From Leisingera sp. NJS204 (GTDB lineage: Bacteria > Pseudomonadota > Alphaproteobacteria > Rhodobacterales > Rhodobacteraceae), in NCBI RefSeq assembly GCF_004123675.1, contig NZ_CP035417.1:1045501-1109500 (forward strand): a DNA stretch of 64,000 nucleotides. The letters run 5' to 3'. Under the pieces are notes generated by a model. The model was not told the DNA's origin, did no database searches, and saw only the letters and a list, made by a program, of their open reading frames with translations. Positions 1 through 64,000 of the stretch are shown one piece after another. Made by a program: the position numbers and the translations under genes. Each line of letters starts with the position of its first letter. Positions within the stretch are counted from its first letter, which is position 1.

Positions 1-634
1 GATCGAACTGCTGGATGCGCTCAGCGTGCGGGCGGCCAATGCCTATTCCGGCCTCGACCTGCCAGAGACGCCGCTGCTGCTGCTGGAATTCCACGGTTCG
101 GACGCGGGTGTGGTGGAACAGTCGGACATGTTTGCCTCCATCGCCGAGGAATTCAGCGGTTTTGACTTTGCCGCGACCTCAACATCCGAGGAACGCAACA
201 AACTTTGGCAGGCGCGCCATGACATGTATTGGGCCAGCCTGCAGCTGCGCCCCGGTGCCAAGGGGATCTCGACCGATGTCTGCGTGCCGATCTCGCGCCT
301 TGCGGAATGCGTCGGCGCCGCGCGGGACAAGGCTGAGAGCATGGGACTGATGGCGCCGATTGTCGGCCATGTGGGCGACGGCAATTTTCACGCGCTGCTG
401 CTGATTGATATGGACAGCGGTATCGAACGGCAGAAGGCGGATGATTTTGTCGGCTGGCTGAACGATCTGGCGATCTCGATGGATGGCACCTGCACCGGCG
501 AGCACGGCATCGGACAGGGCAAACGTCCCTATCTGCAAAAGGAGCTGGGCGAGACGACCCGCTATATGGCAGCCATCAAGGCCGCACTGGATCCGGAGAA
601 CATCATGAATCCGGGCAAGATCCTGGAGATATGA
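1..634 (+). CDS. FAD-linked oxidase C-terminal part (D-lactate dehydrogenase/glycolate oxidase-like), 5' truncated
   Basis: The reading frame is open from base 2, so the gene begins before the window; the GTG at 26 is only an internal codon. About 210 residues are visible and end at TGA 632-634. The C-terminal pattern (GHVGDGNFH, then GTCTGEHGIG, then LDPENIMNPGKI) is the signature of the FAD-linked oxidase C-terminal domain found in D-lactate dehydrogenase (cytochrome), GlcD and related 2-hydroxyacid dehydrogenases. The histidines of GDGNFH and GEHG line the substrate site in this family. These flavoenzymes pass electrons from a 2-hydroxyacid to the respiratory chain. The substrate cannot be decided from this fragment. 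The next gene lies more than 500 bases away, so no operon partner is visible downstream. Confidence 0.85.
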   Translation, partial: IELLDALSVRAANAYSGLDLPETPLLLLEFHGSDAGVVEQSDMFASIAEEFSGFDFAATSTSEERNKLWQARHDMYWASLQLRPGAKGISTDVCVPISRLAECVGAARDKAESMGLMAPIVGHVGDGNFHALLLIDMDSGIERQKADDFVGWLNDLAISMDGTCTGEHGIGQGKRPYLQKELGETTRYMAAIKAALDPENIMNPGKILEI

Positions 635-1175
635 GCCGCAGGAGCCGGCTGCGAACCATGCTGGATCAACGGCGGACTTTGTGTATTTAGAAAAAGCTGA
701 AGCACTGCCCTGTCGCTTCATCTTTTCTCAAATACTCACTGCGCAACGGGGGCAACAGGATGCAGCGCCAAGATGTTGCACCCCCGGCGCACGCCTGCCT
801 CAGCGTATCTTAAACCCGCTCTGTCATGATCCCGCTTGATCGCGGTCACCGCCGGGCCTGACACCCCCGGCATTTTGGAACAGGGCCCTTTGGCAAGGGC
901 ACGCAGAGACAACGTTGAGCGTGCGGGAGGAACCTCCCGTCCCGCCTCCGCCTCCTTGGCGGCGCCGCCATTCCTAACTGCTGACAATCAAAGCATCAGA
1001 CAGCACCCAAGGATCAGCACCGGCAGAATGCGGCAGCAACCGGCAGGGCAGGGTCCTGGCCGGACAGCGGCGATTGCACTGCACTCTTCCCTGAATTGCC
1101 GGAAAGCTGCCGCAATTCTGCGCCGGGTCCTGAATTGGGATGAAGCCGGAGCGTTTCGCAAAACCGGAGAACGGC
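635..1175. other. Intergenic stretch, 541 bases, with a degenerate REP-like element
   Basis: No convincing gene is visible on either strand. Around 715-740 there is a degraded copy of the short element seen elsewhere in the window (CTTTTCTCAAATACTC). A small inverted repeat GGGAGG-AA-CCTCCC lies at about 929-942 and has no T-run, so it is not a clear terminator. The open frames here are short and have unconvincing composition. Confidence 0.5.
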
Positions 1176-1517
1176 ATGGGACTGAAAAAGGCAATGGGCA
1201 TTCTGGTGTTCAGCACCCAGGCGGTGATCGGCTATGATTACTACATCCAGACCCGTGCCGCGGGGCTGAATTGGGGGGATCTCAGCGCCACCGACTACAG
1301 CACCATCCTGCAGGACCGCTTTACCCGCGCCCGTGCCGCCAAGGAGGCAACCAGCCTTGCCGGTCTTGCTGCCGGGGACGGCCAGTCGATTTGGAGCGAG
1401 GCGGCCGGCTATGGCAAGAGCCTGCTCTCGGGCGGTCAGCAGGTTGCAGATGCACAGAACAACGAGGACGCGCCGCAGCCCGTCTGCATCCGCCGCGGCA
1501 ATGTTGCGGACTGCTGA
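1176..1517 (+). CDS. Small hypothetical protein with N-terminal membrane/signal segment
   Basis: This is a 113-residue protein if translation starts at ATG 1176, which has GGAG a few bases upstream. An in-frame ATG at 1140 exists but has no comparable ribosome site. The N-terminus (MGLKKAMGILVFSTQAVIGYDYY) looks like a single membrane anchor or uncleaved signal, followed by a hydrophilic, Ala/Gly-rich tail that ends with two cysteines (PVCIRRGNVADC). I do not recognise a family. It stands alone between the FAD oxidase and the dimethylglycine dehydrogenase-like gene, both on the same strand, with gaps too long to prove an operon. Composition agrees with the neighbours, so it is probably resident rather than acquired. 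Confidence 0.55.
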   Translation: MGLKKAMGILVFSTQAVIGYDYYIQTRAAGLNWGDLSATDYSTILQDRFTRARAAKEATSLAGLAAGDGQSIWSEAAGYGKSLLSGGQQVADAQNNEDAPQPVCIRRGNVADC

Positions 1518-1735
1518 CAGCCCCAAACCAGCCTGATCAAGGGACCACATGGGGCGCCGGCATGCTTTTTGCTGCGTAGAAAAACGCCATTTCCGGCAGG
1601 ACTTCCATCAAAATCCTGTATGCTGTGGCGCGCAAGGTCGGTTTTGGCTGTTTTTGCGTCGGCCTGATTTTGCGCCGATTGCGCGGCTTGGGCATAACCG
1701 CAGGCAAGAATCTCACAAAGCTGGAGAGCCGGAGA

Positions 1736-4243
1736 ATGAAAACCCAAGTCAAAGCGCTTGTTGTTGGCGGCGGCGCCGTTGGCACCTCGATTGCCTATCA
1801 CCTGGCCAAGGCCGGCTGGGAAGACGTCATGCTGATCGAGCGTGACGAGCTGACCTCCGGCTCGACCTGGCACGCAGCCGGCCTTCTGCCGCTGTTCAAC
1901 ATGTCTTATGCGACCACCCACATCCACAAGTACTCGGTCGATTTCTACAAGACCCTGGAAGAGGAAACCGGCCTGAACGCAGGTTTTGCCGTGGTCGGCA
2001 ACCTGCGCATGGCGCAGACCCAGGAGCGCATGGACGAATACATGCTCTATGCCTCCATCGCGGAAACCTGCGACGTGCCTTATGAATGGCTGACCCCGGA
2101 TGAGATCAAGGCGCGCTGGCCGCTGATCGAGACCTCTGATCTGAAGGGTGCGATCTACCACACCGAGGACGGCTATATTAACCCCGCAGACGTGACCCAG
2201 GCGATGGCCAAGGGCGCCCGTCAGCGCGGTGTTGAGATCGTTCGCAAGCTGCAGGCTGATGAATTCCATTGGACCGGCACCCACTGGGAAGTCACCTGCA
2301 CCAAAATGGTGGAGAAGGGCGGCAACCTGGTGGAGAGCGACGAGAAGGTTGTGATCACCGCCGAGCATGTCGTGACCGCATCCGGCAACCACGCGCAGCG
2401 CACCGCCAAGATGCTGGGCATCAAGATGCCGGCAATCCCGGTCGAGCACACCTTCATCGTCATGGACAAGGACCCCGAGCTGGTCAAATGGCGCGAAGCA
2501 GGCAACCCCGAGCACCCCGTTGTGCGCGACGCCGACAATGAATCCTATGCCCGTGAAGAACGCGGCGGCTGGATCCTGGGGATTTATGAGCGCGGGGCAC
2601 CTGCGCGTTTTGAGCACGGTGTGCCGGACAGCTTCCGCGCCGACCTGTTCCCGCTGGAACTGGACCGGATTGCCGATCAGTACATGGCGATGGCCGAACG
2701 GGTTCCGTCCTGCGCTGAATCCGGCCTGAAAGACGATTTCAACGGCCCGATCTGCTACACTCCCGACGGCAACCCGCTGGTCGGCCCGGCACCGGGCCTG
2801 CGCAACATGTGGCTGGCGGAAGGCTTCTCCTTCGGCATCACCGCCGCAGGCGGCACCGGCTATTATCTGGCGCAGATGATGGTCGACGGCGAAGCCGAGA
2901 TCGACATGGCGTCGCTCGACCCGAAACGCTACTCCTCCAACTGGATGACCACCGAGTTCGCGGCCCGCAAGAATGAAGAGTGCTATGAGCACGTCTACAT
3001 CCTGCACCACCCGGACGAAGAGCGCCCGGCAGCCCGCCCGCTGCGCACCGCGCCCGCGTTCGACCGCCAGAAAGCCCGCGGCGCGCAATTCGGCTGGGTC
3101 AACGGCTGGGAACGTCCGAACTACTTCGGTCCCGTGGACGCCGCCGACAACTTTGACGAGGAAGCCCGCTCCTTCCGCCGCGGCGGCTGGTGGCAGCACG
3201 CTGTGGACGAAGCCAAGGCGATCCGCGAAGGTGTTGGCCTGGTCGATGCAACTGCCTTTACCAAGCACATCGTCAAAGGCCCTGGTGCGACTCAGTTCCT
3301 TGACTGGTTCACCTGCAACAAACTGCCCAAGGTCGGCCGCATCAACCTGACCTATGCGCTGACCGTAGCCGGCACCACCCGGACTGAGTACACCATCGTC
3401 CGCCTGAAGGACGACGAGTATTACCTGGTGTCCGCAGGTGCCTGGACCGAATACGACGCCGACTTCCTGAAGAAGGCGATCGCGGATAAGGAAGCTGAAT
3501 TCGGCCGTATCGAGCTGCAGGACGTGACCACCCAGTGGGGCGTGTTTGCGATTGCCGGTCCGAAATCGCGCGACGTGCTGAAAGAGATCATCGTCGATGC
3601 CGATCCGGAAACCGCGCTGTCCAACAAGCGTTTCCCCTGGCTGTCGGCCCGCCAGATCGAACTGGGCATGTGCCCGGTGAACGCGATCCGCGTGGCCTAT
3701 ACCGGTGAACTCGGCTGGGAACTGCACCACCCGATGGAGATGCAGAACTACCTGTTCGATCTGCTGGAAAAAGCCGGTGAGAAGCACGGCATGAAACTGG
3801 TGGGTGCTCGCGCCCAGAACTGGCTGCGCCAGGAGAAATCCTATCGCGCCTTTGGCAACGAACTGGGCCGCGACGCAACCCCGGCCGAAGCGGATCTGCC
3901 GCGCTTTATCGACCTGGAAAAAGATTTCCACGGCAAGGAAAAGCTGATCGAGACCGGCGTGCGGGTGAAATGCTGCACCCTGCTGATCGACGGACCCGAA
4001 GACGCTGATCCCTGGGGCCGTGAGGCGCTGTACGCCGAGGATGGCACCCGTGTGGGCCGCCTGACCTCGGGCGGCTATTCGGTGGCCTTCGAGAAATCCA
4101 TCGGCATGGGCTATGTAAAGCCCGAGATGGCGGTGGAAGGCACCAAGCTGAAGGTCAAGATCCAGGACAAGCTGTGGGACGCGGTTGTGACCTGCGACAG
4201 CCCCTATGACCCGAAGAACGAGACCATCCGCCAGAACGGGTGA
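1736..4243 (+). CDS. Dimethylglycine/sarcosine dehydrogenase-type FAD oxidoreductase with GcvT-like domain
   Basis: This 835-residue protein has two domains. Residues 1 to about 375 form a DAO-type FAD domain (dinucleotide motif VVGGGAVGTSIAYHL near residue 9). The motif GSTWHAAG at about 42-49 contains the histidine (about H46) that carries covalent FAD in dimethylglycine and sarcosine dehydrogenases. The second half (about 430-835) is a GcvT/aminomethyltransferase-like, tetrahydrofolate-binding domain with motifs such as YTGELGWELH and a C-terminal GGYSVAFEKSIGMGYV. Such enzymes demethylate N-methylated glycines and pass the one-carbon unit to folate; marine roseobacters use them in glycine betaine breakdown. 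ATG 1736 is chosen because the protein aligns from there and GGAGAGCCGGAGA lies just upstream; the frame stays open to 1625. A strong terminator follows at 4341. The exact N-methyl substrate is inferred. Confidence 0.85.
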   Translation: MKTQVKALVVGGGAVGTSIAYHLAKAGWEDVMLIERDELTSGSTWHAAGLLPLFNMSYATTHIHKYSVDFYKTLEEETGLNAGFAVVGNLRMAQTQERMDEYMLYASIAETCDVPYEWLTPDEIKARWPLIETSDLKGAIYHTEDGYINPADVTQAMAKGARQRGVEIVRKLQADEFHWTGTHWEVTCTKMVEKGGNLVESDEKVVITAEHVVTASGNHAQRTAKMLGIKMPAIPVEHTFIVMDKDPELVKWREAGNPEHPVVRDADNESYAREERGGWILGIYERGAPARFEHGVPDSFRADLFPLELDRIADQYMAMAERVPSCAESGLKDDFNGPICYTPDGNPLVGPAPGLRNMWLAEGFSFGITAAGGTGYYLAQMMVDGEAEIDMASLDPKRYSSNWMTTEFAARKNEECYEHVYILHHPDEERPAARPLRTAPAFDRQKARGAQFGWVNGWERPNYFGPVDAADNFDEEARSFRRGGWWQHAVDEAKAIREGVGLVDATAFTKHIVKGPGATQFLDWFTCNKLPKVGRINLTYALTVAGTTRTEYTIVRLKDDEYYLVSAGAWTEYDADFLKKAIADKEAEFGRIELQDVTTQWGVFAIAGPKSRDVLKEIIVDADPETALSNKRFPWLSARQIELGMCPVNAIRVAYTGELGWELHHPMEMQNYLFDLLEKAGEKHGMKLVGARAQNWLRQEKSYRAFGNELGRDATPAEADLPRFIDLEKDFHGKEKLIETGVRVKCCTLLIDGPEDADPWGREALYAEDGTRVGRLTSGGYSVAFEKSIGMGYVKPEMAVEGTKLKVKIQDKLWDAVVTCDSPYDPKNETIRQNG

Positions 4244-4340
4244 TCTTTGGTCCGGGCCCTTTGGGGTCCGGCAGCCCGTCCAAGGGACGGGTTAAGGAGA
4301 TCGCGGCGGAGCCCCGGATCTGGCTCAGGAAACAGCAATA

Positions 4341-4370
4341 TACCCCGGCCTGTGCGCCGGGGTATTTTTT
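4341..4370 (+). terminator. Rho-independent terminator of the dehydrogenase gene
   Basis: A perfect 9-bp stem, TACCCCGGC (4341-4349) with GCCGGGGTA (4356-4364), closes a 6-nt loop and is followed directly by a run of six T (4365-4370). This is a textbook intrinsic terminator about 100 bases after the stop codon at 4243. Confidence 0.9.
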
Positions 4371-4476
4371 GTTCGGCCTGGCATTGGCGGCCTGGTCGTT
4401 GCCTTCGGTGCCATGTGTCAGTCAGCTGAATGTCTCACGCGTGCTTTGCGCAGATGATTTCCCCTTTAAAGTGTGA

Positions 4477-4482
4477 TATAAT
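4477..4482 (+). promoter_or_regulatory. Possible -10 box for the metalloprotease gene
   Basis: An exact TATAAT preceded by TGTGA lies in an otherwise GC-rich region. No good TTGACA-like partner is found 16-18 bases upstream, and the start codon is 340 bases away, so this is only a candidate. Confidence 0.25.
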
Positions 4483-4822
4483 TGCTGTCGGAATGCAGGC
4501 CTTCCACACTGCAAGTTCCGCAGTTTGCCGAACCTTTTAAAGTACAGAACGGCACGGCGTGGCCGCTGAAACATACCTTGGCGCGATGCAACCGCGCAGC
4601 AGCTAAGCTTGCGGGCAAGGCGTTGAAAAACTTGCCTTTTTATGGGGCTTCCCGTTTCGAGCCATGTTGCGCAATGCCCGTGCGCCGCCTCTTGCGGCAT
4701 GTGCAAGGAAGCGTGCCGCACAGGAATCCGCAACCCCGCGTCCAGGTGTTTTGCCGCCTCTGCTCACTGAACGCGGCCTGCACTGCGATACCAGTAACGA
4801 TTGTCCGAAAAGGAGGTTTGAA

Positions 4823-5974
4823 ATGGCCGCTCGCAAAACCCAATCCAGCCGCATCGAGGAACTGGAAGACCGGATTGACGACTTAGAGGAACAGCTTGGC
4901 CAGGACCCGGACTGTTATGGCCGTTCCGGCAGCGCGCCTCAGGTTTGCTCGTTGCCGGTGCTGCCGGAACGTGCATTTGATGCCGGAGTGTCTTCCGACC
5001 GGCAGCGGGCAATACTGGCGACCGGCGATAAATGGGTCAATGGCACCAATATTCACTATTTCCTGTTTTCCAGCGGGTTGTTTGGCGGTGCCAGCGACCA
5101 GCGGGCGGTTGTGCAGCAGGCGTTTCAGGTTTGGAAGGATCTAGGCATTGGCCTGAATTTCACCGAGGTGACCGATATCCGGGATGCAGAGCTGCGCATC
5201 GGGTTTCTGCGCAACGATGGCTCATGGTCCTACATCGGCACCGTGGCGCTGCGTTTGGGCCAGCAAGAGCGCACCATGAATTTCGGCTGGGACATTACCC
5301 AGGCCGGCCCGAACGGGCTGGACACAGCCATCCATGAGATCGGCCACGCGCTTGGGCTGAAACACGAACACCAAAACCCCAACGCGGGAATCGTCTGGAA
5401 CCGCCAGGCGGTGTACGACTACTTTGCCCGCACGCAGAACCCGCCCTGGGACGAGGAAACGACCGACCACAACATTCTGAACAAACTCGACCCGGCGACG
5501 GTCGACGGAACGGAATGGGATCCCGACTCGGTTATGCACTATGCCTTTGCCGCCGGCCTGATCAACCAGCCGCCGGAGTTTCGCAGCGGGCTTGAGCCTG
5601 CACCGGGGCTTTCGCAAAAGGACATGGAGGTGATCCGCCGCTTCTATCCGCCAATCGGCGCGGCGGCGCTGCCGCAGCTCATCCCGTTCAAATCCGAGCA
5701 GCTGGCCCTGATGCCCGGCGAGCAGAAGAATTTTGCAGTGATCCCGGACCATTCGCGTGATTACACGTTTTCAACCTTCGGATTGTCCGACACGGTTATG
5801 GTGCTGTTTGAGGATATTGACGGCACCCCGGTCTATGTGGAGGGCGACGATGACAGCGGCTTTAACCGCAACGCCCGTTTCACCGTACGGCTGATAAAGG
5901 ACCGGAGCTATAAGCTGCGTATCCGCCTTTACTATGACTGGGCTGCAGGCGATGCGGCTGTCATGATGTGGTGA
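4823..5974 (+). CDS. Zinc metalloprotease (matrixin/astacin-like, metzincin)
   Basis: This 383-residue protein begins at ATG 4823 with AGGAGG six bases upstream. Residues 1-35 form a charged, probably helical stretch (EELEDRIDDLEEQLG) and no classical signal peptide is visible. The catalytic zinc motif HEIGHALGLKHEH lies at about residues 171-183 (HExxHxxGxxH of metzincins), and a Met-turn VMHY follows near residue 237-240, as in matrixins and astacins. After a linker (PPIGAAALPQ) the last ~100 residues look like a beta-sandwich of the bacterial pre-peptidase C-terminal type. Export could use a type I system that reads a C-terminal signal, but I see no transporter beside it. The gene stands alone and converges on the HD-domain gene; a hairpin at 5992-6024 lies between them. 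The substrate is unknown. Confidence 0.8.
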   Translation: MAARKTQSSRIEELEDRIDDLEEQLGQDPDCYGRSGSAPQVCSLPVLPERAFDAGVSSDRQRAILATGDKWVNGTNIHYFLFSSGLFGGASDQRAVVQQAFQVWKDLGIGLNFTEVTDIRDAELRIGFLRNDGSWSYIGTVALRLGQQERTMNFGWDITQAGPNGLDTAIHEIGHALGLKHEHQNPNAGIVWNRQAVYDYFARTQNPPWDEETTDHNILNKLDPATVDGTEWDPDSVMHYAFAAGLINQPPEFRSGLEPAPGLSQKDMEVIRRFYPPIGAAALPQLIPFKSEQLALMPGEQKNFAVIPDHSRDYTFSTFGLSDTVMVLFEDIDGTPVYVEGDDDSGFNRNARFTVRLIKDRSYKLRIRLYYDWAAGDAAVMMW

Positions 5975-5991
5975 ACGCATAGGTTTTGTTT

Positions 5992-6024
5992 CTGCGCGCC
6001 CGGGGGTAAAGCCTGGGCGCGCAG
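5992..6024. terminator. Hairpin between convergent genes
   Basis: The exact inverted repeat CTGCGCGCCC (5992-6001) / GGGCGCGCAG (6015-6024) encloses a 13-nt loop. It lies between convergent genes but has no T-run, so it may act as an mRNA 3' end structure or a weak bidirectional terminator. Confidence 0.45.
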
Positions 6025-6112
6025 CCTGTGCCGGCATTTGGGATGCGGTTATCGCGCGGCGGCCGGAAGCCATTGATCCGGCCCCGGTGAGGCGGAATTG
6101 CTTCTGTCTGGT

Positions 6113-6703
6113 TTATTCCTGCGCCGTCTCCGCCAGCTCCATATGACCCCAGCCGCGCGACAGAACACGGCGCAGGATCGGCTCGAAGAACTCCAGCGGC
6201 TTGGTGGGATACTCGGGGTCAAAGGCGCATTGGTCGTATTTTTCGCAGAAATACCGGCAGTCCTCCCAATGGGGGCTGCCGCGGTATTTGTCGCGGGCGT
6301 TGCGGTCACCGCCGAAATGATGGTTGTAATAGAAACCCTGGAACACGCAGTGATGTTTCAGAATCCAATAGGTTTTCTCGCGGACATAGGGTTTCATCAT
6401 CGCCGCTGACAGCTCGCCATGGTTGTAGGGCGACAGGATATCGCCGGTGTCATGCACCAGTGCGGCGACGATGATCTCGTCATCGGCGCCGTCTTCATGC
6501 GCGCGGGTCGCGGCCTGCAGCGAGTGCTGGTACCGGTTCACCGGGTAGGGGGTCCAATCCTCGTCCAAAGAGCGGATCGCGTCCAGAATCCGGTCGGGCA
6601 GGGCGGCGTTGTATTCCTCCTCATATTTCTCCACCGCGGCCCAGTCTTCGGGCGTGGCGTCTTCGAAACTGGTCCAGGTGGGCTTGTGGCTTTTGTCCAG
6701 CAT
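6113..6703 (-). CDS. HD-domain protein (metal-dependent hydrolase/oxygenase superfamily)
   Basis: This 196-residue protein carries the HD-superfamily metal ligands in order: H60 (in RYQHS), H84-D85 (in ALVHDTGD), H95 (in YNHGE) and further histidines at 117-118 and 128-129. Length and ligand layout resemble small single-domain HD proteins, a group that includes phosphohydrolases and the mixed-valent di-iron oxygenases related to PhnZ and myo-inositol oxygenase. The HDTGD variant and the Tyr/Glu-rich N-terminus (VEKYEEEYNAALPDR) are compatible with an oxygenase, but this is inference. It is divergent from a LysR-type regulator starting at 6803. The 99-base gap contains a perfect palindrome, so this gene is the regulator's likely target. 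Confidence 0.7.
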   Translation of the reverse strand: MLDKSHKPTWTSFEDATPEDWAAVEKYEEEYNAALPDRILDAIRSLDEDWTPYPVNRYQHSLQAATRAHEDGADDEIIVAALVHDTGDILSPYNHGELSAAMMKPYVREKTYWILKHHCVFQGFYYNHHFGGDRNARDKYRGSPHWEDCRYFCEKYDQCAFDPEYPTKPLEFFEPILRRVLSRGWGHMELAETAQE

Positions 6704-6772
6704 GTCGCGGGTCCTTTGGTTGATATGGTTTCAGCCTAGCGAAACGTAACCAAGCAGAAAAACGAATTGATT

Positions 6773-6787
6773 TGCTCGATCCGAGCA
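6773..6787. promoter_or_regulatory. Candidate LysR-type operator palindrome
   Basis: The perfect dyad TGCTCG-ATC-CGAGCA sits in the divergent gap, 15 bases before the chosen start of the LysR gene. LysR regulators bind dyads of this kind in shared divergent promoters. The site would fall inside coding sequence if the longer regulator start at 6767 were used, which argues for the start at 6803. Confidence 0.5.
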
Positions 6788-6802
6788 GAAATAGTGATCA
6801 TC

Positions 6803-7648
6803 ATGCAGATCAGCGCTTTTGAGACCTTTCTGGCTATCGAGGCCGCCGGCAGTTTTCATGCCGCGGCGCGGCGGCTGCACATCACCCAGACCGCGGTCAG
6901 CGCCCGCATCAAGGCGCTGGAGGAGGCGCTGGGCGCCAGCCTGTTTGAACGCGGGCCGGGCGGCACCCGGCTGTCTGCGGCGGGCCGGCAGTTTCTGCCC
7001 TATGCCGAGCAGATGATGCGGACCTGGGAGTTTGTTTCCGGCGATTTGCGGGAAAGCCTGGCAGGAAGGGTTTCACTTCGGTTGGGGGCGCAGCTGTCAG
7101 TTTGGGATCCTCTGCTGGTCGATGTGGCCGTCTGGCTGGAACAGGCGCAGGGCACCGTGCCGTTCACGCTGAACTATGATCACGGTCTCAACATGGGCGA
7201 AGCGGTGGCGCGCAGGCTGCTGGATCTGGCAATTGTGAACGAGGTTCCCGCAGGCACAAGGCTGGGGGTAGAGGAACTGCCGCCGGAGGAGCTGGTTCTG
7301 GTGTCGGACCAGCAGTTGCGGCTGGGTCGGGACGCATTGCCCCTGTTCATCAACCTGGAGTTCGGCAGCGAATATGCGGCGCAGGTGCAGCAGGTGCTGC
7401 CGCAGCGCAGCCGCCAGCATATCGTTTTGGGTAACGCGCCGATGGGTTTGCGCTATCTGATGAAACGGGGCGGCATGGGGTATTTTCCTGCCTATATGGC
7501 GGCGGGGGCGCTGGCGGCGGGACAAATCCACAGGGTCGAGGACGCGCCGACAATCCAACTGAGCTGCAAGGTGCTGTACCTGCCGGACAACCCGGCGCTG
7601 GAGCAGATCCGCCAGGTCTTGCAAGGGTTGCGGGAGGTGCGCACATAA
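6803..7648 (+). CDS. LysR-family transcriptional regulator
   Basis: This 281-residue protein has the LysR winged helix-turn-helix at residues 1-60 (MQISAFETFLAIEAAGSFHA, then ARRLHITQTAVSARIKALE and GASLFERG). A periplasmic-binding-protein-like effector domain covers about 90-280. Start 6803 matches the usual LysR N-terminus; an upstream ATG at 6767 would add 12 atypical residues. It is divergent from the HD-domain gene, the usual layout for a LysR regulator and its target, with a dyad at 6773-6787 between them. The effector is unknown; a substrate or product of the HD enzyme is the simplest guess. Confidence 0.85.
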   Translation: MQISAFETFLAIEAAGSFHAAARRLHITQTAVSARIKALEEALGASLFERGPGGTRLSAAGRQFLPYAEQMMRTWEFVSGDLRESLAGRVSLRLGAQLSVWDPLLVDVAVWLEQAQGTVPFTLNYDHGLNMGEAVARRLLDLAIVNEVPAGTRLGVEELPPEELVLVSDQQLRLGRDALPLFINLEFGSEYAAQVQQVLPQRSRQHIVLGNAPMGLRYLMKRGGMGYFPAYMAAGALAAGQIHRVEDAPTIQLSCKVLYLPDNPALEQIRQVLQGLREVRT

Positions 7649-7711
7649 AATCCCGGTGCGGAATTTCCGCCGGAAAACAGGTGGTCTCCGGGCTGAATTC
7701 CGCGTCGGAGG

Positions 7712-8047
7712 TCAGCGGGTCAGCTGATCGAAACAGTCCATCGCCTTGGCCGCATACATCATTGCCGGCCCGCCGCCCATCTGGATCGACATCGCCAGCA
7801 CGTCGCCCACTTCCGCCCGGCTTGCCCCCGACTTGACCAGCGCCTCCACATGCAGTCCGATGCAATCCTCGCAGCGCAGGGCCACCGCGATGCCAAGGGC
7901 CACAAATTCCTTTTGCTTGAACTCCAGCACACCGCCCTGTTTCACAGCTTTGCCAAGTGCGCCGAAGGCCTGCGCGGCTTCGGGGATGGCGCCGTTCAGA
8001 TTGCGCAGACCCTTGCGGGTCTCATTCAGTTTGCCGTGCCAGTCCAT
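7712..8047 (-). CDS. Carboxymuconolactone decarboxylase/AhpD-like protein
   Basis: This 111-residue protein covers the whole CMD fold. It holds the AhpD-type active-site pattern C59-x2-C62-x3-H66 (in ALRCEDCIGLHVEAL), followed by the helical VGDVLAMSIQMGGGPAMMYA segment. Proteins of this type act as peroxidase-linked thiol reductants or remain of unknown function; the CxxCxxxH pattern favours the AhpD-like redox type over a true decarboxylase. It is the last gene of a minus-strand run (aldo/keto reductase, FAD oxidoreductase, DUF938, this gene), 74 bases after the DUF938 stop, so co-transcription is plausible but less certain than for the overlapping genes upstream. Confidence 0.8.
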   Translation of the reverse strand: MDWHGKLNETRKGLRNLNGAIPEAAQAFGALGKAVKQGGVLEFKQKEFVALGIAVALRCEDCIGLHVEALVKSGASRAEVGDVLAMSIQMGGGPAMMYAAKAMDCFDQLTR

Positions 8048-8121
8048 CTGCCTGTCCCTCAGAAATATATTCCAGTTTCAGAAGGTTTATGGGCCGCAGG
8101 GGCGGGCAGCATTGATCCAGA

Positions 8122-8778
8122 TCAGAGGCGTGGTTTTTCCGCAATCAGCGCCAGATTGTTGGCGGGCATCTCGACCGCCTGCAGCAGCTCCAGCCCGTTG
8201 CCGTGCAGCCAGTCGATGGTGTCGAAATCGTCCTTGTAGCCTATCTGCGGGTCGTGGGCGGTGAGGCTGGCATGGAACGCTTTGTCGCCCTCGCTGGTCA
8301 GCTCGCCGCCACGCAGGAAGGGGCCATAGATCACAAAGCGCCCGCCGGGGGCGAGGGCGGCGGCGGCCTCGGCGATGAGGGTTTCTGCTTCATCTTCGCT
8401 GATCAGATGCAGGAGGTTGACCAGCACGATCAAATTCTGCCCCGGGTGATCTGCACCCCAGCCGGGGGCGGTAGCATCCAGCGGCACCGGCGGGGCGATG
8501 TTCGCCAGGCTCGCCCCTTCGGCATAGGCTTGGATACTGGCAAGCCGGACCGCCTCCGCTTCGCTGGGCTGCCACATCAGACCGGGCAGGCGCGCGGCAT
8601 AGGCCGCGATATGCTGGCCGGTGCCGCTGGCCAGTTCCAGCGCGCGGCCTTGCGGCGGGGCAACCTCTGCCAGCAGATCGCACAGCACATCGCTGTTGCG
8701 GACGGCGGCAGGGGCGAACAGCTTGCCATCCTCAGGTGCCGCGACCGAAGCTGATCCGGGGACAGAGCGCACCGGCAT
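8122..8778 (-). CDS. DUF938 family protein (SAM-dependent methyltransferase-like)
   Basis: This 218-residue protein matches the DUF938 family: an N-terminal FAPAAVRNSDVLCDLL segment, a glycine-rich SAM-type motif (ALELASGTGQHIAAYAARLP) near residue 45-65, and the family hallmarks VNLLHLISEDE and FVIYGPFLRGGE, which sit where class I methyltransferases have motif IV-V. The substrate is unknown. The ATG at 8778 overlaps the TGA of the upstream FAD oxidoreductase by four bases, giving translational coupling and fixing the start; the open frame continues to 8913 but only in anti-parallel shadow of the upstream gene. Confidence 0.8.
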   Translation of the reverse strand: MPVRSVPGSASVAAPEDGKLFAPAAVRNSDVLCDLLAEVAPPQGRALELASGTGQHIAAYAARLPGLMWQPSEAEAVRLASIQAYAEGASLANIAPPVPLDATAPGWGADHPGQNLIVLVNLLHLISEDEAETLIAEAAAALAPGGRFVIYGPFLRGGELTSEGDKAFHASLTAHDPQIGYKDDFDTIDWLHGNGLELLQAVEMPANNLALIAEKPRL

Positions 8779-9848
8779 CAGCGCAGCCTTGCAGGCGACA
8801 GGGCCGCGACGGCGGACGCATCCAGTGCCGGCGTGCGGCCTGCCGCCAGATCGGCAATCAGCTGCGAGGCGGCGGGTGCGGTCATGATGCCATAGCCGCC
8901 CTGGGCCGCGCACCAGATGAAATCCGGCTGCTGCGGGTCCGGGCCCAGAACCAGGGTGCCGTCGGCCACAAAACTGCGCAGCCCGGCAAAGTTGCTTTCG
9001 ACCCGCGTCACCGGCTCGGTCACCATATCCTCGTAGCGCGCCAGTCCCTCGGCCAGCACCATGTCGTCGGCATAGGCGTCATGCGGGTCCACCGGGTCGG
9101 TATCGGCGGGGGAGACCAACAGCTTGCCCGCGTCGGGTTTGGCGTACCAGGTTTCACCGACACCGATCATCATTGGCCAGCCGCTGACGTCATGCCCGCC
9201 CGGCGCAGGCAGCCGCGCCATCGAGCGGCGCTTGGGCTGAAGGCCGATGGTTTCCACGCCTGCCAGTGCCGCAACCTGATCCGCCCAGGCACCCGCCGCA
9301 TTGACCAGCTTGCGGGCCTGATAGGATTGGCCGCCTGCAGTGACCTCCCATCCAAAAGCCGTGCGGGTGATGGCGGTCACCGGCGCCTTGGTCACGATCT
9401 GACCGCCGCCGGCGCGCAGGGATTTGGCGAAATCCTGCAGCATCCGGTCGGTGTCGATATCCTCGGCCGCGCCGCTGACGGCGGCAAAGCCGACGGTATC
9501 AGGGTTCAGGATAGGGATCATGGCGCGGGCCTCGTCCAGCTCCAGCGTGGCCATCTGCAGCTCATCCACGTCGCGGGCAAAGCCCTCGGCATCCTCCTTG
9601 GCCCCCACCAGCATCAGACCGCGCGGCGACAGATAGCCGCCGTCGCGCAAATGTGCTGCGCTGGCGCGGTTCAGGTCGATGGTGGGGCCGTGGCCGTAGT
9701 TTTCCTCGAACAAGGCGGCGGAGCGGCCCGAGGAATGGTAGCCAAGCGCGTCCTCCATCTCCAGCAGGGTAACGCTGCCGAGGTCTGCAAGCCGGGCGGC
9801 GGCGCTGGTGCCGGCCATGCCGCCGCCGATGACGATGAAATCCTGCAT
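8778..9848 (-). CDS. FAD-dependent amino acid/amine oxidoreductase (DAO family)
   Basis: This 356-residue protein has the FAD dinucleotide motif VIGGGMAGTSAAARL at residues 5-19, followed by the acidic strand end LLEME. The GYHSSGRSAALFEENYG stretch is typical of DAO-family D-amino acid dehydrogenases/glycine oxidase-like proteins, and the C-terminal AAQGGYGIMTAPAASQLIADL closes the FAD domain. The start at 9848 places this motif at the N-terminus, although the frame stays open to 10061. It lies four bases after the aldo/keto reductase and overlaps DUF938 by four bases, so the three form a tight operon. The substrate is not evident. Confidence 0.85.
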   Translation of the reverse strand: MQDFIVIGGGMAGTSAAARLADLGSVTLLEMEDALGYHSSGRSAALFEENYGHGPTIDLNRASAAHLRDGGYLSPRGLMLVGAKEDAEGFARDVDELQMATLELDEARAMIPILNPDTVGFAAVSGAAEDIDTDRMLQDFAKSLRAGGGQIVTKAPVTAITRTAFGWEVTAGGQSYQARKLVNAAGAWADQVAALAGVETIGLQPKRRSMARLPAPGGHDVSGWPMMIGVGETWYAKPDAGKLLVSPADTDPVDPHDAYADDMVLAEGLARYEDMVTEPVTRVESNFAGLRSFVADGTLVLGPDPQQPDFIWCAAQGGYGIMTAPAASQLIADLAAGRTPALDASAVAALSPARLR

Positions 9849-9852
9849 GGGT

Positions 9853-10791
9853 CTAATCCTGTTCTTCCAGCCGGTCGGTCGCGGGTGCGGGCCGGGGGCT
9901 GAGTGCTTCAATTGCTTGGTAAAGGTCCGGCTCCATACCAAAATCCAGCGCTGCCAGCGAGGGTTGCAGCTGCTGGACCGTGCGGGCAGAGATGATCGGC
10001 ACAGGGCGGCTGGGATGCGCTGCGGCCCAGGCAACGGCCAGAGTGGCCGGATCGGTTCCATGATCCGCTGCCAGAGCGGTCAGGGCTTGGGCGGCTTCAT
10101 GCATGAAGGCCTGCCCGTAGCGGGTGCGGTAGCCTTTGTCCTCGGTGATGCGGCCGCTGCCGCCGGCGGCGTATTTGCCGGTCAGCAGCCCGCCGCCCAG
10201 CGGCGAATAGGGGACGGCGGCTATGCCCTGATCAGCGCACATCGGCAGGATTTCCACCTCGGCCTGGCGTTTCACCAGCGAATACATCGGCTGCAGGATG
10301 TCCACGGCGGTGCCCGAGGCGAGGCCTGCCATCTGCGCCTTCATCACCTGCCATGCAGCAAAGTTCGACAGCGCCGCATAGCGGATCAGCCCTTCGCTTT
10401 TCAGTGCCGCAAAGCAGTCCATGGTTTCGCGCAGGTCGGTATGCGGATCAAACCGGTGCAAATAAAGCACATCGACCATGTCGAGCCCCAGCCGGCGGCG
10501 GCTTTCGTCAAACTGAGCGCGGATATTCGCGGCGCCGGCCCCGCCGGTATAGCCGGCCTTGGTGGCGATCAGCAGCTGCTCGCGCTCCTCCCGGATCAGG
10601 CGGCCCAGGATCTCCTCCGAACGGCCACCCGTATAAATCCAGGCGGTGTCAAAGTGGCTGATGCCGGCGGTGCGGCAGGCGGCATACATCCGGGCCGATT
10701 GCGCTTCATCGGCGCGGCCGCCGAACTGCATGCAGCCAAAGGCAAAGCGGCTGGCGGGGGTGCCATCGGGGGTGGTCAGATTCTGCGTCAT
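9853..10791 (-). CDS. Aldo/keto reductase
   Basis: This 312-residue (beta/alpha)8 barrel NAD(P)H-dependent oxidoreductase carries all four catalytic residues: D48 and Y53 (HFDTAWIYTGG), K78 (ATKAGY) and H112 (LYLHRFDPHTD). The phosphate-binding region near the C-terminus (VPIISARTVQQLQPSLAAL) is also present. It is the first gene of the minus-strand operon and is followed after four bases by the FAD oxidoreductase. The family reduces many aldehydes and ketones, and the specific substrate cannot be read from the sequence. Downstream partners suggest metabolism of an amine- or amino acid-derived carbonyl compound (inference). Confidence 0.88.
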   Translation of the reverse strand: MTQNLTTPDGTPASRFAFGCMQFGGRADEAQSARMYAACRTAGISHFDTAWIYTGGRSEEILGRLIREEREQLLIATKAGYTGGAGAANIRAQFDESRRRLGLDMVDVLYLHRFDPHTDLRETMDCFAALKSEGLIRYAALSNFAAWQVMKAQMAGLASGTAVDILQPMYSLVKRQAEVEILPMCADQGIAAVPYSPLGGGLLTGKYAAGGSGRITEDKGYRTRYGQAFMHEAAQALTALAADHGTDPATLAVAWAAAHPSRPVPIISARTVQQLQPSLAALDFGMEPDLYQAIEALSPRPAPATDRLEEQD

Positions 10792-10922
10792 GCGCGGAGC
10801 TTGGCATAGGGGGCGCGGCAGGGAAAGATGGATTGCAGCCTTCGTGCAGCCCAGGTCTGGATGCCATAATGCGGCCCGGTTTTCTTGTCAGGATAGGGGC
10901 CGCAAAGCTACGGAGAGCAAAC

Positions 10923-11513
10923 GTGAAACAGTTTCTGATGATCGGGGCGGCGGCGCTTCTGGCAGCCTGTGCGGGACCGGAGAAGCCCGATTACTGGTCG
11001 GCAACGCGGGCCGGTTCCAGCGCGCAGGCGGGAGGGCAGACCGGGGTGCCGGCCGGGGCAAGCGGCACAGATTACCGGGCAGCAGCCGAGGCTGAGCTGG
11101 CCCCCCATGCAGCGATGCGCCCGGGCCTGCACAAGACCCGCACCGGTGCCCCATGGCTGGTGGCCCATTCGGCGGGTTTCCAGGCAGGCGGCGCACGGCT
11201 GGCCGCCCGCGAAGCCGCCGGGGCTGCAATTGCCTACAAGGCGTCTGAACGCAAGTCGCCCTATGCGGCAAAGACCAACCTGGGGGATGCGCAGACCCGG
11301 TTCCGGATCGTTACAGTGGACGGCAGCAGCTTTGCAGTGCTGTTCGCCATCAGCATGCCCAGGGCCGGGCTGCAGACCGGCGGCAGTGCCGCGCTGCAGG
11401 AGCTGACAGCCTATGTCGCGCAGATTTCAGGCTGCGCAGTGACCGGCGCGCCGCTGGCTGAGCGGGATGGCGGGCAGGTGCGGCGGCTGGCAGCGCCGGT
11501 GCGCTGTTCCTGA
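10923..11513 (+). CDS. Putative lipoprotein, hypothetical
   Basis: This is a 196-residue protein starting at GTG 10923, chosen because it gives a clean lipoprotein signal peptide with lipobox L-A-A-C (Cys about residue 16) and because a GGAG lies upstream. After the lipidation site comes a low-complexity Gly/Ala/Gln linker, then a folded region (about 60-196) with a final disulfide-like pair of cysteines (SGCAVTG... PVRCS). I recognise no family. The product should be anchored to the outer or inner membrane facing the periplasm. It converges on the BMP gene, and a shared bidirectional terminator at 11538-11563 ends both. Confidence 0.65.
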   Translation: MKQFLMIGAAALLAACAGPEKPDYWSATRAGSSAQAGGQTGVPAGASGTDYRAAAEAELAPHAAMRPGLHKTRTGAPWLVAHSAGFQAGGARLAAREAAGAAIAYKASERKSPYAAKTNLGDAQTRFRIVTVDGSSFAVLFAISMPRAGLQTGGSAALQELTAYVAQISGCAVTGAPLAERDGGQVRRLAAPVRCS

Positions 11514-11537
11514 CCGGGGCCGGGGACACCGAATGAA

Positions 11538-11563
11538 AAAGGCCCGCCAACCGGCGGGCCTTT
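11538..11563. terminator. Bidirectional terminator
   Basis: The perfect 11-bp stem AAAGGCCCGCC (11538-11548) / GGCGGGCCTTT (11553-11563) closes the loop AACC. It has an A-run on the left and T-run on the right, between the convergent lipoprotein gene (ending 11513) and BMP gene (ending 11586). It can serve both strands. Confidence 0.9.
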
Positions 11564-11585
11564 CCATCTCTGAGTGACGCGCAGG

Positions 11586-12659
11586 TTACTGCGGGATGTC
11601 GCCTTCCAGGCCTTCGACATAGAAGTTCATGCCAGCCAGGGTGCCGTCGTCTGCGGTCTCGCCCTCAGCCAGCCAGTCAGAGCCGTCCTGCTTTTTGACC
11701 GGGCCGGTGAACGGATGGTAAGAGCCGTCGGCGATCGACGCCTTGATCGCAAGGGCTGCCTCTTTCACATCCGCTGGAACCGCATCGGAAATCTCGCCGA
11801 TGCCAACCATGCCGGCGCCGATGCCGTCCCAGGTGTCAACCGACTCCCAGTTGCCGTCGATCACTGCCTTGGTGCGGGCGATGTAATAGGGCGCCCAGTC
11901 GTCGATGATCGAAGACACCCGCGGCTTGGGACCGTATTCCGCCATGTCAGAGGCCTGACCAAAGGTGATCACGTTGCCTGCGGCCTGTGCGGCGGCCTGC
12001 GGCGCGGTGGAGTCTGTGTGCTGCAGGATTACGTCGGCGCCTTGTTCGATCAGCACCTTGGCGGCATCTGCCTCTTTCGCAGGATCGAACCAGGTGAAGG
12101 CCCAAACGATCTTGAACTGAACGTCGGGGTTCACCTTCTTGGCGTGGAGATAAGCGGAGTTGATGCCGCGCACCACTTCCGGGATCGGATATGAGCCGAT
12201 GTAGCCGACTACGTTGCTTTCGGTCATGTGGCCCGCGATGGTGCCCTGTACTGCGCGGCCTTCGTAAAAGCGGGCGGAATAGGTCGAGACGTTGTCGGCG
12301 CGTTTATAGCCGGTGGCGTGCTCGAACTTCACATTCGGGAATTTCTTGGCGACGTTGATGGTCGGGTCCATGTAGCCGAAGGAGGTGGTGAAAATCAGGT
12401 CGGCGCCTTCCAGCGCCATCTGGGTCATCACCCGCTCGGCATCCGGGCCTTCGGCGACGTTTTCCACGTACACAGTTTCGACCTGATCGCCGAATTCGGC
12501 CTCAACCGCCTTGCGGCCCTGGTCGTGCTCATAGGTCCAGCCGCCGTCGCCGACGGGGCCGACATAGACAAAGCCCACTTTGGTGGTGTCCGCCATCGCC
12601 GCGCCTGCGGCGAGGCCAAGCGCCATCGCGGCGCTGGTCAGAAGTTTGGTCAGTTTCAT
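11586..12659 (-). CDS. BMP-family ABC transporter substrate-binding protein (nucleoside/purine type)
   Basis: This 357-residue protein has a Sec signal peptide (MKLTKLLTSAAMALGLAAGA..., cleavage probably after AMA at residue 23) and the basic membrane protein/PnrA fold typical of purine nucleoside-binding proteins (VGFVYVGPVGDGGWTYEHD, then LIFTTSFGYMDPT, NVVGYIGSYPIPEV and FTWFDPAKE). It should be periplasmic and deliver substrate to the two permeases encoded upstream in the same direction. The link to xdhABC in the same unit suggests that the ligand is a purine base or nucleoside such as xanthine, hypoxanthine or guanosine (inference). A hairpin lies in the short gap before the gene. The start ATG 12659 is fixed by the signal peptide. 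Confidence 0.88.
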   Translation of the reverse strand: MKLTKLLTSAAMALGLAAGAAMADTTKVGFVYVGPVGDGGWTYEHDQGRKAVEAEFGDQVETVYVENVAEGPDAERVMTQMALEGADLIFTTSFGYMDPTINVAKKFPNVKFEHATGYKRADNVSTYSARFYEGRAVQGTIAGHMTESNVVGYIGSYPIPEVVRGINSAYLHAKKVNPDVQFKIVWAFTWFDPAKEADAAKVLIEQGADVILQHTDSTAPQAAAQAAGNVITFGQASDMAEYGPKPRVSSIIDDWAPYYIARTKAVIDGNWESVDTWDGIGAGMVGIGEISDAVPADVKEAALAIKASIADGSYHPFTGPVKKQDGSDWLAEGETADDGTLAGMNFYVEGLEGDIPQ

Positions 12660-12687
12660 CAATTTCTCCCCAGTTTGGATCTTTTTG

Positions 12688-12705
12688 GCCCCGGTCTGCC
12701 GGGGC
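12688..12705 (-). promoter_or_regulatory. Intercistronic hairpin before the BMP gene
   Basis: GCCCCGG (12688-12694) pairs with CCGGGGC (12699-12705) around TCTG in the 65-base gap between the permease gene and the BMP gene. On the minus-strand transcript it lacks a U-run, so it is more likely an RNA-stabilising or processing element that raises binding-protein mRNA than a terminator. Confidence 0.4.
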
Positions 12706-12724
12706 AGTGAAAAGCCCCCCATGT

Positions 12725-13645
12725 TCAACGGGAGGCGTGGAAGTTGCGGCCAAGCGAGGCGGGTGCGCTGCTTTTGTCCGCCGAAAGGATAACAAGCACA
12801 ATGATCGTAATCAGATAGGGCGACATTGCCAGATACTCGACCGGAATGGCAACGCCTGCCGCCTGCAGATTGAGCTGCACCACGGTGACCCCGCCAAAGA
12901 GATAAGCACCCAGCAGCGCGCGCCAGGGTTTCCAGCTGGCAAAAACCACCAGCGCCAGGGCAATCCAGCCGATGCCGGCGGTCATGCCCTCGGTCCATTG
13001 CGGAACACGGATCAGGCTGATGTAGGCGCCGCCAAGACCGGCACAGGCGCCGCCGAACATGATCGCCATCAGGCGGATCTTCAGCACCTTGTACCCCAGC
13101 GCATGGGCGGCGTCGTGGTTTTCCCCCACTGCGCGCAGCACCAGTCCGATGCGGGAATACTTCAACACCCACCAGACCGCGGCGGTCAGCACGATACCGA
13201 AGTAAAGGATGATGTCATGGCCGAACAGGATCGGGCCGACCACGGGCAGATCGCTGAGCACCGGGATATGGATATCGCCCATCTGCGGCGGTTTCACACC
13301 GACATAGGACTGTCCCAACAGCGCCGAAAGCCCCAGCCCGAACAGGGTCAAAGACAAGCCCGAGGCCACCTGATTTGCCTGGGCAAACTGGGTGAGGATG
13401 GCAAACAGGACCGACAGGGCGGCACCGGCAATGGCGGCGGCCACGAAGCCGAGGAGTGGCGAGCCGCTCTCTACCGCCACGGCAAAGCCAGCGATGGCGC
13501 CGGTGATCATCATCCCCTCGACGCCAAGGTTCAGCACGCCGGATTTCTCGACCACCAGCTCGCCTATGGCGGCCAGCAGCAGCGGGGTTGCCGCCACCAT
13601 CAGCGAAGCGATGAGCAGGACCGGGTTGATTGCAGAAAGATCCAT
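12725..13645 (-). CDS. ABC transporter permease (BMP/nucleoside type), subunit 2
   Basis: This 306-residue, highly hydrophobic protein is of the BPD_transp_2 class, with roughly eight to nine membrane segments and the cytoplasmic-loop signature GENHDAAHALGYKVLKIRLMA that contacts the ATPase. The short N-terminus and the GVLNLGVEGMMITGAIAGFA segment match the YufQ/NupQ-type partner of a BMP transporter. Its ATG shares one base with the stop of the other permease (TAATG), so the two are translationally coupled. Together they should form the inner-membrane channel for a purine or nucleoside. Confidence 0.88.
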   Translation of the reverse strand: MDLSAINPVLLIASLMVAATPLLLAAIGELVVEKSGVLNLGVEGMMITGAIAGFAVAVESGSPLLGFVAAAIAGAALSVLFAILTQFAQANQVASGLSLTLFGLGLSALLGQSYVGVKPPQMGDIHIPVLSDLPVVGPILFGHDIILYFGIVLTAAVWWVLKYSRIGLVLRAVGENHDAAHALGYKVLKIRLMAIMFGGACAGLGGAYISLIRVPQWTEGMTAGIGWIALALVVFASWKPWRALLGAYLFGGVTVVQLNLQAAGVAIPVEYLAMSPYLITIIVLVILSADKSSAPASLGRNFHASR

Positions 13646-14727
13646 TACGCCACCTCCGGCTTGCTGAGTGCGATGCGGAAATTGGTCAACAGGTCAAAGG
13701 CCAAGAGGAAGAACAGAAGCATCCCCTGGAACACCTGAATGGCAGCGGCGGGCAGCTGCAGGTTCGACTGCGCGATGTCGCCGCCGATATATGTCAGCGC
13801 CATCAGCCCGCCTGCCAGCAGGATGCCTACCGGGTGCAGACGGCCCAGGAAGGCGACGATGATCGCAGTGAAGCCATAGCCGACGTTGAAGTCGATGCTG
13901 ACCTGGCCGGAGGGGCCCGAAACCTCGAACATGCCGGCAAGACCTGCCAAAGCGCCAGAGGTGCCAAGGCAGAACAGCACCAGCCGGGTGGGGTTCACGC
14001 CGGCAAACTTGGCCGCGCGCGGCGCCTCGCCGGTCAGGCGGATGTGGTAGCCGGTCATGTGGCGGTTCAGCAGCACATAGGCAAAGATCACCGCAATCAG
14101 CGCCGCCACCACGCCCCAGTGCATGCCGCTGCCCGCGATCAGCTCAGCGTTATGGGCGGCGTCCCAGGACTGCAGGTTGCGCGATCCGGGAAAGCCAAAT
14201 CCCTCCGGGTTCTTCAGCAGCCCCAATGAGACCGAGGCGAGGAACTGCTCGGCCACATAGACCAGCATCAGCGACACCAGGATCTCATTGGTTCCAAAGC
14301 GGGTTTTCAGCACCGCCGGGATCATCGCCCAGAGCCAGCCGCCAAAGGCGCCTGCGAGGACCATGAAGGGGAAGATGAGAAAGGATTCGGAAGGATAGAA
14401 GGCCAGGCCCGCGCCAGCGCCAAAGATGGCGCCCATGATGTACTGGCCCTCGGCACCGATGTTCCAGATCCCAGCGCGGAAACCCAGCGACAGGCCGATG
14501 GCGATCAGCACCAGCGGTGCGCCTTTCACCAAGAGCTGCGGGCGGTAATAAAAGGAGAATTCGCCAAACAGCGGTTCCCAGAAAATGGTGCGGATCGCCT
14601 CCACCGGCGGTTTGCCAAGGGCTGCAAACAACAGCCCGCCAAACAGCATCGTCGCCAGCACCGCCACCAGCGGCGTCGCCATCGACCAGGCGCGCGACGG
14701 CTGCGGCCGTTTCTCAAGCCGGATCAT
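13645..14727 (-). CDS. ABC transporter permease (BMP/nucleoside type), subunit 1
   Basis: This 360-residue integral membrane protein is of the BPD_transp_2 family (NupP/YufP-like) with the motifs GFRAGIWNIGAEGQYIMGAI and RLTGEAPRAAKFAGVNPTRL; the latter is the ATPase-contacting loop. It has a longer N-terminus than its partner, as usual for this subunit. It overlaps the partner's start codon by one base (TAATG at 13643-13647) and follows the ATPase gene after a 99-base gap that contains a REP-like element. It belongs with the BMP binding protein and ATPase to one transporter. Confidence 0.88.
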   Translation of the reverse strand: MIRLEKRPQPSRAWSMATPLVAVLATMLFGGLLFAALGKPPVEAIRTIFWEPLFGEFSFYYRPQLLVKGAPLVLIAIGLSLGFRAGIWNIGAEGQYIMGAIFGAGAGLAFYPSESFLIFPFMVLAGAFGGWLWAMIPAVLKTRFGTNEILVSLMLVYVAEQFLASVSLGLLKNPEGFGFPGSRNLQSWDAAHNAELIAGSGMHWGVVAALIAVIFAYVLLNRHMTGYHIRLTGEAPRAAKFAGVNPTRLVLFCLGTSGALAGLAGMFEVSGPSGQVSIDFNVGYGFTAIIVAFLGRLHPVGILLAGGLMALTYIGGDIAQSNLQLPAAAIQVFQGMLLFFLLAFDLLTNFRIALSKPEVA

Positions 14728-14742
14728 GTAGCGGCTCCCTGT

Positions 14743-14812
14743 TTCATCTTTCCAAAAATACTCCCGCCCTTTGCCCGGCAGACCGCTTTGCCGCCGAGAG
14801 GGGAGGTGAAAT
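14743..14812 (+). repeat. REP-like element between ATPase and permease genes
   Basis: TTTCATCTTTCCAAAAATACTCCCG (split: TTTCATCTTT then CCAAAAATACTCCCG), followed by a GC-rich partly palindromic tail, matches the head of the elements inside xdhA and xdhB. It fills most of the 99-base gap (14728-14826) in the middle of the operon. Confidence 0.5.
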
Positions 14813-14826
14813 AACTGCGGGCGGGG

Positions 14827-16344
14827 TCAAACATGCGCCACCTCCATGCCATGGGCGCCGCCCATCATCAGGCCGATTTCGTCTACGGTCAGGCCCGCAG
14901 CCTCGCGCGGGGCGCTCAGGCGGCCCTCGTTCAAGGCGGCAAAGCTGTCGGAGATTTCCATCAGCTCGTCCAGATCCTGGCTGATGCAGATCACCGCCGC
15001 CCCCTTGGCGGCCAGATCCAGCAGCGACTGGCGGATGGCTGCGGCAGCTGCGGCATCGACGCCCCAGGTCGGCTGGTTCACCACCAGAACGTCCGGATCC
15101 TGCAGCACTTCGCGCCCGATCACGAACTTCTGCAGATTGCCGCCCGACAGTGAGCGCGCAGCATTGCCGGGACCAGGCGTGCGGACGTCAAAAGCCTTGA
15201 TGATGCGCTCGGCAAATTCCTTGGTTGCAGCCCAATCCAGAAACCCGTTCTTTTCCAGCCCCTCACGCACCGATCCGGTGAGCATGGCATTCTCCGTCAG
15301 GCTCATATCAGGCGCCGCGGCATGGCCCAGGCGTTCTTCGGGTGCTGCCAGAACGCCCAGCTTGCGCCGTGCGGCGGGGCCAAGGCGGCCAATGGGTTGC
15401 CCATGCAGTTTTACTGCATCCGCATCGGTCAGGACCTCGCCGGAAAGCACACCCAGCAGTTCGTCCTGCCCGTTGCCTGCCACGCCGCCGATGCCAAGGA
15501 TCTCGCCCTTTTTCACCGTCAAATGCACGTTCTTCAGTGCAGTGCCAAAGGCCGAAGGCGCCGGTACCGACAGGCCGGAGATATCCATCGCCACACCGCC
15601 GAATTCGCGGTTGCCGCGTTCCGGGGTCTGCAGGGTGCTGCCGACCATCATCTCCGCCATGTCGCGGGCCGAGGTTTCAGCCGGGGTGCATTCGCCGACG
15701 TTCTTTCCCAGCCGCAGAATGGTGGCGTGATCGCAGAGCGTGCGGATTTCCTCCAGCTTGTGCGAGATATATAGGATCGAGGTACCCTCGGACTGCAGCT
15801 TCTGCAGGGTCTTGAACAGGATCTCCACCTCCTGCGGGGTCAGGACCGAGGTCGGCTCGTCCATGATCAAGAGTTTGGGGTCCTGCAGCAGGCAGCGGAT
15901 GATCTCGACCCGCTGGCGCTCACCTGCCGACAAATCACCAACGGTGCGGAAGGGATCCAGCGGCAACCCATAGGTTTCCGACACTTCGCGGATGCGGGCG
16001 GCGAGGTCGCGCAACTCCGGCGGGTTCTCCATCCCCAGCGCAATGTTCTCAGCCACGTTCAAGGCGTCAAACAGCGAAAAATGCTGAAATACCATGGCGA
16101 TGCCGTCAGCACGTGCCGCACGCGGCTCAGCAGGGGCGAAAGGCTCCCCGCGCAGCAGCATCTGGCCGCTGTCGGGCTTCACGAGGCCATAGATCATCTT
16201 GACCAGCGTCGATTTCCCGGCGCCGTTTTCACCAAGGAGGGCATGCACTTCGCCCTCGCCGATGTCAAAGGAGACGGAGTCATTGGCCACAACCCCGGGG
16301 TAGGCCTTGGTCAGGCCTTGCAGGCTCAACAGTGGTACACTCAC
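14827..16344 (-). CDS. ABC transporter ATPase, two nucleotide-binding domains (BMP/nucleoside type)
   Basis: This 505-residue protein has two fused ABC domains, as in NupO/YufO and sugar importers. The N-terminal domain is complete: Walker A GENGAGKST near residue 40, signature LSAGERQRVEI and Walker B LLIMDEPTSVL. The C-terminal domain is degenerate, with a Walker A-like GVAGNGQDE, signature LSGGNLQKF and Walker B DVLVVNQPTWGVDA, where Asn replaces the usual acidic residue. This asymmetry is common in the family. Translation starts at GTG 16344, overlapping the xdhC stop by four bases (GTGA), which joins transporter and xanthine dehydrogenase genes in one transcript. Confidence 0.9.
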   Translation of the reverse strand: MSVPLLSLQGLTKAYPGVVANDSVSFDIGEGEVHALLGENGAGKSTLVKMIYGLVKPDSGQMLLRGEPFAPAEPRAARADGIAMVFQHFSLFDALNVAENIALGMENPPELRDLAARIREVSETYGLPLDPFRTVGDLSAGERQRVEIIRCLLQDPKLLIMDEPTSVLTPQEVEILFKTLQKLQSEGTSILYISHKLEEIRTLCDHATILRLGKNVGECTPAETSARDMAEMMVGSTLQTPERGNREFGGVAMDISGLSVPAPSAFGTALKNVHLTVKKGEILGIGGVAGNGQDELLGVLSGEVLTDADAVKLHGQPIGRLGPAARRKLGVLAAPEERLGHAAAPDMSLTENAMLTGSVREGLEKNGFLDWAATKEFAERIIKAFDVRTPGPGNAARSLSGGNLQKFVIGREVLQDPDVLVVNQPTWGVDAAAAAAIRQSLLDLAAKGAAVICISQDLDELMEISDSFAALNEGRLSAPREAAGLTVDEIGLMMGGAHGMEVAHV

Positions 16345-17276
16345 GCGCGCCGGTCCTTTCTCAATTCATCTTTTGCACTCAGCCGCAGCAACTGGGCCGT
16401 GACGCCGACCGCAATCATCTGCGGATGTTTTCCAAGTTGCGGATCGCCGATCGGGCAGGCGATCCGTGAAATCCGGTCCGGGCTGTGGCCCAGGGCGGCA
16501 AGACGCGACCGGAACCGCGCCCATTTGGTTCTGGAACCGATCAGCCCAGCGAAGGCAAAGCCGCGGCCCAACAGCGCGTGGCATAGCGCCAGATCCAGCG
16601 CATGGGAATAGGTCAGCACCAAATGCACAGCGTTTTCAGGCGCATGCGGCACCAGAAGCGCAGGGTCTGTGGCAGGAACCACTGTGACGCCGGAAGGCGT
16701 TTCTGCCGGAAATCGCTCTGCGCCGGTGTCCACCCAGGTGATCTCCAGATCCGGCAGCGGTGCCAGAACGTTCACCAGTGCGCGGCCCACGTGGCCTGCG
16801 CCCCAGATCCAGACCGGGCTGTTAGGTTTGTGAACAGGTTCGATCATCCAGCCGTCCACCAGCTGCGGCGCAAGGGGCAGGCCCTGGCTGCGGGCGGCAG
16901 CGAGGATGCGTTTCACCGCCATCGGCATCGGCGCCGGGCTGGCGGAGCGGGCGATGATCTCCTGGTCCAGCGCAGCCAGATCCGAAGCCTCATAAATCTC
17001 GCTGAGCAGGGTGACGGCGCCGCCGCAGCATTGACCAAGGTCCGGTCCCAGCGCGTGAGTGCTGACGTGTTTGGGGGAAGTCTGCTCCCGTGCGGCCTCT
17101 GCAGCTTCAAACTCCAATGTGCCGCCGCCGATGGTGCCGCTTTGACCGTCCTTCCAAACCAGCATGGCAGTGCCGGCCTCGCGCGGGGAGGAGCCGCGGA
17201 CAGCCGCGATCACCACCCGCACCACGCGGCCATGATCCTCGACCGCCTTGCGGAGGGCCTGGACATCAAACCCCAT
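16341..17276 (-). CDS. xdhC: Xanthine dehydrogenase accessory protein XdhC
   Basis: This 311-residue protein has an N-terminal XdhC/CoxI domain with the family motif GGGTLEFEAA and the cysteine pair LGQCCGGAVTLL. The C-terminal Rossmann-like XdhC domain has WIWGAGHVGRAL. XdhC binds molybdenum cofactor, promotes its sulfuration and inserts it into XdhB. Start ATG 17276 overlaps the 3' end of xdhB by 11 bases; a longer frame to 17528 is only the shadow of xdhB. It overlaps the downstream ATPase gene by four bases. Confidence 0.9.
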   Translation of the reverse strand: MGFDVQALRKAVEDHGRVVRVVIAAVRGSSPREAGTAMLVWKDGQSGTIGGGTLEFEAAEAAREQTSPKHVSTHALGPDLGQCCGGAVTLLSEIYEASDLAALDQEIIARSASPAPMPMAVKRILAAARSQGLPLAPQLVDGWMIEPVHKPNSPVWIWGAGHVGRALVNVLAPLPDLEITWVDTGAERFPAETPSGVTVVPATDPALLVPHAPENAVHLVLTYSHALDLALCHALLGRGFAFAGLIGSRTKWARFRSRLAALGHSPDRISRIACPIGDPQLGKHPQMIAVGVTAQLLRLSAKDELRKDRRA

Positions 17277-19599
17277 CACGTACCCTCCGGATTGCGCACC
17301 AGACTTCTTCCGCTGTGGCGGGGGCATCCAGCGCCGGGTAGGCATCACCAAAAGCCGAAACCGCATCGCTGAGCGCCAGCCAGGCGGAGATGCCCAGCAT
17401 AAAAGGCGGCTCCCCCACAGCCTTGGAGCGGTAGATGGTGTCCTCGCGGTTCTGCCCGTCGTAAAGTGCAACGTTGAACACATCGGGCCGGTCCGAGCAG
17501 GCAGGGATTTTGTAAGTTGAGGGGGCATGGGTGCGCAGGCGCCCGGCGCCGTCCCAGACCAGCTCCTCGGTGGTCAGCCAGCCGGCGCCCTGCACATAGC
17601 CGCCCTCGATCTGGCCGATGTCGATGCCAGGGTTCAGCGAGGCGCCGGCGTCATGCAGAATGTCGGCACGCAGGATACGGTTCTCGCCGGTGAGGGCGTC
17701 CACCACCACTTCGGTCACCGCGGCACCATAGGCGAAATAGTAAAACGGGCGGCCCTGGCCCTTGATCCGGTCCCATTCCACCTTGGGTGTCTTGTAAAAG
17801 CCGGTGGCAGACAGGCTGACCCGGCCCTGGTAGCAGGCCATGGCGGCCTGATCGAAACTCATTTCGTCCTGGCCAATGCGCACCATGCCACCTTCAAACA
17901 CCACATCGCCGGGGCGTGCCTGATGCTGCTGCGCCAGATACCCGGCCATGCGGTCGCGGATGGTGTCGCAGGCCGCCTTCACCGCCATGCCATTAAGGTC
18001 GGACCCCGACGAGGCCGCGGTGGCGGAGGTATTGGGCACTTTGGCGGTGTCGGTTGCGGTGATCCTGACCTTCTCCAGCGGGATGCCAAAGCGGCTGGCG
18101 GCGACCTGCGCCACCTTCTGGAACAGCCCCTGGCCCATCTCGGTGCCGCCGTGGTTCAGATGCACCGAGCCGTCCTGATAGACATGCACCAGCGCGCCGG
18201 CTTGATTGAGATGCGTCAGTGTAAAGGAAATCCCGAACTTCACCGGCGAAAGGGCGATACCGCGTTTCAGGTGGGTTTGACCCTTGTTCCACTCCGCAAT
18301 TGCTGCCTTGCGCGCCGCATAATCCGAGGAGCGCAACAGATCCGCCGTCATCCCTTGCAGCTCAAAATCCGTGACTTCCATGCCATAAGGCGTGGTGTTG
18401 TCTTTCCTCTTGCCCGAAATATCCCGGGGGGGCGGGGGGGCAGAGCCCCCCTCCTCGGGGGCCGCATAATAATTCCGCTGCCGCAGCTCCGCTGGGTCCA
18501 TCCCGAGGTCATGGGCGATATGGTCCATCACCCGCTCGATCCCGATCATGCCCTGCGGTCCGCCAAAACCGCGGTAGGCGGTGGCGCTTTGCCGGTTGGT
18601 GCGCAGGCGGTGGCTCTCAATCCTGATACCGGGGATCAGATAGGCATTATCGGCGTGCAGCATGGCGCGATCAGCCACCGGCAGCGACAGATCTTGCGCC
18701 CAGCCGCAATCCACCAGATGCAGGAACTCGACCCCTTGCAGCTGACCGTCGCCGTCAAACCCGGCGCGGTAGGAGATACGGAAGGCGTGGCGCTTGCCGG
18801 TGATGATCATGTCGTCGTCGCGGTCATAGCGCATCTTGCAAGGGCGCCCGGTCAGCCGCGCCGCAACGGCACAAGCGACGGCCAAAGCATTGCCCTGGCT
18901 TTCCTTGCCGCCAAAGCCGCCGCCCATGCGGCGGGTTTCGACCCTGACACTATGCATTGGCAGACCGATGGCGTCCGCCACTTTGTGCTGAATCTCGGCC
19001 GGATGCTGGGTCGAGGAGAAGACATGCATGCCGCCATCCTCCTGCGGCCAGGCCATTGCCGCCTGGCCTTCGAGATAGAAATGCTCCTGTCCGCCGAGTT
19101 CGAATGTGCCCTCAATCATGCGCGGAGCGGCAGCGATGGCGGCAGCGGCGTCGCCCTTGGCATAGATGCGCGGGCCTTCCTCGAACCGGCTGTCAGCGGC
19201 AAGGGCCGCGTCCAGGGTCAGCAGGGCGGGTTCTTCGGCATAGTCCACCTGGCCCTTGCGGGCAGCGATGCGGGCATTGCGGTGGCTGTCGGCAACCACC
19301 AGGAACACCGGCTGGCCGACATAGTTGACCGTGCCCGCCGCCAGCAGCGGCTCGTCATGGAGCGAAGGGGAGACGTCGTTGGAAAACGGCAGCCCCCTGG
19401 CGGTCAGCACTGCCGCCACGCCGGGGCTGTGCTGGACCTCGCTCAGATGCATTCCGGTGATGTGGCCGCGGGCGATGGGGGAGAGGCCGAAGGCCAGATG
19501 CAGCGTGCCGGCGGGCGAGGGGATGTCATCCACATATCGCGCGGCGCCGGTCACATGCAGTTCGGCGGCGTCATGGGGGAGGGGTTTTGAAACGCTCAT
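17266..19599 (-). CDS. xdhB: Xanthine dehydrogenase, molybdopterin-binding large subunit
   Basis: This 777-residue protein matches bacterial XdhB (molybdenum hydroxylase, CO dehydrogenase/aldehyde oxidase superfamily). Visible motifs are the Moco-binding [13 protein letters not shown], the substrate-pocket stretch [14 protein letters not shown], and the C-terminal [11 protein letters not shown] with the catalytic glutamate. It oxidises hypoxanthine to xanthine and urate with XdhA in the cytoplasm. An unusual Pro/Gly/charged segment at about residues 379-403 is encoded by an in-frame REP-like element (plus-strand 18400-18463) and would form a surface loop. The start overlaps the xdhA stop by four bases. 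Confidence 0.92.
18400..18463 (+). repeat. REP-like element inserted in frame within xdhB
   Basis: On the plus strand (antisense to the gene) the element reads TCTTTCCTCTTG, then CCCGAAATATCCCGGGGGGG, then a G-rich/C-rich inverted repeat ending in CAGAGCCCCCC. It resembles the copies at 14743 and in xdhA. The xdhB frame stays open through it and encodes a low-complexity loop ([18 protein letters not shown]). Confidence 0.6.
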
Positions 19600-21020
19600 G
19601 GTTTCACCTCCAGCACCGAAACTGCCGCGCCGTTCACCTCTGTGAAATAGCGGATCAGCATGTTGCGCGCGGTTTCCAGCCGGTATTCGGCTGAGGCGCG
19701 CATGTCGCTCATCGGGGTGAAGTCCTGATCAAAGGCCGCGGCGGCGGCTTGGATCGTGGCTTCACCCCAGGGCTGGCCTGTGAGGGCGGCTTCGACGTTC
19801 GCGGCGCGCTTGGGGATACCTGCCATGCCGCCGAAAGCGATGCGGGCCGTGGTGATCCGGCCGTTCTCGACTGTCACGTTGAAAGCACCGAGCACGGCGG
19901 AAATGTCTTGATCAAAGCGTTTCGATAGCTTGTAAACCTTCAGCGTGCCGGGCTGGCGGGGAAAGCTGACGGTCTCGACAAATTCGCCGGGCTGGCGGTC
20001 CTGTTTGCCGTAGCTGAGGAAGAAATCCTCCAGCGGCAAATCCCGGCGATCATCCCCGTTGCGCAAATGCAGGGTGGCGCCGAGCGCGATCAATGCGGGC
20101 GGGGTGTCGCCAATGGGGGAGCCGTTGGCGATATTGCCGCCGACTGTCGCGGCGGCGCGCACCTGCTGGGAGGCGAAGCGGCGGAGCATTTCGGCGAAGG
20201 ACGGGTGCAGCGGTTCCATTGCGGTGCGCAGGGCGTTCATGTCTGCCATGGCGCCAATGCGGACGGCGGTGTCTGTGACCTCAATGTCCTTCAGGTCTGT
20301 GCAGCCGTCCAGGAAGATCATCTGCGGCAGGTGGCGCAGATGCTTGGTGACCCAGAGGCCGACGTCGGTGGCGCCGGCCACGAGGGTTGCATCCGGGTTG
20401 GCGCTGTAGAGTTCGGCTAGTTCGTCTGCGGAGGCGGGCAGCAGCGGGGGCGTTGGCGCAGGGGTGCCGGAGGGGTGCGCTGCCCCCCGGCCTGCGGTCT
20501 CCCCCCGGAGTATTTCGGAAAAAGTGAAAGAGGTTTCATCCGCGATCCATTCCGGGACCGGGGCGCCGTTGGCGGCCTCGGCGGCGCGGATGATCGGGGC
20601 GTAGCCGGTGCAGCGGCAAAGGTTGCCGGCCAGCTGGTCGTCAAAATCCGCCGCACCGTTGGTGTGGGCGGTCACCATCGACATGATGAAGCCGGGCGTG
20701 CAGAAACCGCATTGGCTGCCGTGATGATCGACCATCGCTTGCTGCACGGGGTGCAGGCTGCCGTCCGGGCCTGCGGCACCTTCGACAGTGCGGACAGATT
20801 TGCCGTTGAGCTGGGGCAGGAACAGAATGCAGGCATTCAGCGCTTTCGATCCGCGCCCGTCGGTGACCATGACGGTGCAGGCGCCGCAATCGCCTTCGTT
20901 GCAGCCTTCTTTGGTTCCGGTGAGACCCTTAGCGCCGCGCAGCCAGTCCAGCAGCGTGGACGATGGGTCTGCGTGTTCGATCAGAACGTCTTCACCATTC
21001 AGACGAAAGGCGAGTGCCAT
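19596..21020 (-). CDS. xdhA: Xanthine dehydrogenase small subunit (2Fe-2S and FAD domains)
   Basis: This 474-residue protein has an N-terminal plant-type [2Fe-2S] domain (C40, C45, C48, C64 in [12 protein letters not shown]...NAC) and a second [2Fe-2S] domain (C104, C107, C135, C137 in CGFCTPGF...CRCTGY). A low-complexity linker at about 164-195 follows, then a FAD-binding domain ([17 protein letters not shown]; later [19 protein letters not shown]) and the CO dehydrogenase flavoprotein C-terminal domain. It passes electrons from the molybdenum centre in XdhB to NAD+. The linker is largely encoded by a REP-like element. It is the first gene of the minus-strand purine unit; the promoter must lie in the gap shared with dnaE (21021-21379). 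Confidence 0.92.
20471..20530 (-). repeat. REP-like element inserted in frame within xdhA
   Basis: Read on the minus strand (sense to the gene) it is TTTCACTTTTT, CCGAAATACTCCGGGGGG, AGACCGCAGGCC, then GGGGGGCAGCGCACCCC. Head and G-rich tail match the element in xdhB. The insertion keeps the xdhA frame and falls in the linker between the iron-sulfur and FAD domains. Confidence 0.6.
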
Positions 21021-21379
21021 CTTCCCGAGACCGGCCGCGTTACCCTGTTGACCCGGTATGCCTCCCTTCGATGCGGCGTAGAAGGAAAGGCGGGCTGTGT
21101 GTTGCTTGCTGATACCAGCCTAGGGAGCAGCCCCTTGGCAAAGCAAGGAAAACCGCTGCTGCGCTGCAGTATTCCGCGGCGCAATTAAATTCCAAATGCG
21201 GCGGCTATGCTGTTATTTTTTATGCCTTTTAGCTGTATGTTTAGGGCGGGTCTCTCTTTGCGGGGCGAAACAGCTTCAAATTAATCCTGAAAATGGCGGG
21301 TAATCCTTTCGCTAATCCGGGAAGCAGGCTTTGCAGTTCGCTCTTTCACCGTGCTGCGGCAATAAGATAGCGTGGCGGT
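21021..21379. other. Divergent intergenic region xdhA / dnaE
   Basis: This 359-base gap must hold promoters for both the minus-strand purine operon and plus-strand dnaE. It is AT-rich around 21184-21240. I see no exact sigma-70 promoter pair and no convincing operator. Confidence 0.5.
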
Positions 21380-24300
21380 ATGACAAGCTCTCCCCGATTC
21401 ATTCACCTGCGCAGCCATACCGAGTATTCCCTGCTGGAAGGCGCGCTGCGGCTGAAAAAGCTGCCGGACCTGTGCAAAAAACACGGGATGCCGGCGATTG
21501 CTGTGACCGATACCAATGCCATGTTCTCGGCGCTGGAATTTTCTGTGACGCTGTCCGGTGCAGGCATCCAGCCGATCCTGGGCTGCCAGGTCGATCTGAC
21601 CTTTCAGCAGGCGGAGCCGGGCGGCAAGCCCAAGCTGCCCGCGCCCCTGGTGCTGCTGGCGCAGAGCGAAGAAGGGTATGAGGGCCTGATGCGGCTGTCG
21701 TCCTGTCTGTATGTGGACAATGGCGGACAGCTGCCGCAGGTCACATTGGAGGATCTGGAGGCCAACAGCGCGGGGCTGATCTGCCTGAGCGGCGGGCCGG
21801 ACGGGCCGGTGGGGCTGTTGCTGCAGCAGGGACAGCGGCCGGCGGCAGAGGTGCTGATGCAGCAGCTGAAGCGGATTTTTCCGGATCGGCTGTATGTGGA
21901 ACTGCAGCGCCACCCCGGCGAGCACGGCCAGCCGGAGGCGGAAAAGCAGACCGAACGCGGCCACGTGGAGATGGCCTATGCGATGGAACTGCCGCTGGTC
22001 GCGACTAATGACGTCTATTTCCCGAACACCGAAATGTACGAGGCCCATGATGCGATGATCTGCATCGCTGAGGGTGCCTATGTCGACCAGTCCGAGCCGC
22101 GCCGCCGGCTGACCGCGCAGCATTACTTCAAAAGCCAGGAAGAAATGGTGGCGCTGTTTGCCGACCTGCCCGAGGCGGTTGAAAACACGGTGGAGATCGC
22201 CAAACGCTGCGCGTTCAAGGCCTATTTGCGGGATCCGATCCTGCCCAAATTCGCTGATGATGAGGTTTCAGAACTGCGCCGCATCGCCAATGAGGGCCTG
22301 CAGAAACGCCTGGCGGTGATCCCGCACGCGGTGAGTTTGGAGGAGTACCAGGCACGGCTGGATTTTGAGCTGGGCATCATTGAGGGCATGGGATTCCCCG
22401 GCTATTTCCTGATCGTTGCGGATTTTATTCAATGGGGCAAGGATCAGGGCATTCCGGTGGGGCCGGGGCGGGGCTCGGGCGCGGGATCGTTGGTGGCTTA
22501 TGCGCTGACCATTACCGACCTTGACCCGCTGCGCTATTCGCTGCTGTTTGAGCGGTTCTTGAACCCGGAGCGGGTATCGATGCCCGACTTCGACATCGAC
22601 TTTTGCATGGACCGCCGCGAAGAGGTGATCCGCTATGTGCAGCAGAAGTACGGCCGCGACAAAGTCGGGCAGATCATCACATTCGGTGCGCTTCTGTCCA
22701 AGGCGGCGGTGCGCGACATCGGACGGGTCCTGCAGATGCCCTACGGCCAGGTGGACCGGCTGTCCAAGATGATCCCGGTGGAAGGGGTGAAACCGGTTTC
22801 TATCGAAAAGGCGCTGGTGGATGAACCGCGGCTGAAGGAAGAGGCGCGCAATGAGCCGGTGGTGGACCGGTTGCTGACCTATGGCCAGCAGGTCGAGGGG
22901 CTGCTGCGCAATGCCTCGACCCACGCGGCGGGGGTGGTGATCGGCGACCGGCCGCTGGATGCGCTGGTGCCGCTCTATCAGGACCCGCGGTCCGACATGC
23001 CGGCCACCCAGTTCAACATGAAATGGGTGGAGCAGGCCGGGCTGGTGAAGTTCGACTTCCTTGGCCTGAAAACCCTGACCGTCATTCAGAATGCGGTGGA
23101 CCTGATCAAACAGTCTGGCCGCGATCTGCATACCGGCGAGGACGGCACGCAATTGTACGATCCGCCCGAAGGCGCGGTGAATGAAATCAACGCCATTCCG
23201 CTGGACGACAAGGTTACATACGAACTTTATTCGCGGGCCAAGACGGTGGCGGTGTTCCAGGTGGAATCCACCGGCATGATGGATGCGCTGAAGCGCATGA
23301 AGCCGACCTGCATCGAGGACATCGTGGCGCTGGTGGCGCTGTACCGGCCCGGCCCGATGGAGAACATCCCGACCTATTGCGAGGTGAAGAACGGGCTGAA
23401 GAAGATCCAATCGGTGCATCCGCTGATCGATCATATCCTGGAGGAAACCCAAGGCATCATCGTCTATCAGGAACAGGTGATGCAGATTGCCCAGGTGATG
23501 GCCGGCTACAGCCTGGGCGGCGCCGACCTGCTGCGCCGGGCGATGGGTAAGAAAATCAAGGAGGCGATGGACGCCGAACGCCCGAAGTTTGAAAAGGGCG
23601 CGGCGGAGAATGGCGTGCCTGCCAAGAAGGCCTCGGAAGTCTTCGACCTGCTGGAGAAATTCGCCAACTACGGCTTCAACAAGTCGCACGCGGCGGCTTA
23701 TGCGGTGGTCAGCTATCAGACCGGCTGGCTGAAGGCGAACCACCCGGTGGAGTTCATGGGCGGCGTCATGAACTGCGATATCCATCTGACCGACAAGCTG
23801 GCGATCTACTTTGAAGAGGTGAAGAAAGGGCTGGGGCTGAAATACGTGCCGCCCTGCGTGAACCGGTCGATGGCGACGTTTAATGTGGTCAAGGGCGAGT
23901 TGGTCTATGCGCTGGGCGCGCTGAAGAACGTTGGTGTTGACGTGATGCGGCTGGTCACCGAGGCGCGCAATGAGAGCGGGTATGATCGGGTTTTTGTGAA
24001 CCTGTTCGATTTTGCCCGCCGGGTGAATTTGAAGCGCGTCGGCAAGCGGCCCTTGGAGATGCTGGCGCGGGCAGGGGCGTTTGACCAGCTCGACCCCAAC
24101 CGCCGCCGGGTGTTCGAAAGCCTCGGCCCGTTGGTGGATTACTCTGCCGCGGTGCATGACCAGCGCAATTCCAGCCAGGTGTCGCTGTTCGGCGAGGCGG
24201 GCGAGGATCTGCCCGAACCACGCCTGCCGAGCGTACCGGACTGGCTGCCGGCCGAGCGGCTGAGCGAGGAATTCAAGGCGATCGGGTTCTACCTGTCAGG

Positions 24301-24892
24301 CCATCCGCTGGACGACTACATGCCCGCGTTGAAGCGCAAGGATGTGATGACGCTGGACGAAGTGACGGCGAAGGCCGAGCGCGGCCCGTTCATGGCCAAG
24401 ATGGCGGGCGTGGTGGCCGGGCGGCAGGAGAGGAAATCCGCCCGCGGCAACCGCTTTGCCTTTGCCCAGCTATCGGATCCTTCCGGTGCCTTTGAGGTGA
24501 CACTGTTTTCCGAAGTGCTGGAGAAATCCCGCGAGTTCCTGGAGACCGGCGCCAAGGTTGTGATCACCGCCGAGGCGACGATGGAGAGCGATCAGCTGAA
24601 ACTGCTGGTGCGCTCGGTTGGTCCGGTGGACAGCGCGATTGCCGATGCCGGGCGCAGTTCTTTGCGGGTTTACCTGAGTGATGCCGCGGCGGTTGGCACC
24701 GTGGCGCAAGTGCTGGAGGACGCCAAGGCGGCGGCCCGCAATGCCGCGCGCGGCGAGGTCTACATGTACCTGCAGGATCCGGGCCTGCCCGGCGATGTGG
24801 AGATGGATCTGGGCCAGGCGTTTCCGATCAACCCGCAGATCAAAGGGGCGCTGAAGTCGCTGGACGGGGTGCTGGATGTGGAGGAGATTTGA
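21380..24892 (+). CDS. dnaE: DNA polymerase III alpha subunit
   Basis: This 1170-residue replicative polymerase is full length for alphaproteobacterial DnaE1. The order is: PHP domain at the N-terminus (FIHLRSHTEYSLLEGAL; VTDTNAM), the polymerase core with PGRGSGAGSLVAYAL and the catalytic acidic pair in PDFDIDF (D403 and D405), the finger motif YRPGPMENIP, the HhH region, and a C-terminal OB-fold (AGVVAGRQERKSARGNRFAFAQLSD). It acts in the cytoplasm within the Pol III holoenzyme. The ATG at 21380 fits the usual N-terminus. No partner genes adjoin it; the next gene downstream is an unrelated low-GC membrane protein 26 bases away. Confidence 0.96.
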   Translation: MTSSPRFIHLRSHTEYSLLEGALRLKKLPDLCKKHGMPAIAVTDTNAMFSALEFSVTLSGAGIQPILGCQVDLTFQQAEPGGKPKLPAPLVLLAQSEEGYEGLMRLSSCLYVDNGGQLPQVTLEDLEANSAGLICLSGGPDGPVGLLLQQGQRPAAEVLMQQLKRIFPDRLYVELQRHPGEHGQPEAEKQTERGHVEMAYAMELPLVATNDVYFPNTEMYEAHDAMICIAEGAYVDQSEPRRRLTAQHYFKSQEEMVALFADLPEAVENTVEIAKRCAFKAYLRDPILPKFADDEVSELRRIANEGLQKRLAVIPHAVSLEEYQARLDFELGIIEGMGFPGYFLIVADFIQWGKDQGIPVGPGRGSGAGSLVAYALTITDLDPLRYSLLFERFLNPERVSMPDFDIDFCMDRREEVIRYVQQKYGRDKVGQIITFGALLSKAAVRDIGRVLQMPYGQVDRLSKMIPVEGVKPVSIEKALVDEPRLKEEARNEPVVDRLLTYGQQVEGLLRNASTHAAGVVIGDRPLDALVPLYQDPRSDMPATQFNMKWVEQAGLVKFDFLGLKTLTVIQNAVDLIKQSGRDLHTGEDGTQLYDPPEGAVNEINAIPLDDKVTYELYSRAKTVAVFQVESTGMMDALKRMKPTCIEDIVALVALYRPGPMENIPTYCEVKNGLKKIQSVHPLIDHILEETQGIIVYQEQVMQIAQVMAGYSLGGADLLRRAMGKKIKEAMDAERPKFEKGAAENGVPAKKASEVFDLLEKFANYGFNKSHAAAYAVVSYQTGWLKANHPVEFMGGVMNCDIHLTDKLAIYFEEVKKGLGLKYVPPCVNRSMATFNVVKGELVYALGALKNVGVDVMRLVTEARNESGYDRVFVNLFDFARRVNLKRVGKRPLEMLARAGAFDQLDPNRRRVFESLGPLVDYSAAVHDQRNSSQVSLFGEAGEDLPEPRLPSVPDWLPAERLSEEFKAIGFYLSGHPLDDYMPALKRKDVMTLDEVTAKAERGPFMAKMAGVVAGRQERKSARGNRFAFAQLSDPSGAFEVTLFSEVLEKSREFLETGAKVVITAEATMESDQLKLLVRSVGPVDSAIADAGRSSLRVYLSDAAAVGTVAQVLEDAKAAARNAARGEVYMYLQDPGLPGDVEMDLGQAFPINPQIKGALKSLDGVLDVEEI

Positions 24893-24918
24893 GGTGGTAA
24901 TTTTTAGGAATAATGTAA

Positions 24919-25629
24919 ATGGCAAAGTACAGTGTTCGGCATGATAAAACCGAAGTTCACGGAGGTTTTCTTTCCGATGGAAAAGTAGCGCTGGGTCTCA
25001 CTATCGGTCTGTTAAGTGCGATCTTGTTTTTTGTTTTTGGGCAGCAGGAGATTTCCGGCTTTGGTGCTCAAAATAGCCTAAGGGTCATTCCCATTGTAGT
25101 TTCTTTGTTGGTTGCAGGGGCATCAACAACTCTAGCCGCGAAAGCACTCACTGAGCAAAGCAAAGCGCGGGAAGCGGCTACGGATCCAGTTCTCATCGCA
25201 CACTTTGGTCAGCGAGAAGATGCTCGCGAAGTGATTACCTTCAACGTTTCAAATGTTGGCGCGGGCGCGGCACTTAACGTTGCACTGGACATTGAAGAGC
25301 CGGCCGACAATCTGCTGAAACGTGATTTATTTGTTAACATCTTTGATAAGCATCACATTTTCACGGTCATCCCGCATAACAAGTCGGTGAAATTCAGTTT
25401 AGGGGTGGGGTGGCGGCTGTTAGGGGAAAAACCTCTGCCTCCTTTTGCTGTTTCATTAGTGTATGAAGATTTAGCAGGAGGGGAATATCGTAGCAATTTT
25501 GTGCTCGACATACGAGAGATGGCAAAGCTTGGAGCGGATAAGTCTCCGGAAATGAGAATGGTGTCTGCACTTGAAAAAATTGCTTTGTCCGTAGAGCAAA
25601 AGAACAAGTCTGATGTGTACGCTAAGTGA
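24919..25629 (+). CDS. Membrane protein of unknown function, low GC
   Basis: This 236-residue protein has two membrane segments near the N-terminus (about residues 22-42 and 56-77), followed by a soluble domain of about 150 residues that looks like a beta-rich fold (EVITFNVSNVGAGAALNVALDIEEP ... FAVSLVYEDLAGGEYRSNFVLDIREM). It ends in a charged helix. I recognise no family. Base composition is clearly more AT-rich than dnaE and hisS on either side, a sign of acquired DNA. It starts 26 bases after dnaE with a weak ribosome site, and a large inverted repeat lies downstream (25700-25830). Confidence 0.65.
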   Translation: MAKYSVRHDKTEVHGGFLSDGKVALGLTIGLLSAILFFVFGQQEISGFGAQNSLRVIPIVVSLLVAGASTTLAAKALTEQSKAREAATDPVLIAHFGQREDAREVITFNVSNVGAGAALNVALDIEEPADNLLKRDLFVNIFDKHHIFTVIPHNKSVKFSLGVGWRLLGEKPLPPFAVSLVYEDLAGGEYRSNFVLDIREMAKLGADKSPEMRMVSALEKIALSVEQKNKSDVYAK

Positions 25630-25699
25630 ACCGTCTTTGAGGATGTCTCCGGTAGTCTTAGAAACTTTTGCCCGGAACAACGGCGCGGAGCGCCCCGGG

Positions 25700-25830
25700 C
25701 CTGCGGCAGCCCGTCGGGCGGGCTGGCGCAATGGCAAGGCCGGGTGCTCCGCCGGAGAAGTCGTACGGGTTTGGCCGGGATAAACTGCTCCGAACACCTG
25801 TTGAGGCGCCAGCCCACGGGCTGCCGCAGG
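25700..25830. repeat. Long imperfect inverted repeat
   Basis: CCTGCGGCAGCCCG (25700-25713) is the exact reverse complement of CGGGCTGCCGCAGG (25817-25830), and GGGCTGGCGC (25720-25729) of GCGCCAGCCC (25806-25815). The arms enclose about 76 bases. It lies between the low-GC gene and slyX and could be a remnant mobile element or a structured 3' region. Confidence 0.6.
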
Positions 25831-25850
25831 TCCGTCATGACGGGATTTTC

Positions 25851-26045
25851 TCAGTAGTGCGGCGGGCGTTCGTCGCCAAAGACTGCGCCGCCGGTGCTGT
25901 CCTGCTCGCGGGTGGCCTCGCGCTGCATCAGCATGGCGACGCGGCGGGTCAGGGTGTCGATCTCCTGCTGCTGGCGGGCGATCACGTCGCTCATCTCCTC
26001 CACGCTGCGGGTCAGATGGGCGATTTGCTCTTCCAGATGCTGCAT
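25851..26045 (-). CDS. slyX: SlyX family protein
   Basis: This 64-residue protein consists of one long coiled coil (LEEQIAHLTRSVEEMSDVIA, then QQQEIDTLTRRVAML) and ends in DERPPHY, the conserved C-terminal PPHY tail of SlyX. Length is normal for the family. Function is not established; it is a small cytoplasmic protein probably acting as an oligomer. It is divergent from hisS, with a 258-base gap. Confidence 0.85.
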   Translation of the reverse strand: MQHLEEQIAHLTRSVEEMSDVIARQQQEIDTLTRRVAMLMQREATREQDSTGGAVFGDERPPHY

Positions 26046-26303
26046 GGGGCTCTCCTGTGCGCGGCTGGCCTGTCATAGGGGCATTGCCTGCCTGGGTCCA
26101 TGGGGCGGCTGTTGCTGACGAGGGTTTTCTGGTGGAAAACCAGCGGGCCTCCGGCGGGGATGTTTCCGCCAGAAGAAGGCGGCGCGGCGCTAGGGCCGTT
26201 GGGTTCCTGCGTTCCTGTGTGCGCCCGGCTCCTTCTTGCTGTTGCGGCTGGCATCCGCTAGACCGCCGGGCAAGTGAAACCGCTACCCGTGAGGAGGCCG
26301 AAC

Positions 26304-27791
26304 ATGGCCAAAGTGAAGAAACAGCCCCGCCCCAAGGCACAAACGCCCAAGGGGTTCCGCGACTATTTCGGTGCGGAGGTGACCCAGCGCAGCGAGATGC
26401 TGCGGGCCATTGCGGGTGTGTATCATCATTACGGGTTCGAGGCGCTGGAGTCCGCGGCGGTGGAAACCGTTGAGGCGCTGGGCAAGTTCCTGCCCGATGT
26501 GGACCGCCCCAATGAGGGTGTGTTTGCCTGGCAGGAGACCGAGGACGATGGAAACGGTGACTGGATGGCGCTGCGCTATGACCTGACGGCGCCCCTGGCG
26601 CGGGTCTATGCCCAGCACCGCAATGATCTGCCGACGCCGTACCGCCGCTATGCGATGGGACCGGTCTGGCGCAATGAAAAGCCGGGACCGGGCCGCTTCC
26701 GCCAGTTTTATCAGTGTGACGCGGACACTGTTGGCACCGCCTCGATGGCCGCTGACGCCGAGATCTGCGCGATGCTGTCGGACACGCTGGAGACCGTCGG
26801 CATTCCGCGCGGCGACTATCTGGTGCGGGTGAACAACCGCAAGGTTCTGAACGGCGTGCTGGAGGTGATGGGGATCGGTGACGACCCTGCTGTACGTGAC
26901 AACGTTCTTCGCACTATCGACAAGTTCGACAAGGTGGGTGAGGCCGGCGTACGCGAGCTGCTGACCAAGGGGCGGCTGGATGCGTCGGGTGCTTTCATCG
27001 ACGGGGTTGGCCTGTCTGATGATCAGGCCGCGCCGGTACTGGCGTTTCTGACCTCAAAGGCGGCGGAGGCGGCGGGCACCATTGCCAATCTGCGTGCTGC
27101 GGTGGGCGACAGTGCGGTGGGTCAGGAGGGCATTGCCGAACTGGAGCAGATCGGCGAGCTGCTGGCCGCGGGCGGCTATGGCAAGGACCGGATCGAGATC
27201 GACCCGTCGGTTGTACGCGGGCTTGGCTATTACACCGGGCCGGTGTTTGAGGCGGAGCTGACCTTTGATATCCTTGACGAGAAGGGCCGCAAACGGCAGT
27301 TCGGATCGGTTGCGGGCGGCGGGCGCTATGATGGTTTGGTCAAGCGCTTTACCGGGCAGGAAGTGCCTGCAGTGGGTGTGTCCATTGGCGTTGACCGGCT
27401 GCTGGCGGCGCTGCATGCTAAGGGGCGGCTTTCGGCAGAGGCTGCCGGCCCCGTTGTGGTCACCGTAATGGACCGTGACCGGATGGCGGATTACCAGGCG
27501 ATGGTGGCAGAGCTGCGCAATGCGGGCATCCGGGCGGAGGTTTACCTGGGCAATCCCAAGAATTTCGGCAACCAGTTGAAATATGCGGATAAGCGGAATT
27601 CGCCCGTGGCCGTGATCGAAGGCGGCGATGAAAAAGCCAATGGCGTGGTGCAGATCAAGGACCTGATCCTGGGTGCCAGGATCGCTGAGAGTGCGACCCT
27701 GGAAGAGTGGAAGGAACGTCCGAGCCAGTTTGAAGTGCCGCGCAAGGAACTGGCCGCCAAGGTGCGGGAAATTCTGGACGGGCAGGACTGA
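26304..27791 (+). CDS. hisS: Histidyl-tRNA synthetase
   Basis: This 495-residue class II aminoacyl-tRNA synthetase attaches histidine to tRNA-His. Motif 1 lies in [16 protein letters not shown], motif 2 in [20 protein letters not shown] (ATP-binding arginine), and the histidine-specific stretches are [11 protein letters not shown] and GGGRYDGLV; motif 3 is [14 protein letters not shown]-terminal anticodon-binding domain follows (about 400-495). The ATG at 26304 is preceded by GAGGAGG and is preferred to the upstream ATG at 26274. It leads a hisS-hisZ-hisG unit, with hisZ two bases after the stop. Confidence 0.95.
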
Positions 27792-27793
27792 TC

Positions 27794-28882
27794 ATGGCGG
27801 CTCAATCGCAAATTCAGGCCCGCGCTGCGATGCTGCGGGTCCGCTTTGAGGCCGCAGGCGCGCAGGTGGTGGACACGCCGCTGCTGCAGCCGGCCGGCAC
27901 GTTGCTGGATCTTTACGGCGAGGACATCCGGGCGCGCGCCTATGTGACCTCAGATGCGCTGCACGGCGAGCAGATGCTGCGCCCGGATTTCACTGTGCCG
28001 GTGGTGGAGGCGCATATGCGCCACGGGGCGGAGCCTGCGCGTTACACCTATTCAGGCGAGGTGTTCCGGCGGCAGGAGATCGACCCTGACCGGCCCAACG
28101 AATACCTGCAAGTCGGCTATGAGGTGTTTGAGCGCAACGATGCGGCGGCAGCGGATGCGGAGGTGTTTGCGCTGTTTGCGCTGCAGGTGCGCGGGCTGCC
28201 TTTGCGGGCGGCAACCGGCGATATCGGCATTCTGATGGCCGCCGTGCAAGGGCTGAAAACCAGTGAGAAGCGCAAGGCGGCGCTGATGCGCCATATCTGG
28301 CGGCCGCGCCGGTTCCGGGCGTTGCTGGACCGGTTCGCGGGCCGGGCATCGGTTCCGGAGAACCGCAAGAAGCTGCTGGAGACCGAGGGCGATCTGACCG
28401 GGTCGGCGGTGGAGCTTGGCAAACGCCGCGCGGCAGAGGTGCAGGCGCGGGTTGAAGCGCTGCGCGAAGATGCCAAGGCACCGCCGATTGCCGAGAATGA
28501 GCTGCTGGCGCTGGAAGCGCTGATGGCGGTACGCGAAACGGTTCCCTACGCGGTAGAGCAGATGCGCGACATCGCCGTGGACCTGCCGCAGATCAATCTG
28601 GCGCTGGACCGCCTGGATGAACGCACCGCGGCGATGAAAGCGCGCGGAGTGGATGTGGAGACCCTCGATTTCGAGGCCTCTTACGGGCGCACCTCGATGG
28701 AGTATTACGACGGGTTTGTGTTCGGCTTTTACGCCGAGGCGCGGCCTGATTTGCCGCCGATCGCCAGCGGCGGGCGCTATGATGCGCTGACCCGGCGGCT
28801 GGGCGGGGGCAAGGAAATCCCGGCGGTCGGCGGTGTGCTGCGCCCGGACCTGATGCTGCAGCTTGAGGAGGTGCGCGCATGA
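27794..28882 (+). CDS. hisZ: ATP phosphoribosyltransferase regulatory subunit HisZ
   Basis: This 362-residue histidyl-tRNA synthetase paralogue lacks the anticodon-binding domain. It keeps class II-like motifs (RPDFTVPVVEAHMRHG; YSGEVFRRQEIDPDRPNEYLQ; ASGGRYDALTRRLG) but functions as the regulatory partner of short-form HisG, giving the complex its catalytic competence and histidine feedback control. It follows hisS by two bases and overlaps hisG by four (ATGA), which is strong evidence of an operon and coupled synthesis with HisG. Confidence 0.92.
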   Translation: MAAQSQIQARAAMLRVRFEAAGAQVVDTPLLQPAGTLLDLYGEDIRARAYVTSDALHGEQMLRPDFTVPVVEAHMRHGAEPARYTYSGEVFRRQEIDPDRPNEYLQVGYEVFERNDAAAADAEVFALFALQVRGLPLRAATGDIGILMAAVQGLKTSEKRKAALMRHIWRPRRFRALLDRFAGRASVPENRKKLLETEGDLTGSAVELGKRRAAEVQARVEALREDAKAPPIAENELLALEALMAVRETVPYAVEQMRDIAVDLPQINLALDRLDERTAAMKARGVDVETLDFEASYGRTSMEYYDGFVFGFYAEARPDLPPIASGGRYDALTRRLGGGKEIPAVGGVLRPDLMLQLEEVRA

Positions 28883-29598
28883 GTTTGAAGCTGGGGGTGC
28901 CGTCCAAGGGGCGGCTGATGGAGAAGACATTCGACTGGTTCGCCAAGCGCGGCGTGACGTTGGCGCGCACCGGGTCCGACCGGGAATATGCCGGCGCGGT
29001 CGAGGGTGTTGCGAACATGGAGCTGGTGCTGCTGTCGGCGGGGGAAATCCCGCGCGAGCTGGCGGCGGGGCGGATCCATCTGGGCGTCACCGGCACCGAT
29101 CTGGTGCAGGAGAAGCTGCCGCGGTTCGAGCAGCAGCTAGAGAGCCTGGCCGAAATGGGTTTTGGCCATGCCGACCTGATCCTGGCGGTGCCGCAGTTCT
29201 GGATTGATGTGGACACGCTGGATGACCTGGATGCGGTGGCGTCTGCCTTTCGCTCCGCGCATGGGCACCGGTTGCGGATTGCCACCAAATACCACCGGCT
29301 GGTGCGGGAATTCCTGACCGATGCCGGGGTGGCGGATTACCAGCTGGTGGACAGCCAGGGCGCGACTGAGGGCACGGTGAAGAACGAGACCGCCGAGATG
29401 GTGGCCGACATTACCTCGACCGGCGAAACGCTGCGGGCCAACCATCTGAAGCTGCTGGCGGACGGGCTGGTGCTGAAGTCCCAGGCGACGCTGTGGCGCA
29501 GCCGGGTGGCGAAATACGGGCTGGATGAGAAGGCGGCTCTGAATACGCTGCTGGACCTGCTGGAAGGCCGAAAGCAGGCGGGACCGCCCGCGCGCTAG
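28879..29598 (+). CDS. hisG: ATP phosphoribosyltransferase, short form
   Basis: This 239-residue protein catalyses the first step of histidine synthesis, joining ATP and PRPP. It is the short form without the C-terminal regulatory ACT-like domain, agreeing with the presence of hisZ. Visible motifs are LGVPSKGRLMEKT at the N-terminus, ELAAGRIHLGVTGTDLVQE, and the PRPP-binding SQGATEGTVKNETAEMVADI near the middle. It ends in a short Arg-rich tail whose stop codon lies inside a palindrome (29587-29604). A long terminator-like hairpin follows at 29610. Confidence 0.94.
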   Translation: MSLKLGVPSKGRLMEKTFDWFAKRGVTLARTGSDREYAGAVEGVANMELVLLSAGEIPRELAAGRIHLGVTGTDLVQEKLPRFEQQLESLAEMGFGHADLILAVPQFWIDVDTLDDLDAVASAFRSAHGHRLRIATKYHRLVREFLTDAGVADYQLVDSQGATEGTVKNETAEMVADITSTGETLRANHLKLLADGLVLKSQATLWRSRVAKYGLDEKAALNTLLDLLEGRKQAGPPAR

Positions 29599-29769
29599 CG
29601 CGGGCTGCGCCCGCCGCCATTCGGGCATCTTTGATGCCTGCAATGGCGGCGGGAGATCCTCTTTTTTGAACCCAAAGCGGTCCCTGAGCCAGTGTTCTCC
29701 CGCCCGGCGCAGCGGCATCCAGGATGCCGCCGTTCCGGTTGGGCCGGGCGCCGGGCTGACGCCCGGCGC
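29587..29769. repeat. Cluster of palindromes downstream of hisG
   Basis: Four separate dyads lie in about 180 bases: CCCGCGCGCTAGCGCGGG (29587-29604, covering the hisG stop), the terminator hairpin (29610-29653), GCGGCATCC-A-GGATGCCGC (29712-29730) and GCGCCGGGC-TGAC-GCCCGGCGC (29748-29769). The outer ones are GC-only and lack T-runs, so they look like REP-type repeat units rather than terminators. Confidence 0.6.
29610..29667 (+). terminator. Terminator of the hisS-hisZ-hisG unit
   Basis: A long nested hairpin: CCCGCCGCCATT (29610-29621) pairs with AATGGCGGCGGG (29642-29653), and inside it GGCATC-TTT-GATGCC pairs again. A T-run (CTCTTTTTTG, about 29658-29667) follows at a short distance. 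This is a credible intrinsic terminator. Confidence 0.75.
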
Positions 29770-29802
29770 TGGCGAGGCACGCCGCGGGGGGGGCGGAAAG
29801 CC

Positions 29803-30234
29803 TCAGATCACTCCGATTTCCGCCAGTGCCTGCGAGAGTTCCAGCGGCAGCGGCTCTTCTTGGCTTTTGCCGGCAGGCAGGTCGGCGGGTGAGTCTTCAG
29901 TCTTCAGATAGCGCCAGCCCTGGAACGGGCGTTTCGGTGCAGTGTGGGTGCGGTGCAATTCCGGTTCCAGAATGATGGCGCAGCGGCGGATGCCGTCTTC
30001 GCCGGTCACCTCATCCATTCGCAGCACGCGCTGGCGGCATTGGATCAGCCCCTTGATCACCCAATAGATCGAGCCGCCATTGAGGATCTCCGCCTCGCGC
30101 TTGGGCCACATGCGGGTGACGTGGCGTGGCAGGCCCTCCGGCAGTTCCCGGCGGCGCATCTCCTGCCAGGCCATCAGGCTTTCAACGCTTTCGGTGCCAA
30201 CCGAAAGCTTCACAAGGTTCACGCGTTTATCCAC
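29803..30234 (-). CDS. DUF1489 family protein
   Basis: This 143-residue protein matches the alphaproteobacterial DUF1489 family: the N-terminus VNLVKLSVGTESVESLMAWQ and the inner motifs HVTRMWPKREAEILNGGSIYWVIKG and CAIILEPELHRT are characteristic. The family is conserved, cytoplasmic and of unknown function. The gene converges with hisG and is divergent from nrdJ, with 199 bases between the start codons. Confidence 0.8.
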   Translation of the reverse strand: MDKRVNLVKLSVGTESVESLMAWQEMRRRELPEGLPRHVTRMWPKREAEILNGGSIYWVIKGLIQCRQRVLRMDEVTGEDGIRRCAIILEPELHRTHTAPKRPFQGWRYLKTEDSPADLPAGKSQEEPLPLELSQALAEIGVI

Positions 30235-30325
30235 AGGTTCCCCACAGAGTCGTCCAGAGCGGCACCTTTATATAGTAGTTCGGAGTTTGGCGCTAGCAAG
30301 GTCTTGTGGTACACTCGGTAATAAA

Positions 30326-30357
30326 TTCTCAACGATGTACGTTTTCAGCGTTGAGAA
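30326..30357. promoter_or_regulatory. Inverted repeat upstream of nrdJ
   Basis: TTCTCAACG (30326-30334) and CGTTGAGAA (30349-30357) form an exact 9-bp dyad with a 14-base spacer, about 80 bases before the nrdJ start and in the gap shared with the DUF1489 gene. It does not match the NrdR box as I know it. It is a candidate operator or 5'-UTR stem. Confidence 0.4.
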
Positions 30358-30433
30358 ATCCGCCTTGCCTGTAGTATCGAAGCCGCCATTCAAGCTGCAT
30401 TCGTGCTGCCACACGACTCAAAGGATTCGCCAT

Positions 30434-32719
30434 ATGAGCCGCTTCGCCGCCCCCATCGCCGAGCAAATCTGGGATATGAAATACCGTTTCAAGCAGGCCG
30501 ATGGCACGCCGATCGACGTCACCGTCGAGGACAGCTGGCGGCGCATTGCGCGCGATTTGGCGCGGGCGGAGCAGGCGCCGGATGCCTGGGAGGAGAAGTT
30601 CTTTGCCGCGCTGGAAGACTTCAAATACCTGCCCGCGGGCCGGATTACCGCAGGCGCCGGCACCGCGCGTCAGGTAACCCTGTTCAATTGTTTTGTGATG
30701 GGCACCGTGCCGGACAGCATGTCGGGGATTTTCGACATGCTGAAAGAAGCAGCGCTGACCATGCAGCAGGGCGGCGGCATCGGTTATGACTTCTCGACCA
30801 TCCGGCCGCGCGGTGCGGATGTGAAAGGCGTGGCGGCGGATGCCTCCGGCCCGTTGTCGTTCATGGATGTGTGGGATGCAATGTGCCGCACCATCATGTC
30901 GGCGGGCTCGCGCCGCGGTGCGATGATGGCCACCATGCGTTGCGACCACCCGGATGTTGAGGCTTTCATCACTGCCAAATCCGATTCTGCCCGCCTGCGC
31001 ATGTTCAACATGTCGGTGCTGATCACCGATGCTTTCATGGACGCGGTCAAGGCCGACGGGTCCTGGGAACTGGTGTTTGACGGCAAGGTCTATCACACCG
31101 TGCAGGCGCGCGATCTGTGGAACAAGATCATGCAGGCGACCTATGATTATGCCGAACCCGGCGTTATCTTCATCGACCGGATCAACAAGGCCAACAACCT
31201 CTCCTATATCGAAAACATCTGCGCCACCAACCCCTGCGGCGAGCAGCCGCTGCCGCCCTATGGTGCGTGCCTTTTGGGTTCGGTCAACATGGCGCGGCTG
31301 GTGGCCAGCCCGTTTGAGAAAGACGCGCATCTGGACCAGGAGGCGATGCAGGAGCTGGTCGCGACCGCGGTGCGGATGATGGACAACGTGGTCGATGTCT
31401 CCAAATTCCCGCTGGAGGCACAGGCGCAGGAAGCCAAGAACAAGCGCCGGATCGGCCTGGGGGTCACGGGTCTGGCTGATGCGCTCTTGATGCTTGGTCT
31501 GGAGTACGGCTCCGACGAAGCGGCGCGTCAGACCGACGAATGGCTGCATAGCATAGCCCGCGCCGCCTATCTGGCGTCGGTGGATCTGGCCAAGGAAAAG
31601 GGCGCCTTCCCGCTGTTCGACGCCGAGGCCTATCTGAACTCCGGCAACATGCTGAACATGGATGACGATGTGCGCGACGCAATCCGCGAGCACGGCATCC
31701 GCAACGCGCTGCTGACCTCGATCGCGCCGACCGGCACCATTTCGCTTTATGCAGGCAACGTATCCTCAGGCATCGAGCCGGTGTTTGCCTATGCATACAC
31801 CCGCAAGGTGCTGCAGAAGGACGGGTCGCGCACCGAAGAGGAAGTGGTCGATTACGCAGTGCAGATGTACCGCGAGAAATTCGGCGCCGATGCCAAGCTG
31901 CCCGGTTACTTCGTCAACGCCCAGACCCTGCCGCCCGCGGCCCATGTCAAGATGCAAGCAGCGGCGCAGAAATGGATCGACTCGTCGATCTCTAAGACCA
32001 TCAATTGCCCGGAAGACATCTCCTTTGATGACTTCAAGGACGTTTACATGCAGGCCTGGGATCAGGGCTGCAAAGGCTGCACCACCTACCGTCCGAATGA
32101 CGTGACCGGCTCGGTTCTGTCGGTCAGCGAAAGCGCCGACACCGCGCCGGGCGAGACCGCCCAGGCACCGCATGAGAGCGATAGTGCCGAAGTGGTCTAC
32201 ATGTCCGAGCCGCTGGACCGCCCGCAGTCGCTGGAGGGCCATACCTACAAGCTGAAGTGGCCGGACAGCGAGCACGCGATCTATCTGACCATCAACGACA
32301 TCATCATCAACCACCACCGCCGCCCGTTCGAAGTGTTTATCAACTCCAAGAACATGGAGCATTATGCCTGGACGCTGGCGCTGACCCGGATGATTTCAGC
32401 CGTGTTCCGCCGCGGCGGAGATGTGTCCTTTGTGGTCGAGGAGTTGAAAGCGGTATTCGACCCGCGCGGCGGCGCCTGGGTTCAGGGCAAGTATATCCCG
32501 TCGATCCTGGCTGCAATCGGCGGCGTGATCGAGACGCATATGGTCAAGACCGGCTTTCTGGAAGGTGAGGGCATGGGCCTGAAATCCGACCCGCAGGCGC
32601 AGGTGGTGAACCTGAACGCCCCGCGCGGCAAGGCCTGCCCGAGCTGCGGCCAGTTCGACATGCAGATGGTTGAAGGCTGCATGACCTGCCGCAGCTGCGG
32701 CCACTCGAAGTGCGGCTGA
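30434..32719 (+). CDS. nrdJ: Adenosylcobalamin-dependent (class II) ribonucleotide reductase
   Basis: This 761-residue protein reduces ribonucleotides to deoxyribonucleotides using AdoCbl to make the thiyl radical. The active-site segment NPCGEQPLPPYGACLLGSVN (N266, C268, E270) carries the radical-site Cys and catalytic Asn/Glu. The LFNCFVMGTVPDSM stretch near residue 95 holds the first redox cysteine, and the C-terminus CPSCGQFDMQMVEGCMTCRSC has the Cys-rich tail that re-reduces the enzyme or binds zinc. Start ATG 30434 is chosen because it starts the family alignment (MSRFAAPIAEQIWDMKY); the frame is open to 30080 only as an antisense shadow of the DUF1489 gene. Growth would depend on cobalamin. 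No NrdR box or cobalamin riboswitch is recognised upstream. Confidence 0.93.
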   Translation: MSRFAAPIAEQIWDMKYRFKQADGTPIDVTVEDSWRRIARDLARAEQAPDAWEEKFFAALEDFKYLPAGRITAGAGTARQVTLFNCFVMGTVPDSMSGIFDMLKEAALTMQQGGGIGYDFSTIRPRGADVKGVAADASGPLSFMDVWDAMCRTIMSAGSRRGAMMATMRCDHPDVEAFITAKSDSARLRMFNMSVLITDAFMDAVKADGSWELVFDGKVYHTVQARDLWNKIMQATYDYAEPGVIFIDRINKANNLSYIENICATNPCGEQPLPPYGACLLGSVNMARLVASPFEKDAHLDQEAMQELVATAVRMMDNVVDVSKFPLEAQAQEAKNKRRIGLGVTGLADALLMLGLEYGSDEAARQTDEWLHSIARAAYLASVDLAKEKGAFPLFDAEAYLNSGNMLNMDDDVRDAIREHGIRNALLTSIAPTGTISLYAGNVSSGIEPVFAYAYTRKVLQKDGSRTEEEVVDYAVQMYREKFGADAKLPGYFVNAQTLPPAAHVKMQAAAQKWIDSSISKTINCPEDISFDDFKDVYMQAWDQGCKGCTTYRPNDVTGSVLSVSESADTAPGETAQAPHESDSAEVVYMSEPLDRPQSLEGHTYKLKWPDSEHAIYLTINDIIINHHRRPFEVFINSKNMEHYAWTLALTRMISAVFRRGGDVSFVVEELKAVFDPRGGAWVQGKYIPSILAAIGGVIETHMVKTGFLEGEGMGLKSDPQAQVVNLNAPRGKACPSCGQFDMQMVEGCMTCRSCGHSKCG

Positions 32720-32857
32720 GGGGGCATGGGGGCTTTTTTGTCGGTTGACGTCCGACAGCGGAACTGCGTCTTTGCGACAAAAAACGGGTTTTTGATCTAG
32801 GCTTCTACGGCGCTGTAGAACTGTCCGTTTGGGCGGCAAAGTACCTCACCAATCAGA

Positions 32858-32883
32858 GAAGGCGGAGCTAGTGCTCCGCCTTC
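32858..32883. terminator. Hairpin downstream of nrdJ
   Basis: GAAGGCGGAGC (32858-32868) pairs with GCTCCGCCTTC (32873-32883) around the loop TAGT, a perfect 11-bp stem. It is followed by CTCGCTTTC rather than a true T-run. It is the probable end of the nrdJ transcript, 140 bases after the stop. Confidence 0.6.
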
Positions 32884-33012
32884 CTCGCTTTCTGGGTGGG
32901 TACTTGCGAAACTGGACTGCTTTCCGCAGTCATTTGCAATTCCTTGAGCCCAATATTGTTTGCCGCTCAACCCAGTATGACCTCCTGTTGTCAACGCGAC
33001 CTAGCCTGAAGT

Positions 33013-33327
33013 TCAATGCTCAAGAAGGGCCGACAGCGTCCTTTCAGTGAGGTCTTCCGCAAAGTGCAGGTCCAGTTCGACCCGGGCGTTCGACGCGGTG
33101 TCTTCCGCGAACCTGCGGACCATTGCGCGCTCCCAGCAAGACAGCTTGCCCAGGATCATTAGGTCAATGTCCGAGTGCTCTCGGAAGTCCCCCTTAGCGA
33201 GGGATCCGAAAAGCTCATGTGCGATCCCTTTGCGTGCCAATTCCGAATGAATCGTCTGCCAGGCGGCTTTTGCCGCCTTCAGATGCAGTTGCCTGCGCTG
33301 CTCCTGCAAAACTTCGAAACGTGTCAT
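33013..33327 (-). CDS. Minimal nucleotidyltransferase (MNT domain) protein
   Basis: This 104-residue protein carries the complete MNT catalytic pattern: G41-S42 (LFGSLAKGDF), the first acidic pair D53 and D55 (HSDIDLMIL) and the third acid D86 (VELDLHF). Such domains usually occur as the antitoxin of HEPN/MNT toxin-antitoxin pairs, where they add nucleotides to the HEPN toxin. Start ATG 33327 is selected for its upstream GGGAGA ribosome site; the longer frame to 33600 crosses a repeat remnant. No HEPN gene is visible next to it, so it may be an orphan or a remnant at the edge of the accessory block. Confidence 0.75.
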   Translation of the reverse strand: MTRFEVLQEQRRQLHLKAAKAAWQTIHSELARKGIAHELFGSLAKGDFREHSDIDLMILGKLSCWERAMVRRFAEDTASNARVELDLHFAEDLTERTLSALLEH

Positions 33328-33773
33328 CCGGGTCTCCCTGCCCCCAAAATATAGGCTGCTCCGGTAACTGTCATGGGAAAGGTTGATTTGGGGCAGCTGC
33401 ATGGCCACAAGCGAAAGCTTGATTCGGGAAATGGCAAAGGGTCGTTCGCGGTACTCGTGTAAACAGGGCGGGAATCGGACCTTCTCCGCAGGCGCGAGCC
33501 GAACATGGTGAAACGTTGGAAGCCGACCTTCAGGCAACGCCGCATTAGGTTTCTGTTCTGCATCGCCGCAGGTCAACAGCCCCATATCGGCTGTTAGCAC
33601 CTGGCAGCCTCTCGCCGGTGCAGCATGCCGCGAACGGCGCTAAGCGGCCATTGCAAGGTCCATCACGGAAAGTAGCCGATCCCAGTCCAATCTTCATGAT
33701 GCGCTCGTTCACTACGGATTGACATGCAGCGGCGCGTGTGCAGCATCGATCCAAATTCACCAAGGGTTGCATT
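33328..33773. other. Intergenic stretch with repeat copy A
   Basis: This 446-base gap lies between the MNT gene and the giant helicase gene. It holds a copy (33581-33672) of a sequence found again near 51.8 kb. Short open frames on the minus strand here (for instance 33545-33787) probably reflect a decayed coding remnant; I see no intact gene. Confidence 0.5.
33581..33672 (+). repeat. Dispersed repeat, copy A
   Basis: Ungapped comparison by hand with 51806-51897 gives about 68 matches in 92 positions, with the core CGCTAAGCGGCCATTG identical (33638-33653). Both copies have the same orientation. In one minus-strand frame both translate to a similar peptide (NGRLA..A.CC..E.L....RYG), suggesting a decayed coding element. 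Confidence 0.6.
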
Positions 33774-36700
33774 ATGTCAGAAGTCATTGATCAGGGAGCT
33801 ACAGTTGAGGAAGGTCAGAACCTTAGAGTAGCGTTCTCTACAACGGATAAGGTCAATTTCTCCTCTGCCCAGAACGGTGTTTCGATCCTGCGCAAGATTA
33901 CCTTGATCAATGGGACAGATGCGCCGCTGGAAAACCTCGCTATTTCCATCGAGAGTAGCCCCTCCGTCATCAAACCTAAAACTTGGACGATGGATCGGCT
34001 CGGCCCCGGCGAAGAGAGGAACCTGTCAGACCTCGAAACGCCCTTGAATGACACGCTTCTATCCGGGCTGAACGAAGCGGAATTTGGCCAGTTGACCTTG
34101 AAGGTGTCCGCCAATGACACCGAGTTGTTTCGCGAAGAGCGCCGGATCGAAATGCTGGCCCGCGATGAGTGGGGCGGGATCGGTGACATGGCGCATCTGC
34201 TGGCCGCTTATGTCTCGCCCAATGATGCCGTGGTGGCGGCGATCCTGAAGGAAGCGGGTCGGTTGCTGGAGCGTGGCGGGCAGAGTGGCGCAATTGACGG
34301 CTACCAGTCGAAAGACCCGGGACGGGCGTGGATGTTGGCAGGAGCGATCTGGTCTGCGACAACGGCGCTCGGGCTCACTTATGCTTTTCCGCCGGCCTCT
34401 TTTGAGACCCGCGGACAGAAGGTACGCAGCCCTGCGCGCATCAAGTCCGAGGGGCTGGCTACCTGCCTGGACAGCGCCTTGCTGCTGGCAGCGTGTTTCG
34501 AAGCTGCCGGCCTGAACCCGGCGGTCCTGTTTTCCGAGGGCCACGCCTGGACGGGCGTATGGCTCACGGAGCGCGATTTCGGCCAGGTGACGGAACCTGA
34601 CGTGATGACCGTGCGCAAGGCAATTGACGCGCTTGAGTTCGTCACGATGGAAACTACGCTTCTGACAAAGCGACCGACAATTGGCTTTGAACAGGCGGTC
34701 AGCGCGGGCCGAGATCTGACGGCGGAGCGCAACGAACACACGTTCCAGCTGGCTGTCGATATTCGCCGGGCACGCGTCGCGCGTATTCGGCCTCTTGCTT
34801 CCCACAACACCGAGACAAGCCAGGACGCCGAGCAGATCGAGGCCGCGCCGCCAGCCCTGCCGAAACCGCTGGCTTTCGATTTCCTGCCGGGTGATCTGGT
34901 GGACGAAGAGCCCCAAACGCCGCAGGATCGGATTTCCCGCTGGCAACGCAAGCTGCTCGACCTCTCCCTGCGTAATCGCCTGCTCAATTTCCGTGATACC
35001 AAGCAGACACTTCCGTTCATCTGTCCTAACGTATCGAGCCTCGAAGACCAACTGGCCGACGGCAAGAAATTCAAAGCCCTTGCACTCAAGGACGAAGACC
35101 CGGTTGGGCAGCGTGACCTGCTCAACAAGGAAGAACCGAAGCTGCTCGAAGAGGTCGCGCGTGATGCCTTCGCCAAGGGACAAGTGGCGGTTCCGCTGAC
35201 GGGAAAGGATACCAACAACCGCCTCCTGGCATTGTTTCGCAAGGCCAAGAGCGACATGCAGGAAGGCGGCACCAATACGTTGTTCCTTGCGGCAGGTTTT
35301 CTGCGCTGGAAAAAGACCGAAACCGATACGCGCAGCTACCGCGCACCTTTGCTGTTGATTCCCGTCAAGATTTCGCGCCGCTCGGCCCAATCCGATTTCA
35401 TTATCGAGCATCACGAGGATGATGTCCGCCTGAACGCGACCTTGCTCGAATTCCTTAAGCGCGACTTCGACCTGCACATCCCAGAACTTGAGGGTGAGTT
35501 GCCGCGTGATGACAGCGGCTACGACCTGCCGCTGATCTTCGAAATCATGCGACGCAAAGTGCGTGACGTGGCCGGGTTCGAGGTGGTGGAAGAATTGGCC
35601 ATGTCCACCTTCTCCTTTGCCAAGTTCCTGATGTGGAAAGACCTGGTCGACCGGACGGACAGCCTACGCAACAGTGCATTGGTGCAGCACCTCGTCGACA
35701 ATCCCACAGAGCCGTTCCTTGCCGAAGGCGCAGCGACCCTACCATCTGCCGTAGATGTGGATCGACGGGTGGCGCCCCGGGATCTCTTCACGCCATTGCC
35801 TGCGGATTCGTCGCAGTTGTCGGCAGTGCTTGCCGCACAGGAGGGGCACGACTTTGTCCTGATCGGCCCGCCTGGTACGGGTAAAAGCCAGACTATCGCC
35901 AACATCATTTCGCAGTGCCTTGCAGTGGGCAAGACGGTGCTTTTCGTTGCCGAGAAATCCGCTGCGCTGGACGTGGTTCATCGCCGTCTATCGGCGCACG
36001 GGCTGGGCGATGCAGTGCTGGAGCTACATTCCAACAAGGCGGACCGAAAGTCCGTTCTTGACCAACTCGGGCGCAGCTGGAACCGGCAGGGCGAGGTGTT
36101 CGAGGCAGAATGGATTCGCGTGACCGACGATCTCTCGATCACACGCACTCAGCTGAATCAATACGTGGCCACGCTACACCGCAAGGGAACCCAGGGGTTC
36201 AGCGTCTACGACGCCGTGGGCCATGCTGCTCGCGCCGAGGTGCCCTTTAGCCTGGCCTTCGACAACAAGGATGCCCACGATGCCGAGAGCTATGCGCATT
36301 TGAACAACTTGGCCGAGGCGGTCGGGCGGTGCCATCAGATTGTCCAGGATCGCCCCGACTTGCCGCTGGTCGGTGCCGAAGAGTGGTCCTTTGGCTGGCA
36401 GGCGGAACTGTTACAGCGGGCTGAGAATTTGCGCAAAGCCTCCCGCGACCTGGCAGAGGGCGCAGCCGCTCTGTCTACACTGTGCGGGTTGCCTGATGAT
36501 GCGCTGACCCGGGATCGGCTCGGAAAACTCGTGGCGCTCGCCGGATGGCCGGCAAGCGGGTCCGATGTCAGCTGGGGCCTGGATGCGGACCTATCGAAAG
36601 CGGAGCAGGAGAGCGAACGACTTGGCCCACTGCTGGACGCGCATCGGGACACGACCGGGGCGCTGTCGGCAAGCTATCCTCTGGATCGGCTTGGCTCGAT

Positions 36701-39659
36701 ACCGCTCGATCAGATGGACGCCGACTGGCGGCGTGCCCAGACAAAAATCTGGCCATTCTCGATCTTCGCCAAGTCTGCCGTGCGGAAGCTGCTTCAGACC
36801 TATGCCACGGACGGAAAGGCCGATCCGGCAACGGACATTACCGCCTTGGATACCTTGCGTCGGATCAACGGCGATATCGACACCATTGCACTGTCCGGCT
36901 GTCCTGCTTTCGACAAGGCTGCAACGGACGCCATCCGATTGACGCAGCTCATCGGAGAGGCGCAGCAGTTTCGTGCGGTGACTGACCCGCTGACACCGCA
37001 GGTCTCGGATCACTCGCGATGGACGAAGGCCAAAGCCGCACTGGCCCGCCGCGAGGCTGGCGACTTGCGGGCAGCCCTGGATCGTTTCCGCGTGCTTTTT
37101 CAAAGCTGGGCAACGCAGGCGAATGCGTTCCGGGACACTGCAGGAACCGACCCGACACAGCATTCCCTCAATGACCTCGCCCAGCTCCTTGATCAGACGC
37201 TACAAAACCGCGAAGCCTTGGAGGATTGGACGCGCTGGATGAACGTGCGCAATCAAGCCTGCGGGGCGGGAATGACCTCCCTGGTCGAAGCTGTTGAAGC
37301 CCGAACTATGGCTGGCCCGGCGGAAGAAGCGTTCACCACGGCCTACGCTCAGTGGTGGCTGCCGCAAGCCATGGACGCAGAACCCGTGCTGCGGGGCTTT
37401 TCCCATTGGTCACACGAGGACGCGATCACCAAGTTCCGCGCCCTCGACGATCGCGCTACCGAGATGGCGGCAGAGCAAGTCCTTCACCGCATCCGGCATG
37501 GACTGCCAGCCCGCGACGGCGTGGCCCGCAAATCCGAGTTGGGAACCCTGCACCACCAGCTCGGCCTGCAACGCCCCAGCATGCCGATCCGAACGCTGAT
37601 CTCTGAGATGCCGGATACCTTCACCAAACTCGCACCTTGCGTGTTGATGTCGCCTCTGTCTGTCGCGCAATACCTGCCCGCCGGGCAAGCCGCCTTTGAC
37701 GTGGTGATCTTCGACGAGGCTTCTCAGATCACGACCTGGGACGCGATCGGGGCTATCGCACGGGGACGGCAAGCTATCATCGTCGGCGACCCCAAGCAGC
37801 TGCCCCCAACTAACTTCTTTGGCCGCACCGAAGACACCGAAGTAGACCTGCCGGAAAGCGAAAAAGACCTCGCCTCGATCCTTGACGAGGTGGCTGCCGC
37901 TGGCATCCCGACCCAGCAACTCGACTGGCACTACCGCAGCCGGGATGAATCCCTTATCGCATTCTCCAACTGGCATTACTATGGCGGAAGACTGGTGACC
38001 TTCCCGTCTCCAACCACAGAGTCGCAGGCGGTGCAGTTGCACCAGGTCGATGGCACCTATGCCCGTGGTATGGGGCGCACTAACGAGGACGAAGCCCGCG
38101 CGATCACCCGCATGGTAGTGCGTCGCCTGACGGAATGGCTCGCCTTACCCGAAGAAGAGCGCCTTACGCTCGGCGTCATCACTTTTAACGGTGAGCAACA
38201 AGGGCTGATCCTCGACCTGCTGGACGAAGAACGCCGCAAGAACCCCGATCTGGAATGGTTCTTCGAGGATGATCGCGAAGAACCCGTCATCGTTAAAAAT
38301 CTGGAAAACATCCAAGGGGATGAACGCGATGTCATGCTGTTCTCGATTACCTTCGGTCCGGATCACGCGGGCAAGCTGTCCATGGCCTTTGGCGCGCTCA
38401 ACGGTGATGGCGGGGAAAAGCGGCTGAACGTAGCGATCACCCGCGCCCGGCAGGAGTTACACATCTTCGCCTCGATCCGCGCGGATCAGATCGATTTGAC
38501 CCGCACGAAGGCGCTTGGCGTCAAACATCTCAAGGGCTTCCTCGACTTCGCGGCGCGTGGGCCGGTTGCACTGCCCTCGCAAGACGATGGATCGCTCGGC
38601 CCTGTGGAGAATGTCTTTGAGGCGGCGATCAAGGCGGCCATCGAGGCAAAGGGCTGGGAGCTGCGACCACAAATCGGCGTCTCCGGTTTCCGCATCGACT
38701 TGGGCGTCGTGCATCCGGATCATGCGGGCGTCTACCTTGCAGGGATCGAATGCGACGGGGCGACTTATCACGGCTCTGCCACGGCACGAGACCGGGACAA
38801 GGTTCGGCAAGCCGTTCTGGAAAACCTCGGCTGGAAGATCTTGCGCATCTGGTCTACCGACTGGTTCAAGAACCCAAAAGCCGTCGTGGAGCGCATCCAT
38901 GATGCGCTGACGGAGCATCTGGAGGCAGATAGGGAAAGGCGCGCGGAAGAGCGCGGCGCTCGAACTGCATCGTTCGAAGAGGCTTTTCCAGCCGACGATA
39001 TCCTACCCGCCGAGCGGCGTTTTGCAGCCGAAAGGGCAACGGTTCCGGTGGAAATGGAGCAACGGCCTGAACCAGGCATGCCTGCGCCTGAACACCGCGA
39101 GGGGCCTCTTGTTGCAGGAGTGATAGCACCGGAACATGATGAAACAGACGTAGCCGCCATCACGCAATCGGATGACCTTATCCCCGACCCGGTGCAATTC
39201 TACGAACCTTCCTACATCCCGCGTCTTGAGCGTTTGATTGCGGACATCGTCAGAACCGAAGGGCCACTTCCAGTGACGCTCCTTTCGCGGCGTGTTGCCC
39301 AACAACACGGGTGGCAACGTACTGGCCGGCGTATCGTTGAACAGGTGTGCTCGGCTTTAGCGCGTATCGATATCCATGACGAAAATGGCGTCGATTTTGC
39401 CTGGAGCAAGGGCAGCCACTCAGACCGTGTGCCGTTCCAGATTGATCTGAGTCGCAGCATCCGCGACATTTCACGAGCCGAGATCGCCTGGCTATGCGAT
39501 GCAAATGCCAAGGCGCTCGATGAAAGCGATGATCCGGCTCGCGATTTGTCACGTCTGGCAGGCATTAACCGCTTAGTGGCCGACAGCCGAAGCTACCTCG
39601 AAACCTGTATTGAATGGCGAAGAGAAACTGCTTCAATGGCAGGTGCTGACGCTTCATAG
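33774..39659 (+). CDS. DUF4011-SF1 helicase-Vsr-like nuclease-DUF3320 protein (Hhe-type defence)
   Basis: A 1961-residue multidomain protein. An N-terminal beta-rich region is followed by a transglutaminase-like core (C231 in LATCLDSALLL, H257 in SEGHAW). The DUF4011 domain begins near 386 (RISRWQRKLLDLSLRNRLLN). The SF1 helicase has Walker A GPPGTGKS (698-705), Walker B FDEAS (D1314-E1315), GDPKQLPP, and the later helicase motifs NIQGDERDVM and LNVAITRAR. A Vsr/MTES_1575-type nuclease follows (D1642; E1659-C-D1661; RDRDKVRQAVLENLGW...RIWS), then DUF3320 (about 1800-1950). From memory, the DUF4011-helicase-Vsr architecture is the single-gene Hhe anti-phage system. The ATG at 33774 gives the N-terminus MSEVIDQGA; the upstream ATG at 33738 is less likely. 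The protein is probably cytoplasmic and DNA-directed. Confidence 0.85.
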   Translation: MSEVIDQGATVEEGQNLRVAFSTTDKVNFSSAQNGVSILRKITLINGTDAPLENLAISIESSPSVIKPKTWTMDRLGPGEERNLSDLETPLNDTLLSGLNEAEFGQLTLKVSANDTELFREERRIEMLARDEWGGIGDMAHLLAAYVSPNDAVVAAILKEAGRLLERGGQSGAIDGYQSKDPGRAWMLAGAIWSATTALGLTYAFPPASFETRGQKVRSPARIKSEGLATCLDSALLLAACFEAAGLNPAVLFSEGHAWTGVWLTERDFGQVTEPDVMTVRKAIDALEFVTMETTLLTKRPTIGFEQAVSAGRDLTAERNEHTFQLAVDIRRARVARIRPLASHNTETSQDAEQIEAAPPALPKPLAFDFLPGDLVDEEPQTPQDRISRWQRKLLDLSLRNRLLNFRDTKQTLPFICPNVSSLEDQLADGKKFKALALKDEDPVGQRDLLNKEEPKLLEEVARDAFAKGQVAVPLTGKDTNNRLLALFRKAKSDMQEGGTNTLFLAAGFLRWKKTETDTRSYRAPLLLIPVKISRRSAQSDFIIEHHEDDVRLNATLLEFLKRDFDLHIPELEGELPRDDSGYDLPLIFEIMRRKVRDVAGFEVVEELAMSTFSFAKFLMWKDLVDRTDSLRNSALVQHLVDNPTEPFLAEGAATLPSAVDVDRRVAPRDLFTPLPADSSQLSAVLAAQEGHDFVLIGPPGTGKSQTIANIISQCLAVGKTVLFVAEKSAALDVVHRRLSAHGLGDAVLELHSNKADRKSVLDQLGRSWNRQGEVFEAEWIRVTDDLSITRTQLNQYVATLHRKGTQGFSVYDAVGHAARAEVPFSLAFDNKDAHDAESYAHLNNLAEAVGRCHQIVQDRPDLPLVGAEEWSFGWQAELLQRAENLRKASRDLAEGAAALSTLCGLPDDALTRDRLGKLVALAGWPASGSDVSWGLDADLSKAEQESERLGPLLDAHRDTTGALSASYPLDRLGSIPLDQMDADWRRAQTKIWPFSIFAKSAVRKLLQTYATDGKADPATDITALDTLRRINGDIDTIALSGCPAFDKAATDAIRLTQLIGEAQQFRAVTDPLTPQVSDHSRWTKAKAALARREAGDLRAALDRFRVLFQSWATQANAFRDTAGTDPTQHSLNDLAQLLDQTLQNREALEDWTRWMNVRNQACGAGMTSLVEAVEARTMAGPAEEAFTTAYAQWWLPQAMDAEPVLRGFSHWSHEDAITKFRALDDRATEMAAEQVLHRIRHGLPARDGVARKSELGTLHHQLGLQRPSMPIRTLISEMPDTFTKLAPCVLMSPLSVAQYLPAGQAAFDVVIFDEASQITTWDAIGAIARGRQAIIVGDPKQLPPTNFFGRTEDTEVDLPESEKDLASILDEVAAAGIPTQQLDWHYRSRDESLIAFSNWHYYGGRLVTFPSPTTESQAVQLHQVDGTYARGMGRTNEDEARAITRMVVRRLTEWLALPEEERLTLGVITFNGEQQGLILDLLDEERRKNPDLEWFFEDDREEPVIVKNLENIQGDERDVMLFSITFGPDHAGKLSMAFGALNGDGGEKRLNVAITRARQELHIFASIRADQIDLTRTKALGVKHLKGFLDFAARGPVALPSQDDGSLGPVENVFEAAIKAAIEAKGWELRPQIGVSGFRIDLGVVHPDHAGVYLAGIECDGATYHGSATARDRDKVRQAVLENLGWKILRIWSTDWFKNPKAVVERIHDALTEHLEADRERRAEERGARTASFEEAFPADDILPAERRFAAERATVPVEMEQRPEPGMPAPEHREGPLVAGVIAPEHDETDVAAITQSDDLIPDPVQFYEPSYIPRLERLIADIVRTEGPLPVTLLSRRVAQQHGWQRTGRRIVEQVCSALARIDIHDENGVDFAWSKGSHSDRVPFQIDLSRSIRDISRAEIAWLCDANAKALDESDDPARDLSRLAGINRLVADSRSYLETCIEWRRETASMAGADAS

Positions 39660-40125
39660 GCAATTCCACATTCCGATCCCAAATTTGCCATAGCAGAAGC
39701 ACACAAGAGCTATGGTGAATTCGACCCCGATGTCAGACTCAAGACCCGCTTACATTCACTCTGCGACGTCTTCTGTAGAACCGTTGGGGCGCAATCCTTG
39801 CGTCGGCTGCAGTGAGTGTAGATGGATGGAAGAGCCTATGCAGCCTTGGCCTCCCGGCTCGGATGCTGTGGGCGAAGAAGATCACTCGCAACCCAAAGCG
39901 GCCCTATGCCTGGTGGCCAGCCAAGCGGGTCAGCACATGCAGGTCGGGTGGGAAACAACCATTCGCCGCGGGGGCATTCCCACATCCTGGAGTAAAAGCG
40001 AACTTTGATCGCGTTCGACCCGGAAGAAGAGCGCGTGAAAAGTCTGGACGATGAACAAGTTTAGATTGATAATTCCACATCTGATTCAAAAATATTTGAT
40101 CGTCCTGAAGAATTGTTTGAGCGTT
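39660..40125. other. Intergenic stretch between helicase and ATPase genes
   Basis: This gap of 466 bases (391 if the ATPase starts at 40051) contains a 7-bp inverted repeat, CCATAGC (39688-39694) / GCTATGG (39709-39715), just after the helicase gene. A plus-strand frame at 39712-40008 (about 98 residues) has no recognisable features and is probably not a gene or is a remnant. Confidence 0.45.
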
Positions 40126-42423
40126 ATGAATACACCACCCACTCCCAAACCCACCTTGAAAATATCGGCCACGCACATTGGCCCGATCATGTCTTTGGAT
40201 GCACCGCTTTCCAAAAACAAGCAAAACTTGATTTTTGCACGGAATGGGACCGGAAAATCGTTTCTGGCACGTTCCCTTCGCCTCTTGGATGAAGCTTCGT
40301 TAGAAGGAGTTACACCCGAAGAGATGCCTGAGCTTCTCGTCTCAGAGGAAGCGCACGCCGGGCAGGGCACGTTCCTGCTCTACGAGGATCAGGATTGCAT
40401 CGGTAGCATTGGCTTGAACTGTCTTAGTCAGTCTGTCAGCTTTTCAGTCCCGCGCTACATTTTTCACGTGTTCTCAGAGGACTACATTGACTTTCACCTA
40501 AGGCAGAATTCCTTCGAGTTAGACGGGGAAATCACGCATGAGATAATCGTTGGTCAAGAGAACCTAACGCTGGATGCGAAAGAAAGCGAAGTGGTTTCGA
40601 AGAAACAGAATCTGGAAGTAGCCCGAAGGAATTTTGATGAGGACTTCGCGGCGCAAAAAAAGAAGCTGCAGGATGATTTTAGCATCAACGCTTCTTTAGG
40701 CGGCTTTAAGTCTCTGACCAGTAATGTGTTTCTTACCCCGTCTCAATCTTCAGATGAGCAACCATCAAAGACCTTGGTTGAGCTGCTCGCGGACTTCAAC
40801 AAGTTTAAATCGCTTCCAAATGATCCCAAAATGCCCTTGGCAACCGAGCTGGATGGACTTGGATTGGATTGGGTTGCGATAAGTTCATCCTTAGAGAAAA
40901 TCACGAGCCCATCGAGTGTGGCGGAGGAAGTGAAGTCCAAAATAGCAGCCGACCCAAGCTTTTTTCGTTCGGGCCTAAAGCTCACAACTACTAGCGCGAA
41001 CGCCTGCCCATTTTGTACGCAAAGTTTGACAGAAGCTGCGCAGCTGGCTCTGTCAAAGTACCAAGAGTACTTTGAAGATGCAGAAGCAACGGAAAAAGAC
41101 ACTCTTGCACTACTGGAACGAAGCGTAAAGACCGCTCGCTCGAAGTTGACAGCTTGGAGGACACTGTACCTGACGGCGAAATCGAACTTTGATGATTTGA
41201 AGGCCTTCTTTCCATCGTTACAGGATAAAAACGTAGAAGACGAAAGCGCTGTGCTCGAAGTAATCGATGCGATTCTCGTTTCGATACTAAAGGCTTTGGC
41301 GTCTAAGCAGTTGGATTTGTCATGCGATCAAACGATACCTATCGAGAATGCTGCATCTGAATATGATCGGCTTGTTAAAATTTGTGGACGCAATAGAAAA
41401 CTTTTCGCAGACTTATATAGCCTAGTGAGTAATTCTTCCAGCGAGCGGAAATCAATTCAGAACGAGGCGTGCAAAGCGTTTTCAATTGAATTTGGCAAGA
41501 ACAAATCAGCAGATATCGACGCCATCATACTTCTCGGTCAACAGGCTCTGAACCTACAAGACGAGATCGACGAACTCCGGCGAACACAGGGCGATAAAGC
41601 AGACGCGCGAACTCGGGTGGCAGAAACCTTCACACTGCTCCTGAAGCGGTTCTTTGGGGTCAAATACTCATTTGATGCCACAACATTCAAAGTTTTACGC
41701 GAACAGAAAAATATGGTACGCGGAGGCGATAGAACCTTGAGCGACGGCGAAAAGTCCGTGATGGCATTTTGCTATTTCATTGCACAGAGTCACCTGAGAG
41801 TAAATAGCAACGATGACTATGAACGGCTGTATTTTGTCTTTGATGATCCAGTAACTTCGATGTCGTCCGACTATGTTTATTCAATTGTACAAACGCTAAA
41901 ACTCTTGAGGATCAGCGCGGCTGGAGAAATCGAGTTCAACCCTAAATCGGGGAATCCAAGACCTCGAATGCTGATCCTGACCCATAACAACTATTTCTAC
42001 AATGTTGCTAGCAGCAACGGTGCAATACCTAAATCTGGCCTTTTCCAACTGGTGCCCGGGACAACTCAGCATACGTTGGCGAGTCAGAAGGGCTTTGCTA
42101 CGCCGCATCAACAACAGCTCAAGCATGTTCATGATGTTAGTATTGGGAAAGTAGAGCCCGATTTCATGACCCCAAACTCAATCCGGTCTGTCGTCGAAAG
42201 CATGTGGAAGTTTTGCCGACCAGATGTAGTTGATTTTGGATCGTTTTCTGAATTTCTAATCGACGAATGTGAGATTGAGTTGAAAAGCGTACTCATCAAC
42301 GACTTATCGCATGGCGGGAAATTTGATGATCAGCCACACAAATCAGACGATATCATTGAAGCTGCGCGAGAGGCTATCACTGTAGTGAGGCGATTTGCTG
42401 AGGGTCAACTCAAGCACCTCTAG
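40126..42423 (+). CDS. SMC-like AAA ATPase with CPxC hook (defence-type)
   Basis: This 765-residue protein (790 if the ATG at 40051 is used; neither start has a strong ribosome site) has an ABC/SMC-type split ATPase. Walker A is ARNGTGKS (about 38-45), the signature is LSDGEKS (538-544), and Walker B is FVFDDP (D573-D574), followed by an H-loop-like LILTHNNYF. Between them lies a long coiled-coil-rich segment with a CPFC pair (C294, C297) like a zinc hook. This resembles the AAA_13/RloC/PrrC class of phage-defence ATPases, but no anticodon nuclease motif is evident. The C-terminus has NDLSHGG. The gene is markedly AT-rich against its neighbours, a sign of transfer. The DUF2130 gene follows after 14 bases, so the two form an operon. 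Confidence 0.8.
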   Translation: MNTPPTPKPTLKISATHIGPIMSLDAPLSKNKQNLIFARNGTGKSFLARSLRLLDEASLEGVTPEEMPELLVSEEAHAGQGTFLLYEDQDCIGSIGLNCLSQSVSFSVPRYIFHVFSEDYIDFHLRQNSFELDGEITHEIIVGQENLTLDAKESEVVSKKQNLEVARRNFDEDFAAQKKKLQDDFSINASLGGFKSLTSNVFLTPSQSSDEQPSKTLVELLADFNKFKSLPNDPKMPLATELDGLGLDWVAISSSLEKITSPSSVAEEVKSKIAADPSFFRSGLKLTTTSANACPFCTQSLTEAAQLALSKYQEYFEDAEATEKDTLALLERSVKTARSKLTAWRTLYLTAKSNFDDLKAFFPSLQDKNVEDESAVLEVIDAILVSILKALASKQLDLSCDQTIPIENAASEYDRLVKICGRNRKLFADLYSLVSNSSSERKSIQNEACKAFSIEFGKNKSADIDAIILLGQQALNLQDEIDELRRTQGDKADARTRVAETFTLLLKRFFGVKYSFDATTFKVLREQKNMVRGGDRTLSDGEKSVMAFCYFIAQSHLRVNSNDDYERLYFVFDDPVTSMSSDYVYSIVQTLKLLRISAAGEIEFNPKSGNPRPRMLILTHNNYFYNVASSNGAIPKSGLFQLVPGTTQHTLASQKGFATPHQQQLKHVHDVSIGKVEPDFMTPNSIRSVVESMWKFCRPDVVDFGSFSEFLIDECEIELKSVLINDLSHGGKFDDQPHKSDDIIEAAREAITVVRRFAEGQLKHL

Positions 42424-42437
42424 GAGTATTTTAGGTA

Positions 42438-43589
42438 ATGTCTGAATTAAAAATCCAGTGTCCGAAGTGTTCCAATGAAATTGAGCTTACTGAGCAGTTG
42501 GCGGGCCCAATGTTGGCGGATCTGCGAGCATCGTTCGATAACGAACTGGCCAAGCGGGAAGAGCAAGCTTCAGAAGCGCTGGCTATTGCGCAGGCGCAAG
42601 CCAAAGAGGCTGCACAGGCTGAAATTGCGGCTGAGCAAGCGGCTTTGAAGCAGCGTCTTGATGCCCAGGACGAAAAGTTGAGACATGCCCAGGCAGCACA
42701 AGCTGTTGCGATAAAGCGTGAGCAAGAGCTTAAAGACAAAGAAGCGGAGATGGATTTAACGCTTCAAAAGATGCTTGCCGAAGAACGACCGGTGTTGGCT
42801 GAGAAACTGACCCGCGAGGCGGATGAAAGAGCGGCGTTGAAACTTGCGGAGCAAGCGCAAGTAATGGAGGGCATGAAACGCCAAATCGAAGCCCTTAAGC
42901 AGAAGTCCGAACAAGGTTCCATGCAAACCCAAGGGGAAGCAGCTGAGATAGTTCTTGAAGAAACTCTAGCGGCTGCATTTCCTATGGATGGTTTTGTACC
43001 GGTTGCGAAGGGAGTCAGCGGAGCGGATGTCCGCCAAAATGTAACCGGATCCAACGGAATCGCGGGGAGCATCCTTTGGGAAAGCAAGCGCACTAAAAAT
43101 TGGACCGCCGGTTGGCTCGCCAAACTGCGCGACGACCAGAGGACATCGGGATGCGAGGTAGCGGTTATCACGTCTCAAGCATTACCCGAGGGAGTTGAAA
43201 GTTTCGGGATGGTAGATGGCATTTGGGTTTGCGCGCCACGCTATGCAGTACCGTTAGCATCATCCTTGCGGCAGGGTTTGATCGATGTGGCGGGAGCAAA
43301 GAGCCGCGCTATGGGGCAAGAAACCAAGATGGAGATGATCTACGACTATTTGACTGGCACTCAATTCAAACAGCGTGTCGATGCGATTGTTGAGCGTTTC
43401 GAGGACATGCAAGACAACCTACGCAAAGAACGCGTATTCATGGAAAAGCAATGGGCCTTGCGGGCAAAACAGATTGATCTGGTAATTATATCTACTGTTG
43501 GGATGCATGGTGACTTGCAAGGAATCGCAGGACGTTCCATGCCCGAAATTGAGAGTGTTCAAGGGCTGATGATTGGCAAAGACGACTAA
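42438..43589 (+). CDS. DUF2130 protein (coiled coil plus nuclease-like domain)
   Basis: This 383-residue protein has an N-terminal half zinc ribbon (IQCPKCSNEIEL, residues 6-17) and an Ala/Glu-rich coiled coil (about 30-160). The DUF2130 domain follows (about 165-370). It shows a possible PD-(D/E)xK core, D197 (SGADVRQ) and E215-S-K217 (LWESKRT), ahead of the SGCEVAVITSQALP strand, in line with the restriction-endonuclease-like fold proposed for this family. It lies 14 bases after the SMC-like ATPase on the same strand with similar low GC, so it probably works with it as an effector nuclease. Whether it cuts DNA or RNA is unknown. Confidence 0.75.
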   Translation: MSELKIQCPKCSNEIELTEQLAGPMLADLRASFDNELAKREEQASEALAIAQAQAKEAAQAEIAAEQAALKQRLDAQDEKLRHAQAAQAVAIKREQELKDKEAEMDLTLQKMLAEERPVLAEKLTREADERAALKLAEQAQVMEGMKRQIEALKQKSEQGSMQTQGEAAEIVLEETLAAAFPMDGFVPVAKGVSGADVRQNVTGSNGIAGSILWESKRTKNWTAGWLAKLRDDQRTSGCEVAVITSQALPEGVESFGMVDGIWVCAPRYAVPLASSLRQGLIDVAGAKSRAMGQETKMEMIYDYLTGTQFKQRVDAIVERFEDMQDNLRKERVFMEKQWALRAKQIDLVIISTVGMHGDLQGIAGRSMPEIESVQGLMIGKDD

Positions 43590-44004
43590 TGTCATGCCGC
43601 GCAATTCTAGTACGAAGAATGTCTGGTATCGAGATGTAGGCCTGTAAGATATTGATCGCTTTGGATGTTCGGTTTAGGCCGACGAGGTTCCGAAGAGCGC
43701 CCTCAGTTCATAACTTTGCACTGGCAGCTTCCTGCGCAAAGCGAACGCGGGAGGACGTCTTGGCTGCACCTGCGACGAAAGTCCGGCTAGTCCCGCGGAG
43801 GCCTTGCTTGGGATGAAATGCTGCATTCGGTTGCCAATGGCCGCTCTAGCGACCGCTGCATTGCGGTGGAGGGTTGTGACGAATGTCCGCAAAGGGCCGA
43901 CTATGTCTTTGGTGAGCACAAGGAACTACGAACCATAGTAGCCTCGCTTCTCAAGCTTAGCGGCAGAGAGGCAGAGCATGGCATTTCGTAAGTTGTAGTG
44001 GTTC
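43590..44004. other. Intergenic stretch before the insertion sequence
   Basis: This 415-base gap contains no credible gene. At 43834-43851, in reverse orientation, there is a short match to the core of the dispersed repeat (CGCTAGAGCGGCCATTGG on the minus strand), so it may be a third, inverted and more decayed copy. The IS481-family element begins at about 44005. Confidence 0.4.
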
Positions 44005-45214
44005 CGATGTGATCTGACAGTTGGCCGTTTTTCCGGCGGCGTCTGTCAGGTCAAGTTTGGTTCAGGAACTTTTCCTTCCAGATTTCTTTGCCCTCGATCA
44101 TGGTCTGAAACGGCGTTCTGCCGCAACACATTTTGCCCTGATGAGTGCGCTCGTGGTTGTAGTGGTGCAGCCATTCGTCCAGATCGGCCTGCAAGGCTTC
44201 GATGCTGTCGTAGAGCTTCTTGCGGAACGCGACCTGATAAAACTCCTGCAACACCGTCTTGTGAAACCGTTCGCAGATGCCATTGGTCTGCGGTGATTTC
44301 ACCTTGGTTTTGGTGTGGTCGATATCGTTGATCGCCAGGAAGAGCTGGAAATCGTGTTTGTCGACGCGCCCGCAGTATTCCGTCCCGCGATCTGTCATGA
44401 TCCGCAGCACCGGCAGGTCGTGCTCGTCATGGAATGGCAGCACTCGGTCATTGAGCAGGTCGGCTGCGGTGATCGGTGTTTTGGTGGTGTAGAGCTTGGC
44501 ATGCGCCACCTTGCAATAGGTGTCCACGTAAGTCTGCTGATAGACCCGCCCGACGCCCTTGAGGGTGCCGACATAAAACGTGTCCTGTGATCCCAGATAG
44601 CCGGGATGGGCTGTTTCCACCTCGCCGCAGGCTTCATCGTCGAGCTTCTTCTTCTCCAGCGCCTGCACCTGGGCCTCGGTCAGGATCATGCCGTCCTCGG
44701 CCACCTTGGCTTCCAACGCCCTCAGCCGGGCCTTGAAGTTCGCCAGATCGTGCCGCAGCCAGATCGACCGGACACCCGAGGGTGAGACGAAGACACCCAG
44801 CTTACGCAACTCGTTCGAAGTGCGGGCCTGACCGTAGGCCGGGAAATCAGTGGCGGATTTGATGACGGCCTGCTCGGTCGCGTCGTCCACCCGGTTTGCC
44901 AGATTGGGCTTGCGCCGGGTGCGCTCAAACAGCGCTTCCACGCCGCCTTCTTCAACGGCTGACTTGTAGCGATAGAAAGTATCCCGGCTATAGCCCATCA
45001 CCTGACAGGCTTTCGAGACATTCCCCAGTTTCTCGGCCAGATTCAGCAGGCCGGTTTTGTGTTTGATGATCTTGTCGGTAGTATTCAACATCGTGGTTTC
45101 CTCGTTTCGATGGTTTGGTTGGCACCACCATCAAAACGGACAACCATCTCCCTTCAAGGGAACCACCGCCCCCAATCCAATTTGAAAAAATGGGGGCGGT
45201 GTCAGATCACATCG
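44005..45214. mobile_element. IS481-family insertion sequence
   Basis: The element has exact 15-bp terminal inverted repeats: CGATGTGATCTGACA (44005-44019) and TGTCAGATCACATCG (45200-45214). It contains a single transposase gene. Just inside the right end is a perfect hairpin, ACCGCCCCCA (45165-45174) / TGGGGGCGGT (45191-45200). I find no clear target duplication. The element ends 25 bases before the stop codon of the small metallophosphoesterase gene, which it does not interrupt. Confidence 0.8.
44051..45091 (-). CDS. IS481-family transposase
   Basis: This intact 346-residue transposase has an N-terminal helix-turn-helix (LAEKLGNVSKACQVMGYSRDTFYRYK, residues 18-43) and a second winged-helix region (LRKLGVFVSPSGVRSIWLRHDL). 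An rve-type DDE integrase core follows: the first Asp in VDTYCKVAHAKLY, the second in MTDRGTEYCG and the Glu in NGICERFHKTVLQEF. The frame shows no break, so the element may be active. It is read on the minus strand within the inverted repeats at 44005 and 45214. Confidence 0.92.
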   Translation of the reverse strand: MLNTTDKIIKHKTGLLNLAEKLGNVSKACQVMGYSRDTFYRYKSAVEEGGVEALFERTRRKPNLANRVDDATEQAVIKSATDFPAYGQARTSNELRKLGVFVSPSGVRSIWLRHDLANFKARLRALEAKVAEDGMILTEAQVQALEKKKLDDEACGEVETAHPGYLGSQDTFYVGTLKGVGRVYQQTYVDTYCKVAHAKLYTTKTPITAADLLNDRVLPFHDEHDLPVLRIMTDRGTEYCGRVDKHDFQLFLAINDIDHTKTKVKSPQTNGICERFHKTVLQEFYQVAFRKKLYDSIEALQADLDEWLHHYNHERTHQGKMCCGRTPFQTMIEGKEIWKEKFLNQT

Positions 45215-45238
45215 AGGCTAATTCACGTAAGTAGCGGT

Positions 45239-45796
45239 TCACAGGTTGTACCCAGGTTCCACCGCATTCCAGTACTGGTTTACAGGCAACCTTCGGGCCC
45301 GTTGCTCAATCTCTGGCAGGCTCACCGGTTGGAAATCCCAAGCGTCGACACCCACGTTTATGCTGTTGCGCGTACCTTGCCAGTTATTGTGGACGTGGCC
45401 GAACAATTGGAGCGCTTTGCGGCGGGCGCTCGGGAAGGTGATCATTGGGTAATGGCATAGGAACAACCTCCGGCCATCAACCAGAATCTCAGCCATGTCC
45501 CTGACGCTGTCCCATTGCAGCCTTCGAACCCAGGGACGGTCATGGTTCCCCGTGATCAGGTGCTTTTTGCCCGGGATCTGCTCGAATAATTGGCGCAGTC
45601 TTTCCCGTTCCTGGTTGGTGACCTTCCCAACGGCAAAGTCGCCCAGAATCCAAAAGTCATCATCGGGCTGCACGCGCGCCCGGTACCTCTCAAGGATGTG
45701 CGCATCCATTTCTTCAGCACTGGCATAAGGCCGGTTGCAGAAACGAATGGCGTTCTCATGGCCAAAGTGCGGGTCAGCGGTAAACCAAACAGCCAT
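45239..45796 (-). CDS. Metallophosphoesterase, small (185 aa)
   Basis: This compact calcineurin-like phosphoesterase has all metal motifs: D8-x-H10 (TADPHFGH), GD in ILGDFAVG, GNHD in LITGNHDRPW, an H in LCHYPM and the final GHVHNN. The order and size match small bacterial phosphodiesterase/phosphatase-type MPEs. It is the last of three different MPE genes in the same direction, 272 bases after the second. The IS481 element has inserted just beyond its 3' end, so any original downstream gene has been cut off. The substrate is unknown. Confidence 0.85.
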   Translation of the reverse strand: MAVWFTADPHFGHENAIRFCNRPYASAEEMDAHILERYRARVQPDDDFWILGDFAVGKVTNQERERLRQLFEQIPGKKHLITGNHDRPWVRRLQWDSVRDMAEILVDGRRLFLCHYPMITFPSARRKALQLFGHVHNNWQGTRNSINVGVDAWDFQPVSLPEIEQRARRLPVNQYWNAVEPGYNL

Positions 45797-46068
45797 GTGA
45801 TCCCCTCGTTCTCAGCGCAGTACTGCCTGCCTGTTCTGGAAAGGCTGCCGTTTTCCGCCGCGAGACACAAGGAATAAGTTAGCCACTTCAAGTGCTTGTC
45901 AGAATTTCCCGTTTTCGCAAAGTCAGCGCACCATGGGGCTGTGGCTCCTTTTCAAAGCTGCTCGCTTGCCGTGATTTCCGCTTCGCCATTTTCCTCAACG
46001 TGTGCCGTGGCAGGAGTTGCCGATACACTTGAACCCCGTTCCAGGATCGAATTTTGCTTCCACCCCTC

Positions 46069-46926
46069 TTAGCAGGAACCGGCTGCAGCGAAGATCTGGC
46101 ACATAGTTTTTCCGTCGCTGGAATAGAAGTGAGCCCAGCCTATTTGAGGCCGTGTTGAAGCCCCGGCGTCCAGGCAAATGGCCCGGTAGTCATCGATCCC
46201 GTCCATCTCTCCCATGGACTCCACCCGCAGGTTCAAATCCTCTCGCACGGCCGGTGTGTGTCCATGGACAACGACAGTTGCCCCCTTGAAATAACCCTCT
46301 TCGTCATAGTCCCATCCGTCTGTAAAACATAAGAACTTGTGACGGATCCCTGCCCAGTGGCTATCAGAGAGAGGCCGGTGCCGGTCCAGATGCTCTTCCG
46401 GAGAGGCATCCGGATCCAGACCGGCATGCACCATGAGGAGATCACCGATCCTCACATGCGATGGTGCGGAATGGATCGCGCGAATGAATGCCTCCGGAAT
46501 GGAAACGGCAAGGCGCTCCCTCACATCCGAAAATGGCTCTGGAGCCATGTCCGGGGCGATTTCCGCCAGGAGTGACCGGCCGCCATTGGCCAGCCAGAGA
46601 TGATGATCGCCGCCGTTCAGAACATTGAGGAGCGCCAGCTCATGGTTGCCTGGCAAAATGAGCTTTTCGTCTGCGCCTGCCAGGCTTCCCGCTTCTAGTG
46701 CCAACCGGATGGCGCGCAAGCTCTCAGGGCCGCGGTCAATCAGGTCACCGAGAAAGACCAGCACCCGCTTCTCAGCAGTTCTGTCCATGACGCGAATTGC
46801 CTCAAGGATCGCTGCAAGCTGGTCCGCTCTCCCATGCACATCTCCGATGACAACAAGCTCGATACCTTGCGGAAGGGTGCCGGGCAGAGGGCGCTGCGGA
46901 AGGCTGAAATTTCGGGTCTGCGGCAT
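46069..46926 (-). CDS. Metallophosphoesterase, PPP serine/threonine phosphatase-like (285 aa)
   Basis: It carries the PPP-family signature set in order: GDVHGRADQL, FLGDLIDRGPESL, LPGNHELALL, the metal His in MVHAGLD and the last in VVHGHTP. These match bacterial PrpA/PrpB-like protein phosphatases and related ApaH/PrpE enzymes. Length is normal. It should bind two metals and act in the cytoplasm on phosphoproteins or dinucleotides. It is the second of three MPE genes on the minus strand, 112 bases after the first. Confidence 0.85.
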   Translation of the reverse strand: MPQTRNFSLPQRPLPGTLPQGIELVVIGDVHGRADQLAAILEAIRVMDRTAEKRVLVFLGDLIDRGPESLRAIRLALEAGSLAGADEKLILPGNHELALLNVLNGGDHHLWLANGGRSLLAEIAPDMAPEPFSDVRERLAVSIPEAFIRAIHSAPSHVRIGDLLMVHAGLDPDASPEEHLDRHRPLSDSHWAGIRHKFLCFTDGWDYDEEGYFKGATVVVHGHTPAVREDLNLRVESMGEMDGIDDYRAICLDAGASTRPQIGWAHFYSSDGKTMCQIFAAAGSC

Positions 46927-47038
46927 GTTCGATCACGGTGGTTGATTGTTGTTTTTTGGGGACGGAGGTGAATGACCTGAGATGTTTTCCTGGCACGGTC
47001 CTAGCGGTTCTTAGGGGAAACTATTCCATCCTCCAATT

Positions 47039-47947
47039 TCACCCTGAAGCACCCGGCAACGGGACCAGGCACAGCTCCTCGGGCGGAAGCTCTTCTGGAC
47101 TGTGCTTTTCATAGGGAAAGCCGACAGAGACATTGCGTACGGCGGTGCTTCCGATTTGGGCCGCCAGCCGACGGTGAGAATGCCCGAAGTACCATCCGTG
47201 AATTCGGCACCGATCGAGTAGAGGCGTGAGGTCAGGGTGAAACGCCGGGGTGAGGCCGTCGATCTGGCTGGCGGCGTCGGGATGGGGGCCGTGGTGCGTG
47301 ATCACGAAGTTTCGTCCGTTTGGCGCCCAGTGAGGTTTAGCAAGCTGGTCCTCCAGCCAACGCCGCTGGGCCTTGTGCAGTGCCAGGATATCCTCTGGAG
47401 TTATGGCAACGCGTTGCGGGCGCCCAAGCAATTCGGATCGCGAGAGCGGGTCAACTGCTAGCAGTTTGGAAATCTGCGCATAGTCGTTCATGTGCTGGTG
47501 CGCCACGTTCATGGCAATTTGGACGTCGCCGAGCAGTGCTAAGTCTGTCCAGAGCGTCGTGCAGATATACCGATCATCGCCATGACGCACCTCGCGCTGT
47601 TGCGCGAAGTGGCCTCCGGCCGCGATTGCCAGCTTTTCCAACTCGTCATCAGCGTTCAGATATTCAGCGTAATAGTCGTGATTGCCTGGGAAAATGATCG
47701 TCCTGGATGGGTCTACGAAGCAGCGCAGATAGGCAAAGGCTGTCGGCCAGTTTGTGAATGGAGCGTTTGCCAGGTCTCCTGCAATGATCAAGGCATCGAG
47801 TTCAGCCCAAGGCAGGCTGTTATCCAGGCCATGCGACTCAAATGGCCCCCTGCCGATTTTCTTGTAGCTGTCGTGGTGGAGGTCGGCGAGAACTGCGACC
47901 TTGCCCGTCTTCCGGGAAATTTCGATCGGGGTACGGGTGGTGGTCAT
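47039..47947 (-). CDS. Metallophosphoesterase (302 aa)
   Basis: This calcineurin-like phosphoesterase differs from the other two in sequence. Its motifs are VLADLHHD, IIAGDLANAP, FPGNHDYYAEY, ITHHGPHP and GHSHRRLA. ATG 47947 is preferred because the phosphoesterase fold starts soon after it; an in-frame ATG at 47995 would add 16 residues. It lies 180 bases downstream of the TniQ-like gene on the same strand and is followed by the PPP-like gene. The substrate is unknown. Confidence 0.83.
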   Translation of the reverse strand: MTTTRTPIEISRKTGKVAVLADLHHDSYKKIGRGPFESHGLDNSLPWAELDALIIAGDLANAPFTNWPTAFAYLRCFVDPSRTIIFPGNHDYYAEYLNADDELEKLAIAAGGHFAQQREVRHGDDRYICTTLWTDLALLGDVQIAMNVAHQHMNDYAQISKLLAVDPLSRSELLGRPQRVAITPEDILALHKAQRRWLEDQLAKPHWAPNGRNFVITHHGPHPDAASQIDGLTPAFHPDLTPLLDRCRIHGWYFGHSHRRLAAQIGSTAVRNVSVGFPYEKHSPEELPPEELCLVPLPGASG

Positions 47948-48126
47948 GTTTCGGTGCTTCGGCTCTGGCTGGCTTTCTTGGATCGCCCTTAACATCCATG
48001 CACGTTTCCGGGGTGGAGTCTAGGCGCCTGGTTTTTAATGATTTTTCGCAAAAGCCATTTCCGTTCTCAGATCGGGTGGAATGGAAAAGACCGCTACCGA
48101 GAGCATCTCGGCGAACTGGCTTCAGC

Positions 48127-49959
48127 TCAGGCTTCGTCGAGCAGGAGGTCAATCTCTGATCTCTCAAAAATAGCCCCATAGTCTTCGCCATCCGGACTGA
48201 ACGGAAGAACACCATTCTCTTTCAATCTGACCCGCAGGGACTGCCAAGTCATTCCCTTTTCGACGGCGAGGCCGCGCAGCGTGACGAACCTTTTGTGGAA
48301 TACCTCGATATCTGCTGGCGATAGAAAGCGTTGCATTGCGCCCGTTTTGGGGTTCAACCCTTCGGTTGAAGGGGTGTGGCCTCTCCTCACCAAACGAACC
48401 GCGGCAGCCCTCACGAGACCGCATTGCTGTGCAAACTTTTCCAGGCTGATGCCTGGTGCATCGGGTCGCTGCATTAGGCGTTCAACTTCATCAGTCGTAA
48501 CGAGAAGAGAAAGATAGCCGTCCTTGGTCATGTGTTTGCCAATGCGGCGCAGTTGGCCAGTTTCAATCATTTGGATGATCGCGCCAGGCCTGATCTGAAG
48601 ACGCTGTCCAGCCTTTGGAATGTCAGACCATTGGTGCATCGGCACATAGATCGGTTCTGCTCCGGTCAACAGTTTTTCGATGAAGGCCCGGCCAGCCCGA
48701 ACATCCCACAGGGGCTTATGATCCGCCCCATCGAGACAGGGTTGAAAATAGCCGTCTTCTCTAAGAAGTTCGATCTGATACCTTGGAATACTCAGTGCGG
48801 TCTGGAATTCACCTGCTGACTTTAGTGAATTCAAACCATCAAGGAATGGTTTGGCCGCAGCAGCGTCAAATACCTCCCACTTGCCCTTGTCGCCAGCTTC
48901 CCTAGGCCGGACGTATCCGGCTTCGACAAGGAGCTTGCGCAACCGGCGGGGGTCCATTCCCACCTCCCGCGAAGCCGTGATAACCGAGTGGACGCGGCGC
49001 TCCAATACAGGTTCGCCCATGAGATCGTCTCCAGGCCCCAACGGCCAGGTTGTCGCAATGTGGTCACGCAGAATAGCTCTGAATTGTGAGTACTCTTCAG
49101 AACGCAAATCGAACGCCAACCGGTCGTAGAGGTCTCCGAACTTCTTCTTGGGGCCCTCTGTCGGTTCTCCAACCTGGTCCTGGATCTGGCCCAGAGCATC
49201 GCGTATGCGTTCTTCGCCGCAATATGTCCACTGGAATCCTGCGCTAAAGACGAGCCAGGCATCTTCAGGTGGGAATTTTCTCCATTTCGGCCACTTTTGG
49301 GTCCAAAGGGTTCTACCCAACAACTCGCAGAAATGTGCGGCAGGATAGAGGGAAAACTGATCCAGCCAGATGCCGGATTTCTCGCCGCGCAGCCGCGCTC
49401 CAATCCATTTGTCGAAATCACTGGGTTCACGCGTGGGTTCGTCCAGTTCGCCTGAAAAGATGGCTGGAGCGATTTCTGCCATGCGAGCAGCTACATCGTA
49501 CCTGTCTGATTTGGATGCAGCCTTCCAAAGCGGGACAAGCGGGTGAAGGTGATCAAGGCAAAGCATGACAGGCCGGAAAAGCCAGTCCCCGCGTAGATGC
49601 ATTGCCTGTTCTGGCGGCACATCCTGACCTTCTGCGTCCTCGCGCAGGCATAGAGGGCAGCCGCGAACTGTCGTTTCTCTGATCGCCTTGGCATGCATGT
49701 CCTGCCCGCGGAACCGATGCCGCCTGGAGCCAAGGTATTTCGGAGACCAGGCTTCGATCGCCTCCGCGGACTGGCTGCAGAGTATCGCAAGCTGCGCCAA
49801 GTCCTTTGTTGCCCCGTCGATGATCCTGGTGAAAGAAAGCCCCATGTCGGCAGTGAAATCCTGGGTGCTGACGCCATTGTAGGCAGCAACACGGGAAGCG
49901 AAGGAAAAGGCTGGCTCGCGGTTGCCAAGCTCCGGGACAAGGGACAGGTGCTGGTTCAT
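48127..49959 (-). CDS. tniQ: TniQ family protein, orphan
   Basis: This 610-residue protein has the TniQ N-terminal domain: SFASRVAAYNGVSTQDFTADMG with its helix-turn-helix, then a zinc site C101-x2-C104 ... C134-x2-H137 (GCPLCLRED ... VMLCLDHLHPL). The long C-terminal part has repeated winged-helix-like segments (for example FAQQCGLVRAAAVRLVRRGH), much like TniQ/TnsD target selectors of Tn7-like and Tn5053-like transposons. No tniA (transposase) or tniB (ATPase) gene is present in the window, so it is either a remnant of a transposon or a domesticated DNA-binding protein. It heads the minus-strand run with three MPE genes. Confidence 0.82.
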   Translation of the reverse strand: MNQHLSLVPELGNREPAFSFASRVAAYNGVSTQDFTADMGLSFTRIIDGATKDLAQLAILCSQSAEAIEAWSPKYLGSRRHRFRGQDMHAKAIRETTVRGCPLCLREDAEGQDVPPEQAMHLRGDWLFRPVMLCLDHLHPLVPLWKAASKSDRYDVAARMAEIAPAIFSGELDEPTREPSDFDKWIGARLRGEKSGIWLDQFSLYPAAHFCELLGRTLWTQKWPKWRKFPPEDAWLVFSAGFQWTYCGEERIRDALGQIQDQVGEPTEGPKKKFGDLYDRLAFDLRSEEYSQFRAILRDHIATTWPLGPGDDLMGEPVLERRVHSVITASREVGMDPRRLRKLLVEAGYVRPREAGDKGKWEVFDAAAAKPFLDGLNSLKSAGEFQTALSIPRYQIELLREDGYFQPCLDGADHKPLWDVRAGRAFIEKLLTGAEPIYVPMHQWSDIPKAGQRLQIRPGAIIQMIETGQLRRIGKHMTKDGYLSLLVTTDEVERLMQRPDAPGISLEKFAQQCGLVRAAAVRLVRRGHTPSTEGLNPKTGAMQRFLSPADIEVFHKRFVTLRGLAVEKGMTWQSLRVRLKENGVLPFSPDGEDYGAIFERSEIDLLLDEA

Positions 49960-50212
49960 ATCACTTGGATACCAAATGCTACAGGTGGTGTAAGGCGCGA
50001 TTTGACTGGGAAAGCTGGGAAGTAAGGTAATCTAGATTGTGTCCGCGCTAGGCCTCAATGGAGAAGTAGTGCGTTGTAATCAGGGCTTGTATTTAAGCGT
50101 TGGGAGGGGCGGAGCTGACAGATGCTAGCCGCATCCGCCAGATTTGGTTCAAGTGGCCTGCCTCGAATGGTGTGTTGGGTCTTGAGCAGTCAGTGCCCTG
50201 ATGCTTGGCACC

Positions 50213-51652
50213 CTATTTCGAATAGTACTTCTCCGCTTCAGGATGATCCTTGAGTTGTTCCGGCCGGTAGGCACGCATCTCACCGAGATGAGAGACGGTT
50301 TCAGCTTCCAGCCGGGTGATTACTGAAGGATGTAAGGGAAAAATGGGGTTCACAATCCGTGGCTTTTTAGGCCAGCGTTTTTTCAGCGGGCCAAAACTGA
50401 ACATGAAAGCCTCTTCGTGCTGCATACCGAGAGGATCTGGCATAACGTAGAGCTTGTCGGCATTGATCTGGACTTCTGGTACGCATTCCTCCAGTTCTTC
50501 AAGCATCCAGCCAAGGGCAATATCGCTCAACCGGGATTCCGGTTCGGGATAGCTTCCACCGACGTCGCTGTGGCAGCCTGGGAACCAGACCTGCTTCAGC
50601 CATGGCGGGTTACGTCCTTCTGTCTTTTTTGCCTCTGCTTGCATTGCCCATTTCACGCGCGGAAAATTTTTCCTGTGCTCGTCGATAGCGAGCGCGTGCC
50701 GGGCAAAGCCGACATCTGAGTCCAGCCACTTGTCATAATTCTTCAGGTTCCATTTGGCGTAATGGCCATATCTCCAGATCAACGGCCAGTCCGCTATCCT
50801 GGAGAGCCTCAATGGGCGATCCTCGTCAGGCGAGAAAAATTTCCACTGCGACCACTTCAGCTTGCCGTACCAGTAAGCAATGACGCCCAGAAGAATGACA
50901 AGTGGTGCCCATACGATCCACGGCCAGGAGAGCCACAGTGCCGTTACTAGTGCAGCCAATAGAGCGACTACCGCCGTTCCAGCCGCAATTCCTACTTGCG
51001 CATTGCCTAGGGCTGCTACTGTATCGAAGACACCAATGAATGTTGGCTGCACGTTGCCTTGCACATCCTTTTCCGTATCCGGAACGTAGCTGCCGTACTT
51101 TTGCCGGAACCGGCGCCCGAGCTCTTCCCTTCTCTCGTAATACGGTTGCTGCCCCCGGGGAAAGCCGTTGCCGTGATTGTAAACGTAGTTGACGGCATCA
51201 GAGGCGAGCTTGCGAAGTCTTGGCCCGAACCGAGGTACCTGTGAACCGTCTGGCATCTTTGTGGGAATGCCGCAGAGGTTCATTACATTGGCTACAGCAC
51301 GGACAGTGTATGCTCCGCGTGAAAAGCCAAAGAGCAGGATCCTGTCGCCAGGTTCGTAGTACGAAATGATCTTCTCATAGCAATCAATGACGTTTTCATC
51401 GATACCGGTTCCGACAGCGGCAGACAGGACATTGCGAAGCCGCTTCAGAGTAAAGCCGCCAACTTCCCCCGCGCCCAGGCCGGCGTCGTAGAAACAAACC
51501 TGCTCGCTTGGCTTGATTGGTGAGGATGGGCAGGGGCGCATCGCCCGATACATTTTGTAGATGTTTGAAAGGCGCTGGTCTGGACGTAGGCCGCCCACTT
51601 GTCCTGTTCCATCTGAGAAGATCAAAATGTTCTTGGGCATCAGAACGCTCAT
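50213..51652 (-). CDS. DUF2235 alpha/beta-hydrolase with membrane segment
   Basis: This 479-residue protein is of the DUF2235 family, to which several type VI secretion phospholipase effectors (Tle) belong. Visible features are an N-terminal ILIFSDGTGQ, the nucleophile motif G109-F-S111-R-G (LLFGFSRGAYTVRAV), D210 in GVFDTVAALG and the catalytic H361 in CHSDVGGSYPE. Two membrane helices (about 219-239 and 242-262) interrupt the hydrolase domain. ATG 51652 is chosen because it gives the shortest lead before the hydrolase; an upstream ATG exists at 51700. No T6SS or immunity gene adjoins it. It may be a membrane lipase in a defence or conflict setting (inference). Confidence 0.75.
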   Translation of the reverse strand: MSVLMPKNILIFSDGTGQVGGLRPDQRLSNIYKMYRAMRPCPSSPIKPSEQVCFYDAGLGAGEVGGFTLKRLRNVLSAAVGTGIDENVIDCYEKIISYYEPGDRILLFGFSRGAYTVRAVANVMNLCGIPTKMPDGSQVPRFGPRLRKLASDAVNYVYNHGNGFPRGQQPYYERREELGRRFRQKYGSYVPDTEKDVQGNVQPTFIGVFDTVAALGNAQVGIAAGTAVVALLAALVTALWLSWPWIVWAPLVILLGVIAYWYGKLKWSQWKFFSPDEDRPLRLSRIADWPLIWRYGHYAKWNLKNYDKWLDSDVGFARHALAIDEHRKNFPRVKWAMQAEAKKTEGRNPPWLKQVWFPGCHSDVGGSYPEPESRLSDIALGWMLEELEECVPEVQINADKLYVMPDPLGMQHEEAFMFSFGPLKKRWPKKPRIVNPIFPLHPSVITRLEAETVSHLGEMRAYRPEQLKDHPEAEKYYSK

Positions 51653-52214
51653 AGAATTCCGGGGGCGGTTAAGTAACGGATAGCGGTATTCTTGCTTCAA
51701 ATCACCACTAATAATTGTGCGCCTGAAACTGAGTTGGGTATCCGCCCCTTAACCTGCTCCCGGAAGCCGACTTTTGTGCCGCCTGCAGCTGACGGACGGT
51801 TCGGGCCCATAGCGGTCTTTATCGCGTGCCAACTCTTCGCAAGGGCAGCACGACGCGAGCCGCGCTAAGCGGCCATTGGAAGACCCGTCTAGGAAAGGCG
51901 GCTGACTGGAATTTCCGACCAATCGCCGTAGCTGCAATAGACGCGACAAGGAACGGCTGTCTCAGGCCCGGCGAGCGGGAAGCTGACACTCTACAACGCG
52001 CTATACACTACTAGCCTTCAAGTAGAAATCAGTCTTCTAAGCGTAGAGGGATGCGCGAAGAGCTCTCAATACCATCTTCGCGAGGATTGCTTTGATGATT
52101 AGGTCTTTGCGGTTAAAATTTTGGTTTGTAAAGAAAAATGGAAAAGTTGCAGCCCCGCATTGTGCAGTTTTTGCGAGTGGCAGAGACAATGTCACCTGCC
52201 ACTCACCTTTCTTC
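51653..52214. other. Intergenic stretch with repeat copy B
   Basis: This 562-base gap lies between the DUF2235 gene and cusF. It contains repeat copy B (51806-51897) and AT-rich sequence at 52040-52150. No intact gene is seen; the minus-strand frame 51749-51949 looks like a remnant related to that of copy A. Confidence 0.5.
51806..51897 (+). repeat. Dispersed repeat, copy B
   Basis: Same orientation as copy A at 33581-33672. The 16-base core is identical (51863-51878), with about 74% identity over 92 bases by hand. Together the two copies bracket about 18.2 kb that hold the helicase/nuclease, ATPase-DUF2130, IS481, MPE, TniQ and DUF2235 genes. Confidence 0.6.
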
Positions 52215-52559
52215 TTACTCAGGCATGATAGCGCCGATCTCGTACATTCCGTTGTTGTTCTTGAGCAGCATCAGCGTGACCAAAGCACCGTCTGATATGT
52301 CACCCATCATTTGAACATTTGAGGCTAGAGTGAGATCCATTGTCATTGCAGGCCAACCGATTTCAGGGATCGGCTCGTGGCTGACGTTTGCAGAGTTTTC
52401 GTCAATCGAATTGATGGTCGCCTTTGTATGAACAGCACCTTCCATTTGAGCATCGCTCATCCCCATGTTGGAATGGTCCATAGTGCTATGGCTCGTCTGA
52501 GCGGAAGCGATTGGTGCAGCCAAAAGCGAGGCGGCAAGGGTTACAGCAAGTTTTTTCAT
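52215..52559 (-). CDS. cusF: Periplasmic copper-binding protein CusF
   Basis: This 114-residue protein has a Sec signal peptide (MKKLAVTLAASLLAAPIASA, cleaved near residue 20), a short Met/His-rich stretch (MDHSNMGM) and a CusF OB-like domain. The Cu(I)/Ag(I) ligands are H61, W69, M72 and M74 (SHEPIPEIGWPAMTM), the set of the E. coli CusF metal site including the capping tryptophan. CusF is the periplasmic chaperone that hands metal to the CusCBA-type pump. It is the last gene of the minus-strand cusB-cusA-cusF unit, 35 bases after cusA. Confidence 0.88.
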   Translation of the reverse strand: MKKLAVTLAASLLAAPIASAQTSHSTMDHSNMGMSDAQMEGAVHTKATINSIDENSANVSHEPIPEIGWPAMTMDLTLASNVQMMGDISDGALVTLMLLKNNNGMYEIGAIMPE

Positions 52560-52594
52560 TGAATTGTCCTCTTGGGGTGATTTCACATTTCTGA

Positions 52595-55500
52595 CTATTC
52601 TGCCGGTACTGGTGATGCCTCTCGGCCGGGTTCCTGCAGCAGGGTTCGGTTGACCCGGGTAAGAGCCAATCGCTTCCAGATCACAAAGATTGAAGGAATG
52701 ACGAAAAGGGTTAGCAGCGTGGCAGTCGCCATCCCGCCTACCATCGGGGCTGCAATGCGCTGCATGATCTCCGAACCGGTGCCTTGGCCATACATGATCG
52801 GAATTAGACCGGCGAAGATTGTCGCCACCGTCATCACTTTGGGGCGTACTCGTAGAAGTGCGCCTTCGAATACCACCTCTTCGACATCATCGGTTGTCAA
52901 TTTGCGCTGTGCCTCAGCCGCGAGGTTTTTTCGCTTTTCCCAAGCTAGATTGAGATACAGCAGCATAACAATCGCGGTTTCAACCGCGACACCGGCCAGC
53001 GCAATGAACCCCACCAGAACAGCGACAGAGATGTCGAAGCTTAAGTACCACAGGAACCAGACACCTCCTGCGAGGGCAACCGGCAAGGCAGCAAGGATGA
53101 TCCCAACCTCGATTACTCGATTGAAGGCCAAAAATAACATCAGTGTGATGATAAGCAGCGTGGCCGGTGCTACCAGCTTCAGCCGCTCCTGCATGCGCTC
53201 AATGTACTCGTACTGACCGGACCATGTGATCGAGTAGCCAGGCGGCAATTCCACTTCGTCGACGACCAGTTGACGGGCTTCGGTTACGTAGCCTCCCAGA
53301 TCCCGGCCCGCGATGTCGATGAAGACAAAACCAGTGCGGCGTGCGTTTTCAGACCGGATCATACCGGGCCCATCCACCACTTTAACCTCTGCTAGGTTGC
53401 CAAAGGGGATATGCGCACCGGACGGTGTGACCACCGGAAGGTCGCGCAGGCGTTCGGGACTGTTTCGCCACTCCTGGGGGTAGCGAAGGTTTATTGGAAA
53501 CCGCTCGAGACCTTCCACGGATTCCGACACCTGCATCCCGCCGATGGCGGTCTGAACGACATCCTGCACTTCACGCACGCTCATCATATAGCGCGCAGCG
53601 GCATCGCGGTTGACGTCGATCTCCACAAAGCGTCCTCCAACTGGCCGCTCTGCATAGGCTGATGCCGTGCCGTCGATACCTGCAACCACGCGCTCGATAT
53701 CGACACCAATCTGCTCGATGACGCTCAAATCAGCGCCGGAGATTTTGACGCCGACGGGTGTCTTGATCCCTGTGGCAAGCATGTCGATGCGGTTCTTAAT
53801 CGGCTGAATCCAGACGTTGGTCACACCAGGAATTTGCACGGCGCGGTCGAGCTCGCCGCGTATGCCTTCCATCGTCATGCCCTCGCGCCATTCGGATTCA
53901 GGTTTCAGCTGAATCGTCGTCTCGATCATTGTGAGCGGAGCGGGATCCGTGGCGGTATCGGCGCGTCCAAGCTTACCATGCACCGTCGCGACCTCAGGGA
54001 CCGTAGCAATCAGCCGGTCAGATTGCTGCAGCACTTCGCGTGCCTTGCCGATGGAAACACCGGGATACAGTGTCGGCATGTAGAGGAAATCGCCCTCGTT
54101 CAGCTCTGGCATGAACTCGGTTCCGATACGCTGCAGCGGCCACCACATGGAAGCGACGAGCACACCGGCAAGCAACGTCGTGGCCCAGGGCCACGCGACA
54201 GCAGCATCCAGAAAGGGTCGATAGATCCAGATCACGATACGGTTCAGAGGGTTCTTGTGCTCCGAAAGAATCCGGCCGCGCACAAAGTATCCCATCAGAA
54301 CTGGTACTAGCGTGATGGAAAGGATCGCCGCCGCTGCCATTGCGTAGGTCTTTGTGAAGGCCAGCGGCTTGAAAAGCCGCCCTTCCTGGCTTTCCAGAAC
54401 AAAGACCGGCAAGAAGCTCACGGTGATGATTGCCAGGGAAAAGAAAAGTGCTGGCCCTACTTCGGTTGCGCATTCGGTGACGAGGCGCCAGCGGTTCTGA
54501 TTGGTCAGCTTTTCCTTCTCTAGCCTTCGATGCATGGCTTCGATCATGACGATGGCCGCATCCACCATCGCGCCGATGGCGATGGCAATCCCGCCCAAAC
54601 TCATGATGTTGGCATTCACCCCCTGCAGCTTCATGATGATGAAGGCTGCAAAGATGCCGAGAGGCAGTGACAGAAGGATCACCAGGGACGAGCGAATGTG
54701 CAGCAAGAAGGCTGCACAGACCAGAATGACAACGATAAATTCTTCGGTCAGCTTTGTTTCGAGATTCTCGATTGCACGCTCGATAACGCCCGCGCGGTTG
54801 TAGGTCGTGACAAGCTCAACGCCTTCAGGCAGGTTTGCCCGCAACTCTTCGATACGCGCCTCAACAGCCTTGATCGTGGCCAGGGCGTTCCCGCCCCACC
54901 GCAGGATGACGACACCGCCAACGGCATCGCCTTCGCCGTTAAACTCCCCGACGCCGCGCCGCATTTCCGGCCCAAGGCGGATGTCTGCCACGTCGCCAAC
55001 TGTCAGTGCTGCACCGCGTTCGTTGACCATAAGCGGTGCTTTGGCCAGGTCCGCCAGTTCATCAACATAACCAGTAGAGCGGATCATGAATTCCGCCTCG
55101 CCCATTTCGATCACAGAACCGCCGGTCTCGCGGTTGGCGTTTTGAATGGCACTGCGGATTTGCGGCAGGGTGACGTCAAAGGCTCGCAGTTTGTTCGGGT
55201 CCACAACGACCTGATACTGTTTGACCATCCCGCCTATGGTTGCGACCTCGGACACACCATCGACGGTTTGCAGCTCATACTTTAGAAACCAATCTTGGAG
55301 TGTCCGCAGCTGGGCCAGGTCGTGCCCGCCTGTCCGGTCAATAAGCGTATATTGGTAGATCCAGCCGACACCGGTTGCATCCGGCCCGAGCTGGGGCGAA
55401 ACCCCTTCTGGAAGGTTCGCAGTAATCTGACCCAGATATTCGAGAACGCGGGTGCGAGCCCAGTAAAGGTCCGTGCCGTCCTCAAAAACGACATAGACGT

Positions 55501-55774
55501 AGCTGTCGCCGAAAAAGGAAAACCCCCTCACGTCACTGGCTCCGGGCACAGAAAGCATGGCAGTGGCAATGGGGTAAGTGACCTGATCTTCAACGACCTG
55601 GGGGGCTTGCCCGGCATAAGGCGTGCGGACAATGACCTGAACATCCGACAAGTCGGGAATAGCATCTACGGGAGTTTCGCGGACCGCCCAGACACCGATC
55701 ACGCCCATCATGACTGCAAGTGCTAGAACTACGAAGCGATTTGCAACAGAAGCCCGTATTACAGAAGCGATCAT
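52595..55774 (-). CDS. cusA: Copper/silver RND efflux pump, inner-membrane subunit CusA
   Basis: This 1059-residue RND transporter has twelve predicted membrane helices and two large periplasmic loops, and is close in length to E. coli CusA. Recognisable family motifs are [25 protein letters not shown] at the N-terminus, [62 protein letters not shown] in the first repeat, and [22 protein letters not shown] in the second. HME-type pumps use proton flow to expel Cu(I) or Ag(I) with CusB and an outer-membrane channel. No cusC-like gene lies in the window. It overlaps the upstream adaptor gene by four bases. Confidence 0.93.
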   Translation of the reverse strand: [1059 protein letters not shown]

Positions 55775-57972
55775 TGAGTCACCTCAACCGGCTTTGTGCC
55801 TACCAGGGTCATTGAGAAGTCTGCATTCTGGGTGAAAAGCAGAGTCACTTCTTGTCCATCCGGCAATCCAGTTAAGTCGAGGGCTGGATCAATCGAGAAG
55901 TCCATGGTCATTCCCGGCATGCCAATCTGCGTCACTGGACCGTGGGTGATGTTCACCGTCCGCGTTGCGGAGTCGACACTATTGATCTTGCCCAACACCT
56001 CCATCGGCGGTGAGACCGTTTCCACCCCGGTGAGCACCAGGGTCATGCCGTCCGGCCGCGCAAAGGTCAGCGCCAATTCTTTGCCGACCGGAAGGCTGGT
56101 AATCTCCAGCTCTTCACCCACTTGGAAATTCATGGTCATGTCTGGCATGCCAATTTCCATGATAGGGCCGTGAGTTATCGTGACCATGCGGGTTTCCGCG
56201 TCGACCTGGTCAATGGTTCCTGAAACGAGAACCTCTGAAGCTCCCTCGGAGGTGTTTGGCTCATTGGTCTCTGGAGGTGTGTCTGCAATGGGCTGGAAGC
56301 CTGCAGCCCGGACAGCGGTAATGGTGAACATCCCGTCATCACTTTTTGAGAGATCGAACTCGACTGGCACATCCAGGGGTACTTCGGCAGTGTCTAGGCC
56401 TGCCACTGGCATATCCATTTGCATTGCAGGCCAGCCGAGTTCCGGAATAGGTTCATGTGAGAGCGACAGCTTTCCGTCCGTTGTCACGCCACTCACAATG
56501 CCGGTGCCTGTGGCAGCAACACTGTCGTCTGGACCAAGCTCAATGAGCCCGAGCAGGCCATCTGCTCCACGAGACAGCCGAAACGACACCTGTTGACCTT
56601 CAGCCAAACGCGAAAGAGAAACATCAGCCCGGATCGGGAAACTAGACGTCATTTCCGGCCAGTCGAGGCTGTCCAGGGCTCCGTGCCGGATCTGTGCGGT
56701 CCGGGCCTCAGGATCCAGCGCAGCCAGCTCGCCTGACCCACGTGCAGGGGCCTCGTCAGTCGGCGCCATGCGCATGAGCCCGGCGCTCAGTGCGCTTTCG
56801 CTGTCGATCAGGAATTGGGCCGAGGCAACAACCTCTTCCCCCGGCGCCAGCCCTTGTGCGACTTCTGTCCGCCCGCCGCCGCCGAAATTGTCACGCAGCC
56901 CCGCGGTGATGAGACGGGGTTTGAAAGTGCCGTCGCCGGTTTTCAGTATCACCCGTTCTGCGGCGCCGGTTCGGATAACAGCCTCGGTCGGGACCGTGAG
57001 CGCCATGCGGTTTTCTGACGGGATCAGGCTGACCGTGCCGAACATGTTCGGGCGTAGCAGCATGTCGGAGTTGTCAAATTGCAAGCGAACGGGAAGAGTC
57101 CGGGTTACTGCGTCAAGTTCAGGGTAGATGTAGTCAACTGAACCTTTGAAAACACGGCCGGGCAGATGCTCGAAACGCGCTTCAGCAAGCATATTGTCAG
57201 TCAGCTTTGCAATGTCGCGCTCAAAAACATCGACAATTAGCCAAACGGTTGAAAGCTCTGTCAGCGATGCAGCGCGTGTACCGGGCTGCAGAAACATTCC
57301 GTCCGCAGCCTCAAGTGAAATCACAACGCCGTCCTGAGGAGCCTCGACTTCAATGTTGCGCTCGGGAATGCCGCTGGTTGCAATACGCTCGATTTGCCTG
57401 TCAGACATGCCGTGACTGCGTAGTTTGTTACGGGCAGCATCAATGATCTGAGGGTTTCCCGCCTCAATGGCGCGAACCAGATCACCGGCTGACGAGCCGA
57501 TCTGAGGAGAGAACATCTCAAACAAGACATCGCCCTTTTGAACGGGGTCTCCAACAGCGCGCACATTCAGCATTTCGATCCAACCGTCCACGCGAGTGTG
57601 AACATGGCTTGTCCGGTGCTCGTCATAGCCGACGAAACCAACGGTTTCGATCTTGCCGGAAACCTCGGACATGCGTGAAATCGCGGTACGGACGCCAATG
57701 GCGTTAATCTCTGCCGCAGATAGCTGCACTTCTGCAGGATCGCCGGAAGGCTCTTGGCCTGCATATACAGGGACAAGATCCATGCCCATGGGGGACTTAC
57801 CCGGCCCCGGTTGCCGGAATTTCGGATCCATCGGTGCAACCCAATACAAGATTTCGGCCTCGTTTGCCCCGGTCATTGACGACGGGTTGAGGAAAAGTCT
57901 TTCGAGAGAGATGCCTCCAGCAACCCCTGCAGCAAGCGCAAGAATACCGAGAGCTAAATAGCGTCCACGCAT
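55771..57972 (-). CDS. cusB: RND efflux adaptor CusB with four C-terminal CusF-like domains
   Basis: This 733-residue protein is much longer than ordinary CusB (about 400). It begins with a signal anchor, then a heavy-metal-binding domain (YWVAPMDPKFRQPGPGKSPMGMDL, about 43-66), then the membrane-fusion core (about 80-400). Four CusF-like repeats follow: D1 418-480 (degenerate: H430, W438, M441), D2 490-553 (H506, W514, M517, M519), D3 582-648 (H601, M609, M612, M614) and D4 658-724 (H677, M685, M688, M690). In D3 and D4 the capping Trp is Met. The ATG at 57972 has GAGG at good distance; the alternative at 57999 adds nine residues. First gene of the cus operon. Confidence 0.88.
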   Translation of the reverse strand: MRGRYLALGILALAAGVAGGISLERLFLNPSSMTGANEAEILYWVAPMDPKFRQPGPGKSPMGMDLVPVYAGQEPSGDPAEVQLSAAEINAIGVRTAISRMSEVSGKIETVGFVGYDEHRTSHVHTRVDGWIEMLNVRAVGDPVQKGDVLFEMFSPQIGSSAGDLVRAIEAGNPQIIDAARNKLRSHGMSDRQIERIATSGIPERNIEVEAPQDGVVISLEAADGMFLQPGTRAASLTELSTVWLIVDVFERDIAKLTDNMLAEARFEHLPGRVFKGSVDYIYPELDAVTRTLPVRLQFDNSDMLLRPNMFGTVSLIPSENRMALTVPTEAVIRTGAAERVILKTGDGTFKPRLITAGLRDNFGGGGRTEVAQGLAPGEEVVASAQFLIDSESALSAGLMRMAPTDEAPARGSGELAALDPEARTAQIRHGALDSLDWPEMTSSFPIRADVSLSRLAEGQQVSFRLSRGADGLLGLIELGPDDSVAATGTGIVSGVTTDGKLSLSHEPIPELGWPAMQMDMPVAGLDTAEVPLDVPVEFDLSKSDDGMFTITAVRAAGFQPIADTPPETNEPNTSEGASEVLVSGTIDQVDAETRMVTITHGPIMEIGMPDMTMNFQVGEELEITSLPVGKELALTFARPDGMTLVLTGVETVSPPMEVLGKINSVDSATRTVNITHGPVTQIGMPGMTMDFSIDPALDLTGLPDGQEVTLLFTQNADFSMTLVGTKPVEVTQ

Positions 57973-58058
57973 GGAAAACCTCGTTTTGGCTTGCGACATG
58001 CAAGCCTTGTCTGATCAGAAACAGATGGCGCACTCGATTGAGCGCCAAGCGGATTCAA

Positions 58059-58481
58059 TCAGATTGAACGGGGAGGACGATCATGCGGGAGCTCTGACCT
58101 GGAAAATACTCCAGCCGAGCTCGCTATCACGAGTTGAACAGATACCAGGCGGCGCTCAACAGACAGAATTGGTGCTGCGTTGAATTCATGAAAACAGCAG
58201 ACAGCCACTGAACAAGTGGCATTCCGTTCTTCACCAAGGGTTTCACAGTCGCCATTTTGATGGTGCCCGTGCTGCATTCGTTTTGCCACTTTGTGCAAAG
58301 TGCAATTCTCGTGCTGTGCGTCAGAAACAGCTAGGGTGGTTTTTGCGGGAGGCGATGCGTGAGCAGAAATTGCTGCAAGCGTGTTCAGGAAAACCACAGC
58401 AACAAGGATGGTTGACGCAACGGTGCGTATCAACCGACCAAAGTCACTCCTGAACCCAGTAACTGCCATAGCGTGGCACAT
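58059..58481 (-). CDS. Small exported Cys/His-rich protein
   Basis: This protein is about 140 residues from the internal Met at 58481 (the frame is open to 58658). It has a probable signal peptide (TVASTILVAVVFLNTLAAISAHA), then a Cys/His-rich segment (HENCTLHKVAKRMQHGHHQNGDC, then CSVAVCCFHEF) and a C-terminus ending PHDRPPRS. This layout resembles small exported proteins of the DUF2946/CopL kind often found with copper genes. It lies upstream of cusB on the same strand (87 bases) and is divergent from a second such gene, so metal binding or sensing in the periplasm is a reasonable guess. Confidence 0.5.
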   Translation of the reverse strand: MCHAMAVTGFRSDFGRLIRTVASTILVAVVFLNTLAAISAHASPPAKTTLAVSDAQHENCTLHKVAKRMQHGHHQNGDCETLGEERNATCSVAVCCFHEFNAAPILSVERRLVSVQLVIASSAGVFSRSELPHDRPPRSI

Positions 58482-58816
58482 AATGAAAATTTTCTTCGGC
58501 GCAACCCCTCCCCGTGCGAAATGAAGGCCTCCAGGTTCCTTAGTTCTGAGCTGATAATACTGGAGTAATTCATTGGGCGCGTTGTCTCCCAAGCCTAGGC
58601 AATCGCTTCCCTGCACATCATCTAGGCTCTCTTCAGCAGTTCGTCTTCTTAGAAACACTGATGATCGCTCTCTGCTCAGAAAGGCCGCAAAGGTACTGAA
58701 CGTTTTGTGGCGAACTGACGAAAGCGCACCCGGTTCGCAAATGTATCAAAACGTATCCTTGAGTTGGAGACCCGCACTGGCTAGCTAGATAGAGCGAAAG
58801 CAAACGGAGCTGTTTC
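58482..58816. other. Divergent intergenic region between the two copper units
   Basis: These 335 bases separate two divergent small exported-protein genes and should contain the promoters of the cus (minus) and cop (plus) units. I see no clear CueR- or CsoR-type dyad and no intact gene. Confidence 0.4.
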
Positions 58817-59140
58817 ATGCGCTCAAAAGCGGGAAAATTGTGGACATCGTTGACGCTGGTATTGTTGCTGGCGCTGTCCGCGTTTTTCGCGCCCCTGACT
58901 GCAGAAGTAGACAATCGGGCTGAAGCTGTTCCTGTTGCCCAGCATGAAACGGCAGACGGGCACAGCCATTCCAGCCCTGGCCTATGCCACAAGGCTGCGG
59001 CCTGTGAGGTGCCGGTTGCACTGCAGCCCTGTCAGCAAGTTTCCATCACCGAAAAAGCAGGAAAGCTGGCGGTCGCCCTGAATGATTCCGGCTTGGCTTC
59101 TGTGGCGCCTGAAGCGCACCTTCCACCTCCCAAAACGTGA
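58817..59140 (+). CDS. Small exported Cys/His-rich protein (CopL/DUF2946-like)
   Basis: This 107-residue protein has a clear signal peptide (LWTSLTLVLLLALSAFFAPLTA, cleaved near residue 29), then a His-rich segment QHETADGHSHSSPGLCHKAAACE and a later CQQ cysteine, ending HLPPPKT. The ATG at 58817 has GGAG at good distance. It is the first gene of the plus-strand cop run, 178 bases before copA. Its divergent neighbour (58059-58481) shares the signal peptide / Cys-His / Pro-Pro-basic layout, so the two may be distant paralogues. A role in copper binding or copper-responsive expression is inferred. Confidence 0.6.
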   Translation: MRSKAGKLWTSLTLVLLLALSAFFAPLTAEVDNRAEAVPVAQHETADGHSHSSPGLCHKAAACEVPVALQPCQQVSITEKAGKLAVALNDSGLASVAPEAHLPPPKT

Positions 59141-59196
59141 TCCCAAGCACCTGAGCCCACTACTTGCCATTCCCTTCGCTTGAGAACTGCAGAAGC

Positions 59197-59208
59197 GTGC
59201 AATTGCAC
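59197..59208. promoter_or_regulatory. Palindrome upstream of copA
   Basis: GTGCAATTGCAC is a perfect 12-bp palindrome 110 bases before the copA start. It could be an operator for a copper-responsive regulator, but it matches no consensus I can name. Confidence 0.25.
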
Positions 59209-59318
59209 CGTTCTATGAGTGAATGCTGCTTCGGGTGATCCTAGCGAGTAAGAAGCTGCGCTTGCGGATGCCTGCAGGGGCCAACTGATCAACATCTCAA
59301 CAGACCAAAGGACTGACG

Positions 59319-61151
59319 ATGCCACCCATCGCACCTTGGCGCGCGGCCGTTGCCGGCGCCGCCCTTGCCCTGTCCGCGGCTGCCGCCGCCCAGGCCGCGA
59401 CCTATGACATCACCGTGGACAAGATCCGCATTAACGCCGGGGACTTCCGCAAGTCTGGTGTCGGCTACAACAACAGCCAGACCCCGACCATCCTGCGCTT
59501 TAGGGAAGGCGAGGAGGTCACGTTGAACGTGACCAACAACCTGCGCGAAGACACCTCGATTCACTGGCACGGGCTGATCCTGCCGTTTGACCAGGACGGG
59601 GTGCCGAAGATCAGCTTCGACGGCATCAAGCCGGGCGAGACCTTCACCTATAAATTTCCGATCGTGCAGGCGGGCACTTATTGGTTCCACAGCCATTCCG
59701 GGTTCCAGGAGCCGGACGGGGCCTATGGCGCCATCGTTATCGAGCCGAAACGCGGCGAAACGGTGCGGGCGGACCGCGACTATATAGTGCAGCTGACTGA
59801 TACACATCCGCACCGCGGCAAGCGGATCATGCGGAACCTCAAAATGTCGGCGGATTACTACAACCGCTCGCAGCGCACGCTGCAGGACTTGATCCAGGAT
59901 TCCGGCAGCATGGGGCTGAAAGCGGCGCTGGAAGACCGCAAGATGTGGGGCCGGATGCGAATGATGCCGACCGACATTGAGGACGTTCAGGGCTTTGCTC
60001 CGATGATCAATGGCCAGAGCACCGCGCAGAACTGGACTGGCCTGTTTAAGCCAGGCGAGAAAGTCCGGCTGCGGTTGATCAACTCGTCTGCGATGGCCTA
60101 TTTCGATGTGCGGATTCCCGGTCTGAAAATGACCGTGGTGCAGGCAGACGGCAATGACGTGAAGCCAGTCGCAGTGGATGAGCTCCGTATCGCGGTGGCT
60201 GAGACCTATGACGTGATTGTACAGCCCCGGGAAAACCGGCCCTACAGCATTGTCGCGGAATCCATGGGCCGCACCGCGATGGTGCGCGGCACCCTGGCGC
60301 CGCGCGAGGGGCTGGTCGGACCGGTCCCCGAAATGCGCCCCAAGCCGCGGCTAACTATGGCCGATATGGCCGGCATGATGGGTGACATGGGCATGGAAGG
60401 CCATGTGATGCGCAGCGACACCGGCATGTCGGACAGTGTCATGATGATGCCGGGCATGGATCACAGCCAGCACGAGATGCCGGCCGCCTCTGACAGCCCG
60501 TCCATGGCCGGAATGGACCATGGCCAGCACAACATGGCTGCGCCGACCAAAGCTGAACCGATGGCTGAAATGGACCATAGCCAGCACAATATGAGCGGGG
60601 CCAAGAAATCCAAAGGCGGCGCAATGGCCGGGATGAACCACGACGGGCATCAAATGATGATGGCTGGCGAACAGGAAGGCTTTTACGCGGCGGGCAGCGG
60701 GCTGACTCCCAGCGCGGCAAACGGTGGAAAATTCCTGTCCTATGAAGATCTCAGCGCCCGCCGGCCGTTCTATAGGGACCGTCCGGCGACACGGGAGATC
60801 GAGCTGCGCCTCACTGGCAACATGGAGCGCTACATCTGGTCGATCAACGGCAAGAAGCTGTCCGAGGCCGAGCCGCTGCGGCTGAAGTACGGCGAACGGG
60901 TCCGGTTCAAATTCGTCAATGAAACCATGATGGCCCACCCGATGCACCTGCACGGCATGTGGACGATTCTGGATACCGGCAAAGGCCGCAGGGATCCCAT
61001 CAAGCACACCGTCAGCATCGCGCCAGGCACCACCGTCTACACCGAAACCGAAGTCGATGCGACTGGCCAGTGGGCCTTCCACTGCCACCTCTCCTACCAC
61101 GCCGACGCGGGCATGTTCCGCAAAGTAATCGTCGAAGGCGGCCCGGCTTGA
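59319..61151 (+). CDS. copA: Multicopper oxidase CopA
   Basis: This 610-residue periplasmic multicopper oxidase of the CopA type has a signal peptide (residues 1-27) and three cupredoxin domains. The copper ligands are all present: H82-W-H84-G, H124-S-H126, H540-P-M-H543-L-H545 and H588-C589-H590-x3-H594-x4-M599. Between domains 2 and 3 (about 350-445) lies a Met/His-rich segment with repeats MDHSQH, MDHGQH, MDHSQH and MNHDGH, typical of CopA copper binding. It probably oxidises Cu(I) and sequesters Cu(II) in the periplasm. GGACTG lies just before ATG 59319. copB follows after 28 bases. Confidence 0.92.
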   Translation: MPPIAPWRAAVAGAALALSAAAAAQAATYDITVDKIRINAGDFRKSGVGYNNSQTPTILRFREGEEVTLNVTNNLREDTSIHWHGLILPFDQDGVPKISFDGIKPGETFTYKFPIVQAGTYWFHSHSGFQEPDGAYGAIVIEPKRGETVRADRDYIVQLTDTHPHRGKRIMRNLKMSADYYNRSQRTLQDLIQDSGSMGLKAALEDRKMWGRMRMMPTDIEDVQGFAPMINGQSTAQNWTGLFKPGEKVRLRLINSSAMAYFDVRIPGLKMTVVQADGNDVKPVAVDELRIAVAETYDVIVQPRENRPYSIVAESMGRTAMVRGTLAPREGLVGPVPEMRPKPRLTMADMAGMMGDMGMEGHVMRSDTGMSDSVMMMPGMDHSQHEMPAASDSPSMAGMDHGQHNMAAPTKAEPMAEMDHSQHNMSGAKKSKGGAMAGMNHDGHQMMMAGEQEGFYAAGSGLTPSAANGGKFLSYEDLSARRPFYRDRPATREIELRLTGNMERYIWSINGKKLSEAEPLRLKYGERVRFKFVNETMMAHPMHLHGMWTILDTGKGRRDPIKHTVSIAPGTTVYTETEVDATGQWAFHCHLSYHADAGMFRKVIVEGGPA

Positions 61152-61179
61152 CCCTGCAAGATCAGAAAGAGACGCAAAC

Positions 61180-61887
61180 ATGAGCAAAACACGCAACGCG
61201 GCCTTTGCCGCGGCCGGCGCGGCGGCACTTTGGTCCGCCCCTGCCGGAGCAGAGCAGCAGATCTACGGCTTTCAGGCAGAGCAGCTGGAATACCGGAAAA
61301 GCGACGGCGCGGACACGTTCGTCTGGGATTTCGACGCCCTGATCGGCAACGATGAGCTGAAGCTTGTCTGGCGCAGTGAAGGCGAGCGGATTCAGGGCGC
61401 AGGCGGGTTCGAGGCCCTGGAAAACCAACTGCGGCTGCAGTTCCCGGTTTCCACCTTCTTTGATGCGGTGGCCGGGGTGCAAGCCAGCATGCCGGAAGGT
61501 CTTCCGGACCGCTACAATGCGGTTCTGGGCCTCAAAGGGCTGGCGCCGCAGTGGTTCGAAATCGACGCCGACCTGTACCTCTCGGACAACTCATTCTTCC
61601 GGTTCGAGGGCGAGTATGAGGCTGCGCTGACCAACCGCCTGATCCTGTCTCCGAACCTCGAGCTGACAGTGCCGCTGCAGGATGATCCAGCCTACGATCA
61701 AGCGGCTGGCGGCGCCACGGTCGAAGCCGGGCTTCGGCTGAGCTACGACCTGATCGACCGGGCGGTCTCTCCCTACATCGGCGTCAACTACGAGGAATCC
61801 TTTGGCGGCACAGCGGATCTGCTGCGCGCCAGCGATGAAGAGAACGGCGTGTTCTCAGTCGTCTTCGGGACCAGACTAATGTTCTGA
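61180..61887 (+). CDS. copB: Copper resistance protein B (outer membrane)
   Basis: This 235-residue protein has a signal peptide (residues 1-25, AAFAAAGAAALWSAPAGA) and the CopB family body: the N-terminal YGFQAEQLEYRKSDGADTFVWDFDALIG, then alternating amphipathic beta-strands ending in VVFGTRLMF, with the terminal Phe typical of outer-membrane beta-barrels. CopB lacks the Met-rich N-terminal stretch of the Pseudomonas protein. It lies 28 bases after copA and belongs to the same transcript. Confidence 0.9.
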   Translation: MSKTRNAAFAAAGAAALWSAPAGAEQQIYGFQAEQLEYRKSDGADTFVWDFDALIGNDELKLVWRSEGERIQGAGGFEALENQLRLQFPVSTFFDAVAGVQASMPEGLPDRYNAVLGLKGLAPQWFEIDADLYLSDNSFFRFEGEYEAALTNRLILSPNLELTVPLQDDPAYDQAAGGATVEAGLRLSYDLIDRAVSPYIGVNYEESFGGTADLLRASDEENGVFSVVFGTRLMF

Positions 61888-61991
61888 AGCTACTACGCCC
61901 GGCCGGGTCAGCCTGGCCTGGCTCAAACCCTTCCCGCCACTGTTTCGGCGGCAGAAGGGCAACTCCCCTTCTCTAGATCAAGGAGATACCA

Positions 61992-62486
61992 ATGAAGAAG
62001 CTTTTCCTTTCCGCGGCGCTGGCCGCCCTGGCCAGCACCCCTGTTCTGGCCGGTGTATCAGGCCACGGCGACGGCCATGGCGCCCATGGCAGCCATGGCG
62101 AACAGATGGCGGCCGGCATGCCGGGGAACCGCAGCAAGGTCAACCGCACAGTGAAAGTGATTATGAAGGAAACCGACGACGGCGAGATGATCTTCACGCC
62201 CTCTGCCATGGAGTTCAAGCAGGGCGAAACCATCCGCTTTTTGGTGGTAAATAAAGGCGAACTGGACCACGAATTCGTCCTGGACACGCCGGAGCGCAAC
62301 GCCATGCACAAGCAGGCCATGTCGGAGCAGATGGAAATGCACAACACGCCGAACGCCGTCACCCTGGCCCCCGGCAAGCGCGGCGAAATCATCTGGAACT
62401 TCAGCAATGGCGGAACATTCGAATTCGCCTGCCTGATCCCGGGCCACTATGAATCCGGCATGTACGGCCAGGTTGCAGTCCAATGA
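61992..62486 (+). CDS. Periplasmic cupredoxin
   Basis: This 164-residue protein has a signal peptide (MKKLFLSAALAALASTPVLA, residues 1-20), a His-rich linker (GHGDGHGAHGSHGEQM) and a single type 1 copper domain. The four copper ligands are H93 (ELDHEF), C147 (FACLIPGH), H152 and M157 (ESGMYG). A good ribosome site (AGGAG) precedes the ATG. It lies 105 bases after copB on the same strand and probably carries electrons or copper for the CopA/CopB system. Confidence 0.88.
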   Translation: MKKLFLSAALAALASTPVLAGVSGHGDGHGAHGSHGEQMAAGMPGNRSKVNRTVKVIMKETDDGEMIFTPSAMEFKQGETIRFLVVNKGELDHEFVLDTPERNAMHKQAMSEQMEMHNTPNAVTLAPGKRGEIIWNFSNGGTFEFACLIPGHYESGMYGQVAVQ

Positions 62487-62587
62487 TCTGCTGAGTGCCG
62501 CTGCCTACCCCCTCAGGCAGCAGCACCGCGGCGCGGCAGCTCCAATGGGGCTGCCGCATTTCCCTCTATCTCAGCAGACTTATTTCA

Positions 62588-63817
62588 ATGCCGCCCGAGC
62601 ACAGGTTCCCGCACTACCATTCTTTTGCCCATGAGACCGCGAATTGGCTGGGCTTCAGCTACGGTGAAACCTCTCCGGAATGGGTGCATCCGGCGATGCA
62701 TCTCGTATTGCTGCTGGCCCCGGCTCTGCTGGCAATCTCCGCGGCTACGCTGCTTGGCCGGGCGCTCCATCTGCGGCTTGCGCGTTCCTCCGCTAGCCTG
62801 GTGCCTCCTACGGCCGTGTCCATCGCTGGTCTAGACCGGAACCTAATTACCCACATTGCCCGGACCACGCGCCGGCAGCAGTTTTTCCTGCTGCTTCTGA
62901 GCCTGTCTTTATTGCCTGTGTTGTATCTATCGTTGGAACTGCCCAAGCAGATAGTGAACAACGTATTGAGCAAATCGCACGCACCGCTGAGCCTGTTGGG
63001 ATTTGACCTGACTGCTACACAGCATCTGGCAGTTCTGAGCGGTGTTTTTCTGCTGGCAATCACGCTGAACGGTGTCGGGAAGTACCTGCTGAATGTGCTG
63101 AAAGGGCGGCTTGCCGAACGCTGTCTCAGACGTCTCCGGCTGCTCATCTATTGTCGTTGGCGCAAACAAGCCGGTCACCTGCGAAAAAGCGAGCTTCCGC
63201 AAATTTTGGGGCAGGAAGCAGAGCCGATTGGCGGCTTTGCAGCGGATCTGGTTGCGCTTCCGGTGACCCAGGGCGGAACGTTGCTTACCATCCTGCTGTT
63301 CATGTTCATTCAGGATCCGATCCTTGGTGCTGCAGCGCTGACTATTCTGCCGCTGCAACTGTTTCTGCTGCCCTTTCTGCAGCGGATCTTGAACCGGCTG
63401 AGCCGGGAACGTATTCAAGAGATGCGGAGACTCACCCGCGGTCTAACGGAACAGCTGAACCCGGCGCAGGACCGCCCCAGAGATGTGCTGCTTACAATGG
63501 CCTCGTTGCGGCAGTTGGAGGCGATCCGCAGGCGGATCCACCGAGTGAAGTTCTTTGCCAAGGCGTTGAACAATTTCCTGACCGCGCTGACGCCGTTCCT
63601 CTTCTATTCGCTAGGCGGGTACTTTGTGCTTGAGGAACGCATCACTCTGGGCGCTTTGATCGCGGTATTGGCGGCGCATAAGGATTTCTCAGCTCCGCTC
63701 AAAGAGCTGTTCCGCTTTTACCAGCAGCTCGAAGATACCCGGATACGCTACAAGGAGATCCTGGGGTTTCTGTTGGAACAGCAGCAAGCGGATTTAAAGC
63801 CGGCAGTGAAAAGCTGA
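62588..63817 (+). CDS. ABC exporter transmembrane domain without ATPase
   Basis: This 409-residue protein (ATG 62588; a GTG start at 62495 would add 31 unlikely residues) consists only of an ABC_membrane domain. An N-terminal helix (MHLVLLLAPALLAISAATLLG) precedes the six-helix exporter core, which ends in the conserved FLFYSLGGYFVLEERITLGALIAVLAAHKDFSAPLKELFRFYQQLEDTRIRY region. No nucleotide-binding domain follows: the frame stops at 63817 and the next gene is a cytochrome on the other strand. Relatives carry a C-terminal ATPase, so this is either a naturally separate half, dependent on an ATPase elsewhere, or a truncated gene. It follows the cupredoxin by about 100 bases. Confidence 0.75.
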   Translation: MPPEHRFPHYHSFAHETANWLGFSYGETSPEWVHPAMHLVLLLAPALLAISAATLLGRALHLRLARSSASLVPPTAVSIAGLDRNLITHIARTTRRQQFFLLLLSLSLLPVLYLSLELPKQIVNNVLSKSHAPLSLLGFDLTATQHLAVLSGVFLLAITLNGVGKYLLNVLKGRLAERCLRRLRLLIYCRWRKQAGHLRKSELPQILGQEAEPIGGFAADLVALPVTQGGTLLTILLFMFIQDPILGAAALTILPLQLFLLPFLQRILNRLSRERIQEMRRLTRGLTEQLNPAQDRPRDVLLTMASLRQLEAIRRRIHRVKFFAKALNNFLTALTPFLFYSLGGYFVLEERITLGALIAVLAAHKDFSAPLKELFRFYQQLEDTRIRYKEILGFLLEQQQADLKPAVKS

Positions 63818-63881
63818 CATCCAGCAGCGCTGCTGCCCAGCCTTCTGGCGGAAGAAGCCATGCAAACAAGTCCGTCCGATC

Positions 63882-64000
63882 TCAGTGGATCCCGTTTGCG
63901 CGTTGCAGCTCTCGCACGTAGCGTGTCACCAGGTTGACTTCGCCATCAGTCACCCCGGGCACTGGCGGCATGTTTCCGAACCGCCAGTGATGTGCTCGAA
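63882..64000 (-). CDS. Cytochrome c, C-terminal fragment
   Basis: The minus-strand frame is open from the window edge to TGA 63882-63884. It encodes 38 residues that include NMPPVPGVTDGEVNLVTRYV, where M is the likely axial heme ligand of a small class I cytochrome c. The heme-binding CxxCH and the start lie beyond the window. It converges on the ABC-exporter-like gene. Confidence 0.7.
   Translation of the reverse strand, partial: RAHHWRFGNMPPVPGVTDGEVNLVTRYVRELQRANGIH

Follow-up and report, generated by a model that had tools for sequence, protein, structure and literature searches.

The DNA analysed here, called the window, is a stretch of 64,000 nucleotides from Leisingera sp. NJS204. It contains a gene for an ABC-type ATPase which is followed closely by a gene of the DUF2130 family. 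The features treated below are, in window coordinates:

33497–45222, no strand assigned: exchanged block with ProA, RloC, DUF2130 and an IS481 transposase, delimited by comparison with L189
33738–39659, plus strand: ProA-type anti-phage helicase/nuclease (NF058533), upstream in the same block
40126–42423, plus strand: RloC-type ABC ATPase and predicted anticodon nuclease (AAA_13, PDC-S06, hook and triad)
41005–41016, plus strand: CPFC zinc-hook motif, Cys319–Cys322, both Cys kept in 17 of 17 aligned sequences
42184–42312, plus strand: RloC-type triad Arg712-X3-Glu716-X37-His754, from the alignment and the published Arg-X3-Glu-X36-52-His rule
42424–42437, plus strand: intergenic gap of 14 bases, in which the DUF2130 leader of several relatives is absent (by eye)
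42438–43589, plus strand: DUF2130 protein of 383 amino acids (aa) with CPKC knuckle, long coiled coil and predicted PD-(D/E)XK core (PF09903, alignment, model)

The spacing of 14 bases is as the original prediction gave it, and the open reading frame (ORF) check likewise found an intact hook-bearing ABC ATPase at 40126–42423. The longest ORF, 40051–42423, encodes 790 aa, whose numbering is used for all residues of the ATPase; from the start at 40126 it encodes 765 aa. This shorter form is plausible because the alignment of seven full-length relatives begins at residue 21–30 of the 790-aa ORF and because 12 relatives of the same subfamily are 765–792 aa long. In Pfam the protein matches PF13166 (AAA_13, E 5.8e-35) and no other family at E 1. 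The supposed defence type of the ATPase is borne out by its PADLOC match to PDC-S06 (model PDLC04898, E 3.9e-127), in which residues 35–789 cover nearly the full model (6–746 of 752). PDC-S06 is, going by its name, presumably a single-gene candidate; the neighbouring DUF2130 protein is without a PADLOC match at E 0.1. Walker A, Walker B, the signature and the CPxC hook pair are all present as claimed and conserved in the aligned relatives, except where one of them (L123) is truncated. Walker A reads ARNGTGKS (63–70; Ala or Gly at position 1 in relatives), the signature LSDGE (563–567; Asp or Glu at the third position in relatives) and Walker B VFDD (596–599). The H-loop is His645, and the CXXC hook is placed within a presumed helical insert.

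RloC proteins are recognised by a triad Arg-X3-Glu-X36-52-His, often with a Ser before the His (partial text of PMC2610378). The window ATPase matches RloC in the ABC motifs, the CXXC hook and this triad, in which Ser753 precedes His754 (9 of the 13 subfamily members have Cys at that place), and its 765 or 790 aa lie inside the RloC range of 658–897 aa. It differs in the first Walker A residue, which is Ala and not Gly; furthermore, the window copy has DUF2130 after it and ProA before it. It is a probable RloC-type protein of known kind. The presence and conservation of ABC motifs, hook and triad make it likely that the effector, a predicted anticodon nuclease, is part of the ATPase itself. 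The original prediction knew of no described system with exactly this pair; the ATPase by itself is already of described kinds (PADLOC PDC-S06; RloC by motifs). Its predicted-structure model is poor (pLDDT 52), and searches of PDB sequences with both proteins gave no useful match.

The DUF2130 ORF is intact as well and matches PF09903 with E 8.6e-65. Six residues, C8, C11, E170, D197, E215 and K217, are invariant in 27 sequences, which upholds the proposed D...ExK core (D197, E215-x-K217). The proposed coiled coil appears as a helix at 23–180 in the AlphaFold2 model (pLDDT 81.3, pTM 0.40). A zinc-ribbon start had also been proposed, but just two N-terminal Cys (CPKC) exist, which allow a zinc knuckle at most. 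After the helix the model shows strands 185–188, 198–204 and 207–217, a helix 226–237 and a strand 241–246, with D197, E215 and K217 positioned as a PD-(D/E)XK core expects. The Foldseek comparison with solved structures gave nothing at E 0.001; EcoT38I, DdmD, SPARDA, Bax1 and AF1548 are among the weak matches (best E 0.049), and unrelated folds are intermixed. With EcoT38I, DdmD and the SPARDA nuclease, which we take to be members of the PD-(D/E)XK fold, the model shares the order of elements and the D...ExK residues, whereas the long coiled coil and the CPKC knuckle in front are different and the E-values, from 0.049 upward, are not significant. A profile search of solved structures returned coiled-coil-like matches only. 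DUF2130 is a predicted PD-(D/E)XK DNase with a weak fold match. The publications found to name DUF2130, judged by title and abstract opening, included none with defence as subject, and a literature search for an accessory nuclease of Gabija turned up nothing relevant.

Both genes share a low GC content unlike their neighbours, as predicted (ATPase 46.8 %, DUF2130 51.6 %, against 60.0 % for ProA and 59.6 % for the window). The defence-like surroundings are supported by the upstream gene 33738–39659, which matches NCBIfam antiphage_ProA (NF058533) with 2093.5 bits at a cut-off of 1500; the literature on ProA/DUF4011, including the partial text of PMC10250203, held no identification of ProA. The block occupies a variable site, where it stands in place of other DNA. 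Within the genus, the closest genome (L189) matches the window at 30941–33496 and 45223–51789 with about 95 % identity; between these flanks it has other DNA, save a 111-base match (76 %) at window 43882–43992, with an OLD-like ATPase and a helicase-like gene instead of the window block. Two phosphoesterase genes at 46069 and 47039 were rejected as partners of the ATPase, being on the opposite strand and in sequence common to the block-less L189. A phage origin of the block is unsupported: in the phage collection DUF2130 matches were limited to seven records, all with Helicobacter heilmannii hosts, at 33 % identity.

The neighbours of DUF2130 were compared in a family sample (nine regions and the window; G219, at a contig edge, left out), a phylum sample (29 of 34 listed places, G000 being the window; G482, at a contig edge, G484, G476 and G648 left out) and the class of G769 (20 new loci; G769 and G455 already included, G850, G928, G922 and the weak G1044, G476 and G890 left out). 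In addition, seven regions were taken from 42 plasmid records and four from a further 105 records. On short contigs (e.g. L176, L181, and L118, where just 351 bases precede the ATPase gene) neighbours can be missed. The scan of neighbour proteins (A1) omits 4 of 137 by size, including two large proteins beside the L129 methylase, and since its tally gives families and not members, the labels at most single loci were assigned by similarity to seed proteins. HerA and SIR2 were rejected as labels for the genes next to DUF2130 in L126 and L128, as the Pfam tally better fits phosphate acetyltransferase and acetate kinase; both are in no count.

An RloC/AAA_13 gene lies beside DUF2130 in eight loci other than the window (L006, L014, L015, L017, L025, L123, L171, L173), with varying order, orientation and distance; the AAA_13 protein of L173 has no triad by pattern. 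Enrichment near defence genes, a search that the original prediction had suggested, was examined in 28 sampled genomes with DUF2130. There, 4 of 11 OLD-TOPRIM matches lie less than 5 kb from it and 3 of 14 SIR2_2 matches within 5 kb (about 0.03 expected in each case), against none of 60 N6_Mtase matches (0.2 expected), two of which are below the cut-off and some of which may be pieces of one gene. For OLD and SIR2 together (7 of 25) versus N6_Mtase, Fisher's p is 9.7e-5. For AAA_13 at least 1 of 12 matches was counted within 5 kb (about 0.03 expected); this count and that for DUF87, which covers the first 14 among the matches listed, are lower bounds because some first-look candidates were unscored. 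Gaps of at most 50 bases on the same strand separate DUF2130 from OLD in L125, L137, L146, L180 and L027, from SIR2 in L106, L136 and L174, from RloC/AAA_13 in the window and L173, and from an annotated ATP-dependent endonuclease (L008) and an AAA_15 ATPase (L162). OLD/Gabija genes are partners of DUF2130 no less often than RloC-like genes are, and DUF2130 adjoins Gabija/OLD and SIR2-HerA genes in as operon-like a manner as RloC in the window. The window pair itself belongs to neither system; its AAA_13 ATPase is not a TOPRIM-bearing OLD protein. To our knowledge, the usual definitions of the Gabija/OLD and SIR2-HerA systems do not include DUF2130.

In the DUF2130 tree, a supported Rhodobacterales clade of 15 rows is 83–88 % identical to the window protein while the neighbours change (RloC-like 5, Gabija 3, PHP/SMC 1, none 6); the tree omits the 20 loci of the class of G769 and the split, fragmentary or duplicate rows L027, L039, L041, L042, L043, L110, L112, L114 and L150. 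An AAA_13, SIR2 or OLD neighbour was found in 4 of the 20 loci of that class, and loci with no recognised OLD, SIR2-HerA or RloC neighbour amount to 16 of 20 there, 21 of 29 in the phylum and 8 of 10 in the family.

Seen from the ATPase, the pair is rare. Among 394 family genomes the ATPase has a match in 16 (9 at E < 1e-50) and DUF2130 in 11, and just one, the window's own, has both. Eleven regions around relatives of the ATPase were fetched, and in none of them does DUF2130 lie beside it; RloC-like genes mostly occur without DUF2130. The sole close relative seen beside DUF2130 is in L015, with 37 % identity and divergent orientation, and it was found via DUF2130. The proposed two-gene module finds partial support: the adjacency recurs in eight other loci, while co-occurrence in the family is limited to the window's own genome. 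Rare adjacency or an earlier assignment had been named as grounds against it; this was found for the ATPase (PDC-S06, RloC) and by half for DUF2130.

DUF2130 turns up repeatedly next to antiviral ATPases of very different kinds, so the pair resembles a known weapon with a shared, possibly new helper gene at its side more than it resembles a private system. Judged by sequence, an RloC accompanied by a promiscuous accessory nuclease, and not by a private effector of the window ATPase, has slightly better than even chances of being the right reading. The ATPase would be a Rad50-like, DNA-end-responsive protein with a C-terminal HEPN-type anticodon nuclease; it would sense broken or linear DNA during infection and disable translation through this nuclease. 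This step is drawn from the motifs and from published work on RloC of Geobacillus kaustophilus (GkaRloC), which is activated by linear but not by circular DNA (partial text of PMC3874168). DUF2130, which has changed partners repeatedly, would be an accessory to defence genes driven by an ATPase (OLD/Gabija, SIR2-HerA, RloC). The comparison shows homology, motifs, recurring adjacency and the change of partners; from these we infer the nuclease activity of DUF2130, its substrate and its coupling to the ATPase: most likely it would act on the same foreign DNA by cutting or end-processing and so add a DNA-directed arm, and possibly it supplies the DNA ends that switch on its partner. More tentatively, at chances somewhat short of even, DUF2130 may be a shared plug-in nuclease that moves among mechanistically different systems (RloC, Gabija/OLD, SIR2-HerA), each of which would gain the same DNA-processing step from it.

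It is rather unlikely that RloC and DUF2130 are independent hitch-hiking genes that came to lie next to each other at a hotspot for defence genes, with an accidental 14-base gap and no cooperation. The variable site with its different, OLD-like content in the closest relative would fit, as would the absence of DUF2130 around ATPase relatives. Several Rhodobacterales relatives retain a similar DUF2130 leader whatever gene is upstream (by eye), and DUF2130 also adjoins restriction genes (a DNA methylase, PF01555, in L129, outside the reach of the N6_Mtase count; HsdM/HsdS in L009, a plasmid, and L162, a viral contig), Cas6 (L187) and an AAA-subtilase pair (L175). However, hitch-hiking predicts restriction genes in proportion, against the N6_Mtase count, and the short same-strand gaps are found repeatedly with partners from one small set of kinds. 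It is quite unlikely that DUF2130 works on its own as a nuclease in DNA repair or defence, a role which we liken to that of RmuC, with no need of a partner and with incidental neighbours. DUF2130 is solitary with conserved synteny in 13 Octadecabacter-like loci, lies near a DNA polymerase A gene in three viral contigs and lacks a recognised partner at most sampled loci; this view is opposed by its enrichment next to OLD and SIR2-HerA genes and by the operon-like distances that recur. A dedicated defence system of exactly these two genes, suggested by their close spacing, similarly low GC and the eight further loci, was rejected as the main reading and is very improbable given the single co-occurrence, the fetched regions, the differing partners inside one clade and the ATPase's own predicted effector.

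On the preferred reading of an RloC with a shared accessory nuclease, the ATPase is of an already known kind (RloC, PDC-S06) and the DUF2130 helper possibly new. If DUF2130 does assist a number of unrelated defences built on ATPases, it would be a helper of general use, which can be overlooked when each system is annotated separately. It could then explain the extra gene at some OLD, SIR2-HerA or RloC loci and allow a direct test of whether DNA-sensing defences have a DNA-processing step in common. In 5 of the 11 regions fetched around ATPase relatives an SbcC-like gene lies beside the ATPase, and neighbours of these two kinds, SbcC-like or DUF2130, make the source of the activating DNA ends a testable question.

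The pair consists of a hook-bearing ABC ATPase gene with two possible starts and a DUF2130 gene (residue numbers of the ATPase follow the 790-aa frame):

40051-42423, plus strand: ATPase, longest open reading frame, 790 aa, intact
40126-42423, plus strand: ATPase from the originally predicted start, 765 aa, a better fit to its relatives than the 790-aa start
42438-43589, plus strand: DUF2130 protein, 383 aa, intact

The originally noted adjacency and low GC content of the pair were confirmed: the two intact genes lie on one strand with a gap of 14 bases, and their GC content is 46.8 % (ATPase) and 51.6 % (DUF2130) versus 60.0 % in the gene upstream and 59.6 % in the window. The upstream gene encodes a 1973-aa protein matching the NCBIfam model for anti-phage ProA (2093.5 bits; cut-off 1500), and an IS481 transposase is encoded downstream of DUF2130 on the opposite strand. 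At ~43615-43650, 3' of the DUF2130 stop codon, GAATGTC and then GGGCCG-like letters form a short recurring stretch, which is also found after the stop in several of the regions L014-L020 and L039 (L-numbers denote regions fetched around relatives; all by eye) and is possibly an interspersed repeat.

Judged by its sequence, the ATPase adds a new member to an already known kind, the RloC-type proteins. It matches Pfam AAA_13 (E 5.8e-35) and the PADLOC candidate PDC-S06 (E 3.9e-127). In the part of the source consulted, the anticodon nuclease RloC is 658-897 aa long and is characterised by ABC motifs, by a helical insert bearing a CXXC hook, and by the C-terminal triad Arg-X3-Glu-X36-52-His with Ser often preceding His (PMC2610378). 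The window ATPase likewise carries ABC motifs, the hook (Cys319/Cys322) and the triad (Arg712, Glu716, His754; 37 residues from Glu to His, Ser753 preceding His), and its length lies inside the RloC range. The hook is conserved in 17/17 aligned sequences. Arg, Glu and His stand in aligned columns of this alignment in 13 same-subfamily sequences (window counted) and in L025, the residue before His being Cys rather than Ser in nine of the 13; L017 and L006 are unaligned there, yet each holds its own triad-type pattern, and L123 is truncated within the alignment. The structure model (pLDDT 52) is too poor to judge the fold. Because the RloC-type hook and triad are present, and the RloC nuclease is placed in the HEPN superfamily (HEPN review, section consulted), a predicted RNA-cutting effector is very probably built into the ATPase itself.

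As a conserved two-gene system, the exact pair, originally proposed as a candidate defence module, was not borne out. Among 394 family genomes the ATPase is matched at E 0.001 in 16, nine of them at E < 1e-50 including the window's own genome (G000), and both genes occur together in G000 only. DUF2130 is uncommon in general (11/394 family genomes, 33/398 phylum genomes, 28/274 genomes in the class of genome G769). It is absent from all 11 regions read around ATPase relatives (four plasmids and seven genomes), which amount to fewer than 11 independent cases because L105 resembles L119 and some of the contigs are truncated, and also from beside L168, the sole viral-contig relative. One close ATPase relative was seen beside DUF2130, divergent to it, in L015, a region from the DUF2130 search. 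In 5/11 regions (L103, L104, L105, L115, L119) an SbcC-like ATPase gene lies a few kb or less from the RloC-like gene, adjoined by a phosphoesterase or SbcD-type gene (by annotation in L103-L105, by Pfam in L115 and L119). This arrangement thus recurs, three of the five regions being on plasmids.

From genome contigs 33 DUF2130 relatives were obtained, of which 15 were scored for neighbours and 18 set aside: 13 that stand alone within conserved Octadecabacter-like surroundings, four with too little upstream sequence (L019, L023, L028, L039) and one weak match (L044). A defence-type ATPase adjoins DUF2130 in 10/15 loci and is missing in L013, L021, L022, L040 and L041 (5/15). Further samples were drawn evenly by Pfam family.

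Recognised partners beside DUF2130
Genome contigs: Gabija in L012, L018 (similarity alone), L020
Genome contigs: RloC-like in L014 (fragment; similarity alone), L015, L017, L025
Genome contigs: ProA plus OLD in L027
Genome contigs: PHP/SMC-like protein in L016 ('PHP' by eye)
Genome contigs: HerA-like protein in L043 (DUF2130 a fragment; similarity alone, 'HerA' by eye)
Phylum sample, 8/29 loci: OLD in L125, L137, L146; Gabija in L144; SIR2-HerA in L133, L135, L136; RloC-like in L123 (split gene)
Class-of-G769 sample, 4/20 loci: AAA_13 in L171, L173; SIR2 plus broken HerA in L174; OLD in L180
Family sample, 2/10 loci: SIR2-HerA in L106; the window

A pattern check did not find the RloC triad in the AAA_13 protein of L173. 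Beyond these counts, a DNA methylase gene (PF01555) adjoins DUF2130 in L129 of the phylum sample, and the class sample holds an AAA-subtilase pair (L175:3589-8377, ATPase then subtilase after DUF2130 on its strand) and a Cas6-like gene (L187:5609-7771, 6 bases upstream, shared strand). Seven plasmid regions, a non-random choice, comprise L006 with an RloC-like gene 878 bases away on the opposite strand, L008 with an annotated ATP-dependent endonuclease and a UvrD-type helicase immediately after DUF2130, L009 with type I restriction genes, and L005, L007, L010 and L011 without a partner. On viral contigs, HsdM, HsdS, an AAA_15 ATPase and DUF2130 form one run (L162:1633-7200; AAA_15-DUF2130 gap 5 bases), and a DNA polymerase A gene lies close to DUF2130 in L157:5971-9305, L158:6001-9350 and L161:2122-6490.

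In a tree of 72 DUF2130 proteins, made by a quick method, the window protein falls among 15 Rhodobacterales rows that form a supported clade (SH-aLRT 99) and are 83-88 % identical to it. Their neighbours are RloC-like (5), Gabija (3), PHP/SMC (1) or none recognised (6). Furthermore, L027 (2196-11150; DUF2130 split over two frames) has the order ProA, OLD, DUF2130 and the window ProA, RloC, DUF2130; the middle gene differs and the outer genes are kept. A similar ~70-base leader precedes DUF2130 in several relatives (by eye); it is missing in the window, where the ATPase ends 14 bases upstream instead. The interesting part of the locus is DUF2130 as a probable companion gene that moves from one ATPase-driven defence to another; the literature search found no paper on such a role.

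Matches to four families were placed relative to DUF2130 in 28 phylum-sample genomes. Within 5 kb lay 4/11 OLD-TOPRIM, 3/14 SIR2_2 and 1/12 AAA_13 matches (expected ~0.03 each) and 0/60 N6_Mtase (expected 0.2); for DUF87, three were near among the first 14 matches listed. OLD plus SIR2 (7/25) differ from N6_Mtase (0/60) with Fisher p 9.7e-5, a comparison of small counts and non-independent genes in which draft contigs hide neighbours. The partner kinds were named post hoc, which the class-of-G769 loci make good only in part, and N6_Mtase (PF02384) is one methylase family, whose count the PF01555 methylase of L129 escapes. DUF2130 draws OLD and SIR2-HerA genes more strongly than restriction genes, though the latter occur too and are not excluded as neighbours because of PF01555 in L129 and the HsdM/HsdS genes adjoining DUF2130 in L009 and viral-contig L162. 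A less likely alternative is that RloC and DUF2130 hitch-hike side by side in a defence hotspot. That DUF2130 works stand-alone, without a partner, seems slightly less probable still.

For DUF2130, a nuclease function is predicted. Its AlphaFold2 model (pLDDT 81.3, pTM 0.40) has a long helix followed by the PD-(D/E)XK order of elements, and D197, E215 and K217 are invariant. The Foldseek matches include the nucleases EcoT38I (E 0.049), DdmD, SPARDA, Bax1 and AF1548, which share this fold, together with unrelated folds, and no match is significant. In the part of the source consulted, linear DNA activates Geobacillus kaustophilus RloC (GkaRloC) but circular DNA does not (PMC3874168). DUF2130, if acting as a DNase on incoming DNA, could harm the phage and supply DNA ends that activate RloC, so that both activities may be coupled; the SbcCD-like neighbours of other subfamily members would meet the same need.

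The locus near the ribonucleotide reductase gene, which lies left of the block and is matched in 21/21 same-genus genomes, is a variable site taking different genes, defence genes included, because L189 and L190 carry other genes in place of the window block. The closest same-genus genome (L189) matches window 30941-33496 and 45223-51789 at ~95 %, and the DNA between shares one 111-base match (76 %) at window 43882-43992. Window 33497-45222 (ProA-RloC-DUF2130) is replaced there by L189:2558-9023 with an OLD-like ATPase (613 aa; matched in the PDB by an OLD nuclease at E 2.8e-9 and by PtuA at E 2.2e-6) together with a helicase-like gene (471 aa; weak match, E 0.008). This OLD-like protein is distant from the OLD proteins beside DUF2130, since the seed proteins used here gave no tblastn match at 1e-15 in the intervening DNA. 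Homology ends at window 33474 in L190, followed by metabolic genes (labelled by eye), at 32735 in L191 and at 32719 in L192. Elsewhere in the window, a TniQ-domain protein (48127-49959) adjoins a protein with a Tle1-like phospholipase domain (50213-51700, minus strand; PF09994, E 3.6e-63), and 52215-61151 holds a copper-handling cluster of CusF-like, CusA and CusB/CusF-like proteins and a multicopper oxidase.
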